Made by a program: the position numbers and the translations under genes. From Herbiconiux sp. A18JL235 (lineage in GTDB: Bacteria > Actinomycetota > Actinomycetes > Actinomycetales > Microbacteriaceae): 64,000 bases of DNA. Below the pieces are notes generated by a model that was not told the DNA's origin, did no database searches, and saw only the letters and a list, made by a program, of their open reading frames with translations. Below are positions 1 through 64,000 of this stretch, piece by piece. Position 1 is the stretch's first letter, and each line of letters opens with the position of its first letter. The DNA lies in NCBI RefSeq assembly GCF_040939305.1, contig NZ_CP162511.1:3100001-3164000 (forward strand). Reading direction: 5' to 3'.

Positions 1-2040
1 CGGCCACTGCCGCACGAACTGCGGAACCTCGGAGGTCGACTCGGTCGCGAAGTCCACGACGATGCGTTCGGTGACCGCGAGCCGCGCGCGCCTGTCGTCG
101 TCGACCGTGAGCACGGCGTCCGCCTCGAACGAGCGCACCTCGTTGAAGTACGTGCCCGGGATGTCGCCCGAGTAGGCGACGGGGTCGAGCGACCGCGGGT
201 ACGGGTTCGGCAGCACCGCGGCGGCGGTGACGGAGGCGGCGAACAGCACCACCGCCACCACCCGCACCAGGATGCGCGGCGCACTCAGGAAGTCGCTGCT
301 GCGCCACCCGCGCGAGGCCGCCTGGTCGCCGAGCTCGCCCTCGATGAGGCTGAGCACGCGCCGCCCGGTGTCGCGGGCCTCACCCCGGCCCGACGCCACG
401 ACGGCGTAGGCGAGCAGCGGGTCGCGCGTCGTCGCCCGATCGAGCAGCTGCGTGCGCTCGGCGTAGACCCCGATGCCGAGCAGGTGCTGCCGCACGAGCG
501 CACCCTTCCTGGTGAGCGGGCGGGCGGTCAGCGCGAGGGCGAGCACCACGAGCGAGATCGCCGACGACACCACCACGAACGCCGCCGGCCACCACACCAC
601 GGCGAGCGGCTCCTGGTGGGAGAGCTGGCGCACGAGCCCCCACTGCAGGAGGGTGAGCGCGAGCGGGGCGGCGATGAAGACGTCGCGCACGAACCCGGTC
701 GGGATGCGGCGCAGGCCCCCGCGCAGCTGCCCGGCGTATTCGGAGGCGGAGAGGTAGCCCAGCGTCGCGCGCACCCGGTCGCCGAGGCGGCCGGTGCGGC
801 GGGCGGCACGCGCCGCAGCCCGCAGGAGCGCGGTGCGGTCGGGGCGGCCCCTGCCGCTCACCGCCTCGAGCGCCGAGGCGAGCTCGAAGGTGCGCGGGGT
901 GCGGAGCACCTGCGCGGCGGCACGCGCGCTCAGGCCCTTCGGCGGGTCGGACTGCGCGACGAACCACGGGCGACCCCGCGCGTCGCTCCACGCGACGGCC
1001 CGCGCCGCGAGCGCGAGCAGCAGGGTGACCGCGAGGAACAGCAGCGGCAGCAGCGGCCCGAAGCTCTGCACGAGGAACAGCGGTGTCGGCGGCGGCATCA
1101 CGAAGGTGCCCGGCTCGAACACCATCGTGAACCGTGCCGAGGCGTAGGGCGGGATGTTCTGGTCGTTCGTGAAGCCGTAGCTGACGGCACCTGGGGGCGC
1201 ACCCGCACCGGCCGGCGGGTCTTCGGGGCTCAGCCACTCGCCGGCGGCGAGCAGCGTCCACGCCAGCGCGCCGCGCGGCTGGCGCACGAGGGCGTCGTCG
1301 AGCTCGGCCGGGAGCGTGATGCTCACGTCGAGCCCGCTGAACGCCTGGGGCCACGACGGGCCGAAGACGTCCCAGGCGAGCAGGTCGACGGATGCTCCGG
1401 TCGCCTCGTCGACATCGGTGTAGGCGAGGTCGTGCAGGCGGTAGTGGAGCACGAACTCGTGGTCGCCGCTGAGGGGGGCGGTCGTGCTCGTACCCGGGCT
1501 GAGCGTCAGCGTCAGCTGGTCGCTGCTCTCGGAACGATCGACCGTCGCCGGCTCGCCGTCGACCGTCACCTCGATGTCGGAGGGGTCCAGTGCGTGCCCC
1601 TCGTACTGCGTGGGCAGCACCCGCACGATGCCCGTCTCCGCCACACCGTCGGGGAAGAAGGCACCGATGGTCTCCACGACCTCGGCTTCGAGCCGCCCCT
1701 CGTCGGTGCGCTCGATCGTGTAGTCGACGTCGAAGTCGCGGGCGATCCAGGTGTCGGTGGCCGTCGAAGCCGACCCGGTGATGTCGTCGAGCGACATCGG
1801 CTCGTTGATGACCGGCCCGAACAGCAGCACGGCACCGGCGAGCGCGACCACTGCCCAGAACGCCCGCAGGCCGCGGCGCAGGCGCGTGCCCCCGTGCGAG
1901 CGCAGCCACGCCTCGAGCCCGAGCAGCCAGCGCGAGAGCAGGGCCCAGAGCGGGGTGTGCTGCGGGCGGGGGTCGGGTATGCGGTCGGCGTCGTCATGCA
2001 CTGCGCGCGCGTCTCCCACGTCGTCGATGTCCCCCGTCAT
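1..2040 (-). CDS. DUF2207 membrane protein, 3' end outside window
   Basis: The visible 680 codons run from the ATG at 2040 off the left edge without a stop. Residues about 36-60 form a membrane segment, followed by an extracytoplasmic DUF2207-type beta domain (about 85-330). A second membrane segment near 345-375 and a hairpin pair near 480-540 follow, then another segment near 620-640. After that a second ectodomain begins (about 655 to the edge) and repeats the DUF2207 N-terminal pattern: strand, polar turn, T/E-x-I-V-x-F, then R near the hydrophobic end. The family's function is unknown; it is found in envelopes of Gram-positive bacteria. A hairpin at 2077-2103 separates it from the upstream gene. 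The tandem ectodomain is unusual. Confidence 0.8.
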   Translation of the reverse strand, partial: MTGDIDDVGDARAVHDDADRIPDPRPQHTPLWALLSRWLLGLEAWLRSHGGTRLRRGLRAFWAVVALAGAVLLFGPVINEPMSLDDITGSASTATDTWIARDFDVDYTIERTDEGRLEAEVVETIGAFFPDGVAETGIVRVLPTQYEGHALDPSDIEVTVDGEPATVDRSESSDQLTLTLSPGTSTTAPLSGDHEFVLHYRLHDLAYTDVDEATGASVDLLAWDVFGPSWPQAFSGLDVSITLPAELDDALVRQPRGALAWTLLAAGEWLSPEDPPAGAGAPPGAVSYGFTNDQNIPPYASARFTMVFEPGTFVMPPPTPLFLVQSFGPLLPLLFLAVTLLLALAARAVAWSDARGRPWFVAQSDPPKGLSARAAAQVLRTPRTFELASALEAVSGRGRPDRTALLRAAARAARRTGRLGDRVRATLGYLSASEYAGQLRGGLRRIPTGFVRDVFIAAPLALTLLQWGLVRQLSHQEPLAVVWWPAAFVVVSSAISLVVLALALTARPLTRKGALVRQHLLGIGVYAERTQLLDRATTRDPLLAYAVVASGRGEARDTGRRVLSLIEGELGDQAASRGWRSSDFLSAPRILVRVVAVVLFAASVTAAAVLPNPYPRSLDPVAYSGDIPGTYFNEVRSFEADAVLTVDDDRRARLAVTERIVVDFATESTSEVPQFVRQWP

Positions 2041-2076
2041 CCGTTCGAGTCTAAGGCGGCGCGGCCGGGCAGCACA

Positions 2077-2103
2077 GAGGGCCCCGGGTCACCCGGAGCC
2101 CTC
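2077..2103 (-). terminator. Hairpin terminator after the 64-aa stress-type gene
   Basis: Arms GAGGGCCCCGGG (2077-2088) and CCCGGAGCCCTC (2092-2103) pair over 12 positions with one mismatch and a 3-nt loop. There is no T-run, as is common in high-GC actinobacteria. It lies between the stop of the gene at 2124-2318 and the start of the DUF2207 gene, so termination on the minus strand is the natural reading. Confidence 0.6.
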
Positions 2104-2123
2104 TGCGACGCGTGCGACACCGG

Positions 2124-2318
2124 TCAGTCGCGCAGCGACTCCTTGTAGTCGTTCTTCGCCTTCGTGGCGTCGCGCTCGGCCTCGGCCTTCTTGACCTCGT
2201 GCTCGGCCTTCGCCTCGTCGGCCTTGTCGCTCAAGCGCTCCTTGGTGTCGTCGAAGGCCCGGCCGATCTTCTTGCCCGTCGCCTCGGCAGCATCCTTCGC
2301 GTCATCGATGAATCCCAT
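2124..2318 (-). CDS. Small highly charged helical protein, CsbD/stress-like
   Basis: This is a 64-aa protein made almost entirely of Lys, Glu, Asp and Ala and predicted to be one long amphipathic helix. It begins MGFIDDAKDAAEATGKK and ends DYKESLRD. It has no membrane segment or cysteine. The start ATG has a strong Shine-Dalgarno site (GGAGG, 5 nt upstream). Composition and opening resemble small CsbD-like or LEA-like actinobacterial stress proteins, but no diagnostic motif is present, so the function is not assigned. It stands alone, divergent from the DUF4349 lipoprotein and closed by a hairpin terminator. Confidence 0.7.
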   Translation of the reverse strand: MGFIDDAKDAAEATGKKIGRAFDDTKERLSDKADEAKAEHEVKKAEAERDATKAKNDYKESLRD

Positions 2319-2449
2319 GGGGGCCTCCTTCGTCAGTAGCTGATGGTGCTCAACCTACGACCGTCGGCGCGCATCCGCTCGTCCGTCGGCCCCGAGAGAC
2401 TGAATCGGGCGGGATGCGCAAGCCCCTTGGCGAATTCATCGAGGGTGCC

Positions 2450-2513
2450 CGGATAACGAGCGGATAACCATCGCGGCAATCCCAGCCGGTGCCCAGACAA
2501 GCGCCCCTACCGT
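2450..2513 (+). promoter_or_regulatory. Promoter of the DUF4349 lipoprotein with CGGATAAC direct repeat
   Basis: The octamer CGGATAAC occurs at 2450-2457 and again at 2461-2468, exactly 11 bp apart, so both copies face the same side of the helix. Downstream, TACCGT (2508-2513) fits a TANNNT -10 box 7 nt before the ATG at 2521, implying a leaderless transcript. The direct repeat is a candidate activator or repressor site; no regulator is linked to it here. Confidence 0.45.
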
Positions 2514-2520
2514 GAGTGCC

Positions 2521-3711
2521 ATGAGACGAATGATCCTCGCATCGACCGCTGTCGTCGCCGTGCTCGTGCTGAGCGGATGCGCTCAAGCCGGTGGGTCGTC
2601 GCAGTCCGCCGACGGCCCCGTGATGGTCGAACCGGCACCGGGAGCGCGCGACGGAGGGGTCTCGTCGGCCGAGGGCGGCTCGTCGGCAGTCGACTCCGCG
2701 GCCGTGGATCAGAGCGTCATCACCACCGGCTGGATCACCGTGACCGTCGACGACCCCACAGCAGCCGTCGACGCCACGGTCGATCTCGTCGAGTCGCTCG
2801 ACGGGCGGATCGACTCGCGGTCGCAGCAGGCCGGCTCCGACGAGTCGCGGTCGAGCGCCCAGCTCGTCATCAGGGTGCCCGCCGATTCGGTCGACGCCGC
2901 CATCGAGGGCTTGCAGGAGCTCGGCACCGTCGACTCCGTGTCGCTCAGTTCGAACGACGTGACGCTGCAGGTGCGCGACCTGGATGCGCAGATCAAGGCC
3001 CTCCAGGCGTCGGTCGACCGGCTGCTCGACCTGGTCGACCAGGCCGCCACCACCGCCGACCTCGTGGAGCTCGAGACCGCCATCTCCGACCGGCAGGCCC
3101 AGCTCGACAGCCTCAAGTCGCAGAAGCAGTACCTTTCCGACCAGATCGCCTACTCGACACTCACCGTCGACCTCACCGAGAAGGGCGCCCTGCCCTCGAG
3201 CGCCCCCGGCGACTTCTGGAGCGGCCTCGCCACCGGCTGGGCGTCGCTCGTGGCGGCGATGTCGGGGCTCGTGGTGATGATCGGGGTGCTCTTGCCCTGG
3301 CTGCTGCCGCTCGCGGTGATCGCGGCGGTCTGCGTGCTGATCGTGGGGTTGTCGCGCCGCGGCGCACGGCGCCGTGCGGCGCGGGCTGGGGCCGCGGGCG
3401 CGGGTGGCGCGGGTTCGGGCGGCGCGATCCCGACGTACGTGACCGCACCGCAGCCCAGCGCGTACTCGGCGCAGACTCCGGCCACGGCCGCGCCGGCCGC
3501 CCCGCAGAGCTACGGGTCGCCCGCCGTGGCTGCTGATGCGACTGCCGACACGTCGCGCACCGCCGACACCGCGGTGCTGGACGACCCAGCGACCGGTTCG
3601 TCTCCAGCGGAGGCCGACTCCGCGCATCCCGGCACGGCCCACCCCGCGACGGGCGACTCGGAGCCTGACCACCCCGAAGGCCGCGGCACCCCGCCCTACC
3701 CGGGCTCGTAG
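2521..3711 (+). CDS. DUF4349-domain lipoprotein
   Basis: A 396-aa envelope lipoprotein. The signal peptide ends in the lipobox LSGC with Cys20 as the lipidation site. A DUF4349 domain spans about 60-265 and includes a heptad-rich coiled coil near 145-205 (DLDAQIKALQASVDRLLDLV). A membrane segment lies near 245-275, followed by an Arg-rich stop-transfer and a Pro/Ala/Thr-rich tail to the end. The ATG at 2521 is preferred over the GTG at 2512 because TACCGT sits 7 nt before it, as in leaderless genes. The family is predicted to act at the cell surface, but its biochemical role is unknown. It is convergent with the GH3 gene. Confidence 0.8.
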   Translation: MRRMILASTAVVAVLVLSGCAQAGGSSQSADGPVMVEPAPGARDGGVSSAEGGSSAVDSAAVDQSVITTGWITVTVDDPTAAVDATVDLVESLDGRIDSRSQQAGSDESRSSAQLVIRVPADSVDAAIEGLQELGTVDSVSLSSNDVTLQVRDLDAQIKALQASVDRLLDLVDQAATTADLVELETAISDRQAQLDSLKSQKQYLSDQIAYSTLTVDLTEKGALPSSAPGDFWSGLATGWASLVAAMSGLVVMIGVLLPWLLPLAVIAAVCVLIVGLSRRGARRRAARAGAAGAGGAGSGGAIPTYVTAPQPSAYSAQTPATAAPAAPQSYGSPAVAADATADTSRTADTAVLDDPATGSSPAEADSAHPGTAHPATGDSEPDHPEGRGTPPYPGS

Positions 3712-3745
3712 CGCCAGCGCGCGAGGTCGGTGAGGGTCGGCGGCC

Positions 3746-5008
3746 TCAGCGGGCGCCGGCGACCCAGAGGGTGCGGCGGAGCTCGAGGAGGCGGAGGGCG
3801 GCTTCGTCGATGCGCGACTCGGGAATGGTGCCGGCGCGCACGGCCGACGCGATGGCCGCCGAGAGGGTCGGCACGTCGACGGTGCTGTTGTAGAGCAGCA
3901 GGTCGTTGCCGGCGGCGACCGCGGCGATGGCGTTCGTGGTGCGGTCGGCGTAGGCGTCGACGCCGGAGTTCTCGAGCATGAGCAGGTCGTCGGTGACGGC
4001 GACGCCCTCGAAGCCGAGCTCCTCGCGCAGCACGCGGTGCCACTCGGGCGACAGGGATGCGGGGGCACCGTCGACCGAGGAGTACACGAGGTGCCCGAAC
4101 ATCACCATCTCGGCGCCGGCGTCGACGCCGGCCTGGAAGGGCGGCGCGTCTTCGGCGAGCCACTGCTCGTAGCCCAGGTCGGTCGTCGGAATGGAGGTGT
4201 GCGAGTCGCCGCCCGCCGCACCGTGGCCCGGGAAGTGCTTGAGGGTCGAGACGACACTCCCCCGTTCGGCCGCCACCGCCGCCGCCACCCGGGCACTCGC
4301 CGAACCCGGATCGGCCCCGAGCGACCGCTCGAAGATGAACGACGACGGGTCGGAGGTGACGTCGGCGACGATGCCGAAGTTCACCGTCATGCCGGTCGCA
4401 TCGAGCAGCGCGGCGCGCTGGGTGAAGGCCTCGGTGGTGGCCTCGACCGGCTCCGACTTCAGCGTGTCGGCAGCGGGATAGCCGTCGTCACGCAGTCGCG
4501 CCACGATGCCGCCCTCCTGGTCGATGGCGATGAGGGTGGCGAGCCCGTCAGACTCGTGGAGCGCACCGGTGAGCGCCGCCGCCTCCGTCGCGCTGCCGGG
4601 AACGTTGTCGCCGAGCAGCAGCAACCCGCCGGGCTTGGTGGCGACGAGGTAGCCCTGCAGCGCCGTCGGGTCGCTGCCCGCGACGTGCACCATGAACATC
4701 GAGGCGATCTTCTGCTCGAGGGTCATCGAGTTCAACCGAACCTCGGCATAGGCACGGATGCGCTCCTCGGCCGAGAACGCCGGGAACGCCGCCCGCAGAC
4801 GGGCGGGTTCGGTTGCGGCGGGCGTGGATGTCGCGGCGGGCGTGGAGGTCGCGGCGGGCGTCGGCGCAGCCGTCGAGGTCGCCGGCGTCGCGGCGCCGGC
4901 AGGGCCGCCGGACGTGACTGCGGCCGCACCGAGCACTGCGCCCACCAGAAGCACCCCCGCCGCCGCGCGAACGCGAGACGTGACGAGGCGCGAGGGCTGC
5001 CGGCGCAT
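3746..5008 (-). CDS. Secreted glycoside hydrolase family 3, NagZ-like beta-N-acetylhexosaminidase
   Basis: A 420-aa exported enzyme with a signal peptide (about 1-40), a Pro/Thr/Ala linker made of repeated ATSTPA units (about 41-66) and a GH3 N-terminal TIM barrel (about 75-410). NagZ-type signatures are present: KHFPGHG at 257-263, the Asp-Ser-His histidine loop at 268-270, and TDDLLM with the likely nucleophile Asp at 340/341. It has no C-terminal GH3 domain, as usual for this branch. The expected role is removing terminal GlcNAc from peptidoglycan fragments. Its ATG overlaps the stop of the upstream acyl-CoA dehydrogenase as TGATG, so the two are translationally coupled although functionally unrelated. 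Confidence 0.85.
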   Translation of the reverse strand: MRRQPSRLVTSRVRAAAGVLLVGAVLGAAAVTSGGPAGAATPATSTAAPTPAATSTPAATSTPAATEPARLRAAFPAFSAEERIRAYAEVRLNSMTLEQKIASMFMVHVAGSDPTALQGYLVATKPGGLLLLGDNVPGSATEAAALTGALHESDGLATLIAIDQEGGIVARLRDDGYPAADTLKSEPVEATTEAFTQRAALLDATGMTVNFGIVADVTSDPSSFIFERSLGADPGSASARVAAAVAAERGSVVSTLKHFPGHGAAGGDSHTSIPTTDLGYEQWLAEDAPPFQAGVDAGAEMVMFGHLVYSSVDGAPASLSPEWHRVLREELGFEGVAVTDDLLMLENSGVDAYADRTTNAIAAVAAGNDLLLYNSTVDVPTLSAAIASAVRAGTIPESRIDEAALRLLELRRTLWVAGAR

Positions 5009-6177
5009 CACTCCGGCACAGGCCCGAGCAGAGCGTTCGCGACTGTCGAGTGGGCTGACTCGCCGTCGGAGGGGTGGAAGATGCCCGCGACGACGTCGCG
5101 GTAGAGGCGACCGAGCTCGCTCGAGGAGGCGATGGCCGACCCGCCGGAGACCCGCAGCGCCAGGTCGACGACCTCGCGCGCGGTCTCGGTGGCGCGCACT
5201 TTGAGGCCGACGAGCTTCGGGAACCAGGCCGCCCCGTGGGCGACGAGCTCGTCGACGTCGCGGGCGAGCGCGTCGATCTGCGGCGGGATGCCGTCGTGCA
5301 GGATCGCCGCCTCCGCCACCTTCCACCGGATGTCGGGGTCGTGGGCGTAGGGGCGCCCGCCCGCCTTCAGCGAGGTGCGCCGATGAGCGGCCTCGACGGC
5401 GAGCTCGATGGCCCGCTGACCGATGCCGGTGTAGACGGCGGCGAGCAGGATCTCGAAGGTCGAGAAGATGCCGAAGATGAGCGGGTCGGGGCTCGGGCCC
5501 ACCGCGAGCTTGCGGAACACCCGCTCGGCCGGCGCCACCGCACCGTCGAGGATGGTCGTGTTGCTCTGGCTCGCCCGCATGGCCAGTGTGTCCCAGTCGG
5601 AGAGCGTCTCGATTCCCGGCGTGCCCCGCGTGAGGAAGGCGTGGACGAGGCGGGGCGACTCGGGGTCGGAGTCGTCGCGACCGAAGACGCCGAGTCTCGT
5701 CCACACCGGTGACAGCGAGGTGAAGATCTTGCGGCCGGTGTAGGCGTAGGAACCGTCGGCGCCCGGCACCGCTGCCGTCGTCGACCCGAACAGCACGAGG
5801 TCGTTGCCCGCCTCGCTGTTGCCGAAGGCGAAGATCTCGCCGGCCGCAGCATCCTGCAGCACCCAGTCGAGCGAGGTGTCGCCGCGGTCGCGGAGCACCT
5901 TGGCCACCCCCGTCCAGACGAGGTGCATGTTGACGGCGAGGGCGGTGGCGGGCGCTGCCGTGGCCAGCCGCGTCTGCTCGTGGGCCACCCGGGCGAGGCT
6001 GAAGCCGAGGCCCCCGAACTCCTCGGGGGCGAACATGCGCAGGTAACCGATGTCGGTGAGCTCGCGGAGGTCGTCGTCGGGGAAGCGGTTCTCGCGGTCG
6101 TACGTCGCCGCCCGCGACCGGATGCGAGCGAGCAGCTCGTCGTCGATCAGCGAGTCGGCAGGGGTCGGATCTGCCAT
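5008..6177 (-). CDS. Acyl-CoA dehydrogenase family flavoprotein
   Basis: A 389-aa protein with the three-part ACAD fold: a helical N-terminal domain (about 1-115), a middle beta domain with the FAD-contacting stretch FGNSEAGNDL near 120-130 and the TGRKIFTSLSP strand, and a C-terminal four-helix bundle (about 215-389). The catalytic Glu of classical acyl-CoA dehydrogenases could not be placed with confidence, so a flavin monooxygenase of the same fold (HsaA/DszC type) remains possible. The start at 6177 is chosen over the longer frame to 6270 because TACGCT lies 6 nt before the ATG (leaderless pattern). It is coupled to the GH3 gene. Confidence 0.75.
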   Translation of the reverse strand: MADPTPADSLIDDELLARIRSRAATYDRENRFPDDDLRELTDIGYLRMFAPEEFGGLGFSLARVAHEQTRLATAAPATALAVNMHLVWTGVAKVLRDRGDTSLDWVLQDAAAGEIFAFGNSEAGNDLVLFGSTTAAVPGADGSYAYTGRKIFTSLSPVWTRLGVFGRDDSDPESPRLVHAFLTRGTPGIETLSDWDTLAMRASQSNTTILDGAVAPAERVFRKLAVGPSPDPLIFGIFSTFEILLAAVYTGIGQRAIELAVEAAHRRTSLKAGGRPYAHDPDIRWKVAEAAILHDGIPPQIDALARDVDELVAHGAAWFPKLVGLKVRATETAREVVDLALRVSGGSAIASSSELGRLYRDVVAGIFHPSDGESAHSTVANALLGPVPE

Positions 6178-6183
6178 GCCGTC

Positions 6184-6189
6184 AGCGTA
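6184..6189 (-). promoter_or_regulatory. -10 box TACGCT, leaderless start of the acyl-CoA dehydrogenase gene
   Basis: On the minus strand TACGCT is followed by GACGGC and then the ATG at 6177. The 6-nt gap places the transcription start on the A of the start codon. There is no Shine-Dalgarno sequence. Confidence 0.5.
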
Positions 6190-6220
6190 CCCGCGCCCTC
6201 TGACAGCGGCATGGGTGGGC

Positions 6221-6793
6221 TCAGCCGAACAGGCCCCACTCCCCGCTCCTGTCGGCGGAGGACTCCCCATCTTCGGCTCCGACCACGACGGCGGCCGCGT
6301 GCCCCGGCGTGAGCTCGAGGTATCGCCCCGCGTTGCGGAGGATGCCCGCCCGCTCCTCCTCCGAGAGCGAGCGCCGCACCTTCGCCGGCACCCCCGCCAC
6401 CAGCGACCCCGGCGGCACCACGGTGCCTTCGAGCACCACGGCCCCCGCCGCCACCAGCGACCCGGCGCCGATGACCGCGCCGTTCAGCACCGTCGCGTTC
6501 ATGCCCACCAGGCTGCCGTCTTCGACGGTGCACCCGTGCAGCACCGCACCGTGCCCGACGCTCACCCCCGCACCCACCGTCACGGGGCTGCCGAGGTCGG
6601 TGTGCACCACCACGTTGTCTTGCAGGTTCGAGCCCTCACCCAGCACGATCGGGTCGTTGTCGCCGCGGAGCACGGCCCCGTAGTACACGCTCGACCGTGC
6701 AGCGAGGGTGACCCGGCCGATGACGGTGGCGGTCGGCGCCACCCAGGCGTCGACGGCGATCTCGGGGGTGGCCCCGTCGTAGCTGATGATCAT
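6221..6793 (-). CDS. Gamma-class carbonic anhydrase family protein (left-handed beta helix)
   Basis: A 190-aa protein built of hexapeptide repeats (V-G/A-x-x-x-x) through residues 15-140, with a C-terminal helix. Three histidines at 64 (VVVHTD), 81 and 86 (GHGAVLHG) sit at the zinc-ligand positions of gamma carbonic anhydrases, and the QDN motif precedes the first. Homologues are often called gamma carbonic anhydrase or YrdA/PaaY-like acetyltransferase-fold proteins; CO2 hydration is likely but not certain from sequence. The last 25 residues are acidic and not part of the fold. It stands alone between the acyl-CoA dehydrogenase and antiporter genes, on the same strand. Confidence 0.85.
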   Translation of the reverse strand: MIISYDGATPEIAVDAWVAPTATVIGRVTLAARSSVYYGAVLRGDNDPIVLGEGSNLQDNVVVHTDLGSPVTVGAGVSVGHGAVLHGCTVEDGSLVGMNATVLNGAVIGAGSLVAAGAVVLEGTVVPPGSLVAGVPAKVRRSLSEEERAGILRNAGRYLELTPGHAAAVVVGAEDGESSADRSGEWGLFG

Positions 6794-6853
6794 CGAGACT
6801 CCTTCGTCGTGTGCTGCTCGTCGTGTGATGCTCGTCGTGTCGTGCTCTCGCCG

Positions 6854-8554
6854 CTACAGCCTGAACCCGAGCCGCGACACGATCGCCGCCTCCTGGTAGT
6901 CGAGCTGCTCCAAGAACTCCCGCGCGGCGTCGTCGTCGAGGCGGTTCGCGTCGCGCTCGTCGGCGACCGCGTCGCGCTGCGCCTTGAGCACCCGGCGGTA
7001 GAGGGTGCCGAAGGTCTCGCCGTAGGCGCTTCTGCGCTCCACCTCGGCAGCGTCGACGGCGTCGCGCTCTGCGTCGGCGGACTGCCGCTCGGCCATGGCG
7101 GCGACCCGCTCGACGAGCGACGGATCGACTCCGGGCGGCGGCGAGGCCACGAACTCGGCGAGCACCTTCGACGACGCCTTCCGCGCCACTTCGAGTGCAC
7201 GGGCGGCCTGCTCCTCGTCGAACTGCTCCTGCTTCGGGTCGCTGAGCTTCAGCGCGCGGATGAGGAACGGCAGCGAGAGCCCCTGCACGAGCAGCGTTCC
7301 CACCGCCACGATGAACGCGATGGCCTGGATCTCGGCCCGCCCCGGGAACGGCTCCCCCGAGGCCAGCAGCACCGGAACACCCGCTGCGGCGGCGAGCGTG
7401 ACGACCCCGCGCATGCCCGTCCAGGAGACGACGAGGCTCTCCTTCCAGCCGAGGAACACCGGGAACCCGCGCGGGCGCCTGCCGCGCGCGACGCGAGCCT
7501 CGTTCTCGCGCTGCACCCGTTCGCGCATCCGCTCGTCTGAGGCGAACTTGCGCCTCATCAGCTTGTCGCCCAGGAAGTTGCGCCCGAACGACAGGAACAC
7601 CCACACCGGCCTGATGAACAGCACCACGAGCAGAACGAGCGCGCCGGCCCCGAAGACCGCCCACACCGACTGCCCGGCCTCCTGCAGATCTTGGATGACG
7701 AAGCGCAGTTGCAGCCCCATGTAGGCGAACACGAAGGCCTCGAGCAGCACGTCGAGCGAGCTCCACACCTGCCGCTCCTGCAGCCTGGTCTGGTAGCCGG
7801 CCCGGCTCGACGACGAACCGATCGCGAAGCCCGCGGCCACCACCGCGAGCACGCCGGAGGCCTCGAGCTGCTCGGCGAGCAGGTACGCGGCGAAGGGCAC
7901 CACGAGCCCGAGCACCGTCTCGAGGCTCGAGTCTTTGAGCAGTCGACGGATGGCCGTGGCCACGAACGCGAGCACCAAACCGACGAGCACGCCCACGAGC
8001 GCGCTGTACCCGAACAGCAGCACGGGGTTCTCGAACAGTGTGTGGGTGCCCACGACGGCGGCCAGCGTGATGCTGAACATGGTGAGCGCCGCGGCGTCGT
8101 TGACGAGGCTCTCGCCGGTGAGGATCGACATCACGCGCTTCGGCAGGCCGAGCTTGCGGCCGATCGCGACAGCGGTGACGGCATCGGGCGGGGCGACGAT
8201 GGCCCCGAGGATGAGCGCGGTCGCGAGGGTGAGCGACGGCACGATCCACGATGCGAAGCCCCCCACCACGAACGCCGTGACGACCACGAGGCCGACGCCG
8301 AGCCCGACGATGGGGCGGAAGTTGCGGGCGAAGGAGACGAAGGAGAAGTTGAGCGCCGCCGAGTAGAGCAACGGCGGCAGCACGAGGCCGAGGATGATCT
8401 CGGAGTCGAGCTCGAGACGGGTGAAGCCCGGGATGAAGGAGGCGGCGAAGCCGACCAGCGTGATGACGAGGGCAGGCTGGAGACCGCGTCGCTGGGCGAT
8501 GCCGGTGACGGCGATCGCCCCCACGATCACGAGAAGCAGCTGGACTCCGTTCAC
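6854..8554 (-). CDS. CPA1-type Na+/H+ antiporter
   Basis: A 566-aa membrane protein with about 12 hydrophobic segments in the first 420 residues. It carries family signatures GAIVAPPDAVTA (ion-site region), GESLVNDAAAL (paired Asn-Asp) and GMRGVVTLAAA. The C-terminal 150 residues are cytosolic, charged and helical, as in NhaP/YjcE-type antiporters. It should exchange Na+ or K+ for protons at the membrane. The GTG start at 8554 has TAGGGT 6 nt upstream and no Shine-Dalgarno site, so translation is probably leaderless. A paralogue lies at 19336-20940. Confidence 0.9.
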   Translation of the reverse strand: MNGVQLLLVIVGAIAVTGIAQRRGLQPALVITLVGFAASFIPGFTRLELDSEIILGLVLPPLLYSAALNFSFVSFARNFRPIVGLGVGLVVVTAFVVGGFASWIVPSLTLATALILGAIVAPPDAVTAVAIGRKLGLPKRVMSILTGESLVNDAAALTMFSITLAAVVGTHTLFENPVLLFGYSALVGVLVGLVLAFVATAIRRLLKDSSLETVLGLVVPFAAYLLAEQLEASGVLAVVAAGFAIGSSSSRAGYQTRLQERQVWSSLDVLLEAFVFAYMGLQLRFVIQDLQEAGQSVWAVFGAGALVLLVVLFIRPVWVFLSFGRNFLGDKLMRRKFASDERMRERVQRENEARVARGRRPRGFPVFLGWKESLVVSWTGMRGVVTLAAAAGVPVLLASGEPFPGRAEIQAIAFIVAVGTLLVQGLSLPFLIRALKLSDPKQEQFDEEQAARALEVARKASSKVLAEFVASPPPGVDPSLVERVAAMAERQSADAERDAVDAAEVERRSAYGETFGTLYRRVLKAQRDAVADERDANRLDDDAAREFLEQLDYQEAAIVSRLGFRL

Positions 8555-8560
8555 GGTGCC

Positions 8561-8591
8561 ACCCTAGCGGAGGCCTCCGACGCCCTAGTCT
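8561..8591. promoter_or_regulatory. Back-to-back leaderless promoters
   Basis: Minus strand: TAGGGT (8566-8561) stands 6 nt before the antiporter GTG at 8554. Plus strand: TAGTCT (8586-8591) stands 6 nt before the ATG at 8598. The two -10 boxes are separated by only 19 bp, so the polymerases must compete for the same DNA. No clear -35 element is seen on either side. Confidence 0.5.
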
Positions 8592-8597
8592 GATGTC

Positions 8598-9005
8598 ATG
8601 GACGACCCGATCGACGCAGTCTCGTTGATCACCGAAGTGCTCAGCTGGATCGGCGTCGTGACCGGGATCGTTCTCGTGGTGGCGGGGTTGATCCGCCGGG
8701 CCGTCTTCACCGGCTGGCAGCAGACGCTCGGCGTCGTCGTGATCGACGGCCGCGGGGAGCGGGTGTACCGCTGGCTCGGCGACGACGGGGTGCTGTACGA
8801 AGCGCCCGCGAACGACGACGAGACGCAGGTGCTCGAGCCGGGCGACGACGTCTCGGTGTACGTGAATCCGCGCGATCCGTCGGTGGGGCGCGTCGACGAC
8901 CCGTCGCATGAGGGCAGGGCGCTGCGCACCACCGGCTGGATCCTGCTCGGGCTCGGCGTCGTGGCGATCGTCGTGCAGTTCGTGCTGTTGTTCGTGGCGG
9001 GTTGA
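8598..9005 (+). CDS. DUF3592-like two-span membrane protein
   Basis: A 135-aa protein with one membrane helix at about 15-38 and another at about 112-132, enclosing a soluble beta-rich loop. The loop contains the DUF3592-like feature GDDVSVYVNPRDPSVG. Proteins of this type are widespread in actinobacteria and have no known function. The stop overlaps the start of ltrA (TTGA), so the two are probably co-translated. Confidence 0.7.
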   Translation: MDDPIDAVSLITEVLSWIGVVTGIVLVVAGLIRRAVFTGWQQTLGVVVIDGRGERVYRWLGDDGVLYEAPANDDETQVLEPGDDVSVYVNPRDPSVGRVDDPSHEGRALRTTGWILLGLGVVAIVVQFVLLFVAG

Positions 9006-10249
9006 AGCGCGTGTCGAAGCCGAGCCGCCCGCACGCCCTCTCTGGCGTGGTTCCCCTGGTACGGATGCGGGGGCGCGACGTCGATGAGAAGGAGCGCGTC
9101 TCCACCCCGCTCGAGCTGCTCTTCGACCTCACCTTCGTGGTGGCCGTCTCCTCGATCGTCACCCAACTCGCGCACGCGGTCGCCGAAGACCACGTCGCGA
9201 TGGCCGTCCCCAACTTCCTCATGGTGTTCTTCGCCATCTGGTGGGCGTGGCTGAACTTCACCTGGTTCGCCTCGGCCTACGACACCGACGACGTGCCCTA
9301 CCGCCTCTTGACGATGCTGCAGATGGGCGGCGTGCTCGTGCTGGCCGCCGGGGTGCCGAGCGCCTTCGAGAACGGCGACTACCTGCTCATCACCATCGGC
9401 TACTTCATCATGCGCATCGCACTCGTGGTGCAGTGGTTGCGGGCGGCGGCGCAAGACCCGGAGGGCCGGGCCACCGCCCTGCGCTACGCCCTCGGCATCT
9501 CGGTGGTGCAGGCGCTCTGGATCGTGAGGCTGTTCACCACCGGCGGTCTCCCCGACGGCTGGCAGATCGCGATCTTCGCGTTTCTCGCGGTGTGCGAGAT
9601 GGCGGTGCCGTTGTGGGCCGAGCGTCCGCGACAGACGAGGTGGCACCCGCATCATGTCGCCGAGCGCTACTCCCTGTTCGTCATCATCCTGCTGGGCGAG
9701 TCGGTGCTGGCGTCGAGCGTCGGGGTGCAGGGCATCGTGAGCGCGGGCGCGGGGTCGGGGCCGTTCGTGCTGATCGCCGCCTCGGGTCTCGCGCTGCTGT
9801 TCGGGTTGTGGTGGATCTACTTCCTCGAACCGGCCCACGAGGGTCTCGAGCACAACCGCTCCTGGTCGTACTTCTGGGGGTACGGGCACTACGTGGTGTT
9901 CGCCGCACTCGCCGCCGTGGGCGCGGGCATCGAAGAGAGCGTGGAGGCGTTCGGGCACGAGATCGAGGCGCCCATCCAGGTCATCGGGTGGGCGATCGCC
10001 CTCCCCGTGGCGGTGTTCCTGGTCGCCATGCAGGTGCTCTACCGGCCGCTCATCGGGCGCACGGTCATCCCGGCATGGCTGTCGCTCGGGGCAGCGGCGG
10101 TCATCCTGCTGCTGCCGCTCCTCACCGAGGCGATCGCCCTGCCGTTCGTGGTGCTCCTGATCACCCTGGTCGTGGCCGCGGTCGTCGCGGTCACCATCCT
10201 CGTGCGCCGCCCGCGCGGCGAGAACCTCCTCCCGACGCCGACGCCCTAG
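9002..10249 (+). CDS. ltrA: Low temperature requirement protein A family membrane protein
   Basis: A 415-aa protein with about 10-11 membrane segments. The LtrA signature is near the N-terminus: STPLELLFDLTFVVAV followed by a WWAWLNFTWFAS helix; HHVAERYSLFVIILLGES is further on. The family was named from a Listeria cold-growth phenotype; its transport activity is not established. The start could be TTG 9002, overlapping the upstream stop, or GTG 9011. The 3' end overlaps the convergent HTH gene by 4 bases. Confidence 0.85.
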   Translation: MKRVSKPSRPHALSGVVPLVRMRGRDVDEKERVSTPLELLFDLTFVVAVSSIVTQLAHAVAEDHVAMAVPNFLMVFFAIWWAWLNFTWFASAYDTDDVPYRLLTMLQMGGVLVLAAGVPSAFENGDYLLITIGYFIMRIALVVQWLRAAAQDPEGRATALRYALGISVVQALWIVRLFTTGGLPDGWQIAIFAFLAVCEMAVPLWAERPRQTRWHPHHVAERYSLFVIILLGESVLASSVGVQGIVSAGAGSGPFVLIAASGLALLFGLWWIYFLEPAHEGLEHNRSWSYFWGYGHYVVFAALAAVGAGIEESVEAFGHEIEAPIQVIGWAIALPVAVFLVAMQVLYRPLIGRTVIPAWLSLGAAAVILLLPLLTEAIALPFVVLLITLVVAAVVAVTILVRRPRGENLLPTPTP

Positions 10250-10458
10250 TCCTCCGGTTCGTCGACGTGGCGCAGGATGTCGCCCGGCTGGCAGCCGAGC
10301 ACCGAGCAGATGGCGTCGAGCGTCGAGAAGCGCACCGCCTTGGCCCTGCCGTTCTTCAGGATCGAGACGTTCGCCACCGTGATGCCCACGGCTGCCGCGA
10401 GGTCGCTCACCGACATCTTCTGCTTCGCCAGCTCCACGTCGAGGTCGATCACGATCAT
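10246..10458 (-). CDS. YozG-type HTH regulator (XRE/Cro family)
   Basis: A 70-aa single-domain helix-turn-helix protein: MSVSDLAAAVGITVANVSILKNG forms the HTH, then TLDAICSVLGCQPGDIL, the usual ending of this short family. It is translationally coupled (TGATG) to the DUF2975 membrane protein before it, a pairing well known from Bacillus yoaS-yozG and many actinobacteria. The regulator probably acts on the operon's own promoter, where TATCG/CGATA repeats are present at 10974-11011. Confidence 0.85.
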   Translation of the reverse strand: MIVIDLDVELAKQKMSVSDLAAAVGITVANVSILKNGRAKAVRFSTLDAICSVLGCQPGDILRHVDEPED

Positions 10459-10940
10459 CAGACCACCTCGGAGAGCTCGTCGTGCAGCTGCATCGCGGTG
10501 TGCAGCAGGTGCCGCATCACGACCACCAGCAGCGCGAGCGCTGCCGCAGCCCCGGCGATGGCGGCGGCGAGCACCGCGACCGTGGCGCCCTGCGCATCCG
10601 TCGCCGCCCCTGTGACGAGCAGGTAGATCAAGCCCGCCGCCGAGATCGCCGCCCCGACCGCGAGCGCACCGATGGCGGTGTCGACCCAGCGGTCGGAGCG
10701 CCGAGCCACCTCGAAGATGCGCGCGTCGCGCGCCAGCGAGACCAGCGCCCACACGCACACGAGCACGACCTCGATGCAGACGAGCCCGCCGACGGCAAGC
10801 ACCGTCACCACGGTGGCTGCAGGTGTGCCGACGCCGAGCATCTCCTGGGCGAGTGAGCCGCTCGTCACCTGGGCCGTGACGGCGCCGGCGAACAGCAGGG
10901 CGAGGAGGGCACGCAGGGCGCCGATGACGATGGCTGGCAT
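10458..10940 (-). CDS. DUF2975 membrane protein
   Basis: A 160-aa protein with four hydrophobic helices (about 3-25, 40-68, 88-110, 122-146). The loop after helix 2 has the DUF2975 pattern RDARIFEVARRSDRWVD, and the C-terminus ends LHDELSEVV. The function is unknown, but the family almost always precedes a small XRE regulator, as here, suggesting a membrane sensor controlling the regulator. GGGAGA 3 nt before the ATG is the ribosome site. Confidence 0.85.
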   Translation of the reverse strand: MPAIVIGALRALLALLFAGAVTAQVTSGSLAQEMLGVGTPAATVVTVLAVGGLVCIEVVLVCVWALVSLARDARIFEVARRSDRWVDTAIGALAVGAAISAAGLIYLLVTGAATDAQGATVAVLAAAIAGAAAALALLVVVMRHLLHTAMQLHDELSEVV

Positions 10941-10969
10941 GGGTCTCCCGTCGACCGATCTTCGACATG

Positions 10970-11013
10970 AATTTATCGATATTCGTGCATTTCATATCGT
11001 TTTTCGATATGTT
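10970..11013. promoter_or_regulatory. Divergent promoter with TATCG/CGATA operator repeats
   Basis: An AT-rich island holds the palindrome TATCGATA (10974-10981) and an inverted repeat CATATCG-TTTTT-CGATATG (10993-11011). TATGTT (11008-11013) could serve as the -10 box of the ferritin-like gene and AATTTA (10970-10975, TAAATT on the minus strand) as that of the DUF2975 operon, so a protein bound to the repeats would block both. The HTH protein of the operon is the obvious candidate ligand. Confidence 0.5.
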
Positions 11014-11045
11014 AACGAACTCCACCTTACCGCAGGGGGTGCACG

Positions 11046-11822
11046 ATGATCCAGCAGACAGCCACCGCGATGCCCGATGTCGACCTCGACGCCGACGTTC
11101 CCCACCGGCTGAGCAGTCCGTTCACGGAGTGGGCCGACTACTTCGAGAAGAACCTCGAGCGGCACGCCCGCCTCGACGCCACGATCCCGTGGCAGAGCAC
11201 GACACCGCTCTCCGCCTTCGACGCCGCGGCCATCGCCCGGTCGCTGCAGCGCTTCGAGCTCGGCGAACGGGGCGAGGGCACGAGCCTGCGCGCCAAGGCG
11301 CGACTGCTCGACGACCCCGTCTACGACACGACCCTCGGCTTGTTCGTCGCCGAGGAGCAGAAGCACTCGGCGCTGTTCGGCCGTGCCCTCGAGCGCTTCG
11401 GCGTGCATCCGCTCGGCGCCCACTGGTCTGACGCCGCCTTCGTGCGACTGCGGCGACTGCTCGGGCTGCGCACGGAGATCATGCTGTTCCTCATCGCCGA
11501 GACGGTGGCGCTCGAGTACTTCTTCGCGCTCGAGCGCTCCGACGACCCCGTCATCAGGGGCGTGGCGCGGCGGGTGCTCACCGACGAGGTCGAGCACATC
11601 CGCTTCCAGGTGGCGCAGCTGCAGCTGTTCTTCGCCGGGGCCACGACGGGAACACGGATGCTCGCCGCCGCAGCATCCTGGATCGTCGCCGTCGGCGCCG
11701 CCACCGTCATCGCCCTCGACCACGGCCCCGCGCTCCGCATCGGCGGCATCGGGCCGGTGCGGTTCTGGGGGAAGGGCCTCCGGCACTTCCGCCGCGCGCT
11801 GAGGTCGGCACTCGCGCCGTGA
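11046..11822 (+). CDS. Ferritin-like di-iron protein (AurF/R2-like)
   Basis: A 258-aa mostly helical protein with two ExxH motifs, E104-QKH107 and E181-VEH184, plus carboxylates at E152/E157 on the intervening helix. This matches a ferritin-like four-helix di-iron site. A hydrophobic segment (about 205-225) near the C-terminus may anchor it to the membrane. The substrate is unknown; N-oxygenases, desaturase-like and detoxifying di-iron oxidases share this layout. AGGGGG about 7 nt before the ATG is the ribosome site. It is divergent from the DUF2975/HTH pair and shares its operator region. Confidence 0.65.
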   Translation: MIQQTATAMPDVDLDADVPHRLSSPFTEWADYFEKNLERHARLDATIPWQSTTPLSAFDAAAIARSLQRFELGERGEGTSLRAKARLLDDPVYDTTLGLFVAEEQKHSALFGRALERFGVHPLGAHWSDAAFVRLRRLLGLRTEIMLFLIAETVALEYFFALERSDDPVIRGVARRVLTDEVEHIRFQVAQLQLFFAGATTGTRMLAAAASWIVAVGAATVIALDHGPALRIGGIGPVRFWGKGLRHFRRALRSALAP

Positions 11823-11849
11823 GGGGAGGAGTGGGCCGCGGGCTGCGCC

Positions 11850-13613
11850 CTACTTCGTGTCGTCGTCCTTCGTGTCGTCGTCGAGGAGGTCGCGGAGCTC
11901 GCGGCGCAGCACCTTGCCGACGTTCGACTTCGGGAGTTCGTCGCGGAAGAGGATGCGCGTGGGGCGCTTGTAGCCGGCCAGCTCGCCCTTCAGGTAGGCG
12001 CGCAGCTCGCCCTCGGTGAGCGACGGATCGCTCGGCACGACGAAGAGCACGATGGTCTCGCCGGAGCGGTCGTCGTCGACGCCGATGACCCCCGCATCCT
12101 TCACCTTGGGGTGGAGCATCGCCACCTCCTCAACCTCGCTCGGGTAGACGTTGAAGCCCGAGACGACGACCATGTCCTTCTTGCGGTCGACGATGGTGAG
12201 GAAGCCGTCGGGAGCCATGGTGGCGACATCGCCGGTGAGCAGCCAGCCGTCGCGGAGCACCGCGGCGCTCGGCTCGGGCTGGTTCCAGTAGCCCGACATC
12301 ACCTGCGGGCCGCGTACGCAGAGCTCGCCGGGTTCGCCGAGCGGCACGACGGCGCCCTCCTCGTCGCGGATCTCGATGTCGGTCGACGGCAGCGGCAGCC
12401 CGATCGTTCCGACCCGCGGCGTCTCCCAGGTCGGGTTCACCGACACCACGGGCGACGCCTCGGTGAGCCCGTAGCCCTCGAGCATGTCGCCGCCCGTGAC
12501 CTCGCGCCACTGCTGGGCGGTGGCGCTGCGCACCGCCATGCCACCGGCCACCGCGAGCTTCACACCCGAGTGGTCGAGCGCGCGGAAGCCGGGATTCTCC
12601 ATCAGGGCGCCGGCGAGCGAGCTCACCAGGATCAGCACCGACGGCTTCGTCTTCGCCAGGGTCTTCACCAGGTCGTCGGTGTCGCGCGGGTTCGTGATGA
12701 GCACGTTGTGCGAGCCGTAGGCGAAGAAGGCCAGCGCATTCACCGTGAGACTGAAGATGTGGTACAGCGGCAGGGCCGCGATGACCGTCTCCTCCCCCTC
12801 GTGCAGTCGCAGCTTCATCGGCGCGAGCATCTGCGCCTGATTGGCGAGCAGGTTGTGGTGGGTGATGATCGCGGCCTTCGTGCCGCCTGTCGTACCACCG
12901 GTGTACTGCAGCAGAGCGGTGTCCTCCAGGCCCACCGCGGGCAGCCTCACCCCGGGGCCGCCGGCCGTGGTCGACGCTGTCGCCCGGCGAACGCCACCGA
13001 GCCTCGCGCCGCTCGCCAGCGCATCCCGCCATCGGGTGACGGAGACCGCAGAACCGCCCGGGAGGTCGTGCGCCGGCACCATGTGCCGCACCCGCTTCAC
13101 GACGAAGTTGGTCACCACGCGCTTGAGCCCGGGCAGGAGGTCTCCCACCTCGGTGAGGATGACGTGCCGGATGCTCGTCTCGGCCACCACGCTCGCCAGC
13201 TTGTCGGCGAAGTTCTCGAGCACGACGATGGCGACGGCACCCGAGTCGACGAAGACCTTCTTCATCTCGTGGGCGGTGTAGAGCGGGTTCGCGTTCACGA
13301 CGACGAGCCCTGCCTTGAGGGCTCCGTAGACGGCGATCGGGTACTGCAGCAGGTTCGGCATCTGCAGCACGATGCGATCGCCCTTGGCGAGGCCGAGGTC
13401 GCCCACCAGGTAGGCGGCGAACTGATCGGAGAGGCGCTTCACGTCGGCGAAGCTCAGCACCGCGCCGAGGTTGGAGTAGGCGGGCTTGGTGGCGAAGCGC
13501 GAGCAGGTCGCGTCGACGAGCTCACCGAGCGAGGAGAACGGCACCTCGTCGATCGTCGGAGCCAGCTTCGGAGAGTAGCTGGTGAGCCAGGGCCTGTTCG
13601 CGTAGTCGTTCAT
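11850..13613 (-). CDS. Long-chain-fatty-acid--CoA ligase (AMP-forming)
   Basis: A 587-aa ANL-superfamily enzyme activating fatty acids to acyl-CoA via acyl-AMP. It has the P-loop TGGTTGGTKAAI, the YGLTEASPV adenylate motif, the hinge DRKKDMVVVSGFNVYPSEVE region, and the C-terminal catalytic Lys in PKSNVGKVLRREL. The C-terminus is a run of Asp/Lys (DDDTKDDDTK). ATG 13613 with GAGG upstream is preferred; an in-frame ATG at 13649 lacks a ribosome site. It is a stand-alone gene, divergent from a tiny membrane peptide. Confidence 0.9.
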   Translation of the reverse strand: MNDYANRPWLTSYSPKLAPTIDEVPFSSLGELVDATCSRFATKPAYSNLGAVLSFADVKRLSDQFAAYLVGDLGLAKGDRIVLQMPNLLQYPIAVYGALKAGLVVVNANPLYTAHEMKKVFVDSGAVAIVVLENFADKLASVVAETSIRHVILTEVGDLLPGLKRVVTNFVVKRVRHMVPAHDLPGGSAVSVTRWRDALASGARLGGVRRATASTTAGGPGVRLPAVGLEDTALLQYTGGTTGGTKAAIITHHNLLANQAQMLAPMKLRLHEGEETVIAALPLYHIFSLTVNALAFFAYGSHNVLITNPRDTDDLVKTLAKTKPSVLILVSSLAGALMENPGFRALDHSGVKLAVAGGMAVRSATAQQWREVTGGDMLEGYGLTEASPVVSVNPTWETPRVGTIGLPLPSTDIEIRDEEGAVVPLGEPGELCVRGPQVMSGYWNQPEPSAAVLRDGWLLTGDVATMAPDGFLTIVDRKKDMVVVSGFNVYPSEVEEVAMLHPKVKDAGVIGVDDDRSGETIVLFVVPSDPSLTEGELRAYLKGELAGYKRPTRILFRDELPKSNVGKVLRRELRDLLDDDTKDDDTK

Positions 13614-13674
13614 CGCCTCGTCGCTGTCGCCTTCTTCTCCGTCGAGCACATGGATGCCGTCTCACGCTACCCGC

Positions 13675-13680
13675 TATGGT
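13675..13680 (+). promoter_or_regulatory. -10 box TATGGT, leaderless start
   Basis: TATGGT, then CGAGCC, then the ATG at 13687: a 6-nt gap and no Shine-Dalgarno site. It lies within about 70 bp of the divergent fatty acyl-CoA ligase start. Confidence 0.45.
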
Positions 13681-13686
13681 CGAGCC

Positions 13687-13839
13687 ATGAGCAACGACGA
13701 CGACGAGTACGACCGCCCCAGTGGGTTCATGGGCCGCCTCGGCCGCGCCCGCGCGCTCACCTGGATCGTGATCGTCGGGCTCGTCGCGCTCAGCATCGGA
13801 GCCATCTCGATCGTGGTGATCCTGCAGAACTCGATGTGA
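13687..13839 (+). CDS. Single-span membrane peptide
   Basis: A 50-aa peptide beginning MSNDDDEYDRPSGFMGRLGR, with an acidic N-terminus, a basic patch and one membrane helix (about 24-45) ending in LQNSM. No family was recognised. A leaderless -10 box 6 nt ahead of the ATG at 13687 supports this start over upstream in-frame codons. Coding is plausible from composition and promoter, but a gene this short should be regarded as hypothetical. Confidence 0.55.
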   Translation: MSNDDDEYDRPSGFMGRLGRARALTWIVIVGLVALSIGAISIVVILQNSM

Positions 13840-13893
13840 GTTCGGAGGCGCGCCGCGGCGGGTCAGCTCAGGGGGTCGGCTCAGGGGGTCTGC

Positions 13894-14103
13894 TCAGGGG
13901 TTGAGCGCGGGTGAGCCCTCTTCGGGGGTGTTGTCGTCGACGAGCTCCTGGTCCCAGTCCTTGAGCGCCTGCTCGGCCTCTTCGCGGGAGTCGAACGGGC
14001 CGAGCGACGGGGCGCCCGGGAACTCCTCGGGGTTGAGGTCGGTGGTGACGAAGTAGGTCACGATGTCGTCGTTCTCGTGCTCGACGATGCGCAGGTCGGT
14101 CAT
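13894..14103 (-). CDS. Small acidic hypothetical protein
   Basis: A 69-aa soluble acidic protein. It contains a beta-strand start (MTDLRIVEHENDDIVTYFV), a loop with FDSREEAEQAL and an acidic C-terminus, resembling a small alpha/beta SPOR-like or methyltransferase-associated fold. No known family can be named. TAGAGT stands 7 nt before the ATG, so it is probably leaderless. It follows a strong hairpin terminator and is likely transcribed alone. Confidence 0.65.
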   Translation of the reverse strand: MTDLRIVEHENDDIVTYFVTTDLNPEEFPGAPSLGPFDSREEAEQALKDWDQELVDDNTPEEGSPALNP

Positions 14104-14110
14104 AGCGCCG

Positions 14111-14116
14111 ACTCTA
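14111..14116 (-). promoter_or_regulatory. -10 box TAGAGT, leaderless start of the 69-aa gene
   Basis: On the minus strand TAGAGT is followed by CGGCGCT and ATG (14103). The gap is 7 nt and there is no ribosome site. Confidence 0.4.
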
Positions 14117-14131
14117 CCGACTCAGACGGGC

Positions 14132-14170
14132 GGATGCCGGGATCGCCCGTGTGGGGCGACCCCGGCATCC
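14132..14170 (-). terminator. Strong hairpin terminator
   Basis: The stem pairs 14132-14148 with 14154-14170: outer arms GGATGCCGGG and CCCGGCATCC are perfect (10 bp), one A/C mismatch follows, then inner arms TCGCCC and GGGCGA with a 5-nt loop. It lies just downstream of the minus-strand gene ending at 14208. Confidence 0.75.
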
Positions 14171-14207
14171 GGTCGTGAGGGTGGGACGGGTGGGTCTCAG
14201 GCGGGGC

Positions 14208-14918
14208 TCAGAAGTCGAAGCCGCCACCGAAGTCGCCGCCGCCGAAGTCTCCCCCGCCGCCACCGAAGTCGCCGAAGCCGCCGCCCCAGTCGCCGCCGGC
14301 GTCGGCGGAGACGTCGCCGCCGGCATCCGCACCGGGGTCTGCCCCGGCGTCGGTGCCGCCGTCGCCTGTATCGGTGCCGGTGTCGGTGCCGGTGTCGCCC
14401 GTGTCGGCGGCCTGATCGACCCCCGGGTCGGGGAGGAAGGCGCTCACGAGCGCCGAGCCGATGACGTAGCCGGCCACGGTGCCGAGCAGCGACGAGGCGA
14501 CCATGCCGCCGAAGCCCATGCCGCCGCGACCACCCGCGCCGCCGCCGTTGAACGAGCGCTCGAGGGTGCCGGGCTGCCGCAGCTCGGAGCGGGTCGCCGA
14601 TTGGGCGAGCGACCGCGGGTCGTCGCCGCGGGGCTGCTCGCCCGCCGGGGCGTTCTCGCTCAACTGCTGGAACAGGATGCGGCGCTGCTCGGGCGTGAGC
14701 TTCGTGAACGCCTCCTCGTGCACCTGCTCGATGGTCTCGGGCGGTGCGGTGCGGAGGAGGTACCGGTAGCGCTCGACGGCGATCTCGTCGTCGGTGCGGG
14801 CCGGCCGCGCGGGGTTCGCGGGCTGCGCCTGCGGGTACTGCTGCGCCTGCGGGTACTGCTGGTTCTGCGGGTACTGCTGCGGTTCTTCTCGGCCAAGGAG
14901 GCGGTCGAGGAATCCCAT
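14208..14918 (-). CDS. Gly/Asp-rich hypothetical protein with glycine-zipper-like segment
   Basis: A 236-aa protein. The N-terminus MGFLDRLLGREE is followed by a Q/Y/P repeat (QQYPQA units, about 12-35). A helical domain with RTDDEIAVERYRYLLRTAP and LTPEQRRILFQQL follows (about 40-110), then a hydrophobic Gly/Ala segment (about 130-150). The acidic repeat tail is rich in GTDTG and GGDFGGG. Similar proteins in Microbacteriaceae are sometimes labelled cation-transporting ATPase, but no ATPase or transport motif is present, so the label is not used. The start ATG at 14918 has CGGAG upstream. Confidence 0.75.
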   Translation of the reverse strand: MGFLDRLLGREEPQQYPQNQQYPQAQQYPQAQPANPARPARTDDEIAVERYRYLLRTAPPETIEQVHEEAFTKLTPEQRRILFQQLSENAPAGEQPRGDDPRSLAQSATRSELRQPGTLERSFNGGGAGGRGGMGFGGMVASSLLGTVAGYVIGSALVSAFLPDPGVDQAADTGDTGTDTGTDTGDGGTDAGADPGADAGGDVSADAGGDWGGGFGDFGGGGGDFGGGDFGGGFDF

Positions 14919-15069
14919 GGTGATCGCTCCGATCTCAGCGGCGCCGAACGCGCCGACACTGGATTCCATCCTGGTCTCGGAGTGTGTGGATCGGCTGAGC
15001 ACCCGCCCCACCTCCGCTGTGCGGCACCCGGGTGACCGGCGGGAGGGCGGCGGTCGGCGGGCGGCGGGC

Positions 15070-16671
15070 CTACCCGGCCGGGAGGAGGAAGGCGTCGGAG
15101 ACGAGGGCGCGCACGGCGGGGAGGAGGTCGGCGACGAGGAGGGACTCGTCGACACCGAGCACCTCGGCTAGGGCGGCGCAGAGGGCGCGCACGCTGAGGT
15201 CGCCGTCGCAGGCGCCGACGAAGGCGGCGAGCGCCGTGTCGAGGGGCGCGGTGCGGGCGAAGCCGCCGCCCTGGCGGAGGGTCATGACGACGGGGTCGTC
15301 GTGGCCGGGCCAGTAGTGCCGCTCCTCCGTGACGTCGGAGGCGTAGACCAGGGTCGACGCGAGGAGCGCGTCGTCGTCGCGGTGCGCCTGCCAGTCGTGT
15401 CCGGCGAGGCACGCCTCGAGGTGCGCCCCGAGCCCCGCCGGGTTCGAGCCGACCGCCTCGGCCACGCGCTCGTAGCGCGCCATCGCGGGGGTGGGCGCAG
15501 CCGATGCGGTCGCTCGAGCGCCCTCCGCCGGACGCCGCAGGAGGACGTACCCGAAGCCGACCTCGCGCACGCCGCGGGCGTCGAAGTCGTCGAGCCAGGC
15601 GCCGTAGAGGGCGGCGAACTCGGGTGTGCCCGGCCGGGTGCCGCCGTCGCGGATCCACGTCTCGGCATAGCTGGGTGCATCCTGCCGCTCGCGCTCGACG
15701 ACCCAGGCGTCGAGCTCGGCACCACCCGACTCCACCCACGAGCGCACCCGTTCGAGCCCGTCGCTCCCGCCCTCCTCGGAGCCCGGCGGCGCGGCCCGGT
15801 ACTCCCAGTTGCCGAGCAGCTGCGCGATGCCCCCTGGCGTCAGGTGATCGGCGGCCTCGCGCACGACCCTCTCGACGAGCGCGTCTCCGACGAGCCCGCC
15901 GTCGCGGTACTCGTACAGGGGCACGCCGTCGACCCGCGGGGTGATGACGAAAGGCGGGTTCGAGACGATGCGGTCGAAACGCTCGCCGGCGACGGGCTCG
16001 AACAGGCTGCCATGCCGGAACTCGATGCTCTCGATGCCGTTCAGCCGCGCGTTCAGCCGCGCGATGTCGAGCGCCCGCTGCGAGATGTCGGTCGCCACCA
16101 CGCGTCGCGCGTGCCGCGAGGCGTGCATGGCCTGGATGCCGCAGCCCGTTCCGAGGTCGAGCACCGAGTCGACCGGCGTCGGGATCATGAGCCCGGAGAG
16201 GGTCGTCGACGCCCCGCCGATGCCGAGCACATGGTCTTTGTCGAGCGCGCGCCCGAGCACGGCTTCACCGAGGTCGGACACCACCCACCAGCTGCCGGCC
16301 CCCAGCGTGTCGACAAAACTGTAGGGTCGCAGGTCGAGTGCAGCGCGCATCCGGCCAGCATCGCCGCCTGCGGGCACGACCAGCCCGAGCTCTTCAGCCC
16401 CGGCCACCCTGAGTCGCGGAAACGCCGCCGCCACTTCGCCGATCGGCAGCGCCTGCCCGAGCAGGAACAACCGCGCGAAGCTCTCGACCGGCGTCGACGG
16501 GGTTCCGGATGCGCGCCCCGCGTCGAGCGCCCGCACCGCCGGCTCGGTCTGACCCCGGAACAGTGCCGCCGCCGCGGCGTCGCCCCAGAGGCCGTCGACC
16601 AGGTCGACGCGGTACCGGCCGGCGGTGAGGTCGTCGCGGAGGAGATCGATGAGGTGCTGCACGTGGTCCAT
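15070..16671 (-). CDS. Class I SAM-dependent methyltransferase, HemK/RlmG-like with N-terminal domain
   Basis: A 533-aa protein. Residues about 1-150 are a domain found only in actinobacterial methyltransferases of this kind. The Rossmann methyltransferase core (about 155-390) has SAM motif VLDLGTGCG at 170-178 and the amino/nucleobase N-methyltransferase signature NPPF at 238-241. The last 130 residues are a separate helical domain. NPPF enzymes methylate amide or exocyclic nitrogens (release-factor Gln, rRNA or DNA bases); the target cannot be told from sequence. It is divergent from the carboxylesterase gene. Confidence 0.85.
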   Translation of the reverse strand: MDHVQHLIDLLRDDLTAGRYRVDLVDGLWGDAAAAALFRGQTEPAVRALDAGRASGTPSTPVESFARLFLLGQALPIGEVAAAFPRLRVAGAEELGLVVPAGGDAGRMRAALDLRPYSFVDTLGAGSWWVVSDLGEAVLGRALDKDHVLGIGGASTTLSGLMIPTPVDSVLDLGTGCGIQAMHASRHARRVVATDISQRALDIARLNARLNGIESIEFRHGSLFEPVAGERFDRIVSNPPFVITPRVDGVPLYEYRDGGLVGDALVERVVREAADHLTPGGIAQLLGNWEYRAAPPGSEEGGSDGLERVRSWVESGGAELDAWVVERERQDAPSYAETWIRDGGTRPGTPEFAALYGAWLDDFDARGVREVGFGYVLLRRPAEGARATASAAPTPAMARYERVAEAVGSNPAGLGAHLEACLAGHDWQAHRDDDALLASTLVYASDVTEERHYWPGHDDPVVMTLRQGGGFARTAPLDTALAAFVGACDGDLSVRALCAALAEVLGVDESLLVADLLPAVRALVSDAFLLPAG

Positions 16672-16738
16672 TCAACAGCGTCCCGCCGACACCGGTGGCC
16701 AGGACGGAGAACGATGGTCGAGTGTCACCCGTCGTCGC

Positions 16739-16744
16739 TACAGT
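16739..16744 (+). promoter_or_regulatory. -10 box TACAGT, leaderless start of the carboxylesterase
   Basis: TACAGT, 6 nt (GACCTC), then ATG at 16751, without a Shine-Dalgarno site. This supports the ATG at 16751 over an in-frame upstream start. Confidence 0.5.
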
Positions 16745-16750
16745 GACCTC

Positions 16751-18370
16751 ATGGTTCTCACGAATGCCGATCCGCTCGTCGCCTCGACCGCGTCGGGCGC
16801 GGTGCGCGGGCAGCTGCTGAACGGCGTGCGGAGCTGGCGGGGAATCCCCTACGGGGCCCCGCCCACGGGCCCGCTGCGCTTCCGTGCACCTCAGCCGCCC
16901 GCGCCGTGGGACGGGGTGCGCGACGCTCTGCACTTCGGCAACGCGGCACCCCAGCACGAGAACAAGGCGGTCGCGCTGCCCGCGGGCGTCACCCAGTCGG
17001 AGGACTGCCTCTACCTCAACGTCACGGCACCCGAGACGGCCGGCACCGGTGCCGGCACCGGCGATCTCAAACCCGTCATGGTCTGGATCCACGGCGGCGC
17101 CTACGTCGCCGGCTCGAACGCCCAGCCGCTGTTCGACGGCACCCACCTCGTCGCGAACGGCGACGTCGTCTTCGTCGCCCTCAACTACCGCCTCGGCGCC
17201 CTCGGGTTCCTCGACTTCTCCTCGTTCTCAACCCCCGAGCTGACCTTCGAGACCAACCTCGGCCTCCGCGACATCCTCGCCGGTCTCGCCTGGGTGCAAC
17301 AGAACATCGCGGCCTTCGGCGGCGACCCGGGCGACGTCACCCTCTTCGGCGAATCGGCGGGCGGCGGATGCGTCACCACCCTCCTCACCTCGCCGGCCGC
17401 GGCCGGCTTGTTCCATCGGGCCATCGCCGAGAGCTCCCCCGCCACCAGCGTGTACGGGCCGGAGCGGGCGGCACGCGTCGCCGCACGCTTCCTCGAGTTC
17501 GCGGGCGCGCATCCCGATGCGAGCGGTGCCGAGGGGCGACACGACGACGAAGAGGGCCCGCGCACCATCACCCCCGACGAGCTCCTCACCCTTCCGGCCG
17601 AGGTGCTGAGCCAAGCGGCGTTCGAGCTCGTCGCCGCCGTGTCGGCCGACACCCCGGGCACCCTCGCCATCGGGCCGGTGGTCGACGGCGACATCGTTCC
17701 CGTGCACCCGATCGAGGCGTACGAGGCCGGCAGCCAACTGGCGCTCCCCCTCATCATCGGCACGAACCGCGACGAGGCGTCGCTGTTCCGCCTCATGAAG
17801 TCGCCGCTCATGCCCATCACGCAGACCTCGGTGCACGCCATGTTCGAACAGATCGCGCTCGAGCGGCCCGAGCTCGACGTGGCGGCACTCGAACCGCGCA
17901 TCGAGGGCGCGTACCCGCACTTCCCGCATCACCGCACGCCGTCGGAGGTGTCGCGCGACGCCGGCTTCCGCATGCCCTCGATCTGGCTCGCCGCCGCCCA
18001 CAGTCACGTCGCCCCCACCCGCATGTACCGCTTCGACCACTCGACCCCCGCCCTACGGCTGCTCGGCATCGGAGCCACCCACGGCGCCGAGATCGCCTAC
18101 GTCTTCGGCAACTTCGAGATCACGAAGAAAGACTTCAGCTTCAGGCTCGGTGGGCGCGATGCGGCCCATTGCCTGAGCGCCGTCATCCAGCACCGCTGGC
18201 TGGCGTTCGCCGCCGGTCGCGACGCCGTCGGTCCGGGCGGAGAACCCTGGCCGCTCTATGACGAGACGACCCGCAGCACCCTCGTCTTCGACCACGGGGA
18301 GACCGTCGTCGACGACCCGGATGCAGCGATCCGCACCGCCTGGGGTGACACGGTCGTGTCGTTCGGGTGA
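16751..18370 (+). CDS. Type B carboxylesterase/lipase
   Basis: A 539-aa alpha/beta hydrolase of the cholinesterase/para-nitrobenzyl esterase family. It has the N-terminal family markers WRGIPYGAPPTGPLRFRAPQ and SEDCLYLNV, the oxyanion-hole HGGAY, and the nucleophile Ser202 in FGESAGGG. The acid Glu lies in the NRDEASLF region and the His in the ATHGAEIAYVF segment near residue 440. No signal peptide is present, so it acts in the cytoplasm. The substrate is unknown; the family hydrolyses carboxylic esters broadly. It is preceded by a leaderless-type promoter and divergent from the methyltransferase. Confidence 0.9.
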   Translation: MVLTNADPLVASTASGAVRGQLLNGVRSWRGIPYGAPPTGPLRFRAPQPPAPWDGVRDALHFGNAAPQHENKAVALPAGVTQSEDCLYLNVTAPETAGTGAGTGDLKPVMVWIHGGAYVAGSNAQPLFDGTHLVANGDVVFVALNYRLGALGFLDFSSFSTPELTFETNLGLRDILAGLAWVQQNIAAFGGDPGDVTLFGESAGGGCVTTLLTSPAAAGLFHRAIAESSPATSVYGPERAARVAARFLEFAGAHPDASGAEGRHDDEEGPRTITPDELLTLPAEVLSQAAFELVAAVSADTPGTLAIGPVVDGDIVPVHPIEAYEAGSQLALPLIIGTNRDEASLFRLMKSPLMPITQTSVHAMFEQIALERPELDVAALEPRIEGAYPHFPHHRTPSEVSRDAGFRMPSIWLAAAHSHVAPTRMYRFDHSTPALRLLGIGATHGAEIAYVFGNFEITKKDFSFRLGGRDAAHCLSAVIQHRWLAFAAGRDAVGPGGEPWPLYDETTRSTLVFDHGETVVDDPDAAIRTAWGDTVVSFG

Positions 18371-18519
18371 CTACCGGCGTCGGCGGCTGAACACCGCATC
18401 CGTTTTCATCTGCGACAATCGAGTCGGCCTCCGGCGTGTTCGCGCGGAGTGGCCCCTCTGCTTCCACCACGCATCGCCGCCCCACCCGTTGAGGGCTCTG
18501 ACTTGAGGAGAACACTGCT

Positions 18520-19281
18520 GTGACGACGAACGTGCGCCTTGTCGCTTTCGATCTCGACGACACCCTCGCGCCCTCGAAGGCCCCCCTCGACCCGCGCATG
18601 GCCGAGCTGCTGGTGAGGCTGCTCGACGCGGTGCCGGTGTGCGTGATCTCGGGCGGGCAGTTCGGGCAGTTCCAGTCGCAGCTGGTCGCGAACCTTCCCG
18701 AGGCGGCCGGGCAGAACCTCGAGCGCCTTCACCTCATGCCCACCTGCGGCACCCAGTACTACCGGTACGACAACGGTGACTGGGCGCAGGTGTACGCCGA
18801 GAACCTCACCGAGCAGCAGAAGACGGATGCGCAGACCGCGCTGGTCGACTCGGCCAAGAAGCTCGGGCTGTGGGAGGAGCAGACGTGGGGGCCCATCCTC
18901 GAAGACCGCGGCTCGCAGATCACCTACTCCGCACTCGGACAGCAGGCGCCCATCCCGGCGAAGGCCGCATGGGACCCGACGGGCGCGAAGAAGGAAGCCC
19001 TCCGCGCCGCCGTCGCGGAGCTGCTCCCCGAGCTCGAGGTGCGGTCGGGCGGGTCGACGTCGGTCGACATCACCCGCAAGGGGATCGACAAGGCCTACGG
19101 CATCAACCGGCTCGCCGAGCTCACCGGCATCCCGGCGGAGGAGATGCTGTTCGTCGGCGACCGCCTCGACGAGGGCGGCAACGACTACCCCGTCATCGTG
19201 ACCGGCATCGCCACCCACGCCGTCGAGGGCTGGGAAGACACCGCCACCTTCATCGAAGGCTTCCTCGCCACCCGCGCCTGA
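18520..19281 (+). CDS. HAD-IIB family phosphatase
   Basis: A 253-aa cytosolic protein with the HAD catalytic motif DLDDT (Asp11 nucleophile, Asp13 general acid), motif II Ser in VISGGQ, Lys in the TRKGIDKAYG motif III, and the acidic motif IV GDRLDEGGND. The layout with an inserted C2 cap matches the phosphomannomutase/SPP-like IIB branch, which acts on sugar phosphates. The GTG start at 18520 has GAGGAG 9 nt upstream. It is a stand-alone gene facing the second antiporter. Confidence 0.85.
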   Translation: MTTNVRLVAFDLDDTLAPSKAPLDPRMAELLVRLLDAVPVCVISGGQFGQFQSQLVANLPEAAGQNLERLHLMPTCGTQYYRYDNGDWAQVYAENLTEQQKTDAQTALVDSAKKLGLWEEQTWGPILEDRGSQITYSALGQQAPIPAKAAWDPTGAKKEALRAAVAELLPELEVRSGGSTSVDITRKGIDKAYGINRLAELTGIPAEEMLFVGDRLDEGGNDYPVIVTGIATHAVEGWEDTATFIEGFLATRA

Positions 19282-19335
19282 TCCGCGCGGCGCGCCGCCG
19301 CCCGCACCCGACCCGCGCGGGCGCCGCCGCGTGCC

Positions 19336-20940
19336 TTACTCCCCCCTGCTCGGCTTGCCGAGGTCGATCTCCGTCTCCTCCACGTCGATCTTCGCCAGCA
19401 CCGCCTTCACGGCGCGCTCCTGGTACCGGCCCTCCGCGCGGGCGGCGAGCACCGCATCCCGCTCGGCCGCGATCATCACCCGCCGCAGCCGCGCGTAGGC
19501 CTTCGCGGGCGGCTCCGCCCCCTCCTCCCCCGGGTTCTGCAGCGCGTCGTTCAAGAAGTTCGCGTTGATGCGGAGGCGGTCGACGACGCGCTGGTCGACC
19601 GCATCCGTCACCTCCTCCTCGAGCCGCGCGAGCCCCACGGTCTGGGCCTCGGCCATGAGCATGTGCACCTCGCTCTGCTCCTGGCTGAAGTCGGGCGGGG
19701 GCAGCTTCAGCCGCCTGATGACGAACGGCAGGAACGCCCCGCCGAGCAGCGTTCCCACCACCACGACGAACGCGAGGAACTGCAGGAACGAGCGCCCCGG
19801 CGTCTCGACCGGCAGCAGGAACACCGCCGCGAGCGTCACCACGCCCCGGATGCCCGCCACCGACACCGCGAGCCCGTTGCGCCAGCTCCACCCGCGCTCG
19901 CGCAGCCAGCGCGGCCCGAAGCGGTAGACGGAGGTGGTGAAGAGCATCCAGAGGAGGCGGGACAGGAACACGGCGAGCAGGAGCGCCGCCGAGATGAGCA
20001 CCGTCGGCCACACCCCGGGGCTGTCGGCGACCGCGCCCTGGAAGATGCCGAACAGGCTCAGTCCGATGAACAGGAACACCGCGTTCTCGAGCAGGAACTG
20101 GATGGTGCGCCAGTTGAGCGACTCGGCGATGCGCGCCTGGGCGGTCTGGATGACGGGTGCCCTGAACCCCAGGAACAGCCCGGCCACGACGACCGCCAGC
20201 ACCCCCGACCCGTGCAGCAGCTGCGCCGGGATGAACGCGAGGTACGGCGTGACGAGCGACAGACTCGTGTCGAGCACGGGCGACTTCAGCTGCTTGCGGA
20301 TGAACCCGAGCCCGAACCCGATGGCGAGCCCGAAGCCCACCCCCACGACCACGGCGACGACGAACTCCAGCACGATGCCCCACGGCGTGAGCGCTTCGGC
20401 ATTCGGATGCGCGGCGGCGACGATCGCCGCGATCGCCGCGTTCAGCGCCACCAGCGCCGTCGCATCGTTCAGCAGGCTCTCGCCCTCGAGCACCGTGACG
20501 AGCCGTCGGGGCAGGCGCAGCTTGCCGGCGATCGCGGTGACGGCCACCGCATCCGTCGGTGCGACGACAGCGCCGAAGGCGAAGGCGGCCGCGAGCGAGA
20601 TGGCGGGGATGACGAGCCAGGCGGTGAGGCCGACGGCCACGACGGTGAACGCCACGAGGCCCACCGAGAGCAGCAGGATGCCGTCGCGCCTCGCCCGCAC
20701 GTCGGCGAAGGAGGTGCGGATGGCGGCGGCGAACAGGAGCGGCGGCAGCAGCCCGTACAGGATGAGGTCGGGCTCGACCTCAATCGTCGGCACTCCCGGG
20801 ATGAACGAGACCACGGCCCCCACCACGACGAGCACGATCGGCGCCGAGATGCCGGCGCGGCCGGCGAGGCCGGTGACGGCGACCGTGGTGACGATGAACG
20901 CGACGATCCAGATGATGGTGCCGAGGGTCTCTCCGTCCAT
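19336..20940 (-). CDS. CPA1-type Na+/H+ antiporter (second copy)
   Basis: A 534-aa membrane protein with about 12 segments in the first 400 residues. It has the same signatures as the copy at 6854-8554: GAVVAPTDAVAVTA, GESLLNDATAL and GIRGVVTLAAV. The charged C-terminal tail (about 405-534) is helical. The start ATG at 20940 is preceded by CATAAT 6 nt upstream and also by GAGG, so it could be leaderless or led. It is divergent from the alpha/beta hydrolase operon. Sequence divergence between the two copies is substantial, so this is old paralogy rather than recent duplication. Confidence 0.9.
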   Translation of the reverse strand: MDGETLGTIIWIVAFIVTTVAVTGLAGRAGISAPIVLVVVGAVVSFIPGVPTIEVEPDLILYGLLPPLLFAAAIRTSFADVRARRDGILLLSVGLVAFTVVAVGLTAWLVIPAISLAAAFAFGAVVAPTDAVAVTAIAGKLRLPRRLVTVLEGESLLNDATALVALNAAIAAIVAAAHPNAEALTPWGIVLEFVVAVVVGVGFGLAIGFGLGFIRKQLKSPVLDTSLSLVTPYLAFIPAQLLHGSGVLAVVVAGLFLGFRAPVIQTAQARIAESLNWRTIQFLLENAVFLFIGLSLFGIFQGAVADSPGVWPTVLISAALLLAVFLSRLLWMLFTTSVYRFGPRWLRERGWSWRNGLAVSVAGIRGVVTLAAVFLLPVETPGRSFLQFLAFVVVVGTLLGGAFLPFVIRRLKLPPPDFSQEQSEVHMLMAEAQTVGLARLEEEVTDAVDQRVVDRLRINANFLNDALQNPGEEGAEPPAKAYARLRRVMIAAERDAVLAARAEGRYQERAVKAVLAKIDVEETEIDLGKPSRGE

Positions 20941-20998
20941 TCCTCGATTATGTGGGGTCGGCGGGGAGCCGCGCACCATGTCATCGCGGCAAAAGCTA

Positions 20999-21033
20999 TT
21001 GCACTTAGCTTTAAAGCTAGCTACAGTAGCTGC
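20999..21033 (+). promoter_or_regulatory. Leaderless promoter with TetR-type operator in the spacer
   Basis: -35 TTGCAC (20999-21004), a 17-bp spacer, -10 TACAGT (21022-21027), then 6 nt to the ATG at 21034. A perfect 14-bp palindrome TAGCTTTAAAGCTA (21006-21019) fills the spacer, and a second palindrome AGCTAC-A-GTAGCT (21019-21031) covers the -10 box. Occupancy of either would exclude polymerase. The TetR encoded by the operon's second gene is the expected repressor. Confidence 0.7.
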
Positions 21034-21879
21034 ATGACCTCTTCCGCCACTCCTATCCGCCCCGCGACCCGCTTCGTGTCGACGGGCGCCGGCCGCATCG
21101 CCTACGACGCGCAGGGCGACACCCCGGGTCACGGCCCGACCCTCGTGATGCTCCCCGGCATGGGCGAGCTGCGCTCCACCTACCGCCACCTCGCACCCCT
21201 GCTCGTCGATGCGGGCTATCGGGTCGTGACCGCCGACCTCCGCGGACACGGCGACAGCGACGCCGGTTTCGCGTCGTACGGAGACGGCGAGACCGCCGAC
21301 GACCTCGTCGCCCTCCTGCACGAGCTCGGAACTCCCGCGGTGGTCGTCGGCAACTCGATGAGCGCGGGCGCCGCGGTCATCGCCGCGGCCCGGCATCCCG
21401 AACTGGTGACCGGGCTCGTGCTCGTCGGCCCTTTCGTGCGCAACCCTGCCGCATCTGCACTGCAGCAGGCCCTCTTCCGCGTGCTGATGGCTCCGCTCTG
21501 GGCCCGGAGGATGTGGAACGGCTACCTTCCCACGCTGTACAGCGGCCGCAAGCCCGACGACTTCGCCGACTACCGCCGTCAGGTCTCCGCGGCGATGAAG
21601 CGGCCCGGCTACACCCGCGCCTTCAGCCTGACCACCCGGGTCAGCCACGCCGAGGCCGAGGCGGCGCTCGGCTCGGTGACCTCCCCGACCCTCGTGGTGA
21701 TGGGCGCAGCCGACCCCGACTTCCCGAGCCCCGCGGCCGAGGCGGAGTGGGTGAGCACCGCCCTGAACGGCACGGCGGTGCTGATCGACGACGCGGGCCA
21801 CTACCCGCACGCCCAGCAGCCGGAGCAGACCGCCGCCGCGATCGTCTCATTTCTCGCGACGGCGGGCCCCCGTGCCTAG
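21034..21879 (+). CDS. Alpha/beta hydrolase
   Basis: A 281-aa hydrolase with the standard order of motifs: oxyanion region MLPGMGELRSTYR, DLRGHGDSD, nucleophile Ser in GNSMSAG near residue 109, acid Asp in GAADPDF near 230, and His in DDAGHYPH near 257. It has no signal peptide. The substrate is not predictable. The gene overlaps the downstream TetR gene by 8 bases and is read from a leaderless promoter carrying palindromic operators, so the hydrolase is probably induced by a ligand of TetR, perhaps its own substrate. Confidence 0.85.
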   Translation: MTSSATPIRPATRFVSTGAGRIAYDAQGDTPGHGPTLVMLPGMGELRSTYRHLAPLLVDAGYRVVTADLRGHGDSDAGFASYGDGETADDLVALLHELGTPAVVVGNSMSAGAAVIAAARHPELVTGLVLVGPFVRNPAASALQQALFRVLMAPLWARRMWNGYLPTLYSGRKPDDFADYRRQVSAAMKRPGYTRAFSLTTRVSHAEAEAALGSVTSPTLVVMGAADPDFPSPAAEAEWVSTALNGTAVLIDDAGHYPHAQQPEQTAAAIVSFLATAGPRA

Positions 21880-22447
21880 GGCCGGCCTCACCACCTCCAC
21901 CGTCGTCGACGCCGCGGCGCGCATGATCGACGAACGGCCCGGCGACGCCCTGAGCCTCGCCACCCTCGCCGAGTCGCTCGGCGTGAGGCCGCCCTCGCTC
22001 TACAAGCACGTCGACGGCGTCGACGGGCTGCGTCGCCGCATCATGCTGCGCGCCAAGACCGAGTTCGCCGACGTGCTGACGGATGCGGCAGTCGGCACGT
22101 CGGGTGAGCAGGCGCTCCGAGCGTGCGCCGCAGCGTATCGGCGCTGGGCGGAGGAGCACCCCGGTCAGTACGCGCTCACCGTGCGCGCCCCTCGCACCGG
22201 CGACGCCGACGACGAGGAGGTGTCGGCGAGGCTCGCACGGATCGTGTACCGCGTGGTCGCGGGTTTCGATGTCGGCGGCGACGACCTCGTCGACGCCGTG
22301 CGATTCGTACGCTCCGCGCTTCACGGTTTCGTCGACCTCGAGACCAGCGGGGCGTTCGAGCTCCCCGCGGCCACCGAGCGCAGCTTCGACCGCATGGTCG
22401 TGAGCGTCGCGAGTGCCCTGACAGGGTTCGGCCGGCCCGGCGCCTGA
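21872..22447 (+). CDS. TetR family transcriptional repressor (WHG/TetR_C_33 type)
   Basis: A 191-aa regulator. The N-terminal HTH (about 8-52) includes LSLATLAESLGVRPPSLYKHVDG, the classic TetR recognition helix with LYKHV. The C-terminal ligand-binding domain (about 75-185) has the YRRWAEEHPGQYALT stretch typical of the WHG subfamily. The start GTG lies inside the hydrolase stop region, so the two are translated together. It is expected to bind the palindromes in the operon promoter (21006-21031) as an autorepressor. Confidence 0.85.
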   Translation: MPRAGLTTSTVVDAAARMIDERPGDALSLATLAESLGVRPPSLYKHVDGVDGLRRRIMLRAKTEFADVLTDAAVGTSGEQALRACAAAYRRWAEEHPGQYALTVRAPRTGDADDEEVSARLARIVYRVVAGFDVGGDDLVDAVRFVRSALHGFVDLETSGAFELPAATERSFDRMVVSVASALTGFGRPGA

Positions 22448-22464
22448 GGTCGTCGCAGGGGTGG

Positions 22465-22490
22465 AGCTTCGTCAAGCTTCGTCGTAGACT
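22465..22490 (+). promoter_or_regulatory. Promoter of the pca genes with phased direct repeat
   Basis: The nonamer AGCTTCGTC is repeated perfectly at 22465-22473 and 22475-22483, 10 bp apart, directly before a TAGACT -10 box (22485-22490). The box is 6 nt upstream of the ATG of a 14-codon mini-ORF. The repeat is placed where an activator such as the IclR protein at 25200 would bind. Confidence 0.5.
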
Positions 22491-22496
22491 GTTCGC

Positions 22497-22541
22497 ATGA
22501 CGCACGCATGTGCGACTAGCGAACACAGGGTGGTGGTGTGA
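22497..22541 (+). CDS. Leaderless 14-aa mini-ORF coupled to pcaI
   Basis: The reading frame MTHACATSEHRVVV starts 6 nt after the -10 box TAGACT and ends in a TGA whose last base is the A of the pcaI ATG (TGATG). If transcription starts at 22497, as the promoter spacing implies, this peptide must be translated first and ribosomes would restart on pcaI. No conserved peptide motif is known to me. It may serve as a translational lead-in, or as a leader peptide with a regulatory role. Confidence 0.45.
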   Translation: MTHACATSEHRVVV

Positions 22542-23254
22542 TGATCTCGAAAGTGGTCGAGGGGCTCGCAGAAGCGGTGGCGGGCATCGAAGACGGGTCG
22601 ACGGTGATGATCAGCGGCTTCGGTCTCGCCGGGCATCCGGTGCAGTTGATCGACGCGCTGCGCGAGCAGGGTGCCCGCGACCTCACGGTGGTGAGCAACA
22701 ACGCCGGCAACGGTGACACGGGCCTTGCCGCACTGCTCGCGGCGGGTCGTGTGCGCAAGGTCGTCTGCTCGTTCCCGCGGCAGGCCGACTCGTGGGTGTT
22801 CGACGGGCTGTACCGGGCGGGCGAGATCGAGCTCGAACTGGTGCCGCAGGGCAACCTCGCCGAGCGCATCCGTGCCGCCGGCGCCGGCATCGGGGCGTTC
22901 TACACCCCCACCGGCTTCGGCACCCTGGTCGCCGAGGGCAAGGAGACACGCACCATCGATGGGCGCGACTACCTGCTCGAGTACCCGCTACGGGCCGACT
23001 ACGCGCTCATCGGCGGACTGAAGGCCGACCGCTGGGGCAACGTGGTGTACCGCAAGACCTCGCGCAATTTCGGGCCGATCATGGCTGCGGCCGCCCGCAC
23101 CTCGGTGGTGCAGGTCGACGAGGTGGTGGAGCTCGGGGCGCTCGACCCCGAACAGGTCGTGACGCCGGGCATCTTCGTCGACCGCGTGGTGGAGGTGGGC
23201 GAACGGCCCTGGCTCCGCGACGGCGTGTTCACCCCCGAGGCGGTGTCGGCATGA
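22541..23254 (+). CDS. pcaI: 3-oxoacid/3-oxoadipate CoA-transferase subunit A
   Basis: A 237-aa alpha subunit. It has the CoA-binding glycine motif MISGFGLAGHP near 22-32, NNAGNGDTGLAALL, and the SCOT-type FYTPTGFGTLVAEGKE segment. It transfers CoA from succinyl-CoA to a 3-oxoacid; with pcaJ and a thiolase behind it, 3-oxoadipate is the likely acceptor, though acetoacetate is possible. The ATG at 22541 overlaps the stop of the upstream mini-ORF, and the stop overlaps pcaJ by 4 bases (ATGA). Confidence 0.85.
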   Translation: MISKVVEGLAEAVAGIEDGSTVMISGFGLAGHPVQLIDALREQGARDLTVVSNNAGNGDTGLAALLAAGRVRKVVCSFPRQADSWVFDGLYRAGEIELELVPQGNLAERIRAAGAGIGAFYTPTGFGTLVAEGKETRTIDGRDYLLEYPLRADYALIGGLKADRWGNVVYRKTSRNFGPIMAAAARTSVVQVDEVVELGALDPEQVVTPGIFVDRVVEVGERPWLRDGVFTPEAVSA

Positions 23255-23967
23255 GCGCGGCGACGGATGTGCGGCCCGGCCTCGACCGACGGCAGCTCGC
23301 CGCGCGGGTGGCCGCCGACATCCCCGACGGGGCGTACGTGAACCTCGGCATCGGGGCACCGACGCTCATCGCCGACTACCTGCCCGAGGGGCTCGAGATC
23401 ATCCTGCACACCGAGAACGGGCTACTCGGCATGGGGCCGGCGCCGGCCGCCGATGCCGTCGATCCCGACCTCATCAACGCGGGCAAGCAGCCCGTGACCG
23501 AGCTGGTGGGGGCCGCCTACTTCCACCACGCCGACTCGTTCGGCATGATGCGCGGCGGGCACCTCGACATCTGCGTGCTCGGCGCCTTCCAGGTCTCCGA
23601 GCACGGCGACCTCGCCAACTGGCACACCGGCGGGCCCGACGCGATTCCCGCGGTGGGCGGCGCGATGGATCTGGCCATCGGCGCGAAGCAGGTGTTCGTG
23701 ATGACCGACCTGCTCACCCGCGACGGCACGTCCAAACTCGTCGCCGCCTGCAGCTACCCGGTCACCGGCGTGCACTGCGTGAGCCGTGTGTACACCGACC
23801 GCGCCGTGTTCGACGTCTCGCCGTCGGGCTTCGCGGTGACCGAGCTGTTCGGCTCCACCACCCTCGACGAGCTGCGCCGGCTGACCGGTCTGGAGCTCGG
23901 CGACGAGACGGATGCGCGCGCCACCCGCCCGGCGCACACCACTCACACAGAAGGAGACGCCTCATGA
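23251..23967 (+). CDS. pcaJ: 3-oxoacid/3-oxoadipate CoA-transferase subunit B
   Basis: A 238-aa beta subunit with the VNLGIGAPTLIADYL motif and the catalytic Glu55 in the ENG sequence that forms the glutamyl-CoA thioester. GGAMDLAIGAKQV and the C-terminal GFAVTELF are family markers. It pairs with subunit A to form 3-oxoadipyl-CoA. The ATGA overlaps at both ends show the three-gene unit is translated together. Confidence 0.87.
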   Translation: MSAATDVRPGLDRRQLAARVAADIPDGAYVNLGIGAPTLIADYLPEGLEIILHTENGLLGMGPAPAADAVDPDLINAGKQPVTELVGAAYFHHADSFGMMRGGHLDICVLGAFQVSEHGDLANWHTGGPDAIPAVGGAMDLAIGAKQVFVMTDLLTRDGTSKLVAACSYPVTGVHCVSRVYTDRAVFDVSPSGFAVTELFGSTTLDELRRLTGLELGDETDARATRPAHTTHTEGDAS

Positions 23968-25139
23968 CCACCGCGAGCTTCGTGTACGACGCCGTGCGCA
24001 CCCCGTTCGGCAGGTTCGGCAAGGCGCTCGCGGGGGTGCGGCCCGACGACCTGCTCGCCACCACCGTGCGCGCCGTGCTCGAACGGCACCCCGACGTCGA
24101 CCCCGACGACCTCGACGACGTCGTCGCCGGCGCGGCGAACCAGGCCGGGGAGGACAACCGCGACGTCGCGCGCATGGCCGTGCTGCTCGCGGGGCTGCCG
24201 ACATCCGTTCCCGGGGTCACCGTGAACCGCCTGTGCGGGTCGAGCCTGCAGGCGGTGATGGATGCGAGCCGCGCCGTCGAATCGGGCGACTCGCACCTGG
24301 TGCTGGCCGGCGGGGTCGAGTCGATGAGCCGGGCACCGTGGGTGCTGTCGAAGCCCGAGCGGGCCTACCCCGCGGGGAACGAGACGCTGCATTCGACCAC
24401 GCTCGGCTGGCGGCTGGTGAACCCGGCGATGCCGAAGGAGTGGACCATCTCCCTCGGCGAGTCGAACGAGCGCCTCGCGGAGCGCTTCGGCATCACGCGC
24501 GAGGAGCAGGACGCGTTCGCCGCCGCGAGCCACGTGAAGGCGCAGGCGGCGTGGGAGGCCGGCGTGTTCGAGCACGAGATCGTGCCCGTGCCGGGGGTGG
24601 CGCTGGCCCGCGACGAGGGCATCCGCGGCGACTCGACCGTCGAGTCGCTCGCCGGGCTGAAGCCCGCCTTCCGACCCGACGGCACCATCACCGCGGGCAA
24701 TGCGTCACCGCTCAACGACGGCGCGTCGATGGTGATCGTGGGCGCTGAGGATGCGCGCATCGAGGCGGAACCGCTCGCCCGCATCGTGGGCCGTGGCGTG
24801 GCGGCGGTCGACCCCGACGTGTTCGGCATCGGCCCGGTCGAGGCGGTGAACCGGGCGCTGGCGTCGGCCGGCAAGACCTGGGCCGATGTCGACGTGGTGG
24901 AGCTCAACGAGGCCTTCGCGGCGCAGAGTCTGGCGTGCCTGAAGCTCTGGCCCGAGCTCGACCCGTCGATCGTGAACGTGCACGGCGGGGCGATCGCGAT
25001 CGGGCATCCGCTCGGCGCCTCGGGTGCGCGGGTCGTCGGCCATGCCGCCCACGAGCTCGCCCGGCGCGGCGGCGGCGTCGCGGTGGCCGCGATCTGCATC
25101 GGCGTGGGGCAGGGGCTCGCGGTGGTGCTCGAGCGCTGA
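23964..25139 (+). CDS. pcaF: Beta-ketoadipyl-CoA thiolase / acetyl-CoA acyltransferase
   Basis: A 391-aa thiolase with the nucleophile Cys91 in VNRLCGSSLQAV, the NEAFAAQ motif near residue 315, the His of GGAIAIGHPLGASGAR near 350, and the second Cys in AAICIGVGQG near 380. It cleaves 3-oxoadipyl-CoA to succinyl-CoA and acetyl-CoA, the last step of the 3-oxoadipate pathway. Overlap with pcaJ and the downstream IclR gene support this reading over a general acetyl-CoA acetyltransferase. Confidence 0.88.
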   Translation: MTTASFVYDAVRTPFGRFGKALAGVRPDDLLATTVRAVLERHPDVDPDDLDDVVAGAANQAGEDNRDVARMAVLLAGLPTSVPGVTVNRLCGSSLQAVMDASRAVESGDSHLVLAGGVESMSRAPWVLSKPERAYPAGNETLHSTTLGWRLVNPAMPKEWTISLGESNERLAERFGITREEQDAFAAASHVKAQAAWEAGVFEHEIVPVPGVALARDEGIRGDSTVESLAGLKPAFRPDGTITAGNASPLNDGASMVIVGAEDARIEAEPLARIVGRGVAAVDPDVFGIGPVEAVNRALASAGKTWADVDVVELNEAFAAQSLACLKLWPELDPSIVNVHGGAIAIGHPLGASGARVVGHAAHELARRGGGVAVAAICIGVGQGLAVVLER

Positions 25140-25187
25140 GGGCCGTCCAGACGGTGGCCGTGCACGGGCCGGCGGCCCCGGGCTGGG

Positions 25188-25193
25188 TAGTCT
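25188..25193 (+). promoter_or_regulatory. -10 box TAGTCT, leaderless start of the IclR gene
   Basis: TAGTCT, then GGGGCG, then the ATG at 25200: a 6-nt gap. The palindrome CCGTC-CA-GACGG lies upstream at 25144-25155 and could be an operator. Confidence 0.45.
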
Positions 25194-25199
25194 GGGGCG

Positions 25200-26069
25200 A
25201 TGCGAGGGGAGCACGACGTGGAGGGTGAGCCGACGGGCCCCGAGGGCACCTTCGTGCAGTCGCTCGCGCGCGGGCTCGCCGTCATCCGCGCGTTCGACGC
25301 CGAGCGCCCCGACATGTCGCTGAGCGAGGTCGCCGCCGTGGCGGGGCTCACCCGCGCCGCGGCCCGCCGCTTCCTCCTCACCCTGGTCGAGCTGGGCTAC
25401 GTGCGGCACGACGGCCGCCGCTTCGCGCTCACCCCGCGGGTGCTCGAGCTCGGCTTCAGCTACCTCGCCGGGCTCGGCCTCCCCGAGATCGCCCAGCCCC
25501 ACCTCGAGCGGCTCTCCCGCGACCTCGACGAGTCGACCAGCGCCTCCGTTCTCGACGGAGACGACATCGTCTACGTCGCCCGCGTTCCCACGCGCCGCAT
25601 CATGACCGTGGGCATCACCATCGGCACGCGCTTCCCCGCCTACGCCACCTCGATGGGGCGGGTGCTGCTCGCCGGCCTCCCCGAGGCCGAGCTGGCCCGG
25701 CATCTCGCGGCCGTCGAACCGCGCGAGTTCACGCCCGAGACCATCACCGCTCCGGATGCTCTGGCCGCCGAGATCGCGCGCGTGCGCTCCCAGGGGTGGT
25801 CGCTCGTCGACCAGGAGCTCGAGCTCGGGCTGCGCTCGGTGGCCGTCGCGGTGCAGCAGGACGGCACGGCGATCGCCGCGGTCAACGTCTCCACCACGAG
25901 CGCCACGCCGCTCCCCCGCCTCCGCGACGAGTTCGTGCCCGCCCTCCGCGCCACCGCCGCCGCCATCGCCGACGACCTGGCTCGCGGCGCGGGCGGCATA
26001 GGCAGCACTGCCGGCGCGGGCAGCGCGGGTGCCGCCGGTAGCGCGCGCGCTGCGGGCGCACCGCGATAG
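25200..26069 (+). CDS. IclR family regulator, PcaR/PobR-like
   Basis: A 289-aa regulator. The winged HTH (about 20-80) has SLARGLAVIRAFDAERPDMSL and LTRAAARRFLLTLVELGYV, the PcaR/PobR pattern. The effector domain (about 90-270) includes VARVPTRRIMTVGITIGTRFPAYATSMGRVLLA. The last 25 residues are a Gly/Ala/Ser low-complexity tail. It probably senses 3-oxoadipate or a related acid and controls pcaIJF, just upstream. It has its own leaderless promoter and faces the maleylacetate reductase gene with only 2 bp between them. Confidence 0.85.
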   Translation: MRGEHDVEGEPTGPEGTFVQSLARGLAVIRAFDAERPDMSLSEVAAVAGLTRAAARRFLLTLVELGYVRHDGRRFALTPRVLELGFSYLAGLGLPEIAQPHLERLSRDLDESTSASVLDGDDIVYVARVPTRRIMTVGITIGTRFPAYATSMGRVLLAGLPEAELARHLAAVEPREFTPETITAPDALAAEIARVRSQGWSLVDQELELGLRSVAVAVQQDGTAIAAVNVSTTSATPLPRLRDEFVPALRATAAAIADDLARGAGGIGSTAGAGSAGAAGSARAAGAPR

Positions 26070-26071
26070 CG

Positions 26072-27127
26072 CTACGCGATCGCGCGCCCCTCGAGTGCGG
26101 CGCGCAGGATGCCCTCGAGCGCGGCTTCGTCGACCCGTCGCGGATTGCTCGGCGGCACGAGCGGAAGGATGAGCGACGCACTCTCGGGGATCGACTCGGC
26201 CGAGTACCCCACCTCCGACAACGCCCGCACGACCGGCAGCGAGGCGTACAGCCGCTCGAGGCCCTCGACGGCACTCGGCGCACCCAGCGCACGCGCGATG
26301 CGCTCCGACCCCTCCGGCGCGAAGACGGTGTTGAAGGCCAGCACCTGCGGCAGCACGGCCGAGTGGGTCTGCGCGTGCGGCAGGTCGTACGCGCCACCCA
26401 GCACGTGGCAGATCTTGTGATGGAGGCCCGAACCGGCCGATGCGAACGCGACGGCCGAGACATATGCCCCGTACTGCATCCGTTCCCGCGCCGTGACGTT
26501 CTCGGGCGACGACACGATCACCGGCAGCGCTCCCGCCACCTCCCTGACGCCCTCTTCCGCTAGCGCCCGATTGAGGGGGTCCGACGACGGCGCCCACATC
26601 GAGTCGATGCAGTGCGCGATCGCGTTGAGCCCCGACGCGACCGACAGTTCGACCGGCAGGCTCAGCGTGAGCTCCGAGTCGTACACCACGACCGCAGGCA
26701 GCACCGCGTCGTCGACCCCGGTGGTCTTCCGCGCATCCGTCGTGAGGCCCCACACGTTGGTGGCCTCCGAGCCCGCGTAGGTGGTGGGCACGGCCACGAT
26801 CGGCACCCCCGAGGTGAGCGCGACTGCCTTCGCGAGCCCGGTCGTCGACCCGCCTCCGACCGACACGATGAGGTCGATGCCGGCAGCGGCGGCCGCCTCC
26901 CGTGCCCGTTCGGCGTGGGCGATGGGCACGTGGGGCGCGACGTCGGACCACCACAGCGCGGTGTCGATGCGGCTCGCGATGCCCTCGGCGAGGGCGAGCT
27001 CGGAGGGCGCCGCGATCATCATGACCGCACGCGCCCCGCGCTCCTCCACCTCGGCGGCGAGCGCGTCGGCGGCGCCGCCGGTGCCGAAGCGCACGCGCTG
27101 CGGAAGGGTGCGGTGGTCGAATCTCAT
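26072..27127 (-). CDS. Maleylacetate reductase
   Basis: A 351-aa iron-type alcohol dehydrogenase fold. It has the nucleotide site VSVGGGSTTGLAKAVAL near residue 95, TYAGSEATNVWGLT, and the maleylacetate-reductase stretch GLHHKICHVLGGAYDLPHAQTHSAVLP near 235-262. It reduces maleylacetate to 3-oxoadipate with NAD(P)H. The product is the substrate of pcaIJ on the neighbouring convergent unit. It lies downstream of an esterase and a ring-cleaving dioxygenase on the same strand. Confidence 0.88.
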   Translation of the reverse strand: MRFDHRTLPQRVRFGTGGAADALAAEVEERGARAVMMIAAPSELALAEGIASRIDTALWWSDVAPHVPIAHAERAREAAAAAGIDLIVSVGGGSTTGLAKAVALTSGVPIVAVPTTYAGSEATNVWGLTTDARKTTGVDDAVLPAVVVYDSELTLSLPVELSVASGLNAIAHCIDSMWAPSSDPLNRALAEEGVREVAGALPVIVSSPENVTARERMQYGAYVSAVAFASAGSGLHHKICHVLGGAYDLPHAQTHSAVLPQVLAFNTVFAPEGSERIARALGAPSAVEGLERLYASLPVVRALSEVGYSAESIPESASLILPLVPPSNPRRVDEAALEGILRAALEGRAIA

Positions 27128-27173
27128 CGTGTCTCCGAAGGGTCGAGGTCGAACAGCGGCGCCGTCGCCGCTC

Positions 27174-27821
27174 TCAGTATCCGCCGCCGACGCCGCCGAC
27201 GTCGCCGCCGTCGCGCAGCCGCGCGAGCAGCACCCGGGCGTCGGCCACCGCCCGGTCTGTGATGACGTGCTCCGACCCGGGCTCGATCAGCACGTCGAGG
27301 TGCGCTCCGGCTCCCACGAGCAGCCCCGACGTCGATGCCATGCGGTGCAGCGGCACCCACGGGTCGTCGTCGACCGAGCGCAGCAGCACCGGCACGCCCT
27401 GTCGCGTCACGACGGCGCCGGGCGCCAGCTCGGCCGCGCCGACGTACCCGCCCGTGAACAGAACGGCCCCGTCGACGACGACGTCGCGCGTCAGCAGCAG
27501 GTGCGCGAGCGTGCACGCGCCCTGCGAGAACCCGAGCACCGCCACACGGTCGAAGCCGGATGCGCGGGCCGACTCGACGGCATCCGTCACCACCTCGAGC
27601 GCTCGCGCGAGCGCCGTCGCGTTCTCGGGCGACGGGTCGAGGAAGGGGTGCGGGTACCAGCTGCGCCCCTCGGCCGACGGCGCGATCCACCGGATGCCCG
27701 GCACGTCGAGCCGCTCCACCAGCCCGTGCAGGAACTCCGGCGGCTGCCCGCGCCCGTGCAGGGCGACGACGGCGAGCTGTGCGCCCTCGTCGCCCCACGA
27801 CTCATGCTGAGCCACGGTCAT
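27174..27821 (-). CDS. Phospholipase/carboxylesterase family hydrolase (MhqD-like)
   Basis: A 215-aa small serine hydrolase. It has the oxyanion region VALHGRGQPPEFL, nucleophile Ser in GFSQGAC near residue 106, Asp in SVDDDPWVP and His in GSEHVI near 190. This domain arrangement matches MhqD, which is encoded with the ring-cleaving dioxygenase MhqO in hydroquinone/quinone-response loci of Bacillus. The gene starts 8 nt after the dioxygenase stop. The last residues are a Gly-rich tail. Confidence 0.8.
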   Translation of the reverse strand: MTVAQHESWGDEGAQLAVVALHGRGQPPEFLHGLVERLDVPGIRWIAPSAEGRSWYPHPFLDPSPENATALARALEVVTDAVESARASGFDRVAVLGFSQGACTLAHLLLTRDVVVDGAVLFTGGYVGAAELAPGAVVTRQGVPVLLRSVDDDPWVPLHRMASTSGLLVGAGAHLDVLIEPGSEHVITDRAVADARVLLARLRDGGDVGGVGGGY

Positions 27822-27829
27822 GCGACCGC

Positions 27830-28786
27830 TCAGTCCTCGTCGCGCAACGGCTCGAGCTTGGCCATGATCGAGTCGCGCTCGTGCTCGAACTGCGGCGGCA
27901 GCATGAAGGCGCGGCCGAGCTCTTCGGGCGACTCGTCGCAGTCCCAGCCGCCCTCGTTGTGGGTGACGGCGAGCTCGAACAACGCACCGCCAGGCGTGCG
28001 CACGTAGTGCGACTTGAAGTAGGTGCGGTCTTTGAGCTCGGAGATGTCGGTGTAGCCCGCACCCTCGATGTCGAACTTCACCTCGTTCTGGTTCTCGAGG
28101 TTGTCGAGGTTCCAGGCGAAGTGGTGGTAGGCGCCGGCGCCGTAGCGCCAGGTGCCCTGCTCGTCGGTGCGGTTGCCGGTGAGCTCGACGAAGTTGCCGG
28201 CGCCCTCGCCCACTCGGTAGCGGGCGCGGTCGCCCTCCTCCTCCACGTCGCCGGCGGCGAAGAACGCCTCCTTGCCGAAGTCGACCATGCGGTCCTGGTC
28301 GAAGACGTGGATGCCCACACCGTAGATGCCGTGGATGGCGTTCTCGATGCCCACGCCGTTGCCGGTGTAGCCGACGCGGGGGTCGTCGTCGACCTCGATG
28401 AGCACGTACTCGATGCCCGAGGGGTGGCGGAGGTTGAGGCGACGGCCGCCGAAGACGTCTTCGAACGAGCTCTCGATGCCGTGCTCCTTGAGGCGGCCGG
28501 CCCAGAACTCGAGCGAGCGCGGCGGCACCGACAGCAGCACCTCGCGGGCCTGGTTCGTGCCGCGGATGCCGTAGAGCCCGGCCTGCGCCCACGGGAAGGT
28601 CGTGATGACGGCCGAGGGATCGCCGTTCGCGTTGGAGTAGTACAGGTGGTAGACGGGCGCCGAGCCGTCGTAGAGCACCGTCTTCTTGATGAAGCGCAGC
28701 CCGAGCACGCGGGTGTGGAAGTCGACGTCCTCCTGGGCGTGGCCCACGGAGAGGGTGACGTGATGGGAACCGGCGACGTAGGTCAT
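27830..28786 (-). CDS. Ring-cleaving dioxygenase, VOC family, PcpA/LinE/MhqO-like
   Basis: A 318-aa protein of two tandem VOC modules (about 5-145 and 155-290). It resembles PcpA (2,6-dichlorohydroquinone dioxygenase), LinE and MhqO. Metal-ligand candidates are His8/His9, His222 and Glu271; the 49-residue His-Glu distance equals that of PcpA as I recall it (His227, Glu276). It cleaves hydroquinones at the 1,2 position. A maleylacetate reductase in the same unit suits a product that leads to maleylacetate. It is expressed from a consensus-like promoter. The start ATG has AAAGGAG upstream. Confidence 0.8.
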   Translation of the reverse strand: MTYVAGSHHVTLSVGHAQEDVDFHTRVLGLRFIKKTVLYDGSAPVYHLYYSNANGDPSAVITTFPWAQAGLYGIRGTNQAREVLLSVPPRSLEFWAGRLKEHGIESSFEDVFGGRRLNLRHPSGIEYVLIEVDDDPRVGYTGNGVGIENAIHGIYGVGIHVFDQDRMVDFGKEAFFAAGDVEEEGDRARYRVGEGAGNFVELTGNRTDEQGTWRYGAGAYHHFAWNLDNLENQNEVKFDIEGAGYTDISELKDRTYFKSHYVRTPGGALFELAVTHNEGGWDCDESPEELGRAFMLPPQFEHERDSIMAKLEPLRDED

Positions 28787-28811
28787 GGTCAATCTCCTTT
28801 GATCTGACCAC

Positions 28812-28852
28812 AAACTATTCGTATGCATGCACCTTGTCAATAGACCGTATGC
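28812..28852 (-). promoter_or_regulatory. Promoter of the dioxygenase unit with GCATACG direct repeats
   Basis: On the minus strand a perfect -35 TTGACA (28840-28835), a 17-bp spacer and -10 TAGTTT (28817-28812) precede the gene. The heptamer GCATACG occurs in the spacer (28826-28820) and again upstream of the -35 (28852-28846), 26 bp apart. The inner copy overlaps the palindrome TGCATGCA. A promoter this strong needs a repressor, and the repeats are its likely site; MarR-type MhqR controls the Bacillus counterpart. Confidence 0.6.
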
Positions 28853-28869
28853 CTGTCTGACAAAAGCAT

Positions 28870-28904
28870 GGGAGGGGCGGATGTTCCGGTCATCCGCCCC
28901 TCCC
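28870..28904 (-). terminator. Perfect 14-bp hairpin terminator after aceB
   Basis: Arms GGGAGGGGCGGATG (28870-28883) and CATCCGCCCCTCCC (28891-28904) pair without mismatch around a 7-nt loop, followed on the minus strand by a short CTTTTG. It lies 14 nt past the aceB stop and ahead of the dioxygenase promoter, keeping the two units separate. Confidence 0.8.
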
Positions 28905-28917
28905 GCTCCTCGCCGCT

Positions 28918-30567
<1,650 letters not shown>

Positions 30568-30617
30568 GGTCGTCTGCCTTTCGGAGGACTGCGGAATCGA
30601 GGGAACGGTGGTGCAGC

Positions 30618-31943
30618 TCAGTGGAACTGCTCGGATTCGGTCGAACCCACGAGCGCGAGGGTGGCGCTCTCGGGGTTCAGGGCCGTGGCGATCCGGTCGA
30701 AGTAGCCGGTGCCCACCTCACGCTGGTGTCTCGTGGCGGTGTAGCCGTCGGCCTCGGAGGCGAATTCGGCCTCCTGCAGCTCGACGTAGGCGCTCATGTG
30801 CGTCTCGCCGTAGGCACGGGCGAGGGTGTACATGGAGTGGTTCAGGGCATGGAAGCCCGCGAGGGTGATGAACTGGAACTTGTAGCCGAGCTCCGACAGG
30901 TCGCTCTGGAAGGTGGCGATCTGCGCATCCGTCAGCTTCGACTTCCAGTTGAAGCTGGGGCTGCAGTTGTAGGCGAGCAGCTTGCCGGGGAACTCCTCGT
31001 GGACGGCGGCGGCGAACTCGCGGGCGAGCTCGAGGTCGGGCTCCGACGACTCCACCCACAGCAGGTCGGCGTAGGGGGCGTAGGCCAGGCCGCGCGAGAT
31101 GACGGTGTCGATGCCGGGGGTCGTGCCGTAGAAGCCCTCCGGGGTGCGGGTGCCGTCGAGGAACGGCTTGTCGCGGTCGTCGACATCGCTCGTGATGAGG
31201 TTCGCGGCGAGCGAGTCGGTGCGGGCGATGATGATCGTCGGCACTCCGGCCACGTCGGCGGCGAGGCGGGCCGCGTTGAGGGTGCGGATGTGCTGGCTGG
31301 TCGGGATGAGCACCTTGCCCCCCATGTGCCCGCACTTCTTCTCGCTGGCCAGCTGGTCTTCCCAGTGCACGCCCGCGGCGCCGGCCTGGATCATCGACTT
31401 CATCAGCTCGTAGGCATTCAGCGGGCCGCCGAAGCCGGCCTCCGCATCCGCGACGATGGGGGCCAGCCACTCGGTGTCGCTCTCGGCGCTGCCCGTCTCG
31501 GCGAACTCGATCTGGTCGGCGCGCAGCAGCGCGTTGTTGATGCGGCGCACCACCGCCGGCACCGAGTTGGCCGGGTAGAGGCTCTGGTCGGGGTAGGTCT
31601 GGCCGCTCAGGTTCGCGTCGGCGGCCACCTGCCACCCGGAGAGGTAGATGGCCTCGAGGCCGGCGCGCACCTGCTGCACCGCCTGGTTGCCGGTGAGGGC
31701 GCCGAGAGCCGCCACCCACTCGTCGTCGCGGTGGATGAGCTCCCAGAGCCGCTCGGCGCCGCGGCGGGCGAGCGTGCTGTCTTCGGCGACCCGTCCGCGC
31801 AGGGCCACGACGTCTTCGGCACTGTAGTCGCGCTGGATGCCGTTCCAGCGGGCGTCGGTCTTCCAGCTCGTCTCGAGCTCGGCTGCCGTCTGCGTCTGCT
31901 GGCCGGGGCGGGTGTCGTCTCCGTGGCGGGTGGTGGTGCTCAT
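30618..31943 (-). CDS. aceA: Isocitrate lyase
   Basis: A 441-aa enzyme splitting isocitrate to glyoxylate and succinate. It has the catalytic motif KKCGH with Cys204, the Mg site [12 protein letters not shown], the [10 protein letters not shown] loop and ARTDS. The length matches the class of actinobacterial Icl1. The ATG at 31943 has GGAG upstream and is preferred over an extended frame to 32000. With aceB it forms the glyoxylate shunt, allowing growth on acetyl-CoA from fatty acids or aromatics. The RamB-like regulator is divergent. Confidence 0.95.
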
Positions 31944-32039
31944 CTCGATGCTCCAATGCGGTCGAATTCTTGCTTGGGTTCGACTCTGGGGCCTGCACAA
32001 GGGTTCTTCTCCCGAAATCTCGGCAGAAATTTCCCGCTT

Positions 32040-32078
32040 CTTCTGTTTTCTCGAAGAACGGCTTCTGCGACACTTCTG
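32040..32078. promoter_or_regulatory. aceA/ramB intergenic region with phased CTTCTG repeats
   Basis: The hexamer CTTCTG occurs at 32040-32045, 32062-32067 and 32073-32078, spaced 22 and 11 bp apart (the same helix face). Between the first two is an inverted repeat TTCT-CGA-AGAA (32048-32058). This AT-richer 137-bp gap serves both aceA and the regulator. The repeats differ from the C. glutamicum RamB box, so their identity is a guess. Confidence 0.4.
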
Positions 32079-32080
32079 GA

Positions 32081-33544
32081 ATGACGACGACGTCCCTCTC
32101 CCCCGCGCACGATGGATTCATGCTCGACTCCCTCACCATCGGCCGCCGCATCCGCCAGCTGCGCACCGAGCGCGGCCTCACCCTCGACGAGCTCGGCACT
32201 GCCATCGGGCGCGCGCCCTCGCAGGTGTCGGTCGTCGAGAACGGTCGCCGCGAGCTGAAGCTCGGCGAACTGCAGCGCTTCGCCTCGGCCCTCGGGGTCG
32301 GCGTGCAGCAGCTCATGAGCGCGGAGCCGCCGAGCGAGCGGGCAGCCCTCGAGATCGCCCTCGAGCGCGCGCAGCGCGGCCCTCTGTTCGCGTCGCTCGG
32401 GCTGGCACCGCTGCCCCTCCGCAAGTCGCTGAGCGACGACACCATCCGCACCATCCTGAGCCTCCACCGTGAGCTCGAGCGGGTGCACACCGAGCGGGCG
32501 GCGACACCCGAGGAGGCGCGGCGGGCCAACACGCTGCTGCGCAAGTCGATGCGCGCCCGCCACAACTACTTCGCCGAGCTCGAGCAGGTGGCGGCGGGGC
32601 TGCATGCCGCGGTGGGGCACACCGGTGGTCCGTTGTCGCAGCGGGTCGCATCCGATCTGGCGTCGCACCTCGGGTTCACGCTGCACTACGCCGGCGACCT
32701 GCCGGGGTCGACCCGCTCGGTGACCGACCTGCGCAACGGACGCATCTACGTGCCGCTCGGGCAGAGCCCCGATGCTGACCCGCGCTCAGTGGTGCTGCAG
32801 GCGCTCGCGTCGCACGTGCTCGGGCACGCGGAGCCGCGCGACTACGGCGAGTTCCTGCAGCAGCGGGTGCAGACGAACTACCTCGCGGCGGCGCTGCTCG
32901 TACCCGAGGCGGCTGCGGTGCGCATCCTGTCGGAGGCGAAGGATGCGCGGGAGCTGTCGGTCGAAGACCTGCGCGACGCTTTCGGCGTGAGCTACGAGAC
33001 CGCGGCGCACCGGTTCACGAACCTCGCCACCCAGCACCTCGGCATCCCGGTGCACTTCTTGAAGGTTCACGAGTCGGGGTCGATCTCGAAGGCGTACGAG
33101 AACGACAGCGTGCAGTTCCCGACGGATGCGCTCGGCGCCGTCGAAGGGCAGACGGTGTGCCGGTTCTGGAGCGCGCGGCGCGTGTTCGACGTGGAGGACA
33201 GGTTCAGCCCCTACCACCAGTACACCGACAAGCCGGCGGGAACCTACTGGTGCACCTCGCGCATCCAGCCCTCCGCCCGCGGGCAGTTCTCGGTGTCGGT
33301 GGGCACGGCGTTCGCGCACGCGAAGTGGTTCCGCGGGCGCGACACCGCGCATCGCTTCGCGTCGAGCTGCCCCGACGAGTCGTGCTGCCGTCTCCCACCC
33401 GCCGGGCTCGCCTCGCGATGGGAGGGGCAGGCGCACCCCTCGGCCCGCCTCAACTCGTCACTGCACGCGGCGATGCCCACGTCGGGTTTCACGGGGGTGG
33501 ACACGACGGAGGTGTTCGAGTTCCTCGAGCGGCACGCGCCCTAG
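32081..33544 (+). CDS. RamB-like HTH regulator with degenerate ImmA/IrrE domain (ScfR type)
   Basis: A 487-aa regulator. The XRE HTH (about 18-75) has [18 protein letters not shown] and [15 protein letters not shown] helical linker follows, then a degenerate ImmA/IrrE-like domain (about 190-300) in which the HExxH zinc motif reads HVLGH. The C-terminal short-chain fatty-acyl-regulator domain (about 330-487) has the Cys cluster SSCPDESCC. Relatives include RamB of Corynebacterium, which represses aceA/aceB, and MlpR/PrpR-type regulators sensing acyl-CoA or propionate metabolism. The divergent placement from aceA supports the same role. Confidence 0.85.
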
Positions 33545-34686
33545 TGGTGCGCCTCGTACCGAACGGGCTCCGGCAGCCCCGCTTCCTCACGCACCCGGCG
33601 CGCGAAGCGTTCGATCGACTTCAGCGCCGCCACGACCTCGTCGGGTCGCACCTCGAACGGCATCGCGTGGATGGTCTCGCCCGGCACGGTGGCGAGTTCC
33701 GCGACCTGGGCGAGTTCGGCCGAGTCGGCGCTGAGTCCGATCTCGGTGAGCGTGGTGGGCAGGCCCACCCGGGTGGTGAACTCGATGAAGTCGCGGATGT
33801 CGGCGGTCGGCGCCCCTTCGAGCACCAGCTGGGTGATGGATCCGATGTTCACCTTCTGCCCGTGCGCCAGCCCGTGGGTCTGCGGTGCGGCCGTGAGTCC
33901 GTTGTGGATGGCGTGCGCCGCGGCGAGACCGCCCGACTCGAACCCGAGACCGGAGAGCAGCGTGTTCGCCTCGATCACCTTCTCCACCGCCGGCGTCACG
34001 ACGTGGTCGCGCACCGCGTCGAGCGCGGGGAGGGCGTTCTCCCACAGCACCTCCCAGCTCAGCCGCGCCAGCGCCGTGCCGGTCTCGGTCGGCAGACCGC
34101 CGGCCATCGTGTTCGAGTTCGAGCGCTGGGTGGCCCGCGCCTCGAGCCAGGTCGCCAGCGCATCGCCGACCCCGGCGGCGAGGAACGCCGCGGGCGCGTT
34201 CGCGACGAGCTGGGAGTCGACCAGCACGAGGTCGGGGTTGCGGGGGAAGAAGCGGTACTCCTCGAACGCGCCGTCCTCGGTGTAGATGACGGCGAGCGCC
34301 GAGGTGGGCGCATCCGTCGACGCCACCGAGGGCACGGTCACCCACCGGATGCCCGCGAGGAAGCCCGCCGACTTCACCGCGTCGATCGTGCTGCCGCCGC
34401 CCAAAGCGACCACCACATCCGCTCCGGCCTCCTCGATCACGGTGACGAGCCGGTCGATCTCTCCGGCGCTCGGGATGCCGTTGAACTTCTCGCGCCGCAC
34501 CGGGAGCCCGGCGGCGGTGAGCGAGACCTCGACGTCGTGACCGACGAAGCCCCACACCACGTCGTCGGCGACGAGCAGAGGGGTCGAGCCGATGGGGGCG
34601 AGGTACTCGCCGAGGCGGGTGATGGCTCCGGGGCCCTGGACGTAGCGCCCTGGGCTGATGACGGTGCGGATCTTGGGGTTCGACAT
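33541..34686 (-). CDS. Iron-containing alcohol dehydrogenase, glycerol-dehydrogenase (GldA)-like
   Basis: A 381-aa protein. It has the NAD site VVALGGGSTIDAVKSAGF near residue 95, VPSVASTDAPTSALAVIY, metal ligands Asp in GVGDALATWLEA, and His in AHAIHNGL and THGLAHGQKV. These are the GldA/sn-glycerol-1-P dehydrogenase signatures. It oxidises glycerol or another vicinal diol. It is the last gene of the unit with the zinc alcohol dehydrogenase, DUF59 protein and amidohydrolase, 71 nt downstream of its neighbour with its own AGGAG. It overlaps the convergent RamB-like gene by 4 bases. Confidence 0.85.
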   Translation of the reverse strand: MSNPKIRTVISPGRYVQGPGAITRLGEYLAPIGSTPLLVADDVVWGFVGHDVEVSLTAAGLPVRREKFNGIPSAGEIDRLVTVIEEAGADVVVALGGGSTIDAVKSAGFLAGIRWVTVPSVASTDAPTSALAVIYTEDGAFEEYRFFPRNPDLVLVDSQLVANAPAAFLAAGVGDALATWLEARATQRSNSNTMAGGLPTETGTALARLSWEVLWENALPALDAVRDHVVTPAVEKVIEANTLLSGLGFESGGLAAAHAIHNGLTAAPQTHGLAHGQKVNIGSITQLVLEGAPTADIRDFIEFTTRVGLPTTLTEIGLSADSAELAQVAELATVPGETIHAMPFEVRPDEVVAALKSIERFARRVREEAGLPEPVRYEAHH

Positions 34687-34757
34687 GGGTGTCTCCTGAC
34701 GTCGTCGTCGTGTCGCGTTTCGGGATGGAAGGGGCAGGTCGGGCGCTCGGCGCCTCT

Positions 34758-35798
34758 CTAGGGAACGAGGATCGCGCGGCCCCGCACGCGCCCCGCGTCG
34801 AGATCGTCGATCGCCGTCTGGAAGTCGTCGAGCGCATACGTCGCCGTGTGCAGCGTGACGAGCCCTTTGGCCGCGAGCACCATGAGCTCGGTGAGGTCGT
34901 TGTAGCTGCCCACGAGGTTGCCGATGAAGTTGATCTCGTTCGAGATGATGTCGATGGTGGGGATGTCGATGTTCTCGCCGTAGCCCACCACGTAGAAGTC
35001 GCCGGCCTGCCGCAGCATCTGCACACCCTCTGCGGTCGAACCGCCCTCCCCCACGAAATCGACGACCACCTCTGCGCCGACCCCGTCGGTGAGCTCGAGC
35101 ACCCGCGTGACGTGCGAGCCGTCGGCAGCCGCCACCACGGTGTGGTCGGCCCCGAGCGAGGCCGCCAGCTCGAGCGCCGCCGGGTTGCGGTCGACGACGA
35201 TGAGCTCCGAGGCAGTGAGAGCCTTCAGCACCTGGATGCCGATGTGCCCGAGCCCCCCGGCGCCGATGATCACGCACCGGTCGGCGGGCCCGAGCCTGCG
35301 CGCCGCCTTGGCCGCAGCGTGGTACGCGGTGAGCCCGGCGTCGGCGAGCGCCGCCACGTCGGCGGGTTCGAGAGAGTCGGCGATGCGCACGACGCTCCGT
35401 GCGCTCGTGCGCAGGAACTCGGCATACCCGCCGTGGGTGTTGATGCCCGGGAACTCGCTCTGCGTGCAGTGCACGTCGTCGCCGAGGCGGCAGGCCCGGC
35501 ACAGCCCGCAGGTGATGAGCGGATGAACGATTACCTTGTCGCCGACCGCCACGTTCGTGACGGCGCTGCCGATCGCATCCACCCACCCGGCGTTCTCGTG
35601 CCCGATCGTGTAGGGCAGCGCCACACCCGACTTCTCCTCCCACTGACCCTCGAGGATGTGCAGGTCGGTGCGGCACACCCCGGCGCCGCCGATCCGCACG
35701 ATCACGTCGAAGGGCCCCGAGACCTCGGGCTTGTCGATCTCGGTCAGCTCGAGGTTCTGGTGGTACCCGACCACCTGGACTGCCTTCATGGTGCTCAT
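34758..35798 (-). CDS. Zinc-dependent alcohol dehydrogenase (MDR family)
   Basis: A 346-aa medium-chain dehydrogenase. The catalytic zinc site is Cys in GVCRTDLHI and GHENAG; the structural zinc loop CGLCRACRLGDDVHC has four Cys. The Rossmann motif GAGGLGHIGIQ is near residue 178. It oxidises short alcohols with NAD. It is closest in design to the alcohol dehydrogenases of propane/acetone monooxygenase clusters, with which its two upstream neighbours (DUF59 protein, amidohydrolase) also occur. It starts by ATGA overlap with the DUF59 gene. Confidence 0.87.
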   Translation of the reverse strand: MSTMKAVQVVGYHQNLELTEIDKPEVSGPFDVIVRIGGAGVCRTDLHILEGQWEEKSGVALPYTIGHENAGWVDAIGSAVTNVAVGDKVIVHPLITCGLCRACRLGDDVHCTQSEFPGINTHGGYAEFLRTSARSVVRIADSLEPADVAALADAGLTAYHAAAKAARRLGPADRCVIIGAGGLGHIGIQVLKALTASELIVVDRNPAALELAASLGADHTVVAAADGSHVTRVLELTDGVGAEVVVDFVGEGGSTAEGVQMLRQAGDFYVVGYGENIDIPTIDIISNEINFIGNLVGSYNDLTELMVLAAKGLVTLHTATYALDDFQTAIDDLDAGRVRGRAILVP

Positions 35799-36577
35799 GC
35801 GACGCTCTTTCGTGTGGTGCGGAGGAGGGAGGTGACGGGGAAGAAGTTCTCGTCGGCCCGCGGTGCCTGGTCGGCTTCCGACCCCGGGTAGCGGGTGGCC
35901 AGGAGGCCCCGGCAGAAGTGGGCGTTCCCGTCGATCGAGATGCGCGTCGACCGCGCCCGGCGCAGCGCCAGCGCAGCGGACGCCGGGGGGTGCGGCACCC
36001 CGTGGTCGTCGACGAGCACGGGCGAGTTCGGCAGCGCGTCGAGGCCGATCGCCGCGCGGCGGCGCAGCAGGGCGGCCGTGGCGGGGTCGTCGGGCAGATC
36101 GCCGAGCACGACGGATGCGACACCCGTTTCGTCGAGATCGCTCCGCGAGCGCAGCAGGGCGGTGAGCGCCCGCTCCATCGCTGCGGTGTGGGCCTTGCGC
36201 TGGAAGGTGGCTCGCAGCTCCTCGAGATCGTCCTCGGCCTCGTGCCGGAAGGTGCCGCGATACCCGGCGTCGGCCGCGAGCCCGGCATTGATGATGCCCG
36301 AGTCGTGGTGGTCGTCGAGCTCCACGACCACGCTGCCGATCTCCGGGAGCGCGGTCAGCGCATCCTTCGCATCCGACGCCATCAGGTAGGCGAAGTTGGG
36401 CGCGCAGAACGACGTCGGGAGGCGCAGGTGCACCTCCACCCCGAGCTCGGTGAAGCGCACCGACCGCACGAAGCCGAGATCGGTGATCGGTTCATCGAGC
36501 TCCGGGTCGATCACGGCGTCGAGGGCGCGCATCACGTCGCTCTCGTTCAGCACGAGGAGCGCTTCTGCGGTGCCCAT
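35795..36577 (-). CDS. DUF59/MIP18-family metal-sulfur cluster assembly protein
   Basis: A 260-aa protein. A DUF59 domain (about 8-110) has the family pattern VIDPELDEPITDLGFVRSV, with a Cys in the SFCAPNF loop. The C-terminal 150 residues are an extension known from the equivalent protein in propane-monooxygenase loci of Rhodococcus and Mycobacterium. The likely role is metal or Fe/S-cofactor maturation of a partner enzyme. It overlaps both neighbours (TGATG with the amidohydrolase, ATGA with the alcohol dehydrogenase). Confidence 0.8.
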   Translation of the reverse strand: MGTAEALLVLNESDVMRALDAVIDPELDEPITDLGFVRSVRFTELGVEVHLRLPTSFCAPNFAYLMASDAKDALTALPEIGSVVVELDDHHDSGIINAGLAADAGYRGTFRHEAEDDLEELRATFQRKAHTAAMERALTALLRSRSDLDETGVASVVLGDLPDDPATAALLRRRAAIGLDALPNSPVLVDDHGVPHPPASAALALRRARSTRISIDGNAHFCRGLLATRYPGSEADQAPRADENFFPVTSLLRTTRKSVA

Positions 36578-37620
36578 CACACGGCCGCCAGGTCGGCGCG
36601 CTCGGGCTGACGCGGTCCGGTCTCGGTCTCGTCGGCATCCGGGATCTGCAGCTCGGCCGGCACCGGGATGTCGTACATCTTCGCCGCGTTGAGGCCGAGG
36701 ATCTTGCGCTTCTGGTCCATCGTGATGGGCGCGTACTCGGTCATGTCCTCCGGGATCTGGAAGTCGACGAAGGCCTCCACCAGCCACTTCGGCGTCCACA
36801 GCGCGTAGTCGCTCGAGAACTGGATGCGGTCCTCCCCGATCCAGTAGATGAGCTCGCCGATGATCTGGGCGAAGTAGCGCGGGCGGGTGTGGATGAACGG
36901 CATCGCCACCGCGAGCCCGCCGTGCACGTTGGGTTCCTGCGTCGCGATCCAGCAGAAGTCCTCCAGGCGCGGGAGGCCGACGTGCTCGACCACGAAGTTC
37001 AGGTCGGTGAAGTCGGTGGCGGCGTGGTCGATGTCGGCGACGTCGAAGGCGTCGCGGTCGAGCGGGCGGATGGTCGGGCCCTTGTGCACGTGGATGTTCG
37101 TGATGCCGAGTTCACGGCACACCTCGAAGTAGCGGTAGGCCCATGGGTCGTCGAGCTTCCAGCCGCGCGAGTCGCCGTGCCATTCGGCCGTGTAGAGCTT
37201 CACGCCCTTGAGGCCGAAGCGCTCGGCGTCGGCGCGCAGCTGATCGAGGCCGGCCTCGCCGTTGCGCGGGTCGAAGTTGTGGTTGTAGGTGAGCTTGTCG
37301 GGGTGCGCCTGGGTGAGGGCCCACGCCTCCTCGGTCTGGCCGAAGCCGTTCACGTAGAACTCGCCGAGGGCGGCCGGCTGGAAGATGGCGTGGTCGACGA
37401 TGTCGTCGACGAACACGTCGCGCATGAAGCGCTCCCCGCCCTGGTAGAGGTACTCCTCGTAGCTCCACTTCTCCGACTCGGGTGAGAGGTTCGCGTGGTA
37501 GTCGTAGAAGCAGTCGATGAACTGCTTGCCGTGGATGTTGCGCTGATTCTCGGGCCGCGCATCCCACAACGCCACGTGGGCGTCGACGATGAAGAAGTTC
37601 TCGCCGTCTTTGCTGTACAT
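36577..37620 (-). CDS. Amidohydrolase 2 family protein, monooxygenase-locus type
   Basis: A 347-aa TIM-barrel amidohydrolase. The N-terminal strand has DAHVALWD in place of the canonical HxH, LYTAEWHGDSRGW and HVHKGPTIRP carry the next metal-type residues, and SSDYALWTPKW the final Asp. The loss of one His of the first motif (DAHV) should be noted. Proteins of this precise type are encoded next to soluble diiron monooxygenases (prm/mim), where they have no defined substrate. It is the first gene of the unit; AAAGGAG precedes the ATG. Confidence 0.8.
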   Translation of the reverse strand: MYSKDGENFFIVDAHVALWDARPENQRNIHGKQFIDCFYDYHANLSPESEKWSYEEYLYQGGERFMRDVFVDDIVDHAIFQPAALGEFYVNGFGQTEEAWALTQAHPDKLTYNHNFDPRNGEAGLDQLRADAERFGLKGVKLYTAEWHGDSRGWKLDDPWAYRYFEVCRELGITNIHVHKGPTIRPLDRDAFDVADIDHAATDFTDLNFVVEHVGLPRLEDFCWIATQEPNVHGGLAVAMPFIHTRPRYFAQIIGELIYWIGEDRIQFSSDYALWTPKWLVEAFVDFQIPEDMTEYAPITMDQKRKILGLNAAKMYDIPVPAELQIPDADETETGPRQPERADLAAV

Positions 37621-37705
37621 GTCTGCTCCTTTGCCGCATGTCGCGGGATCTCGATCCCTGCCGACGACGGTAGACGGCGAGTGGAGGCAGGTGGCCTGTG
37701 GCGTA

Positions 37706-37756
37706 TCTCAATGTGAGACGGGCACAGGAGACACCGAGCCGGGGCCGATTTAGACT
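37706..37756. promoter_or_regulatory. Divergent control region with TCTCA-ATG-TGAGA inverted repeat
   Basis: A perfect inverted repeat TCTCA-N3-TGAGA (37706-37718) lies between the amidohydrolase and the activator gene. TAGACT (37751-37756) is a suitable -10 box for the activator, whose ATG is 30 nt downstream with GAAGG as ribosome site. The repeat sits at a distance suited to regulating both directions. Confidence 0.5.
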
Positions 37757-37785
37757 TGCCGCGACGGTCGACTGCGAAGGTGCTG

Positions 37786-39255
37786 ATGAACGCTCGCGAA
37801 CTGCCCTCCCGGGCTGAGGTGCACACCGCCCCCGTGGCGGCGCTCCCCGCGCGCCTGCTCGCCTCCTGGCAGCGCAGTGAGAGCTACGGCGTTCCCCTCG
37901 ACGAGGTGCAGCCCGTGTTCTCGGGCACCTGGGACGACGAGTCGCTGTTCTCCGAGTGCGGGCGCGAAGTGCTCGCCGAGCTGCACAGCACCCTCGCCTC
38001 GGAGCCCGTGGGCCTCATGCTCACCGACGCCGACGGGCTCGTGCTCAACCGGCTGAGCGGCGACCAGCAGCTCCTTCAGGCGCTCGACCGGGTGCACCTC
38101 GCGCCCGGCTTCTCGTATTCCGAGCGCGAGGCGGGCACCAACGGTCTCGGGCTGGCGCTCGCCGACAGGGTGCCCTCGCTCGTGCGGGCCGACGACCACT
38201 ACTCGCGGAGCCTCTGCGGCTACACCTGCGCTGCGGCACCCATCTTCGATCCGTTGACCGGTCGGCTGGAGGGCGCGGTGAACTTCACCACCTGGTCGGA
38301 TGCGCGCTCCGACCTGTTGCTCGCGCTCGCCCAGACCGCCGCCACCTCGACCGCGAACCTCATGCTCGCGCGATCGCAGGGGCACCGGCCCCCGCGACGC
38401 ACCGCGCGGGGCCAGGTGTTCCGCATCGAGGCGCTGCGGAACGCGCCAGGCGGCCCCGGCCCGCTCGAGCTCTCGGAGGCGTGGACGGAGGCGCTCGCCC
38501 AGACGGTCACGGCGCTCCGCGCGGGCCGCGTGGTGGCGGCGGTCGGCGAACGGGGCACCGGGCGGGCCACGCTCATCGCGCAGGCGCAGCGGGTCGTCGA
38601 TCCGCGCATCCGTCTGCTCTCGGTGCGCGCCCCCGAACCGCACGACGTCGACTCCTGGCTGGCGTTCTGGACCCCGGAACTCACCCACCCCGACACCGCG
38701 TTCGTCATCTGCGACACCGACGACCTCCCCGCCGCGGCGGCCGAACGCCTGACCGCGCTGGTGCTCGACGCCCGTCGTTCGGTGGGTGGCTCCTACGGCC
38801 TGACGGCCGAGCGCTTCGACGACCTCCCGCATCCGCTGTCGGGCCTCGTCGACACCGTCGTGCAGGTGCCACCGCTGCGCGAGCGCACCGCCGACATCCT
38901 GCCGCTCGCCGGTCACCTCGCCGCGCGGGCGCGGGGGCGCGGGGTCGAGATCACCCCCTCGGCCGCGCGAGTGCTCACCGACTACGCCTGGCCGGGCAAC
39001 GTGGCGGAGCTCGCCACGGCGATGAAGGACGCGGCGGTGCGGACCGACGTGGTCGAGCCGCGCCACCTCCCGCCCGAGCTGCTGTCCCGGGCCGAGCACC
39101 TCCCCCGCATCAAGGCCTTCGAGCGCGACGAGATGGTGCGGGTGCTCACGAGGCCCGGCATCTCGATCGACGACGCCGCGACCGAGCTGGGCATGAGTCG
39201 CGCCACCGTCTACCGCAAGCTCGCCGTCTACGGCATCCGGTTGCCCAAAGACTGA
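37786..39255 (+). CDS. GAF-domain Fis-type activator, AcoR/MimR-like
   Basis: A 489-aa regulator. An N-terminal GAF sensor (about 60-190) has SYSEREAGTNGLGLAL and SLCGYTCAAAPIFDP. A degenerate AAA+ domain follows (about 215-400): the Walker A reads GERGTGRAT with Arg for Lys, and no GAFTGA sigma-54 loop is present. The C-terminal Fis HTH has ISIDDAATELGMSRATVYRKL. Actinobacteria lack sigma-54, so it must act otherwise, as does MimR, which controls binuclear monooxygenase clusters in mycobacteria. It is divergent from the amidohydrolase unit. Confidence 0.85.
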   Translation: MNARELPSRAEVHTAPVAALPARLLASWQRSESYGVPLDEVQPVFSGTWDDESLFSECGREVLAELHSTLASEPVGLMLTDADGLVLNRLSGDQQLLQALDRVHLAPGFSYSEREAGTNGLGLALADRVPSLVRADDHYSRSLCGYTCAAAPIFDPLTGRLEGAVNFTTWSDARSDLLLALAQTAATSTANLMLARSQGHRPPRRTARGQVFRIEALRNAPGGPGPLELSEAWTEALAQTVTALRAGRVVAAVGERGTGRATLIAQAQRVVDPRIRLLSVRAPEPHDVDSWLAFWTPELTHPDTAFVICDTDDLPAAAAERLTALVLDARRSVGGSYGLTAERFDDLPHPLSGLVDTVVQVPPLRERTADILPLAGHLAARARGRGVEITPSAARVLTDYAWPGNVAELATAMKDAAVRTDVVEPRHLPPELLSRAEHLPRIKAFERDEMVRVLTRPGISIDDAATELGMSRATVYRKLAVYGIRLPKD

Positions 39256-39268
39256 CGGGGGCTGCAGA

Positions 39269-39289
39269 GACTGGTACCCGGTACCAGTC
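39269..39289. repeat. Perfect 10-1-10 palindrome
   Basis: Arms GACTGGTACC (39269-39278) and GGTACCAGTC (39280-39289) flank one base. It is 14 nt past the stop of the activator gene and 92 nt before the Gly-rich surface protein. It may terminate the activator mRNA or be an operator for the downstream gene; the single-base loop is too tight for a good RNA hairpin, which favours a protein site. Confidence 0.55.
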
Positions 39290-39381
39290 CGTGCGGATGG
39301 CTGGCGGCGCTAGCGTTCCATCTGCATGTCGTCTTTGCAGGATGGTCTGGTCGATCCTCCGGCGGTCAGGGGGAGAACTCG

Positions 39382-42300
39382 ATGTCACGCACGCCTTCAC
39401 GGATGCTCGCACTCGCACTCGGAACGGCGCTCGCCGCGTCGAGCGTCACAGCTCTGACCGTCGCAGCGGCGGCCCCGGCGCTCGCAGACGACACCGCCGC
39501 ATCCTGTCTCATCGTGCCGAGCACCGCCGGCGCCGCCCAGCCTGTGGTCGGCGACGACGAGCTCGGCGACGAGGGCTCCGCCATCTTCGGCTTCATCACC
39601 TCCATCGCCTCGAACGCCCTCGCCGACGGCGCCACCGACGGCGCGGGCTGGCTGCTCAACCTCATGCTCGGCAACAACGACGACAACCAGGACGACGCCC
39701 AGCTGCTCGCCGATCAAGCAGCCCAGCAGCAGCAGTTGAACTCGATCCAGGCGTCGGTGAACGCGCTCGCGAACCAGCTCACGAACGCCGAGTACGCCAT
39801 TCAGAGCCAGCTCACCCAGACGAACTACGACCTGCAGGTCGCCGACGAGAACAACAACATCGCGAACATCCAGAGCAGCGTGCAGGCGGTGTGCGAGCTG
39901 GCAGCCGACGCGTCGACCAACAACGTGAGCAACCCCTATCTCCCCGACTCCACCGATATCGACACCATCACGAACCTTCGCGACTACGGCAAGACCTACC
40001 TCGCCGACCTGTCGAACGCGCTGCTCGGGTCGGAGGGCGCTGACGGCATCATCGCCGTCTACCGTCAGGCGTGGTGGGCGAACGCGACCGTGTCGGCATC
40101 CGAACCCCCGTCGCAGGCCACCTGGACGAGCGAGTACCTCGCGTCGATGCACGCCCTGCTCGACTACTACGTGAACCTCTCCGGTCAGCTGTTCAACGCC
40201 TACGCCGAGGCCGTTCACTGGGAGAACGCCGCCGCGCCCGGGGTGCAGCAGCTGGCGCAGGACGACCCTCAGAAGATCGCCGAGTTCTACGCCCAGCTGC
40301 AGCTGGACATCCCCGCCTGGACCGAGGTCGCCACGAGCAACCTGCCCACCATCCCCGACGGCACCGCCGTCGACTTCCGCTCGGGCGACGGGGGCACGTA
40401 CGACCTCTGGACGACCGACGCCCTGCAGTTCCCCGACACCAATGCCGACCAGTACTGCGAGAACCTCGTCGCGCTCTGCGTGTACAACGTCTGGCAGGCC
40501 GCAGCAACACCGTCGGTCGTCGCAGCGACGACAGTCGTGCCGAGCGTCATCCCCGTTCCCGACTTCCTGCCCACGAACCCTCTCGGGCTCGGCGGTTGGC
40601 GCGTTCCGACGGCGACCGACTGGGAAGGCTGGGTGGCGCCCACCTACGCCGCCGGCACCCAGAACCTGCAGGGCCTCGACCCCAATGACGGGGTGGCGGC
40701 GTGGGCGAGCGCAGAGAACATCCCTGTTCTGGAGGCGCAGAGCTTCGCGGTGCCCGGCGGATCGATCTCCACCATCCCCCCGGTCATCGTCGACAACGCC
40801 CTGAACGGCGTGTTCTCCTTCAACGACCCGTCGTCGGCGTCTCCGACGCTGATGCTTCCCGCGGCCGGCGGCTGGGTCGGGTACGCCGGGCAGCTGGCGC
40901 TCGTGACCTCGGTCACGGCGACCGCACCGCCCCTTCCTCCGGTGACGCCGACCGCACCCGGCGCGACCGGCGCGACCGGCGCATCCGATTCGACCGCCGA
41001 GCCTGCGGGCCCCCAGGCGGCGGCTCCCGCCCGGCTCGATCTCGGCGACGCGACGGGTGCGACGCCCACAACGGTGAAGGATGCGGGTCTCACCACGCAG
41101 AGCACCACAGGCTCGCTCTACTCGCAGACGGTGTTCTCCTCGACCAGCGCCTGCTCCGCGAACGCCTTCACCCAGCCGGTGGGTGCGAACGCCGTGACCG
41201 TCATCGTCTCGGGCGGCAACGGCGGTGCCGGCATCGGTGACAGCGGAACGAACCCGGGGGCCGCGGGCGGACAGGTCACCGCGACCATCCCGCTCGCACC
41301 GGGCGCCACGATCTACGCCCAGGTCGGCGGCAACGGCGGCGACGCGTCGCAGCAACCGATCGATCCGAGCATCGCTCCCTACCAGTACGTGCCGGGAGGC
41401 GGCGGATTCGGCGGGGGTGCCGCCGGTGGCGGCAACGTCATCCCGGTCGAGGGGACCGGCGGCGGAGGCGGCGGGTTCTCCGGTGTGGCAGCCGACTCCG
41501 GATGCAGTCAGTGGCTCACCGTCGCCGGCGGCGGGGGCGGGGCCGGCGGCCTCGCCGAGCACAACGGCAACTCCGGCGGCGGAAACGGCTGCGTGGTGTC
41601 GGGGTGCGCGGGCCAGACCCCGACGCAGGTCGACGGCGACACCGGAGCAGGCACGGCGGGTACCTTCCTGAGCGCGGGCTCCGCCGGTGAGCACGACGGG
41701 AAGTACGCCAGCGGCGGCTCGAACGGCGGCTGGGGCGTCGGCGGCACCGGAGGCACCGGCAGCAACGGCAGCTCGAACCCGTTCCACGACTGGGGCGGCG
41801 GTTCAGGCGGAGGCGGCGGTGGCGGCTGGGGCGGAGGCGGCGGAGGCGGCGGTTCCACCGGCGACTACGCGGGAGCCGGTGGCGGCGGAGGCGGCAGCTA
41901 CCTGGCCGCCGGTATCGCGACGGCTACGTTCACCACCACCACGGCCGGACCGTCGGTGAGCCTCGAGCCGGTGCTCGTGTCGGAGTACCAGATCACGCAG
42001 ACCGACGGCCATGTCTGGGTCGCGCCCGACGCCCTGCAGTACGGTCAGCCGATCACCTCGCAGCAGGGCGTGGCGTACTCCGCCCAGCAGGACTGGTCGC
42101 TCCTGCCCGCCACCTCGACGAGCTTCCAGCTGGTGGCACCGGGCGCGGGCCTGTGCGCGACCTCGAACGGCTCGACCCTCGTCGGCGACCAGTGCGCCGA
42201 CCCGGCGAGCTCGTCGTCACCCCTGCAGACGTGGACCTTCGAGCCGCAGGCGGGAGCGCTCGCGGTCGTGGCCGGCGACGGCACCGCAGCCCTCGGAGGG

Positions 42301-42669
42301 CAGGGCTCGCCCGCCGGCATCACGATGGGCCAGTGGCAGTCGGAGAACTGGTCGACCTGGGACCTCACGCTGTCCCCGATCTCGATGTGGGCGGCGCCGG
42401 GGTCGGCGAGCCCACTCGTCGATCTCGACTCGCCCGAACCGCCGGGGCCGGGCGAGCCGGGCACTCCGGGCACGGGCGAGCCGGGTTCGGGCGGGCCGGG
42501 GTCGGGCGACGGGTCGGCGCCGGGCGCCGCGCCTACCCCCGGTGAGCTCGCCGCGACCGGCGCATCCGTCGCCCCTGTGGGCATCGGCGCGCTGATCGCC
42601 GTGCTCGCCCTGCTGCTCGGCGGCGCGCTGTTCGTCCGCGCTCGGCGCCGCCGCGGGCCTGCCCGCTAG
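39382..42669 (+). CDS. Large Gly-rich surface protein with LAATG sorting signal
   Basis: A 1095-aa secreted protein. It has a signal peptide (about 1-36), a helical, Gln/Asn-rich N-terminal domain with heptad-like DQAAQQQQLNSIQASVNALA (about 110-170), and a mixed domain to about 520. An extremely Gly-rich region (about 590-870) is interrupted by Cys and Trp residues. A ricin-lectin-like domain (about 890-1010, LQTWTFEPQ type) follows, then a Pro/Gly spacer. LAATG at 1056-1060, a membrane helix and RARRRR end the protein. LAxTG is the recognition motif of class E sortases, so cell-wall anchoring is likely. GGGGAG precedes the start. No sortase gene is in the window. Confidence 0.8.
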   Translation: MSRTPSRMLALALGTALAASSVTALTVAAAAPALADDTAASCLIVPSTAGAAQPVVGDDELGDEGSAIFGFITSIASNALADGATDGAGWLLNLMLGNNDDNQDDAQLLADQAAQQQQLNSIQASVNALANQLTNAEYAIQSQLTQTNYDLQVADENNNIANIQSSVQAVCELAADASTNNVSNPYLPDSTDIDTITNLRDYGKTYLADLSNALLGSEGADGIIAVYRQAWWANATVSASEPPSQATWTSEYLASMHALLDYYVNLSGQLFNAYAEAVHWENAAAPGVQQLAQDDPQKIAEFYAQLQLDIPAWTEVATSNLPTIPDGTAVDFRSGDGGTYDLWTTDALQFPDTNADQYCENLVALCVYNVWQAAATPSVVAATTVVPSVIPVPDFLPTNPLGLGGWRVPTATDWEGWVAPTYAAGTQNLQGLDPNDGVAAWASAENIPVLEAQSFAVPGGSISTIPPVIVDNALNGVFSFNDPSSASPTLMLPAAGGWVGYAGQLALVTSVTATAPPLPPVTPTAPGATGATGASDSTAEPAGPQAAAPARLDLGDATGATPTTVKDAGLTTQSTTGSLYSQTVFSSTSACSANAFTQPVGANAVTVIVSGGNGGAGIGDSGTNPGAAGGQVTATIPLAPGATIYAQVGGNGGDASQQPIDPSIAPYQYVPGGGGFGGGAAGGGNVIPVEGTGGGGGGFSGVAADSGCSQWLTVAGGGGGAGGLAEHNGNSGGGNGCVVSGCAGQTPTQVDGDTGAGTAGTFLSAGSAGEHDGKYASGGSNGGWGVGGTGGTGSNGSSNPFHDWGGGSGGGGGGGWGGGGGGGGSTGDYAGAGGGGGGSYLAAGIATATFTTTTAGPSVSLEPVLVSEYQITQTDGHVWVAPDALQYGQPITSQQGVAYSAQQDWSLLPATSTSFQLVAPGAGLCATSNGSTLVGDQCADPASSSSPLQTWTFEPQAGALAVVAGDGTAALGGQGSPAGITMGQWQSENWSTWDLTLSPISMWAAPGSASPLVDLDSPEPPGPGEPGTPGTGEPGSGGPGSGDGSAPGAAPTPGELAATGASVAPVGIGALIAVLALLLGGALFVRARRRRGPAR

Positions 42670-42923
42670 AGCGGCGGCAACTTGGCGAGAGCGGCGTCGG
42701 CGTTCGACTCGCTGACCCCGAGCTTGTCGACCAGGAGCGTGCGAGCGGGCGAGGTGTCGCCGCGCTTGAGCGCCAGGTAGGCAGCATCGGCGTCGGGTGC
42801 CAGGTCGGCGGTGGGCGCTTTCGTGACACCGAGCTGGTCGGCGAGCTGCTGCGCGGTCTCGACGCCGTACGCGCCGCGGATCGCTGTGGGGAGGCGGTAG
42901 CCGCCGAGGAGTCCGAGATCCAT
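42666..42923 (-). CDS. Small helical hypothetical protein
   Basis: An 85-aa soluble protein of short helices ending LGVSESNADAALAKLPPL. Two similar helix-loop units (LADQLGVTKAPTADLAPDADAAYLAL and LLVDKLGVSESNADAALAKL) suggest an internal duplication. No family was identified. GGAAGGA 5 nt before the ATG is a strong ribosome site. Its stop codon overlaps that of the convergent Gly-rich gene by 4 bases. Confidence 0.65.
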   Translation of the reverse strand: MDLGLLGGYRLPTAIRGAYGVETAQQLADQLGVTKAPTADLAPDADAAYLALKRGDTSPARTLLVDKLGVSESNADAALAKLPPL

Positions 42924-43046
42924 GAGGTTCCTTCCGTGTGGCCTCTCACCGTACGGCCGCGTGACCTACCGCGCCGTCGGGTTGACAATGGGCGAGACCC
43001 ACCACCCGAATCCTGCCGCGGGTGCCACGAGAGGCTCCGCCGACGC

Positions 43047-44582
43047 TCAGCAGAGGTATTCCACGTTGTAGACCGACTCGCTGAGGGTGTTGGGGCCGCC
43101 GAGGAGCAACAGGTCGATGGTGTCGTAGCGGCGGATGCCGTTCCACACCGACTCCGGGTAGCAGTCCTTCTGGGCGAGGAACAGGGGTGCGTCGATGGTC
43201 GCCGCGACCGGCCCGCCCGACAGGGCGTCGGCGAACACCGCGCCCGAGGCCAGGAACGCCGTCTCTCCCGTCGTGAAGACCGTGGCGTTGACATTCGCCG
43301 AGACCTCGTAACGGTCTGCGCCGCCGATGCGCGAGAGCCCGCCGCCCACGGGCAGGGCGCTGACCAGGTCGAACTCCACGGCCTCGCTGACGGTCGCGGG
43401 GCCTCCGGTCACGTAGAGGTGGTGGGTGCCGAGACGATGCAGCAGGGCCTCCGTCGCATCGTCGACCTTCCAGTCGCGGCCGGGCACGAGCAGCACCGCC
43501 CCGTCGACGTGGGCAGCGGCAGGCCCGGCTGACAGCGCATCCGGGAAGTTGGCGCCGCTCGCCGCGAACACCGTCGCCGCGCCGTCGGCACACTCGCCCT
43601 CCACCTCACCGCAGAAGGCGTAGTCGATGACGTTGCGGGAGACCTCGTACCGGTCGGCGCCGCCGATCCGCTCGATGTTCGGCTGGAGCGCCGACAGTTG
43701 AGAGTAGACGCGGGCCGAGACGGATGCCTCACCGCCGACGATGACGATCTTCTGCGGCTTGAGGGTGTCGATCGCTGAACGTGTCGCCTTCGGCACCGAG
43801 TCCGCTTGCACGAGCAGCATCGCACCGCGCTGGTGCGCGGCGGCCGGGCCCGCACTCAGAGCATCCGGAAACTTCTCGCCGCTCGCGATGTAGAGCACGG
43901 GCACGCCCGGCTCGAACGCGAGGGTCGAGATCAGTGCGGCGACGTCGTAGCGGTTGTCGCCACCATAGCGGTAGGTGTAGACGCCCCACGGGTTCAGGCT
44001 CGCGACGATGCCGCCGACGACCTGCCCCGCCTCGACCGAGATCACGTCGGCGTCCCAGTCGTATGGGGTGCTGTCGTAGTACTCGTTGCGAACATTCTGC
44101 TGCGCTTCATCGACGAAGTGCAGCCGGTAGCGCCCGGGCTCGAGCCCGTCGAACCTGAAGTCGGGTCCGTAGGTGAAGGTGACGGTCTCGAAGTCGTCGG
44201 TGTCGCCGACGGAACGGTCGAGCTCGACCTTGATGTCGTAGCCGGGACGTTCACCCTGCTCGTCCGTGGCGGCGTAGACCGCCCGGCCTTCGATGGTGCC
44301 CGTGGTCGCCGGATCGGGTTCAACCTCGGAGAGGGGTGGCAGCTGGCCGCTCCGGTCGGTCGGACTCGGCGCGGCAGCGCTCCCGAGCGGGCCGTCGGCT
44401 GCTCCGGCAGGTGCATCCGCCCAGGTGCCCCGGTCGCCCGAGGCGGCTCCGAGACCGCTACCCGTGCCATCGGGTCTCTCGGTTCCGCCGGCGGGGAGGG
44501 CACCCCCGAGTGCGATCACCGCCGACACCGCCATGGCCGCCACCAGCATCGTGGCGCGACTGCGCGCAACGCTTCTCCCCAT
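43047..44582 (-). CDS. Secreted CWB2-repeat cell-wall-binding protein
   Basis: A 511-aa exported protein. It has a signal peptide (about 1-33), an acidic linker, a carboxypeptidase-regulatory/SdrD B-like beta domain (about 95-190, FDGLEPGRYRLHF), then three cell-wall-binding repeat 2 units (about 207-300, 306-410, 419-511). The repeats show YGGDNRYDVA, IGGADRYEVS and SGEKFPDALSAGPAAA-type motifs. Non-covalent attachment to wall polymers is the established role of CWB2. GGGGGTGAG is the ribosome site. A TATGCT box stands at 44622-44627 on the minus strand. Confidence 0.87.
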   Translation of the reverse strand: MGRSVARSRATMLVAAMAVSAVIALGGALPAGGTERPDGTGSGLGAASGDRGTWADAPAGAADGPLGSAAAPSPTDRSGQLPPLSEVEPDPATTGTIEGRAVYAATDEQGERPGYDIKVELDRSVGDTDDFETVTFTYGPDFRFDGLEPGRYRLHFVDEAQQNVRNEYYDSTPYDWDADVISVEAGQVVGGIVASLNPWGVYTYRYGGDNRYDVAALISTLAFEPGVPVLYIASGEKFPDALSAGPAAAHQRGAMLLVQADSVPKATRSAIDTLKPQKIVIVGGEASVSARVYSQLSALQPNIERIGGADRYEVSRNVIDYAFCGEVEGECADGAATVFAASGANFPDALSAGPAAAHVDGAVLLVPGRDWKVDDATEALLHRLGTHHLYVTGGPATVSEAVEFDLVSALPVGGGLSRIGGADRYEVSANVNATVFTTGETAFLASGAVFADALSGGPVAATIDAPLFLAQKDCYPESVWNGIRRYDTIDLLLLGGPNTLSESVYNVEYLC

Positions 44583-44717
44583 CACTCACCCCCGTCTGCG
44601 CGACATGTGTCGCTGAGGTGAGCATAGGACATGAGCTCGCCCGCCGATGGCATCCTGTGCAAACCGCCGCCCCGTCGGGCACACTGGCACCACACCCGCA
44701 ACCGAAGGAGCACGACG

Positions 44718-45194
44718 TTGAGCACCGAAGAGATCATCCTGGGCGACCTGCCCGCCGGCATCGTCCGAGCCGACGAGGCGTTCAACGGCCGCGTCTGGAA
44801 CGTGCTCGGTCACACCTACACGACGAAGATCGAGAGCGCGAGCGCCTACGCGTGGCTCTCCTACGACCCCGCGGGCACCGGTGTTCCGCCGCACGTGCAC
44901 CCCACCCAAGACGAGTTCATCTACGTCTTCGAGGGCGTGTACACCCTCTACCTCGACGGCCAGTGGACCACCGCCGGCCCCGGCGACCTCGTGCAGATGC
45001 CCCGCAACATCCCGCACGCCTACTACAACAAGCAGGAGTCGGATGCGAAGTCGCTGTTCTGGGTGAGCCCCGGCGGCAAGCTGGCCAATCTGTTCAGCCT
45101 CCTCCACAACGTCACCGACCCCGATGAGGTCGTGCGCCTGTCGGCCGCGAACGGCGTCGACTTCCTCGCCCCGGGTTCGGTCGAAGGGGCGTGA
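44718..45194 (+). CDS. Cupin-domain protein
   Basis: A 158-aa single-domain cupin. Metal-site motifs are PHVHPTQDEFIYVFEG (HxH and Glu) and NIPHAYYNK (His). A beta-barrel spans about 45-125. It starts at TTG 44718 with GAAGGAG 7 nt upstream. Cupins of this size are isomerases, dioxygenases or sugar-binding proteins; the substrate cannot be told. It is translationally coupled (GTGA) to a following alpha/beta hydrolase, with which it may act on the same compound. Confidence 0.8.
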   Translation: MSTEEIILGDLPAGIVRADEAFNGRVWNVLGHTYTTKIESASAYAWLSYDPAGTGVPPHVHPTQDEFIYVFEGVYTLYLDGQWTTAGPGDLVQMPRNIPHAYYNKQESDAKSLFWVSPGGKLANLFSLLHNVTDPDEVVRLSAANGVDFLAPGSVEGA

Positions 45195-45964
45195 CGGGGG
45201 CTTCGCCGCGTATAGAGACCTACGGCGCGGACGCCGACCAGCACATCGAGTGGTGGTCGGCGGCCCCGGATGCTCCTGCCGCCCGCGGCACGATCGTACT
45301 GCTGCACGGCGGCTACTGGCGCGAGCGCTTCACCGCCGAGCTCATGCATCCGCTCGTGCCGTCGTTCACCGCCCGCGGCTGGACGGTGGCCAACGTCGAG
45401 TACCGCCGCGGCCCCGGCGCCTGGGCCGCCATGCGCGACGACCTCGCGTCGTCGCTCGCGGCGGTGCGCGCGAGCACCCTGTCGGGCGGTCGACTCGCCC
45501 TCGTCGGCCACTCGGTGGGCGGCCAGCTCGCCCTGCTCGGAGGCGAGGCGGGTGACGCGGTGGTGGCGCTGGCGCCCGTCACCGACCTCGTCCGCGGCTA
45601 CCACGAGTCCATCGGCGACGGCGCCGTGGTCGAGTTCCTCGGCGCAGCTCCCGATGCCCTCCCCGACACCTACGCCGCCGCGTCGCCCCTCGCCCACGTG
45701 CCGCCCCGCGCATCCGTCCTCATCGTCCACGGCACCGACGACACCCGCGTGCCCATCACCCACACCCACGCCTACGTCACCGCCTGCCGCTCCGCGCCCG
45801 GGGTCGGAGTGGCGCTCGGCCCGACGGCCCCCGCCGTCACCCTCCTCGAACTCCCCCACCTCCCCCACCTCGACGCCATCTCCCCCACCGCCCCACACTG
45901 GCCCGCGGTCCACCACTGGCTCGACGACTGGAGCGCTCTCGACCGGCAGGGGCGATCAGCGTAG
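45191..45964 (+). CDS. Alpha/beta hydrolase, kynurenine-formamidase/BD-FAE-like
   Basis: A 257-aa hydrolase with the oxyanion motif LLHGGYWRERF (HGG type), NVEYRRGPGAW, nucleophile Ser in VGHSVGGQLAL near residue 107, Asp in GTDDTRVP and His in LPHLDAIS. The HGGxW motif is typical of arylformamidase and carbohydrate-esterase relatives. GTG start overlaps the cupin stop. It ends 27 nt before the convergent gene. Confidence 0.85.
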   Translation: MTGASPRIETYGADADQHIEWWSAAPDAPAARGTIVLLHGGYWRERFTAELMHPLVPSFTARGWTVANVEYRRGPGAWAAMRDDLASSLAAVRASTLSGGRLALVGHSVGGQLALLGGEAGDAVVALAPVTDLVRGYHESIGDGAVVEFLGAAPDALPDTYAAASPLAHVPPRASVLIVHGTDDTRVPITHTHAYVTACRSAPGVGVALGPTAPAVTLLELPHLPHLDAISPTAPHWPAVHHWLDDWSALDRQGRSA

Positions 45965-45990
45965 GTAGCCCCGGTTCGGCTGCTCGATCG

Positions 45991-46926
45991 CTAGGCCGGG
46001 ACGATGCGGAGGGGCGCCTGCTTCGGGATGCCCGCTCCGACCCCGAGGAGCACGCCGGGCGTGACCTCGGTGGTGCCGGCGCCGAGGGCGTACTCGAAGT
46101 CGTAGACGCCCTGGGCGACGGGGTCCATGACGTAGCCCGTCATCCCCGACGACGGATCGATCTCCGGCGCCCAGTCCGCCGCGGGGGTGACCGTCGTTCC
46201 GGCAGGGAACGGCGGCGTCTGGAACGGGGGCGGGAACTGGTTCAGGTCGGCGATGACGCCCCGCTGCCCGATGGCGTAGGAGTACTGCGGCACGGTGAGG
46301 CGGAGCGTGGCGGTCGTGCTGAACTCGGCGGGGTTCGGAATCCACTCGAGGGTCGGCTCGGGGCCGAAGCCGATGGTGATCGCGGCCGTGAGCGAACCCG
46401 GCTCCTTGTCGTTGGTGTAGGTCGCGACGACCGTATAGGGGCCCGAGCGATCGCCCCACTCGTCGACGGTGAAGCCGCGGGTACCGGCGGTCACACCCGC
46501 GGTGGGGGATGCGAGGATGCCGGTGCTCGCGCCGAAGTCGGGGGTGTAGGTCCAGCGCCCCGAGGAGATGGTTCCGGGGATCGGCCCGTTCTCCGACACG
46601 GTCAGCACGATGGTCGCCGTGCTGCCGATGCCGGGCGACCCGTTCGGCACCAGCAGGGTGAGCAGCGACGACTGCCCCTGCACCCCCTCGGCCTCCGACC
46701 AGTACAGCTGCGCGTCGGGCTGCCCGGTGCTGGCGCTCGCCAGCGGAGCGGCGACCGCGGCGACGACCACCGGCGCGGCCCACGCCGCCCCGATCACCGC
46801 GCGACGCGAGACGCCGCCGCGCCCAGCGCCGCCTGTCGCGACGTGCGCTGAAGGGTCGAGGGCAGTCAGCGAGAACAAGGCGGAGAACGACGGGGTCTCC
46901 TCGGGACGCAATTCGGGCATCCTCAT
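45991..46926 (-). CDS. Exported beta-rich protein with Tat-like signal
   Basis: A 311-aa protein. An unusually long N-region (about 1-38) is followed by SRRAVIGAAWAAPVVVAAVAAP, a Tat-like SRRxxI signal. The remainder consists of repeated Ig-like or cadherin-like beta units of about 85 residues with IVLTVSENGPIPG and RLTVPQYSYAIGQ. It ends without a membrane anchor. No enzymatic motif is present. Starts at 46926 or 46920 are both possible. Its position near other surface genes suggests an envelope function. Confidence 0.65.
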   Translation of the reverse strand: MRMPELRPEETPSFSALFSLTALDPSAHVATGGAGRGGVSRRAVIGAAWAAPVVVAAVAAPLASASTGQPDAQLYWSEAEGVQGQSSLLTLLVPNGSPGIGSTATIVLTVSENGPIPGTISSGRWTYTPDFGASTGILASPTAGVTAGTRGFTVDEWGDRSGPYTVVATYTNDKEPGSLTAAITIGFGPEPTLEWIPNPAEFSTTATLRLTVPQYSYAIGQRGVIADLNQFPPPFQTPPFPAGTTVTPAADWAPEIDPSSGMTGYVMDPVAQGVYDFEYALGAGTTEVTPGVLLGVGAGIPKQAPLRIVPA

Positions 46927-46998
46927 ACTCTCCGAGACCGCTGCCCCCACCACCAGACCCTCTTGCGGACATGACCTGAACAGGGCACCGCGCCGGTC

Positions 46999-48357
46999 TC
47001 ATCCTTCGGCTGAGCCGCCTCGCGCGTCGAGCGCGCTGGTCACCCCTCCCCGCATCACCAGCGCGGCGACGAGCGTCACCCCCAGCAGCACAGTCAGGTA
47101 CACGATGAAGCCGACGCTGCCCTCGCCGGCCGTGGCGTGATAGACCAGCGGCGCCGTGCCCCCGAAGAGCGAGTTCGCGACGGCGTACCCGAAACCCACG
47201 CCGAGCGCCCGGATGTGCGCAGGGAACACCTCCGCCTTGGCGATCCCGTTCACCGACAGGTAGCACGTCAGAACCGCGAACGCGAGAACGAGGATGCCCA
47301 ACACCACCGGGGGCGACGTCACCTGAGCGGCCACGGTCACCAGCCCACCGGCACCCACGAGGCCGAGCGCACCGAACGCGATGAGCAGGGGCTTCCGGCC
47401 AATGCGGTCGCTCAGCGCTCCGCCGAGCGGCTGCATCAGCATCAGCACGACGAGTGCGGCGAGCACCAGTGCGGTCGCGGTGAGCTCGCCCGAGGCACCG
47501 TCGGCGCTGAAGAACGTCTCGCGAACGATGAACGGAACAGTCACCGTCGCGGTGTAGAACGCGGCACTCCCACCAGCGGTGAGCAGGATCACCCAGACGA
47601 GGGGGCGCCAGTGCTCGCAAAGCAGCGCCGTCATCGTCGAAGCCCTGTCTGAGCCAGCCGGCTTCGTCGCCGCCGGCGGCGAGGCATTGGCCGATCCGGA
47701 TGCGCCACGCCTGAGCCCCCGCGCCCACAACAGCGACACGAGCCCCGCCACCCCGCCGGCCATGAACGCGGCCCGCCATCCCCATTCCGAGATGCCCGCA
47801 CGATCGCTGACCAGCAGCAGAATCAGCAGGCAGGCCTGAGCGAGCACGAGACCACCGACGATCGTGGTGGCCTGGAACGAGGCGAAGAATCCGCGGTGGC
47901 CCCGCGTGCCCGACTCCGACAGCAACACCGTGGCGGCCGCGTATTCACCGCCGGTGGCGATGCCTTGAAGCACACTCACCACCACGAGGATCACCGCCGC
48001 CCACGCCCCCACCGCCCGCTCGGTCGGGGCGAGCGCGAGAGCGACGGATCCGGCCGACATCATCGTGACCGCCGCCACGAGTGCCCGTTGCCTCCCTCGC
48101 GTGTCGGCGAGCCGACCGAACAGCCACGAGCCGAGCGGCCGCACCACGAACGTCACGGCGAAGAGGGCGTAGACGTAGATCAGCGAATCGGGTGAATCCG
48201 GGTCGAAGAACTCGGTACGGAAGTACGGAGCAAAGGTCGCGTAAATGTAGAGGTTGAACCACTGAACCAGGTTCGGCACCGACCCCGCCAAGATGACCCC
48301 CACCTGAGCGCGCCGATCCGGGTGTGCCCCAGGTGCGGTCGGCAGGGTAGGAATCAC
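46999..48357 (-). CDS. MFS transporter, metabolite:H+ symporter (MHS) family
   Basis: A 452-aa transporter with 12 hydrophobic segments. Family markers are WFNLYIYATFAPYF in TM1, RPLGSWLFGRLADTRGRQ between TM2 and TM3, GIATGGEYAAATVLLSE in TM4, and LGGALSDRIGRKPLL in the second half. Members import citrate, alpha-ketoglutarate, shikimate, proline or aromatic acids with protons. The substrate is unresolved. The GTG start has TAGGGT 6 nt upstream (leaderless). Confidence 0.88.
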   Translation of the reverse strand: MIPTLPTAPGAHPDRRAQVGVILAGSVPNLVQWFNLYIYATFAPYFRTEFFDPDSPDSLIYVYALFAVTFVVRPLGSWLFGRLADTRGRQRALVAAVTMMSAGSVALALAPTERAVGAWAAVILVVVSVLQGIATGGEYAAATVLLSESGTRGHRGFFASFQATTIVGGLVLAQACLLILLLVSDRAGISEWGWRAAFMAGGVAGLVSLLWARGLRRGASGSANASPPAATKPAGSDRASTMTALLCEHWRPLVWVILLTAGGSAAFYTATVTVPFIVRETFFSADGASGELTATALVLAALVVLMLMQPLGGALSDRIGRKPLLIAFGALGLVGAGGLVTVAAQVTSPPVVLGILVLAFAVLTCYLSVNGIAKAEVFPAHIRALGVGFGYAVANSLFGGTAPLVYHATAGEGSVGFIVYLTVLLGVTLVAALVMRGGVTSALDARGGSAEG

Positions 48358-48363
48358 TCGATG

Positions 48364-48369
48364 ACCCTA
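48364..48369 (-). promoter_or_regulatory. -10 box TAGGGT, leaderless start of the MHS transporter
   Basis: Minus strand TAGGGT, 6 nt (CATCGA), GTG at 48357. The hexamer is identical to the one in front of the antiporter at 8554. Confidence 0.45.
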
Positions 48370-48465
48370 CCGAATCTGCAGCCCCCCTTTGAGACTGCGG
48401 CTCCGCGCGATTAGCGGGCATTGCGTAGAAGACCGGCCACCCCCGTCGCTGTGCGGCATGCTCTC

Positions 48466-48695
48466 GGTTATGACGCCTTCGTCACGCTCATCGGAGTGGA
48501 CCGAGCGCGGCAGATGACTGCCGAGAATACCTTGGCCGAGGTCGCGAGTCACCACCGGGATCGTGGCGTACGACGTGGCGACCGCGGTTCGATCGGTGTG
48601 CGAAGGTTCCGAGACTCAGCGCGAAGGTCTTCGGCGATTTCTGGACCTCGCCCGGGTGGCGAGCCCGCCCGATAGGCTCGCCACCTCGAACCACA
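48466..48695 (+). pseudogene. Possible frameshifted gene remnant
   Basis: Frame 1 (48466-48564) reads GYDAFVTLIGVDRARQMTAE and on to SHHRD. A second frame (48563-48700) continues with GTG and VAYDVATAVRSVCEGSETQR, then LRRFLDLARV. Both have GC-rich third positions and join smoothly if one base is inserted or lost near 48560. The combined segment is about 75 residues of soluble, charged sequence with no recognised family. It is only suggestive. Confidence 0.25.
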
Positions 48696-49053
48696 GGGTT
48701 AGGTGCCACAGGCAACGTTCTCGTCGAAGTAGTCAACGGCAGTGGCTATGTGACTCGTGCCAGCGAGCTTGGTGGAGTCGTTGTCCAGCGTCGCGTCCCG
48801 GATGTCCCAGTCGGGGTTGTCATGCGCGAGCGCAGAACCCATGTAGCACTGTGCACACGGGGCCTGACAGGACGTGATCGAATCGCGCTGCTGAGCCAAT
48901 TGATCTCGGGCATGAGGACCACGAGCTCGTCGAAATGATCTCGGCACCATCCGCCGCTCTTTCTGTCGAGTCATAACGCAAGCGCTCAGAGAACCGCTCG
49001 CTGCCCAATGCAGGATTTACCCAGTACGCACTACTGCGCACTCCGTGGTACCG

Positions 49054-49067
49054 TGTGTCTCGACACA
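49054..49067 (+). promoter_or_regulatory. Candidate PadR operator TGTGTC-TC-GACACA
   Basis: A perfect 6-2-6 inverted repeat (TGTGTC 49054-49059, GACACA 49062-49067) stands just before the GGAGG of the PadR gene. PadR-type regulators commonly bind such repeats in their own promoter. Confidence 0.5.
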
Positions 49068-49078
49068 GTGGAGGTGCA

Positions 49079-49441
49079 GTGGATACGACGCAACTACTCA
49101 AGGGGGTGCTCGACGTGGCGGTGCTGGCTGTCGTGCAGCACGACGACGGGTACGGGTATGACATCGTGCGGCGGCTGCGCGAGGCGGGGCTGGGCGACGT
49201 GGGTGACGCGTCGGTCTACGGAACGCTGCGCCGGCTCTACGCGGCGGGGGCGCTGTCGAGCTACGTGGTGCCCTCCGACGGGGGCCCGCACCGTAAGTAC
49301 TACGCCATCAACAAGGAGGGTCGCGACATGCTGTCGCGCCAGCGGGCCACCTGGTCGGACTTCGCCGGGGCGATGTCGACATTGCTGGCCGAGACCCCAC
49401 CGAAGAAGACCGCGCTTCGCACGATCGGAGAGAGCAAGTGA
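49079..49441 (+). CDS. PadR family transcriptional regulator
   Basis: A 120-aa regulator. The winged HTH has LLKGVLDVAVLAVVQHDDGYGYDIVRRLRE and VYGTLRRLYAAGALSS, as in the PadR family, then the wing with KYYAINKEGRDML. It is the short type without the C-terminal effector domain. GTG at 49079 has GGAGG 4 nt upstream. It overlaps the next gene by 4 bases (GTGA), the HAAS-domain membrane protein with which PadR regulators are often paired. Confidence 0.87.
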   Translation: MDTTQLLKGVLDVAVLAVVQHDDGYGYDIVRRLREAGLGDVGDASVYGTLRRLYAAGALSSYVVPSDGGPHRKYYAINKEGRDMLSRQRATWSDFAGAMSTLLAETPPKKTALRTIGESK

Positions 49442-50511
49442 GCGAATCAACGGCCACCCTCGACAAGGCGATCGCGGAGTTCGCCGCCGCGGTACGGCGC
49501 CACCTCGACGACCTTCCCCTGGAGGAGATCGACGATCTCACGGGCGGGCTCGAGGCCGACCTCTCCGAGCAGGCGTCCGACGAGCAGGGCGATCTGCATC
49601 TCGACGACCCGGCGTCGTATGCGGCCGAGTTGCGCGCATCCGCTGGCCTTCCGCCGCGCACCAGCTCGGCTCTGCCGCTGCGACGGCGGGTGCGGCAGCA
49701 GCTCGACGAGCTCGAGGCGGCGACGAGGAGGGTCGTCCATTCGACTCGTGTCGGGTCGGGGCTGGCCGGGTTCGCCCTCGCCCTGCGACCCGTGTGGTGG
49801 GTGCTGCGTGGGTGGGTCGTCTATCAGCTGCTCACCGTGGTGATGCTCGGGCGGAGCGAATTGGTGCCGTCGGGCTTCTTCCTGTGGGTGGTGCTGTTCG
49901 CCTCGATCGTGCTGAGCGTGCAGTGGGGGCGCGGGCGGTGGGCACCCGGCTCGTTCCTGCGCGTTCTGCGGGTGGCGGTGTCGGTGATCGCGATCGTGGC
50001 GCTGCCGTTCGTCACCGTGTGGGCGCTGAACGAGGCCAGGGCGAACCAGGGATACGACCCCGTCGCCGCCTACCCCGACCCGACCGGGCTGCAGCTCGAC
50101 GGCGAGCGCGTCACGAACATCTTCGGGTACGACGCCGAGGGCAATCCCATCACCGACCTGCAGCTGTTCGACCAGAACGGCAACCCACTGGTGACCGTTG
50201 GCGCGGGGTTCGTCGACGACGAGTACAGCTACAACGACGACGGCTCCACCTTCCTCGTGCCCGTCACCGACGGCCCGCGCGGGAGCATCTGGAACGTCTA
50301 CCCGCTGAGCGAGGCAGCCCCCGATGACCTCGGTGGTGTGGATGTTCGTGACGCCGTGCCGGCGACACCGCCGTTCCGCACGACCAACGCTGTGCCCGGG
50401 GCGACTACCCCGACGCCGATGCCAACGCCGACTCCGGCCGCCACCGCTCCCTCCACCCCGAGCCCGACACCGGCCGCCGAACCGAGCCCCGCGACGGATG
50501 CGGCGCCATGA
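49438..50511 (+). CDS. HAAS/DUF1700-type membrane protein
   Basis: A 357-aa protein. The N-terminal soluble HAAS-like domain (about 1-60) reads AAVRRHLDDLPLEEIDDLTGGLEADL. Three or four membrane segments (about 103-200) follow, then an extracytoplasmic domain (about 205-290) with YDAEGNPITDLQLFDQNGNPL. The C-terminal Pro/Thr/Ala-rich tail is disordered. The domain order matches products paired with PadR repressors; the biological role is unknown. Confidence 0.75.
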   Translation: MSESTATLDKAIAEFAAAVRRHLDDLPLEEIDDLTGGLEADLSEQASDEQGDLHLDDPASYAAELRASAGLPPRTSSALPLRRRVRQQLDELEAATRRVVHSTRVGSGLAGFALALRPVWWVLRGWVVYQLLTVVMLGRSELVPSGFFLWVVLFASIVLSVQWGRGRWAPGSFLRVLRVAVSVIAIVALPFVTVWALNEARANQGYDPVAAYPDPTGLQLDGERVTNIFGYDAEGNPITDLQLFDQNGNPLVTVGAGFVDDEYSYNDDGSTFLVPVTDGPRGSIWNVYPLSEAAPDDLGGVDVRDAVPATPPFRTTNAVPGATTPTPMPTPTPAATAPSTPSPTPAAEPSPATDAAP

Positions 50512-50825
50512 CCACTCCCAGTACGGGGCCCGGCGCCGCGGCGACAGAAGTCCTTCTGACCGGACGGCTCGTGTGCCGGAACGACGCCGAGGTCGCCATC
50601 GTCGCCTCCCGCCTGCCCGAGCACATCGAACTCACCCGGGCCGAAGCCGGCTGCCTCTCCTTCGAGGTCACGGCGACGGATGATCCCCTCATCTGGGCGG
50701 TCGAAGAACGCTTCGCGACCGAGGCAGCGTTCGCAGCCCACCAGGCGCGGGTCGCTGCCAGCGAGTGGGGCAGGAGCACCGAAGGCATCGAGCGGCAGTA
50801 CGAGATACGGCGCGTGCCGCGCTGA
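50508..50825 (+). CDS. Antibiotic-biosynthesis-monooxygenase (ABM) domain protein
   Basis: A 105-aa dimeric alpha/beta-barrel-like protein. The core is LLTGRLVCRNDAEVAIVASRLPEHIELTRAEAGCLSFEV, with the ABM features around AEAGCLSFEV, then EERFATEAAFAAHQAR. The family includes small quinone/heme monooxygenases such as LsrG-like enzymes. The substrate is unknown. It overlaps the upstream gene by ATGA. It marks the end of the PadR unit. Confidence 0.8.
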   Translation: MTTPSTGPGAAATEVLLTGRLVCRNDAEVAIVASRLPEHIELTRAEAGCLSFEVTATDDPLIWAVEERFATEAAFAAHQARVAASEWGRSTEGIERQYEIRRVPR

Positions 50826-50930
50826 ACGGCACTCGCCGTTAGTCATAAGGCGGAGAGCGCAGATTATGAGTAACTCAGGTACCCATGAAACTCAGCGTCG
50901 CCGGGGCCACCGCGTTCATCGGCGCGCCCA

Positions 50931-51275
50931 TCACTTCGTAGCGTTGGGATGATGGGTGTGAACCTGCTCCAAGAACACGACGGCACCTGAGACGTAGAAC
51001 CAGATACGGGCGTCGCCTTGTCGCGTGGGCTTGTGCTGCCACCGCTGAAACTCCACCCCGTCGCGAGTCACGACTGCGAGAGCACCTCTCAGCGGATAGT
51101 TCGTGAGAGTGACTTCGGTCGGCGTACGCGTCAAGAAGTCCCAGCAGTCCACCAGCGCGTTGCGGTGGGTTGCGCGCAGGTCCAGCCATCCTCGCTGCGC
51201 CTGGGCAGACCCGAAGCGAATCTCGAACTCGCTCTTTTTGGTGGGTCGCTCGACCCTGGAGTTCTTTGCACCCAT
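50931..51275 (-). CDS. RelE/ParE-like toxin candidate
   Basis: A 114-aa basic protein. An N-terminal KNSRVERPTKKSEFEIRFGS is followed by GWLDLRATHRNALVDCWDFL and a C-terminal beta sheet RIWFYVSGAVVFLEQVHTHHP. This matches the layout of small RelE/ParE-type interferases (helices, then an antiparallel sheet ending with His/Arg), though key catalytic residues cannot be confirmed. It is coupled (TGATG) to an upstream Phd-like gene, the usual antitoxin-toxin arrangement. Local GC is lower than in its neighbours, a sign of transfer. Confidence 0.6.
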   Translation of the reverse strand: MGAKNSRVERPTKKSEFEIRFGSAQAQRGWLDLRATHRNALVDCWDFLTRTPTEVTLTNYPLRGALAVVTRDGVEFQRWQHKPTRQGDARIWFYVSGAVVFLEQVHTHHPNATK

Positions 51276-51769
51276 CAAGGACGCTGAACCGCATCGACGG
51301 CGTCGAGCCAGTCGACGGGCGAATCGCGCAGTCCTGCCGCGAGCGCAGATGCAGTCTCTCGCCACGACGTCAGTTCTGCGGCGATCAGATGCTCTTGGCT
51401 CGTGGCAAAGGATGCACGCGCAGCGTCGACGAGATCTTGCGCGCATCGTTCGCGATCGGCGCGCCCCAGCGCCAACATCCACGGGTACGCGTCGGCCATG
51501 CGGTCAGCCAGGCTGCCACGTTCGTCGAGAGTGATCGCGATGAGCTGCGCGGCGAACTGCAGCAGCTGCTCTCGCGCATCCGCTGCTCGCTGAGACATGA
51601 GTACCAGATTCTCCCCATCACGCCGCGTGACGCTCACAGGCGCATCTTCGGCTGCCGCGAAGACGCGAGGAGCGTTCCGGCTGAGGTCGGAAGAGGGGAA
51701 CGATCGCATGACTGCATCATAGTTCCGAATACGTTCTGAAGTTCCGTCGCGGGACTGGATGGTGAGCAA
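51275..51769 (-). CDS. Phd/YefM-like antitoxin with C-terminal extension
   Basis: A 164-aa protein. Residues about 20-75 resemble Phd/YefM antitoxins (SDLSRNAPRVFAAAEDAPVSVTRRDGENLVLM), which bind DNA through the N-terminus and neutralise a toxin through the C-terminus. The remaining 90 residues are helical and longer than usual, so the antitoxin could carry an extra domain. TTG at 51769 is preferred because GGGAG stands 5 nt before it; ATG 51709 has no ribosome site. A TATAAG box (51803-51798) is a fitting -10 element. It is coupled to the toxin gene. Confidence 0.55.
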   Translation of the reverse strand: MLTIQSRDGTSERIRNYDAVMRSFPSSDLSRNAPRVFAAAEDAPVSVTRRDGENLVLMSQRAADAREQLLQFAAQLIAITLDERGSLADRMADAYPWMLALGRADRERCAQDLVDAARASFATSQEHLIAAELTSWRETASALAAGLRDSPVDWLDAVDAVQRP

Positions 51770-51813
51770 TGAGTCTCCCTCGATGAGCTACCCTCATCTT
51801 ATAGTGGGATCTC

Positions 51814-53097
51814 TCACCCCACCACCGCATGCACCCCCGTCGCGATCGCGTAGATCGCGAGGCCCGCGATCGCACCGACGACCGTGCCGTTGATGCGGAT
51901 GAACTGCAGGTCGCGCCCCACCTGCAGTTCGATCTTCTGGGTGGTCTCCCGCGCATCCCACCGCTGCACCGTCTCGCTGATCACCGACGCCAGGTCGTGC
52001 CGATACTTCTGCACCGCGTACCCCGCCGCGTCCGCGATCCACGCGTCGATCTTCGCCGACAGGCCGCGGTCGGCCGAGAGCCGCACGCCCACGTCGACGA
52101 GCGCCGACGCCGCACCCACCCGCAGCTCGCTCGCGGGGTCGGCGAGCGCCGACGTCAGCGTCGCCTTCACCGCCTCCCACACCCGCGCGGCGAACGACCG
52201 CATCCGCTCGCTTTCGAGCAGCGACTCTTTGAACTCCTCGACCCGCTCCCCCATCGCCGGGTCGTGCTGCAACCGTTCGGTGAGGTCGACGAGATAGCCG
52301 TCGATCGCCAGCCGCAAGGGATGCTCGGGGTTGTCGCGCACAGCTCGCAGCACCCCGATCAGCTCCTTGTGCGCCCGCTCGTCAGCGAGCCCCTTCGCGA
52401 AGCCGGGCACCCACCGGGGCAGGCGGGTGGAGACGACTTCGCCCAGCGCATCCGGATGCTCGCTCAGCCACGTCTCCGCGGCCTCGACCAGCGCATCCAC
52501 CACCGCGCGCTGCTGATCGGCGGCGACGAGCTCGGCCCCCACGCGCCCGATCGTGGGCGCCCATTCGCGGTCGAACAGGTGCGTGCGCGCCAGCCGCTCG
52601 ATGAGCCGCTCGACGTCGCTGTCGCTGAGGAAGCGCAGTACCCCCTGCGCCACCACCGCGCCCTCGGCGCTCGCCCGCTCGGCGTTCTTCGGGTCGGCGA
52701 GCCACTCACCGAGCCGGTCGGCGACGCTGAAGGTCGCGAGCTTGCTGCGCACCACCTCGTCGGAGAGGAAGTTCTGCTCGACGAACTCGCCGAGGCTCAC
52801 CCCGATCTCGTCCTTACGGGTCGGGATGATCGCCGTGTGCGGGATGCGCAACCCCAGCGGATGCCGGAACAACGCGGTCACCGCGAACCAGTCGGCGAGC
52901 GCCCCCACCATCGCCCCCTCCGCGGCGGCCCGCACGTACCCGAGCCACGGATACTGATCCTGCAGCCCGAACGCCACCGCGAACACGACCGCGGCCACCA
53001 CGAGCAGCGCCGTCGCGAGCAGCTTCATGCGCCGCAGCGCCGCCCGCCGCTCGAGGTCGGCCGCGGTGAGCAGGGTGTCGCGCGTGGTGGTGGTCAT
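51814..53097 (-). CDS. DUF445 membrane protein
   Basis: A 427-aa protein. Membrane segments lie at about 22-45 and 395-420; between them is the long helical DUF445 region. Family motifs are GAMVGALADWFAVTALFRHPLG near 70-90 and IPTRKDEIGVSLGEFVEQNFLS near 95-118. A C-terminal INGTVVGAIAGLAIY closes it. DUF445 proteins are common in actinobacteria and of unknown function. The gene has no ribosome site of note and ends 45 nt before the antitoxin start. Confidence 0.85.
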   Translation of the reverse strand: MTTTTRDTLLTAADLERRAALRRMKLLATALLVVAAVVFAVAFGLQDQYPWLGYVRAAAEGAMVGALADWFAVTALFRHPLGLRIPHTAIIPTRKDEIGVSLGEFVEQNFLSDEVVRSKLATFSVADRLGEWLADPKNAERASAEGAVVAQGVLRFLSDSDVERLIERLARTHLFDREWAPTIGRVGAELVAADQQRAVVDALVEAAETWLSEHPDALGEVVSTRLPRWVPGFAKGLADERAHKELIGVLRAVRDNPEHPLRLAIDGYLVDLTERLQHDPAMGERVEEFKESLLESERMRSFAARVWEAVKATLTSALADPASELRVGAASALVDVGVRLSADRGLSAKIDAWIADAAGYAVQKYRHDLASVISETVQRWDARETTQKIELQVGRDLQFIRINGTVVGAIAGLAIYAIATGVHAVVG

Positions 53098-53181
53098 CGT
53101 GGTCCCGTGTCGTCGGTCCCGGTCGCCCGGGAATCTGTGGAGTCCCCACCGTACGTCCGCCGCCCCCGGTCGGCACGCGCG

Positions 53182-54188
53182 TCAGCGGTCGGCCACGCCC
53201 TTCGGGTCTGCAGTCACGGTCGCTGCAGCGAGCCCCGCCATCGCCAACCCCAGCCCCACCCAACCGACCGGGGAGAGCACCTCACCGATCAGGAAGACGC
53301 CGAGCAGTGTCGCCACCACGGGCTCGAACAACGTGAGAAGCGACGCGGTCGACGCCGAGACGTGCCGCAGACCCCGCGCGTAGAGGAGGTAACCGACCGC
53401 CGTCGGAATGAGCCCGATGTACAAGAGCACTCCCCACGCAGCGACCTCGGTCACGGCCGGCACTCCGACCACCAGGGCGACCACGGCGAGCGGGATCACG
53501 GTCAGCCCCTGCACGGCGCCGATCACCGGGCCGTCACCGAGACCGTCGGGCCGACGTGCCGACGTGCCGACGGGAGGATGAGGCGCGAGGTGGCGATGGT
53601 GAATCCCGCGTAGGCGATCCCGGCCAGCACGGCGACGGCCGAGCCGATCGCAAGTTGGCCCGGGTCGACCGGAGACCCGGCCGAGGACTGCCGTCCCGTC
53701 ACGAGCAGCACCCCGCCGACGAGCGTCAGCGCGGCGGCCACCGACCACCTCCGCCCGGGAAGCGCCGAGGCGGTGACGGCCTCGATCGCGCCCACGACGA
53801 CGGGCGCGGAGACGATCGCGATCACCGTGCCGACGGCAACACCCGCCAGGGCCATCCCCGAGAAGAACGCGAGGATGTAGACGCCGAGGCAGCCGGCCGC
53901 GAGCGCGAGCAGGGGCGGCGCTCCGGATGCTCGGAAGACCGCCCCGAGACCCCGGGATGTCACGGCGGCTAAGACGATTCCCGAGACCGCGAGCGTGAGG
54001 GCGCCCACGGCCAACGGGCTGACCTGGGGCACGAGCGCCGCTGCAGCACCCGAGGTGCCCCACACCGTCGCGGCGGCGAGCACCCAGACGCCACCGCGCC
54101 CACGCCTCCGCCCCGGGCCAGGGCCCGGCCCGCCCCGCGCAACGCGCCGCAGCCCTGCTCCCCCGGGCTCGCCTGAGCCCACCGTCAT
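53182..54188 (-). pseudogene. EamA/DMT transporter, frameshifted by an 8-bp tandem duplication
   Basis: The first half (54188-53550, ATG overlapping the ATPase stop as ATGA) encodes about 210 residues of an EamA transporter with 5-6 helices, then runs into a stop at 53523. The second half, from LGDGPVIGAVQGL to the normal C-terminus at 53182 (AGLAAATVTADPKGVADR), continues in another frame. At the junction the octamer CGTCGGCA is present twice plus a partial third (53551-53572). Deleting one copy restores one frame with SARRPDGLGDGPVIGAV, a typical EamA sequence, so the gene is either inactivated or switched by slippage. Confidence 0.8.
53551..53572. repeat. Octamer tandem repeat CGTCGGCA (TGCCGACG on plus strand)
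   Basis: Plus strand: CCGACG (53551-53556), TGCCGACG (53557-53564), TGCCGACG (53565-53572). It consists of two complete copies and a partial third, within the EamA gene. The unit is 8 bp, so gain or loss shifts the reading frame. Confidence 0.85.
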
Positions 54189-55249
54189 TCGGGCAGGCGC
54201 TCCCCGGAGACCCGGTCGAACAGATGCCAGCTCCCGGGCCGCACCCGCAGCGACACCGCCGACGATTCGCTCACACCGGCGAGGTTCGACGCCTCCACCA
54301 CGCTCGTGAGGGCGATGCCGGCGGCGTCGAGCGAGACGATCGCGCGGGGCCCGAGCAACTCCACGAGCCCGACCGACGCGCGGCTGCCCGATTCGGCGAC
54401 GGTCTCGACCAGCAGATCGTCGGGGCGCACACCCAGCGTCACCGCCCCGTCGGGGCTGTCGGTGCCGAGCTCGAAGCGCAGTCCGTTGGGCGCCACGAAC
54501 GCCCCGCGCACGAGCTCGCCGTCGATGAGGTTCATCTTGGGGCTGCCCACGAACGCGGCGACGAAAGTGTTCGCAGGCTTGCCGTACACCTCGAGCGGAG
54601 TGCCCTGCTGAGCGATCTTGCCCTCCCTCATCACGACCATGCGGTCGGAGAGTGTCATCGCCTCCTCCTGGTCGTGGGTGACGTAGAGCGAAGTGATGCC
54701 GAGCCGCCGCTGGATCTGCAGCAGCTCGGTGCGGGTCTCGACGCGCAGTTTCGCATCCAGGTTGCTCAGGGGCTCGTCGAACAGGAAGACCGAGGGCTGA
54801 CGGATGATCGCCCGCCCGATCGCGACCCTCTGCTGCTGCCCGCCCGAGAGGTCTTTGGGCTTGCGATCGAGCAGGTGCGTGAGGCCGAGCGACTCCGCCA
54901 CCTCGTCGGCGCGCTTCCGCGCCGCGGCGCGCGGCTCCTTCGTGGCCCGGAGCGGGAAGGCGATGTTCTCCCGCACCGTGAGGTGTGGATACAGAGCGTA
55001 GTTCTGGAAGACCATCGCGACATCGCGGTCTTTCGGTTCGAGCTTCGTCACCGTCTTGTCGCCGATGACGATCTCACCGGAGGTGATGGGCTCGAGCCCG
55101 GCGAGCATCCGGAGCGATGTCGACTTGCCGCACCCGGAGGGGCCGACCAGAACGGTCAGCGACCCGTCGGGCAGCTCGAGGTTGAGGTTCTCGACGATCT
55201 GCGTCTGACCGTAGCTCTTGTTGACGTTCGAGAATGTGACTGTTGCCAT
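54185..55249 (-). CDS. Sugar ABC transporter ATP-binding protein (UgpC/MsmK/MalK type)
   Basis: A 354-aa ATPase. Walker A is GPSGCGKST at 36-44, Q-loop FQNYALYPHLTV, signature LSGGQQQRVAIGRA, Walker B VFLFDEPLSNLDA and switch His in VTHDQEEAMTLSDR. The C-terminal 120 residues are the MalK/UgpC regulatory OB domain with the VRPDDLLVE motif. It powers import by the two permeases and the binding protein upstream. It ends with ATGA overlap with the EamA gene. Confidence 0.92.
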   Translation of the reverse strand: MATVTFSNVNKSYGQTQIVENLNLELPDGSLTVLVGPSGCGKSTSLRMLAGLEPITSGEIVIGDKTVTKLEPKDRDVAMVFQNYALYPHLTVRENIAFPLRATKEPRAAARKRADEVAESLGLTHLLDRKPKDLSGGQQQRVAIGRAIIRQPSVFLFDEPLSNLDAKLRVETRTELLQIQRRLGITSLYVTHDQEEAMTLSDRMVVMREGKIAQQGTPLEVYGKPANTFVAAFVGSPKMNLIDGELVRGAFVAPNGLRFELGTDSPDGAVTLGVRPDDLLVETVAESGSRASVGLVELLGPRAIVSLDAAGIALTSVVEASNLAGVSESSAVSLRVRPGSWHLFDRVSGERLPE

Positions 55250-55264
55250 GAGATTCCACCAGAC

Positions 55265-56080
55265 CTAAGACTTGACCGCGCCACCGCTGATGCCCTGCAC
55301 GAGCTTGCGCTGGATGAAGAAACTGGCGATGACCACGGGGATCACCGCGATGAGGATGGCCGCGCTCATCGACCCGAGCTGCACACCCCGGAAGGTGTTG
55401 AACCCGGCGATGGCGACCGGGAGGATCGCCGCCTTCCCGGGGGCCAGGATGAGCCCGTAGAACATGTCGTTCCACGACAGCGTGAAACCGAAGATGGCAG
55501 CCGCCCCGATGCCCGGCAGCACCTGCGGGAGCACGACGCGCCAGAAGGCGCCGAACCGGCTGAATCCGTCGACCCGCGCCTGCTCCTCGAGCGACCGCGG
55601 AACCGCCTCGAAGAACCCGATGAGGAACCAGGTGACCACGGGCAGCACGAAGCTGAGGTGCGCGAAGATCACCGGCACCAGGGTGTCGTTCAGCCGCAGC
55701 GCGTACGCCATGGTGAGGAAGGGGAAGACGAGAACCGCAGGCGGCAGAACCTGGGCCGCGAGCATCCCGAACCGGGTGGCGGTGCCGCCGGCTCGGTACT
55801 TCGCGATGACGTAGGCACCCATGCTGCCCACCACAACGCTGATCGCCACCGTGGTGAGCCCCACGATGGCGCTGCGGCCGGCGGCATCGAGGATGCCCGA
55901 CGACAGCACGTTCTGCCAGCTCTCGAAGGTGGGCGAGAACAGCACGAGGTTGGGGTCGTTCAACTGCGCGGGGGTCTTGAAGCTCGCCAGCGCAATCCAG
56001 ATCAGGGGGAACAGCACGAAGATGGCTGCCGCCCACAGCAGCGCGATCCTCGCGATCGCGAGTCCACTCACTCGTCTCAT
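55265..56080 (-). CDS. Carbohydrate ABC transporter permease (MalG type)
   Basis: A 271-aa permease with six membrane helices. The EAA loop is EEQARVDGFSRFGAFWRVVLPQVLPG, which contacts the ATPase. The C-terminal residues FFIQRKLVQGISGGAVKS are the classic MalG end. It overlaps the previous permease gene by 4 bases. It is the inner half of the transporter pair importing the substrate of this locus. Confidence 0.92.
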   Translation of the reverse strand: MRRVSGLAIARIALLWAAAIFVLFPLIWIALASFKTPAQLNDPNLVLFSPTFESWQNVLSSGILDAAGRSAIVGLTTVAISVVVGSMGAYVIAKYRAGGTATRFGMLAAQVLPPAVLVFPFLTMAYALRLNDTLVPVIFAHLSFVLPVVTWFLIGFFEAVPRSLEEQARVDGFSRFGAFWRVVLPQVLPGIGAAAIFGFTLSWNDMFYGLILAPGKAAILPVAIAGFNTFRGVQLGSMSAAILIAVIPVVIASFFIQRKLVQGISGGAVKS

Positions 56081-56928
56081 GCGCTCTTGTTCCTCTCGAG
56101 TCGGCGGAAGGCGATGACGATGACCGTCAGCACGACGGCCAGCACCACGAACGCCATCGACGACGCCTCCCCCAGCCGGAAGAACTGGATGCCGGTCTGA
56201 TAGGTGAAGTACTGGATGGTCTGGGTCTCGGTTCCCGGCCCGCCGCGGGTGGTCGCGTACACGTATTCGAACACCTTGAGTGCGTCGAGCGCGCGCAGCA
56301 GGATGGCGACGACGAGCACCGGGGCGAGCAACGGCAGCACGATGCGCCGGAAGATGTACCACGGGCTGCCCCCGTCGACCCGCGCCGCCTCGAGCGGCTG
56401 CTTCGGGATCGACTCGAGGCCGGCGAGCAGCAGCAGCACCATGAACGGCGTCCACTGCCACACGTCGATGAAGGCGAGGGTGAACAGCGCCCGGCCGGGG
56501 CCGAAGAAGTCGTAGTTGATGCCGATGCCCCTGAGCAGCTCGGGGATCGCCCCGATCTGGTCGTTCAGCAGGAAGCGGAAGGTGAGGCCCACCGCGATGG
56601 GCGTGATGAACATCGGTGCCAGCAGCATCGACCGGGTGACGTCGCGCGCCCACTTCTGCTTCTGCAGCGAGAGCGCGACGGCCAACCCGATCACGAGCTC
56701 CAGACCGACAGCCACCACGACGTACACGGCGGTGACGCCGAAGGCCTCCCAGAACGCCGGGTTGGTGAAGGTCGAGAGGTAGTTCTCGAACCCCACCAGA
56801 TCGGGCGCCCCGCGGTCGGTGAGCTTGTAGTCGGTGAAGCTGAGGTACAGCGCGTAGAGCAGGGGGAACCCGACGACCGCGATGAACACGGCCACGAGGG
56901 GTGCGAGCATCCCGTACTTGAATCTCAC
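56077..56928 (-). CDS. Carbohydrate ABC transporter permease (MalF type)
   Basis: A 283-aa permease with six membrane helices and the EAA loop LEAARVDGGSPWYIFRRIVLPLLAPV. It has LYLSFTDYKLTDRGAPDLVGFENY after the first helix, as in MalF/UgpA-type proteins without the long periplasmic domain. The GTG start at 56928 is the first usable codon after the binding-protein stop. It lies between the binding-protein gene and the MalG-type permease, with which it overlaps. Confidence 0.88.
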   Translation of the reverse strand: MRFKYGMLAPLVAVFIAVVGFPLLYALYLSFTDYKLTDRGAPDLVGFENYLSTFTNPAFWEAFGVTAVYVVVAVGLELVIGLAVALSLQKQKWARDVTRSMLLAPMFITPIAVGLTFRFLLNDQIGAIPELLRGIGINYDFFGPGRALFTLAFIDVWQWTPFMVLLLLAGLESIPKQPLEAARVDGGSPWYIFRRIVLPLLAPVLVVAILLRALDALKVFEYVYATTRGGPGTETQTIQYFTYQTGIQFFRLGEASSMAFVVLAVVLTVIVIAFRRLERNKSA

Positions 56929-56972
56929 GTCTCGGAGCCCTTCCGCATCGTCGGTCGCCGGGTTCCCATGCC

Positions 56973-58283
56973 TCAGCCCTGAGTCTTCTCGGCGGCGGAC
57001 TGGGCGTCGCGCAGCGCGTCGTCGACGCTCTTCGTGCCAGCGACCGCCTCGTTCAGCTCGGTTCCGACGGCCTGGATCATCTCCTCGCCGCCCGCTCCCT
57101 GGCTGAGCGGTGCAGCATCCGACAGGATCTGCTTCACGGCCTCGTAGTAGTCGGCACCGAAGCCGTCGTCGAGCACCGCCGGGTCTTCCAGGGTGCTCTC
57201 GCGGATCGCCGCACCGCCCGCGCTCACGCGCTCGACGTCGACGGCCTTCGAGGTGATCCACGATGCGAACGCCCACGCGGCGTCGGGCGCACCCGAGTTG
57301 CTCGGAATGGCCCAGCTCCAGGCGCCGAGCACCTGCTTGCCACCGGGCATCGGCGCCAGCTTGAACTGACCGGCGAGGTCTCCGGATGCTCCGGCCGGGT
57401 CGTTGAGGGCCGGCAGGTTCCAGTTGTAGCTGATCATCGAGGCGGCTTCACCGCTCGAGACCGAGCGGAACGCCTCGTCGAAGGCCCAGTTGAGGCTGTT
57501 CGCCGGTGCGGCGTTCTGGTAGGCGTCGATGTAGGCCTCGAGAGCCGCCTTGGCTTCGGGGGTGTCGAGGGTGATGTTGCCCTCGTCGTCGTAGATCGAA
57601 CCGCCGGCGGCGAAGAGCCAGTTGGCCCACTCCTCGAAGATCTTGTAGCCGCGCTGGGGCTGCATGGCGATTCCCGCACGGTCGGCGGTCTTCAGCGTCG
57701 TGACGTCGGAGACCAGCTCGTCGAGCGTCGTCGGCACCTGGAGGCCCGCGGCTTCGTAGTCGGCGGTGTTGTAGAGGTACCCGAGGGCGTAGTTGTAGAA
57801 CGGAACGCCGTAGCGCACGTCGTCGACCGTGGTGATGTCGGTCAGCGGCGTGAAGAAGTCGTCGGCGTCGTAGTCGGTGGTCGAGTCGATGCGCTCGTCG
57901 AGCGGCTCGAGGAACCCGGCCTGGGCGAAGTCGACCATCCACGGGTTGTCGGCGACGATGAGGTCGTAGGCCGGGTCGGGCGACTGGAACGACGAGACGA
58001 GCTTGTCGCGCATCTGGTCGAAGGTGAGCGACTCGATGTCGACCGTGATGTCGGGGTAGACCGTGTTGAACTCCGAGACGAGGTCTTTCACGATGTCGGT
58101 GTCGGGCACGTTCTCCATGAGGATGCGCACGGTGCCGCTGGTGTCTTTCGGGATGTCTCCGAGGCCGGAGGAGGTGACCTCGGCGGGACCGCCGGAGCCT
58201 GCGCAGGCAGTCGCCGTGAGCGCGATGGCTCCGGCCAGGGCCACGCCGGCGGCGAAACGACCGGACTTCTTTCTGAGTGACAT
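56973..58283 (-). CDS. Extracellular solute-binding lipoprotein
   Basis: A 436-aa family 1 solute-binding protein. The lipobox TATAC gives Cys27 as lipidation site; a short linker follows. The mature protein has the sugar-binding protein pattern: VRILMENVPDTDIVKDLVSEFN, TFDQMRDKLVSSF, YDLIVADNPWMVDFAQAGFLEPL, and FYNYALGYLYN further on. The specificity cannot be read from sequence; the neighbouring SDR and FGGY kinase suggest a polyol such as sorbitol, mannitol or xylitol. AGGA precedes the ATG. Confidence 0.9.
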   Translation of the reverse strand: MSLRKKSGRFAAGVALAGAIALTATACAGSGGPAEVTSSGLGDIPKDTSGTVRILMENVPDTDIVKDLVSEFNTVYPDITVDIESLTFDQMRDKLVSSFQSPDPAYDLIVADNPWMVDFAQAGFLEPLDERIDSTTDYDADDFFTPLTDITTVDDVRYGVPFYNYALGYLYNTADYEAAGLQVPTTLDELVSDVTTLKTADRAGIAMQPQRGYKIFEEWANWLFAAGGSIYDDEGNITLDTPEAKAALEAYIDAYQNAAPANSLNWAFDEAFRSVSSGEAASMISYNWNLPALNDPAGASGDLAGQFKLAPMPGGKQVLGAWSWAIPSNSGAPDAAWAFASWITSKAVDVERVSAGGAAIRESTLEDPAVLDDGFGADYYEAVKQILSDAAPLSQGAGGEEMIQAVGTELNEAVAGTKSVDDALRDAQSAAEKTQG

Positions 58284-58352
58284 GAGGGTCCTTACTGGTG
58301 GGTGAGCTGGGTGAAGGGGTAGGTGGGGCGCAGGGTGGGTAGGCGCCGTGGG

Positions 58353-59123
58353 TCAGTCCATGAAGGCGCCGCCGTTGATGGCGAGCGCCTCTCCGGTCAT
58401 GAAGGCGGAGTCCTCGCCGAGCAGGAACGCCACGACCCGCGCGACGTCCTCCGGTTCTTCGAGGCGGCCGAGCGGCGTGTCGTCGATCCAGAGCTGCTTG
58501 ACCGACTCGGGATCGGTGCCGCGCAGGCCGGCCTCCCAGGCGAGCTCGCGCTCCTGCATGGGGGTCGCGACGTATCCGGGGCAGATGCTGTTCACCCGGA
58601 TGCCGTGCTCGGCCAACTCGAACGCCATTGCCTGGGTGAGCCCCACGACGCCGAACTTCGAAGCCACGTAATCGGCGAGGAACGGCACCTTGCCCTGCTT
58701 GCCGGCCATGGATGCGGTGTTGACGATGGCGCCGCGACGACCGGTGCGCACCATGGCGCGGGCGGCGGCCTGACCGCAGACGAAGACGCCCTTGAGGTTG
58801 ATCTCGAGGGTCTTGTCGTACTTCTCGATCGGCATCTCGAGGAAGCGCTGCATGAACGAGATGCCCGCGTTGCTCACCCAGGCGTCGAGGCCCAGGCGGT
58901 CGGCGACGTCGTCGGCGACCCGGGCGGCAGCCTCGGGGTCGCTCACGTTGAGCACAGCCGACTCGTGCTGCTGGCCGGCGCTCGTGTCGAGAGCTGCGGC
59001 GGCAGTGGCGGCGGCCTCACCGTTGATGTCGGTCACGACGACCTGCCAGCCCCGCGCGGCGAGGGTCGCCGCGATCGTGCGGCCGATACCGGATCCTGCC
59101 CCGGTGACGACGACGGTTTTCAT
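58353..59123 (-). CDS. Short-chain dehydrogenase (SDR), polyol-dehydrogenase-like
   Basis: A 256-aa classical SDR. The cofactor motif is TGAGSGIGR near residues 7-15, NAGISF near 85, Ser in NTASMAGKQG and the catalytic YVASK, with the C-terminal GYVATPM. The Asp in VVVTDIN after the second strand suggests NAD. It probably oxidises a polyol or sugar acid to a ketose. It overlaps the kinase gene before it by 4 bases. Confidence 0.88.
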   Translation of the reverse strand: MKTVVVTGAGSGIGRTIAATLAARGWQVVVTDINGEAAATAAAALDTSAGQQHESAVLNVSDPEAAARVADDVADRLGLDAWVSNAGISFMQRFLEMPIEKYDKTLEINLKGVFVCGQAAARAMVRTGRRGAIVNTASMAGKQGKVPFLADYVASKFGVVGLTQAMAFELAEHGIRVNSICPGYVATPMQERELAWEAGLRGTDPESVKQLWIDDTPLGRLEEPEDVARVVAFLLGEDSAFMTGEALAINGGAFMD

Positions 59124-60604
59124 GCTCGGGTTCTCCTTGCGATCGAGTGCGAGACGGGAGCGACTGCCGCTCCGAGCTCGCGCCATTCCTGGTAGGCGCG
59201 GTCGTAGACCGCGACCTTCTGCGGGTCGGGGACGACGGGCGCCCCCAGGGTGATGAAGCGGGAGGTCTCGCTCCAGTCGTCGAGTGCGCCGATGCCGACG
59301 GCCGCGATGAGAGCCGCGCCCAAGGAGGCGCCGGGGTGGTCGACAACGGGGAACATCTCGGTGCCGAGCACCTCGGAGTGGATCTGCTTCCACAGTGTCG
59401 ACTTGCTGCCGCCGTTGGTGATCGAGACCCGGCCGAGGTCGATTCCCATGTCGCGGAACACCTCGACGTGATGACGGAAGCCGAAGGCGATGGCCTCGAG
59501 CACCGAGCGGTACAGGTCGGCCTTCGTGTGCCCGAGGTGAAGACCCGCGAACGTGCCCCGCAGGTCGGGGTCGTGGATGGGGCTCTTCTCACCCAAGAAG
59601 TAGGGAAGGCACAGCACCTCGGCCGGCCGGCTGTCGGCGGCCGCGAGATCGAGGTCGACGAGCGGCTCTCCCCCGATCAGCCCCTGGTACCAGCGGATGA
59701 GGCTCCCGCTCGTGGCCATGCATCCATTGGGCAGCCATCGGCCCGGCACCGGATGGGCGTCGAGGTAGAGGCGTTCGTCGACGACCGGCGCATCACTGGC
59801 CACCAGGATGTCGCCGGCGCCGCCGAGCTTCACCAGCCAGTCACCGGGCTTCTCCACACCGGCGGCGAAGGCCGAGAGCACGTGGTCTGCGCCGCCGACG
59901 ACGAGTGCGGTACCGGGGTTCAGCCCTGTGCGCTCGGCGAGTTGGGCGCTGAGCGACCCGGCCCGTGTGCCGGGGGCGAGCACGGCCGGGAGCAGGGCGG
60001 GGTCGAGGCCTGCGGCGTCGAGAACGCGCCCGACCCGCTCCCCCGCGATGGTGAACAGACCCGATTCGAGGGCCCAGTTCTGCTCGACGTGCGGCTCCGC
60101 GCCGAGCGCCATGAGCACCCAGTCGTACGACCCGACGATGTGGCGCGCAGCGGCGAGGTCGCTCGGCCGGTGCTCGTGGAACCAGGCGATGGTGGGGGCC
60201 ACCGACTGCTGGGTGAGGGCCGCGCCGGTGAGCGTCACCAGGTCGAGGTCGGCGAGCTGCTCGGCCAGGGTCTCGATCTGGTCGTTCGCCCGGGCGTCGT
60301 TCTGCAGCAGAGCCCGGCCGATGGGCTGGAGCCCGTCGTCGACGAGCACGACGGCGGGCACCATTCCCGAGGTGGCGATCGCACCGATGGAATCGGCGGC
60401 GACGCTCGAGACCGCCAGGATCTCACGGATGGAGTCGACGACGTTGTCGAGCCACTGCCGCGGGTCGGCTTCGGCGTGACCGGCGTGCGGGCTGAACAGG
60501 GTGGCTTCGCGGGAGGCCTGGGCGACGATACCGCCCTGCACGTCGAGCAGGATGGTCTTTGTGCCGGTGGTGCCGATGTCGATGCCGAGAGTGTGGCGGG
60601 TCAT
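59120..60604 (-). CDS. FGGY-family carbohydrate kinase (xylulokinase-like)
   Basis: A 494-aa kinase. The N-terminal phosphate-binding motif GIDIGTTGTKTILLD is followed by WLDNVVDSI, the second domain carries GGADHVLSAFAAG and LGGAGDILVA, and FGGY signature 2 appears as TNGGSKSTLWKQIHSEVLG. It phosphorylates a ketose or a related sugar, most likely the product of the neighbouring SDR. It overlaps the DeoR gene (ATGA). Confidence 0.9.
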   Translation of the reverse strand: MTRHTLGIDIGTTGTKTILLDVQGGIVAQASREATLFSPHAGHAEADPRQWLDNVVDSIREILAVSSVAADSIGAIATSGMVPAVVLVDDGLQPIGRALLQNDARANDQIETLAEQLADLDLVTLTGAALTQQSVAPTIAWFHEHRPSDLAAARHIVGSYDWVLMALGAEPHVEQNWALESGLFTIAGERVGRVLDAAGLDPALLPAVLAPGTRAGSLSAQLAERTGLNPGTALVVGGADHVLSAFAAGVEKPGDWLVKLGGAGDILVASDAPVVDERLYLDAHPVPGRWLPNGCMATSGSLIRWYQGLIGGEPLVDLDLAAADSRPAEVLCLPYFLGEKSPIHDPDLRGTFAGLHLGHTKADLYRSVLEAIAFGFRHHVEVFRDMGIDLGRVSITNGGSKSTLWKQIHSEVLGTEMFPVVDHPGASLGAALIAAVGIGALDDWSETSRFITLGAPVVPDPQKVAVYDRAYQEWRELGAAVAPVSHSIARRTRA

Positions 60605-61407
60605 GCCGTCGCCCCCTGCTCGAGCGCCGAGCTGTGCGGGCCGGGCACGCACACCACCTCGACCCCGAGCGAGCGGGCCCCGACGAGGGTGGGGTGGTCG
60701 GCTGGGCCGTCGGTGACGATCGCCGTCACCGAGCTGAGGGGCGACACGCTGACGAGCTGCACCCGGCCGAGCTTGGTCTCGTCGGCGACCACGATGACCC
60801 GGTCGGCTGCTTTGACCGCTGCGCGTTTCACGCTGCCCTCCTCGCGGTGGTACTCGGAGACGCCTCGGGCGGGGTCGACCCCGGCGATGCCCATCACGTA
60901 GGTGTCGCAGTTGTAGCGGGTGAAGATCTCCTCGGTCTCCGAGCCGATGAGGCTGAGCTCACCGGGCCGCACACGACCGCCGGCGAGCAGAACCACGGTG
61001 TCGGGCTCGTCGGCGAGCTCGACGGCGACCAGGATGCTGGGGGTGACGACGGTGAGACCGAGGCCGCGACCCTTGATCGCCTTCGCGACGGCGAGCACCG
61101 AGCTGCCGCTGTCGAGGATGACGGTCTCGCGCGGCCGGAGCAGTTCCACCGCAGCCTCGGCGATGTGCATCTTGCCTTCGGCGGCCTCGGCGGCGCGTGT
61201 CTCGAACGAGGGCTCCGCGGCCTTCCCGCTCGACAGGATGGCGCCACCGACGACCCTGCGAACGAGGCCGGAGGCCTCGAGAGCCTCGACGTCGCGACGG
61301 ATCGTCATCTCGGAGACCTTGAACTCCTCCGCGAGCGTGGCGAAGTCGATCTCCCCCTCGGCCAGCACACGCTGCTCGATCATTGCCCTGCGGGTCTTAG
61401 CTGCCAT
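60601..61407 (-). CDS. DeoR/GlpR-family transcriptional regulator
   Basis: A 268-aa regulator. The DeoR HTH (about 5-58) shows FATLAEEFKVSEMTIRRDVEALEASGLVRRV. The C-terminal DeoRC sensor domain (about 75-255) has ILDSGSSVLAVAKAI and the phosphosugar-site region, VMGIAGVDPARGVSE and VADETKLGR. It typically represses the locus until a phosphorylated sugar intermediate appears. It is the first gene of the minus-strand operon and divergent from the BtpA-family gene. Confidence 0.9.
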   Translation of the reverse strand: MAAKTRRAMIEQRVLAEGEIDFATLAEEFKVSEMTIRRDVEALEASGLVRRVVGGAILSSGKAAEPSFETRAAEAAEGKMHIAEAAVELLRPRETVILDSGSSVLAVAKAIKGRGLGLTVVTPSILVAVELADEPDTVVLLAGGRVRPGELSLIGSETEEIFTRYNCDTYVMGIAGVDPARGVSEYHREEGSVKRAAVKAADRVIVVADETKLGRVQLVSVSPLSSVTAIVTDGPADHPTLVGARSLGVEVVCVPGPHSSALEQGATA

Positions 61408-61560
61408 AGCTTCATCTAAACCAATGTTTGTTACTGATTCACAATATTACTGTTTCGAATATGTAAATTCGCATCACTTCGATCCAATATATGTGAATAT
61501 ATGACACGTACCTCGTCGCGTCCAGTGCGACGCACGCACACTTGAACGAAAGGCCCCGCT
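61408..61560. promoter_or_regulatory. Divergent AT-rich control region with multiple repeats
   Basis: 153 bp that are clearly more AT-rich than the surroundings. Repeats: TTACTG at 61431-61436 and 61447-61452; CGAAT-N6-ATTCG at 61456-61471; the direct repeat AATATATG at 61486-61493 and 61496-61503 with a 10-bp period. AAAGG upstream of the BtpA-family ATG is the ribosome site. The region must contain promoters for both the DeoR operon and the BtpA gene and is the likely DeoR operator. Confidence 0.6.
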
Positions 61561-62388
61561 ATGAGCGACTGGCTCGGATCTGTCTTCCCCACGACGAAAC
61601 CCGTCATCGCGATGCTGCACCTGTCTGCCCTGCCCGGTGACCCCGGCTTCGACAGCACGGCGGGCATCCGTGCTGTGGTCGAGCGGGCCAAGGGCGAGCT
61701 CGCCGACCTGCAGGAAGGCGGGGTCGACGGCGTCATGATCTCGAACGAGTTCAGCCTCCCCTACCTCACCAAGACCGAGCCGATCACGGCCATCAGCATG
61801 GCGCGCATCATCGGCGAGCTGCTCGACGACATCACCGTGCCGTACGGCGTCAACGTGCTGTGGGACGGCCGCGCGTCGATCGATCTGGCCGTGGCCACGG
61901 GCGCTCAGTGGGTACGTGAAATCTTCACAGGCGTCTACGCGAGCGACTTCGGCCTGTGGAACACCAACGTGGGCGAGGTCGCCCGCCACCGCGCTCGCAT
62001 CGGCGGCGCCGGCGTGAAGCTGTTCTTCAACATCGTTCCCGAATCGGCCAAGTACCTCGCCGACCGCGACCTCACCTCGATCACCGAGACCACCGTGTTC
62101 GCCACGCTCCCCGACGCCATCTGCGTCTCGGGCCTCACCGCGGGTGCCCCCACCGACACGCAGGCGCTGGCGACGGTCAAGGCCGCCGCCGGTACCGTGC
62201 CGGTGTTCGTGAACACCGGCGTGCGCGCCCACAACGTGGGCGACCAGCTCGCCATCGCCGACGGGGCCATCATCGGCACCTTCTTCAAGAAGGACGGCGT
62301 GTTCGAGAATCGCGTCGACCTCACCCGTGTGCACGAGCTCATGGGTGCGGCGCGCGACGCCCGCGCGGGGTTCGCCGCGGCCGAGTAG
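61561..62388 (+). CDS. BtpA/SgcQ family protein
   Basis: A 275-aa TIM-barrel protein of the BtpA/SgcQ family. Characteristic segments are VIAMLHLSALPGDPGF, GELADLQEGGVDGVMISNEF, and GAKQW-like ATGAQWVREIFTGVYASD, then VFVNTGVRAHNVGDQL. BtpA was named from photosystem I biogenesis, but most members sit in sugar gene clusters with unknown catalytic function. Here it is divergent from a DeoR-FGGY-SDR-ABC operon and probably takes part in the same catabolic step. Confidence 0.85.
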   Translation: MSDWLGSVFPTTKPVIAMLHLSALPGDPGFDSTAGIRAVVERAKGELADLQEGGVDGVMISNEFSLPYLTKTEPITAISMARIIGELLDDITVPYGVNVLWDGRASIDLAVATGAQWVREIFTGVYASDFGLWNTNVGEVARHRARIGGAGVKLFFNIVPESAKYLADRDLTSITETTVFATLPDAICVSGLTAGAPTDTQALATVKAAAGTVPVFVNTGVRAHNVGDQLAIADGAIIGTFFKKDGVFENRVDLTRVHELMGAARDARAGFAAAE

Positions 62389-62396
62389 TCCGCCCT

Positions 62397-62428
62397 CGGC
62401 GCGGCGCGGTGCCCGATGCGCCGCGCCG
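62397..62428. terminator. Bidirectional hairpin terminator
   Basis: Arms CGGCGCGGCGC (62397-62407) and GCGCCGCGCCG (62418-62428) pair perfectly around a 10-nt loop, located between the convergent BtpA-family and GGDEF genes. Confidence 0.65.
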
Positions 62429-62430
62429 CG

Positions 62431-63393
62431 TCAGCGCGCGGGGTCTTGCTTGCGCGAGGCCTTTAGGGCGTAGAGGCGCTGGTCGGCGCGGTCGCGGATC
62501 GTGTGTGCCGAGTCGTCGGGCCGCGCGACAGCGAGCCCGAACGACCAGCCCCGCGGGATCGACGCGTGCAGCCGCTCGACCACCTCCCCCGCCTCCGCCT
62601 CCGTCGTCGCGGGCAGCACGAGCAGGAACTCGTCGCCACCGATCCGCGCGACGAGGTCGTACGGACGGGTGATCGCGCGCAGGGCCGATGCGAACTCCAC
62701 CAGCCGACGGTCGCCCTCGGCGTGACCACGCTCGTCGTTGACGCGCTTGAAGTCGTCGAGATCGACGATCACGACGGCGACGCTCTGCCCCGTGCGGGCC
62801 GCTCTGGTGAGCTCCAGGTCGATGCGCGCATCCAGGCCCGACCGGTTGAGCAGCCCGGTGAGCGGGTCGGTCGTGATCTCCCGGTCGAGCCTGCTGCGCA
62901 GGTAGCCCGCGGCTTCGAGGCAGAACACCGACGCCAGCAGGATGTTGAACCAGGTCAGCAGCAGCGCATCCAGCGGGTTGATGATCACCGCCGTCAGCGA
63001 GAGCGCGAACCCCGTCGCGGTGACCGCCCGGGCTACCCACCGCCGGTAGAACCAGCCCAGGTAGCAGGCGAACATCGGGTAGAGCACGATGTTGTTGACG
63101 GATGCGACCGGCGCCACCGAGACGGCCATCTGCACCGAGGTGACGACGAAGAAGACGCTCGCGCCCGCGATGCCGAGCCAGCTGACGAAGCGCGCGCCGA
63201 ATGCGATGGGGGTGCCGGCGAGCACGATGGTGACGGCGATCCAGAACCACGTCCAGCCGCTCCCGAGCGGGTTGGCCGTCGAGGTGATCGCATCGAGGAG
63301 GCCGCTGGCCGCGATGACCACCCCTGCAGCCGCGGTGACCCAGGCGAACGGCGGAATCCGCCGGCCGGCGAGCCACGCCCCGAAACGCCTCAT
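62431..63393 (-). CDS. Membrane-bound GGDEF diguanylate cyclase
   Basis: A 320-aa protein. Six hydrophobic helices cover the first 150 residues, followed by a GGDEF domain (about 170-315) with the intact active-site motif GGDEF at 252-256. The inhibitory I-site RPYD (243-246) lies 5 residues before it. TTDPLTGLLNRSGLD is the domain entry. It makes cyclic di-GMP and should be feedback-inhibited. GGGGGAGG precedes the start; a TAGACT -10 box lies upstream. Confidence 0.9.
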   Translation of the reverse strand: MRRFGAWLAGRRIPPFAWVTAAAGVVIAASGLLDAITSTANPLGSGWTWFWIAVTIVLAGTPIAFGARFVSWLGIAGASVFFVVTSVQMAVSVAPVASVNNIVLYPMFACYLGWFYRRWVARAVTATGFALSLTAVIINPLDALLLTWFNILLASVFCLEAAGYLRSRLDREITTDPLTGLLNRSGLDARIDLELTRAARTGQSVAVVIVDLDDFKRVNDERGHAEGDRRLVEFASALRAITRPYDLVARIGGDEFLLVLPATTEAEAGEVVERLHASIPRGWSFGLAVARPDDSAHTIRDRADQRLYALKASRKQDPAR

Positions 63394-63474
63394 CGCCCTC
63401 CCCCACCCGACGCACCGAACGCACCCGACGATGACTGGAGTCTAAGCGAGCCGCCCCCGCGATGGTGACGGCTG

Positions 63475-63503
63475 CTGACGCATCCGTACCGCCGCTGTAT
63501 GCT
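63475..63503 (+). promoter_or_regulatory. Promoter of the nucleotidyltransferase gene
   Basis: -35 CTGACG (63475-63480) and -10 TATGCT (63498-63503) are separated by 17 bp; a GGGGGTGA ribosome site precedes the GTG at 63540. Confidence 0.45.
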
Positions 63504-63539
63504 GGTCTACTTTTCCGATCGCGAACCCGGGGGTGAGCC

Positions 63540-64000
63540 GTGCAGACCATCGTCACTGCAGAGTACGGTTCGCGCGCCATCGGCGTCGCCACCGGGGATT
63601 CCGATCACGACCTCATGAGCGTCTTCGTCGAAGACCCCGAGTACGTGCTCGGCATCGAGACCATCGACACCCACGCATCCTCCACGGCGGCCGCCGGCGC
63701 ACGATCCACCCACCAAGACACCGACATCACGCGCTACCCGCTGCGGAAGTGGGCGAAGCTCGCGGCCGTGGGCAACCCCACCGTGCTGCTCCTGCTGTTC
63801 CTCGAGCCCCTCGACAGCACCGGGCACTGGGAGATGCTGAAGGGCATCCGGGATGCGTTCGTCTCCCGGGAGGCCGGCCGGCGGTTCCAGGGCTACTCGC
63901 TGGGGCAGCGGGAGGCGATGGTCGGTATGCGCAACAAGCGCACCAACAGGCCCGAGCTGATCCACAAGCACGGCTACGACACCAAGTTCGCGTACCACAT
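63540..64000 (+). CDS. DNA polymerase beta superfamily nucleotidyltransferase, 3' end outside window
   Basis: The visible 153 codons start with GTG (ribosome site GGGGGTGA) and read through the right edge. The nucleotidyltransferase signature is GSRAIGVATGDSDHDLM, with the two Asp that bind metal. It continues with RYPLRKWAKLAAVGNPTVLLLLF and ends in KHGYDTKFAYH, as in the RNA-repair-type family (COG3541). The rest of the gene is outside the window. Confidence 0.8.
   Translation, partial: MQTIVTAEYGSRAIGVATGDSDHDLMSVFVEDPEYVLGIETIDTHASSTAAAGARSTHQDTDITRYPLRKWAKLAAVGNPTVLLLLFLEPLDSTGHWEMLKGIRDAFVSREAGRRFQGYSLGQREAMVGMRNKRTNRPELIHKHGYDTKFAYH

What the first reader, a model, noticed from the sequence alone, without database searches (positions are those of the whole stretch)
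33541..39255. Propane-monooxygenase accessory locus without a monooxygenase
The gene set amidohydrolase (PrmE-like), DUF59 protein with a C-terminal extension, zinc alcohol dehydrogenase and divergent MimR/AcoR-like activator is the known accessory set of binuclear propane/acetone monooxygenase clusters. Here none of the four monooxygenase components nor the GroEL-like chaperone is present, and a GldA-like dehydrogenase is added. The tight gene overlaps (TGATG, ATGA) indicate a working operon rather than debris. The locus may serve another oxidised substrate (for example a diol), or a monooxygenase encoded elsewhere. The amidohydrolase has lost one His of its first metal motif.
Basis: partly seen in the sequence, partly recalled or inferred. 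Interest (0 to 1): 0.7.

Follow-up and report, generated by a model that had tools for sequence, protein, structure and literature searches.

The report
Propane-oxidation helper operon without its oxygenase
Genes known as helpers of a bacterial propane- and acetone-oxidising enzyme form a complete, regulated operon in many soil actinobacteria that lack that enzyme, so the helpers probably run a small oxidation pathway of their own.

Summary
In detail: amidohydrolase (AmdH), DUF59 protein, zinc dehydrogenase (ADH) and GldA form one operon beside a divergent activator. The near-complete genome has no PF02332 (diiron hydroxylase) match and one chaperonin, 50% identical to the oxygenase-linked kind.

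It is not a local loss. In 394 class-wide genomes, 32 AmdH matches fall into 16 oxygenase-free clusters ("type B"), 7 oxygenase clusters and 9 other contexts. Of 80 named loci, 78 show no oxygenase in the DNA held. In the trees type B sits beside prm/mim-cluster genes.

New here: a dyad, GTCTCA-N3-TGAGAC, precedes AmdH in 92 of 92 distinct type B regions, usually with a -10 box at fixed distance. It also precedes oxygenase operons (7 of 7; then 8 of 8 unseen) and a stand-alone GldA in Arthrobacter liuii with the same spacing. Oxygenase, trio and GldA thus look like exchangeable parts of one regulon.

The lost histidine is general in type B, but a Kribbella-like group lost it while keeping the oxygenase.

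Best reading: a free-standing secondary-alcohol/hydroxyketone module, GldA being an alternative entry enzyme. The substrate is inferred.

The parts
36577..37620 (-). AmdH: PF04909 amidohydrolase-fold protein, 347 aa, first metal motif DAHVA
   Evidence: predicted (beta/alpha)8 fold, mean pLDDT 90.5; fold neighbours are PF04909 decarboxylases and C-C hydrolases
35795..36577 (-). DUF59 (FeS_assembly_P) protein, 260 aa, with helical C-terminal extension; start overlaps AmdH stop (TGATG)
   Evidence: model mean pLDDT 88.7; N-terminal part matches DUF59/CIAO2B structures at E 1e-3 or weaker
34758..35798 (-). Zinc-dependent medium-chain alcohol dehydrogenase, 346 aa; start overlaps DUF59 stop (ATGA)
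33541..34686 (-). GldA-like glycerol/diol dehydrogenase, 381 aa, 71 nt after ADH
   Evidence: (NF006941 498.9 bits, cut-off 336)
37756..39255 (+). Divergent activator: GAF domain, reduced AAA+ region, Fis-type HTH; likely start ATG 37786 (489 aa)
   Evidence: no PF00158 match; no GAFTGA in 26 of 26 aligned rows
37705..37719 (-). Operator dyad GTCTCACATTGAGAT (11 of 12 to GTCTCA-N3-TGAGAC), 84 nt upstream of AmdH
   Evidence: only site in the genome within one mismatch of GTCTCANANTGAGAC
37667..37672 (-). Predicted -10 box TACCGT, 47 nt from the start of the dyad (family mode 48)
   Evidence: window position read

Best explanation
The locus is a free-standing version of the enzyme module that follows the oxygenase in prm/mim (propane/acetone monooxygenase) clusters, under the same kind of activator and operator. 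SHOWN by sequence: the AmdH-DUF59-ADH trio with a divergent activator is conserved without an oxygenase across many actinobacterial families; type B genes are close kin of prm/mim-cluster genes; type B operons, prm/mim oxygenase operons and one stand-alone GldA gene share the dyad GTCTCA-N3-TGAGAC. INFERRED mechanism: an alcohol or ketone ligand binds the activator's GAF domain; the activator binds the dyad, which is centred about 52 nt upstream of the predicted start of transcription, and recruits ordinary sigma-70-type polymerase, since the genome has no RpoN match and the protein lacks GAFTGA. The ADH oxidises a small secondary alcohol or alpha-hydroxyketone (2-propanol, acetol, acetoin). 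AmdH, with a metal site that does not need the second His of HxH, then acts on the carbonyl product, perhaps by C-C cleavage or hydration like its fold neighbours. DUF59 serves the metal site of AmdH rather than the oxygenase, because it accompanies AmdH whether or not an oxygenase is present. Oxygenase-bearing strains make the hydroxyketone from acetone with O2; Herbiconiux and its like take it from a diol with GldA, or import the alcohol.
For: Conservation: 16 of 32 AmdH matches in 394 class genomes are type B; of 80 named loci the divergent activator is seen in 78, DUF59 in 79, ADH in 78, an oxygenase in 2. No PF02332 in 16 of 20 type B genomes. Kinship: type B plus the L070-L072 oxygenase-cluster rows form one group with 97/100, 100/100 and 99/96 support in the AmdH, DUF59 and ADH trees. 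Operator: 92 of 92 distinct type B regions at 10/12 or better, 71 of them 12/12, against 0.5 of 97 expected from shuffles; 88 exact sites in 2.2 Mb against 0 for six control patterns, 78 of the 88 between activator and AmdH; upstream of the oxygenase in 7 of 7 loci with that promoter in view, and in 8 of 8 fetched afterwards. Split regulon: G513 has an oxygenase operon without the trio and a separate type B operon, both with the dyad. GldA: in A. liuii (L155) a GldA 84% identical to the window's stands 4.6 kb from the trio with an exact dyad and a TANNNT at +48, as in type B promoters. [quoted passage not shown]
Against: No substrate, activity or expression datum exists for any type B operon in what I saw. 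ADH and AmdH chemistry are guesses from fold and pathway. The best PDB match of the ADH is an Aeropyrum alcohol dehydrogenase (1h2b, 326 bits; organism recalled), well above the Rhodococcus secondary-alcohol enzyme ADH-A (2xaa, 184 bits). GldA is strong in only 5 of 80 named loci, so it cannot be the general entry enzyme. Other neighbours vary: ABM protein in 33 of 80, an AceE-like ThDP protein of about 800 aa in 10, DUF1097 in 8. Two of 80 type B loci, and G513, do sit with an oxygenase, so in some genomes the trio may still serve it. Type C clusters share the trio but show no dyad at 11 or 12 of 12 (0 of 6 loci). The -10 spacing of type B is not that of the oxygenase promoters. Only PF02332 oxygenases were excluded; P450s, copper and flavin oxygenases were not searched.
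Confidence: 0.6

Rival explanations
1. Remnant: an ancestor had a full prm/mim cluster, lost oxygenase and chaperonin, and the rest persists with little function or is decaying.
For: Type B is nested beside oxygenase-cluster genes. G654 carries a cluster with reductase and beta subunit but no alpha-subunit match. G386 has a type B copy with a shortened AmdH and no DUF59 or ADH match beside it.
Against: Type B is intact, overlapping and conserved in many genera; AmdH of type B is 78-97% identical to the window's across families; operator and -10 box are kept. Decay does not keep these.
Confidence: 0.07
2. The trio still serves an oxygenase encoded elsewhere, in this genome one of another family.
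For: In G513, L094 and L102 a trio lies apart from, or beside, an oxygenase operon that has none of its own in the DNA held. PF02332 is present in 4 of 20 type B genomes.
Against: 16 of 20 type B genomes, G000 included, have no PF02332 match. The dyad occurs once in G000, so no second operon of this genome carries it within one mismatch of the searched pattern. No dedicated chaperonin.
Confidence: 0.15
3. DUF59 and AmdH are maturation or protection factors (metal delivery, removal of toxic carbonyls) of general use, and only ADH or GldA is catabolic.
For: DUF59 proteins of the Suf/CIA kind work in Fe-S assembly (family knowledge; fold match to CIAO2B and other DUF59 structures). AmdH tolerates H, A or G at the second His, as a non-catalytic protein might.
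Against: AmdH keeps D13, H15, K141, H177, H179, H213 and D271 in 37 of 37 aligned sequences down to 38% identity, which suggests an active site. The Mim amidohydrolase reaches 3.2% of the proteome (PMC7176365, passage), high for an accessory factor.
Confidence: 0.15
4. AmdH is itself an O2-using 'amidohydrolase-related oxygenase' of the AibH2/PtmU3/SfbO kind and replaces the lost diiron enzyme.
Against: AibH2's other ligands are H211, E265, D337 and H340. At the matching strands, placed by me and not by a residue alignment, AmdH has H177/H179, H213 and D271, with L274 where H340 would be. No Rieske protein or reductase was seen in the operon. Nearer fold neighbours are hydrolases and decarboxylases.
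Confidence: 0.03

Closest known systems
prm/mim propane/acetone monooxygenase clusters (SDIMO group 5; Rhodococcus, Mycobacterium, Gordonia, Actinomycetospora)
   Same: Amidohydrolase, DUF59 protein, ADH, often an ABM-domain protein, and a divergent Fis-family activator, as described for strain BCP1 and relatives (PMC4428276, passages); same dyad upstream of the oxygenase operon.
   Different: No oxygenase subunits, reductase, coupling protein or MimG chaperonin; activator mostly some tens of residues shorter, lacking a stretch between the GAF and AAA+ parts; GldA added; -10 box at another distance from the dyad.
DhaR/AcoR-type activators (MimR among them by the literature name)
   Same: GAF, AAA+ lid and Fis HTH; best NCBIfam match DhaR, 115 bits against a cut-off of 551.
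   Different: No PF00158 match, no GAFTGA, no RpoN match in the genome: must work with another sigma factor.
PF04909 decarboxylases and C-C hydrolases (LigW, gamma-resorcylate decarboxylase, LigY, ACMSD) and uncharacterised BB4693 (3irs)
   Different: Sequence identity 11-20% in the aligned parts; second His of HxH replaced by Ala.
Glycerol/1,2-propanediol dehydrogenase GldA
   Same: NF006941 above cut-off (498.9 against 336); best PDB match a glycerol dehydrogenase (8goa, 360 bits).
   Different: Below the propanediol/glycerol equivalog cut-off (416 of 700).

Membership tests
prm/mim propane/acetone monooxygenase cluster | PF02332 hydroxylase subunits in cluster or genome | tested here: not met
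   0 matches in G000; 9 of 33 genomes ring in the same search, 5 of 5 with only an oxygenase-type cluster
prm/mim propane/acetone monooxygenase cluster | Reductase and coupling protein beside the trio | tested here: not met
   Neither ORF cluster occurs in the 20 kb of L085; not searched genome-wide
prm/mim propane/acetone monooxygenase cluster | Dedicated MimG-type chaperonin | tested here: not met
   One chaperonin match, 50% identical, about 0.24 Mb away
prm/mim propane/acetone monooxygenase cluster | AmdH, DUF59 and ADH of the same subfamilies | tested here: met
   Trees; identity to the L070-L072 copies 72-74%, 62-65% and 76-77%
prm/mim propane/acetone monooxygenase cluster | Operator shared with prm/mim operons | tested here: met
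   Window site 11/12; oxygenase operons 7 of 7 and 8 of 8. Binding not tested; that the dyad defines the family is my finding, not a published criterion
Sigma-54 enhancer-binding proteins | PF00158 core with GAFTGA, and RpoN in the genome | tested here: not met
   No PF00158 at E 0.001; no GAFTGA in 26 of 26 rows; no Sigma54_DBD match while 4 of 14 control genomes ring
PF04909 amidohydrolase family | Pfam gathering score | tested here: met
   164 bits, cut-off 26.4
PF04909 amidohydrolase family | HxH at strand 1 | tested here: not met
   HVA in the window. The pattern as a usual family feature is recalled; it is not what the Pfam score rests on
Amidohydrolase-related dinuclear oxygenases (AibH2, PtmU3, SfbO) | Six ligands D, H, H, E, D, H (AibH2 numbering D25, H27, H211, E265, D337, H340) | tested here: inconclusive
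   D13, H15, H177/H179 and D271 could fit; H213 and L274 stand where E265 and H340 would be, but no residue alignment to AibH2 could be made
GldA glycerol dehydrogenase | NCBIfam subfamily score | tested here: met
   NF006941, 498.9 bits, cut-off 336

The most novel reading that the evidence does not exclude
The 'accessory' genes of propane/acetone monooxygenase clusters are an independent, undescribed pathway for small hydroxyketones or diols: ADH makes a dicarbonyl, AmdH (a remodelled metal site with a dedicated DUF59 metallochaperone) cleaves or hydrates it, and the entry enzyme, diiron oxygenase or GldA, is an exchangeable part plugged in under one operator. On this view the oxygenase is the accessory.
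Probability: 0.35. Interest if true: 0.75.

Novelty: new variant of a known kind. Interest (0 to 1): 0.55.

Why it matters
The roles of the amidohydrolase and the DUF59 protein in prm/mim clusters are, as far as I saw, not established, and they are readily taken for support of the oxygenase. Genomes that keep both without the oxygenase separate the two ideas and give a clean place to find their function: one four-gene operon with a single predicted operator in the genome, in soil actinobacteria. The dyad also gives a sequence tag with which further members of the regulon, such as the GldA of A. liuii, can be found.

Tried and rejected
Own idea that the His-to-Ala change marks absence of the oxygenase: it held at first (20 of 20 type B rows and 80 of 80 named loci, sets that overlap; 7 of 7 oxygenase-cluster copies HxH) but failed in the order-wide sample: 15 of 23 oxygenase-flanked copies are HxA and 8 HxH. 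In the motif-masked tree the fewest-changes reading is two losses, on branches with SH-aLRT 94 and 86, neither starred.

In-frame TGA codons reported in some AmdH matches suggested selenocysteine; translation of the aligned part showed no internal stop in L168, L170-L173 or L182, so I take them to lie past the end of the reading frame.

Isocitrate lyase and a RamB-like regulator beside the operon suggested a C2 product, but of 114 loci searched only the window's own has them.

PDB sequence search for AmdH gave only 3irs at E below 0.001. The C-terminal extension of DUF59 found no structure match of its own, which does not show a new fold.

Extra pattern hits in G555 and G192 that I opened lie beside a protein kinase, peptidases and a mannosyltransferase, and were judged chance; G192:C17, G554:C3 and G555:C1:1889065 were not opened.

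Papers: searches (listings) showed no description of an oxygenase-free trio. PMC4428276 reports conserved palindromes and a putative CRP site at the prmA promoter, their letters in a figure not held (passages), so the dyad at prmA may already have been seen there.

The recount changed 97 promoter regions to 92 distinct ones, and 7 held-out type B loci to 4 truly unseen ones (L190, L191, L194, L196; 4 of 4 carry the dyad at 11 or 12 of 12); the other 3 are DNA already used. It also turned up the A. liuii GldA site.
Full report
WHAT IS THERE. The minus strand holds AmdH (36577-37620), DUF59 (35795-36577), ADH (34758-35798) and GldA (33541-34686). AmdH/DUF59 and DUF59/ADH overlap by TGATG and ATGA; GldA follows ADH after 71 nt. 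The activator runs the other way from 37756 or, more likely, from the ATG at 37786. Families: PF04909; PF01883 plus about 170 residues; zinc ADH; glycerol-dehydrogenase subfamily NF006941; GAF, AAA+ lid and Fis HTH. Several of the closest DUF59 relatives bear the name Herbiconiux, so the window is probably from that genus.

NO OXYGENASE. PF02332 has no match in the 4.32-Mb genome. rang in no control genome and proves little alone; the family rang in 9 of 33 genomes, including all 5 whose only AmdH lies in an oxygenase cluster. Of the 20 type B genomes in that search 16 had no match; the others were G470 (a distant diiron enzyme, 24% to the prm-type alpha subunit, without the dyad), G654, G513 and G386. 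One chaperonin match is present, against three in each of G513, G433 and G570. Other kinds of oxygenase were not searched.

A CONSERVED ARRANGEMENT. In 299 Microbacteriaceae genomes 6 had a strong, near full-length DUF59 match, the window's included. In 394 class genomes 30 had AmdH at E 1e-60 or better, in 32 places. From stretches of up to 20 kb I sorted them into B (16: activator next to AmdH in the opposite direction, no oxygenase ORF clusters; trio complete in 15, while the sixteenth, in G386, is shortened and without DUF59 or ADH), A (7: with oxygenase components; the G654 copy has reductase and beta subunit but no alpha match), C (6: ADH-AmdH-DUF59, in 4 of them with a FdhF/YdeP-like oxidoreductase) and D (3: AmdH relatives, 39-40% identical, no DUF59). 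The named collection gave the best 80 of 506 matches, from Herbiconiux, Agreia, Cryobacterium, Arthrobacter, Nocardioides, Geodermatophilus, Modestobacter, Rhodococcus, Mycolicibacterium, Kribbella and others: divergent activator in 78, DUF59 in 79, ADH in 78, oxygenase in 2 (L094, L102), ABM protein downstream in 33, strong GldA in 5; 64 of the 80 have 8 kb or more on both sides of AmdH. As these are the best matches to a type B query they overstate the share of type B.

KINSHIP. In the careful trees type B with the oxygenase-cluster rows L070-L072 forms one group (support 97/100 for AmdH, 100/100 for DUF59, 99/96 for ADH). Type B alone is one group with weaker support (92/90, 92/79, 74/86).

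THE METAL MOTIF. Second His of HxH: Ala in 20 of 20 type B rows and in 80 of 80 named loci (the sets overlap), His in 7 of 7 A and 6 of 6 C rows, Gly in 3 of 3 D rows. In 245 genomes of the order of G672, 30 loci were returned out of 73 matches listed: of 23 with oxygenase genes beside AmdH 15 have Ala and 8 His; 7 type B have Ala. The 15 form one group inside the oxygenase-cluster rows (SH-aLRT 86), apart from type B (SH-aLRT 94). That group is in family f49, genus g219, which I take for Kribbella because L192 of that genus pairs with Kribbella sandramycini in the tree and shares DNA with L127, Kribbella turkmenica. D13, H15, K141, H177, H179, H213 and D271 are invariant in 37 sequences. So the second His is dispensable; a mononuclear site is the simplest reading.

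THE OPERATOR. A dyad search of 97 activator-AmdH regions found GTCTCA-N3-TGAGAC. All 97 have a site with 10 or more of 12 letters; shuffles give 0.5. Five regions are the same DNA twice, leaving 92 distinct: 71 at 12, 15 at 11, 6 at 10. The window site, 37705-37719, scores 11 and is the only one in the genome within one mismatch of GTCTCANANTGAGAC. In 114 loci (2.2 Mb) there are 88 exact sites and none for six control patterns; 78 lie between activator and AmdH, 7 upstream of oxygenase operons, and 3 elsewhere: L080, downstream of an activator; L081, in front of the ADH-AmdH-DUF59 part of an oxygenase cluster; and L155. Upstream of the oxygenase alpha gene the site is present (11 or 12 of 12) in 7 of 7 loci in which that stretch is in view (L070, L071, L072, L080, L081, L094, L218; L218 was fetched because of the site) and in 8 of 8 fetched later for the purpose (L221-L223, L225-L229; L224 stops short; in L225 the site overlaps the aligned start of the activator). 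Unseen type B loci: 4 of 4. Types C and D: none at 11 or 12 of 12 in 6 of 6 and 2 of 2 loci scanned. Aligned on the dyad, type B promoters show TANNNT at +48 to +53 (T 0.76, A 0.80, T 0.77); the window has TACCGT at +47. None of 17 oxygenase-side sites has TANNNT there; several show a different common stretch about +36 to +46.

SPLIT AND EXCHANGED PARTS. G513 has one AmdH match, in a type B cluster (L069), and elsewhere an oxygenase operon with chaperonin, an Nramp transporter and ABM but no trio; both carry the dyad. In A. liuii L155 a GldA 84% identical to the window's starts near 17536, 4.6 kb past ADH, with GTCTCATTTTGAGAC at 17429 and TAGTCT at +48, the type B spacing. It scores as a glycerol dehydrogenase (488 bits). 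It is one case, but it makes GldA a likely true member of the regulon.

MECHANISM. Proposed in Best explanation. The published Mim pathway (acetone to acetol to methylglyoxal, the latter step given to the cluster's ADH) is itself a proposal from proteomics (PMC7176365, passages). GldA-type enzymes make hydroxyketones from vicinal diols (family knowledge), so oxygenase and GldA could both feed the trio with acetol. AmdH resembles PF04909 decarboxylases and C-C hydrolases in predicted fold, which shows no function. That DUF59 serves AmdH is inferred from company: DUF59 lies beside AmdH in all 7 A loci, in 19 of 20 type B loci and in 5 of 6 C loci (the sixth ends at its contig edge), and in 0 of 3 D loci.

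VERDICT. A real, conserved, regulated variant of a known kind of gene cluster, whose function is open and now testable.

Noticed in passing
L066 (G654:C1:386000-405900), 3573-10973: An oxygenase-type cluster with reductase, beta subunit, trio and chaperonin but no alpha-subunit match; the genome's single PF02332 match is the beta subunit. A complete type B cluster lies next to it.
   Followed up: partly
L155 17429-18687 (Arthrobacter liuii): Stand-alone GldA with an exact operator and the type B -10 spacing, 4.6 kb from a type B trio.
   Followed up: yes
L218 1367-2812 (G513): An Nramp-type metal transporter inside an oxygenase operon that lacks the trio.
   Followed up: no
L119 13945-16350, L138 13263-15698, L063 12904-15306: AceE-like ThDP enzyme of about 800 aa near type B trios in 10 of 80 named loci, far below the aceE cut-off (231 of 860 bits for the L119 copy); a relative of the L063 copy lies near an oxygenase cluster in L070.
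   Followed up: partly
L076-L079: Type C: ADH-AmdH-DUF59 with a FdhF/YdeP-like molybdopterin oxidoreductase (identified in L076, same ORF cluster in the other three), no dyad, no oxygenase ORF clusters.
   Followed up: partly
L083, L084, L087 (genomes of about 1.3 Mb): Type D: AmdH relatives at 39-40% with HTG at the metal motif and no DUF59 match nearby, in very small genomes.
   Followed up: no
L073 (G386:C1:2657500-2677400): A shortened type B AmdH with activator but no DUF59 or ADH match; the same genome has a full oxygenase cluster.
   Followed up: no
window 30618-33544: Isocitrate lyase and a RamB-like regulator (names from my reading of the translations) directly beside the operon; not found in the other 113 loci searched.
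   Followed up: yes
window 39382-42669: A 1095-aa apparently secreted, glycine-rich protein with a C-terminal membrane-anchor-like tail next to the activator (reading of the sequence only).
   Followed up: no
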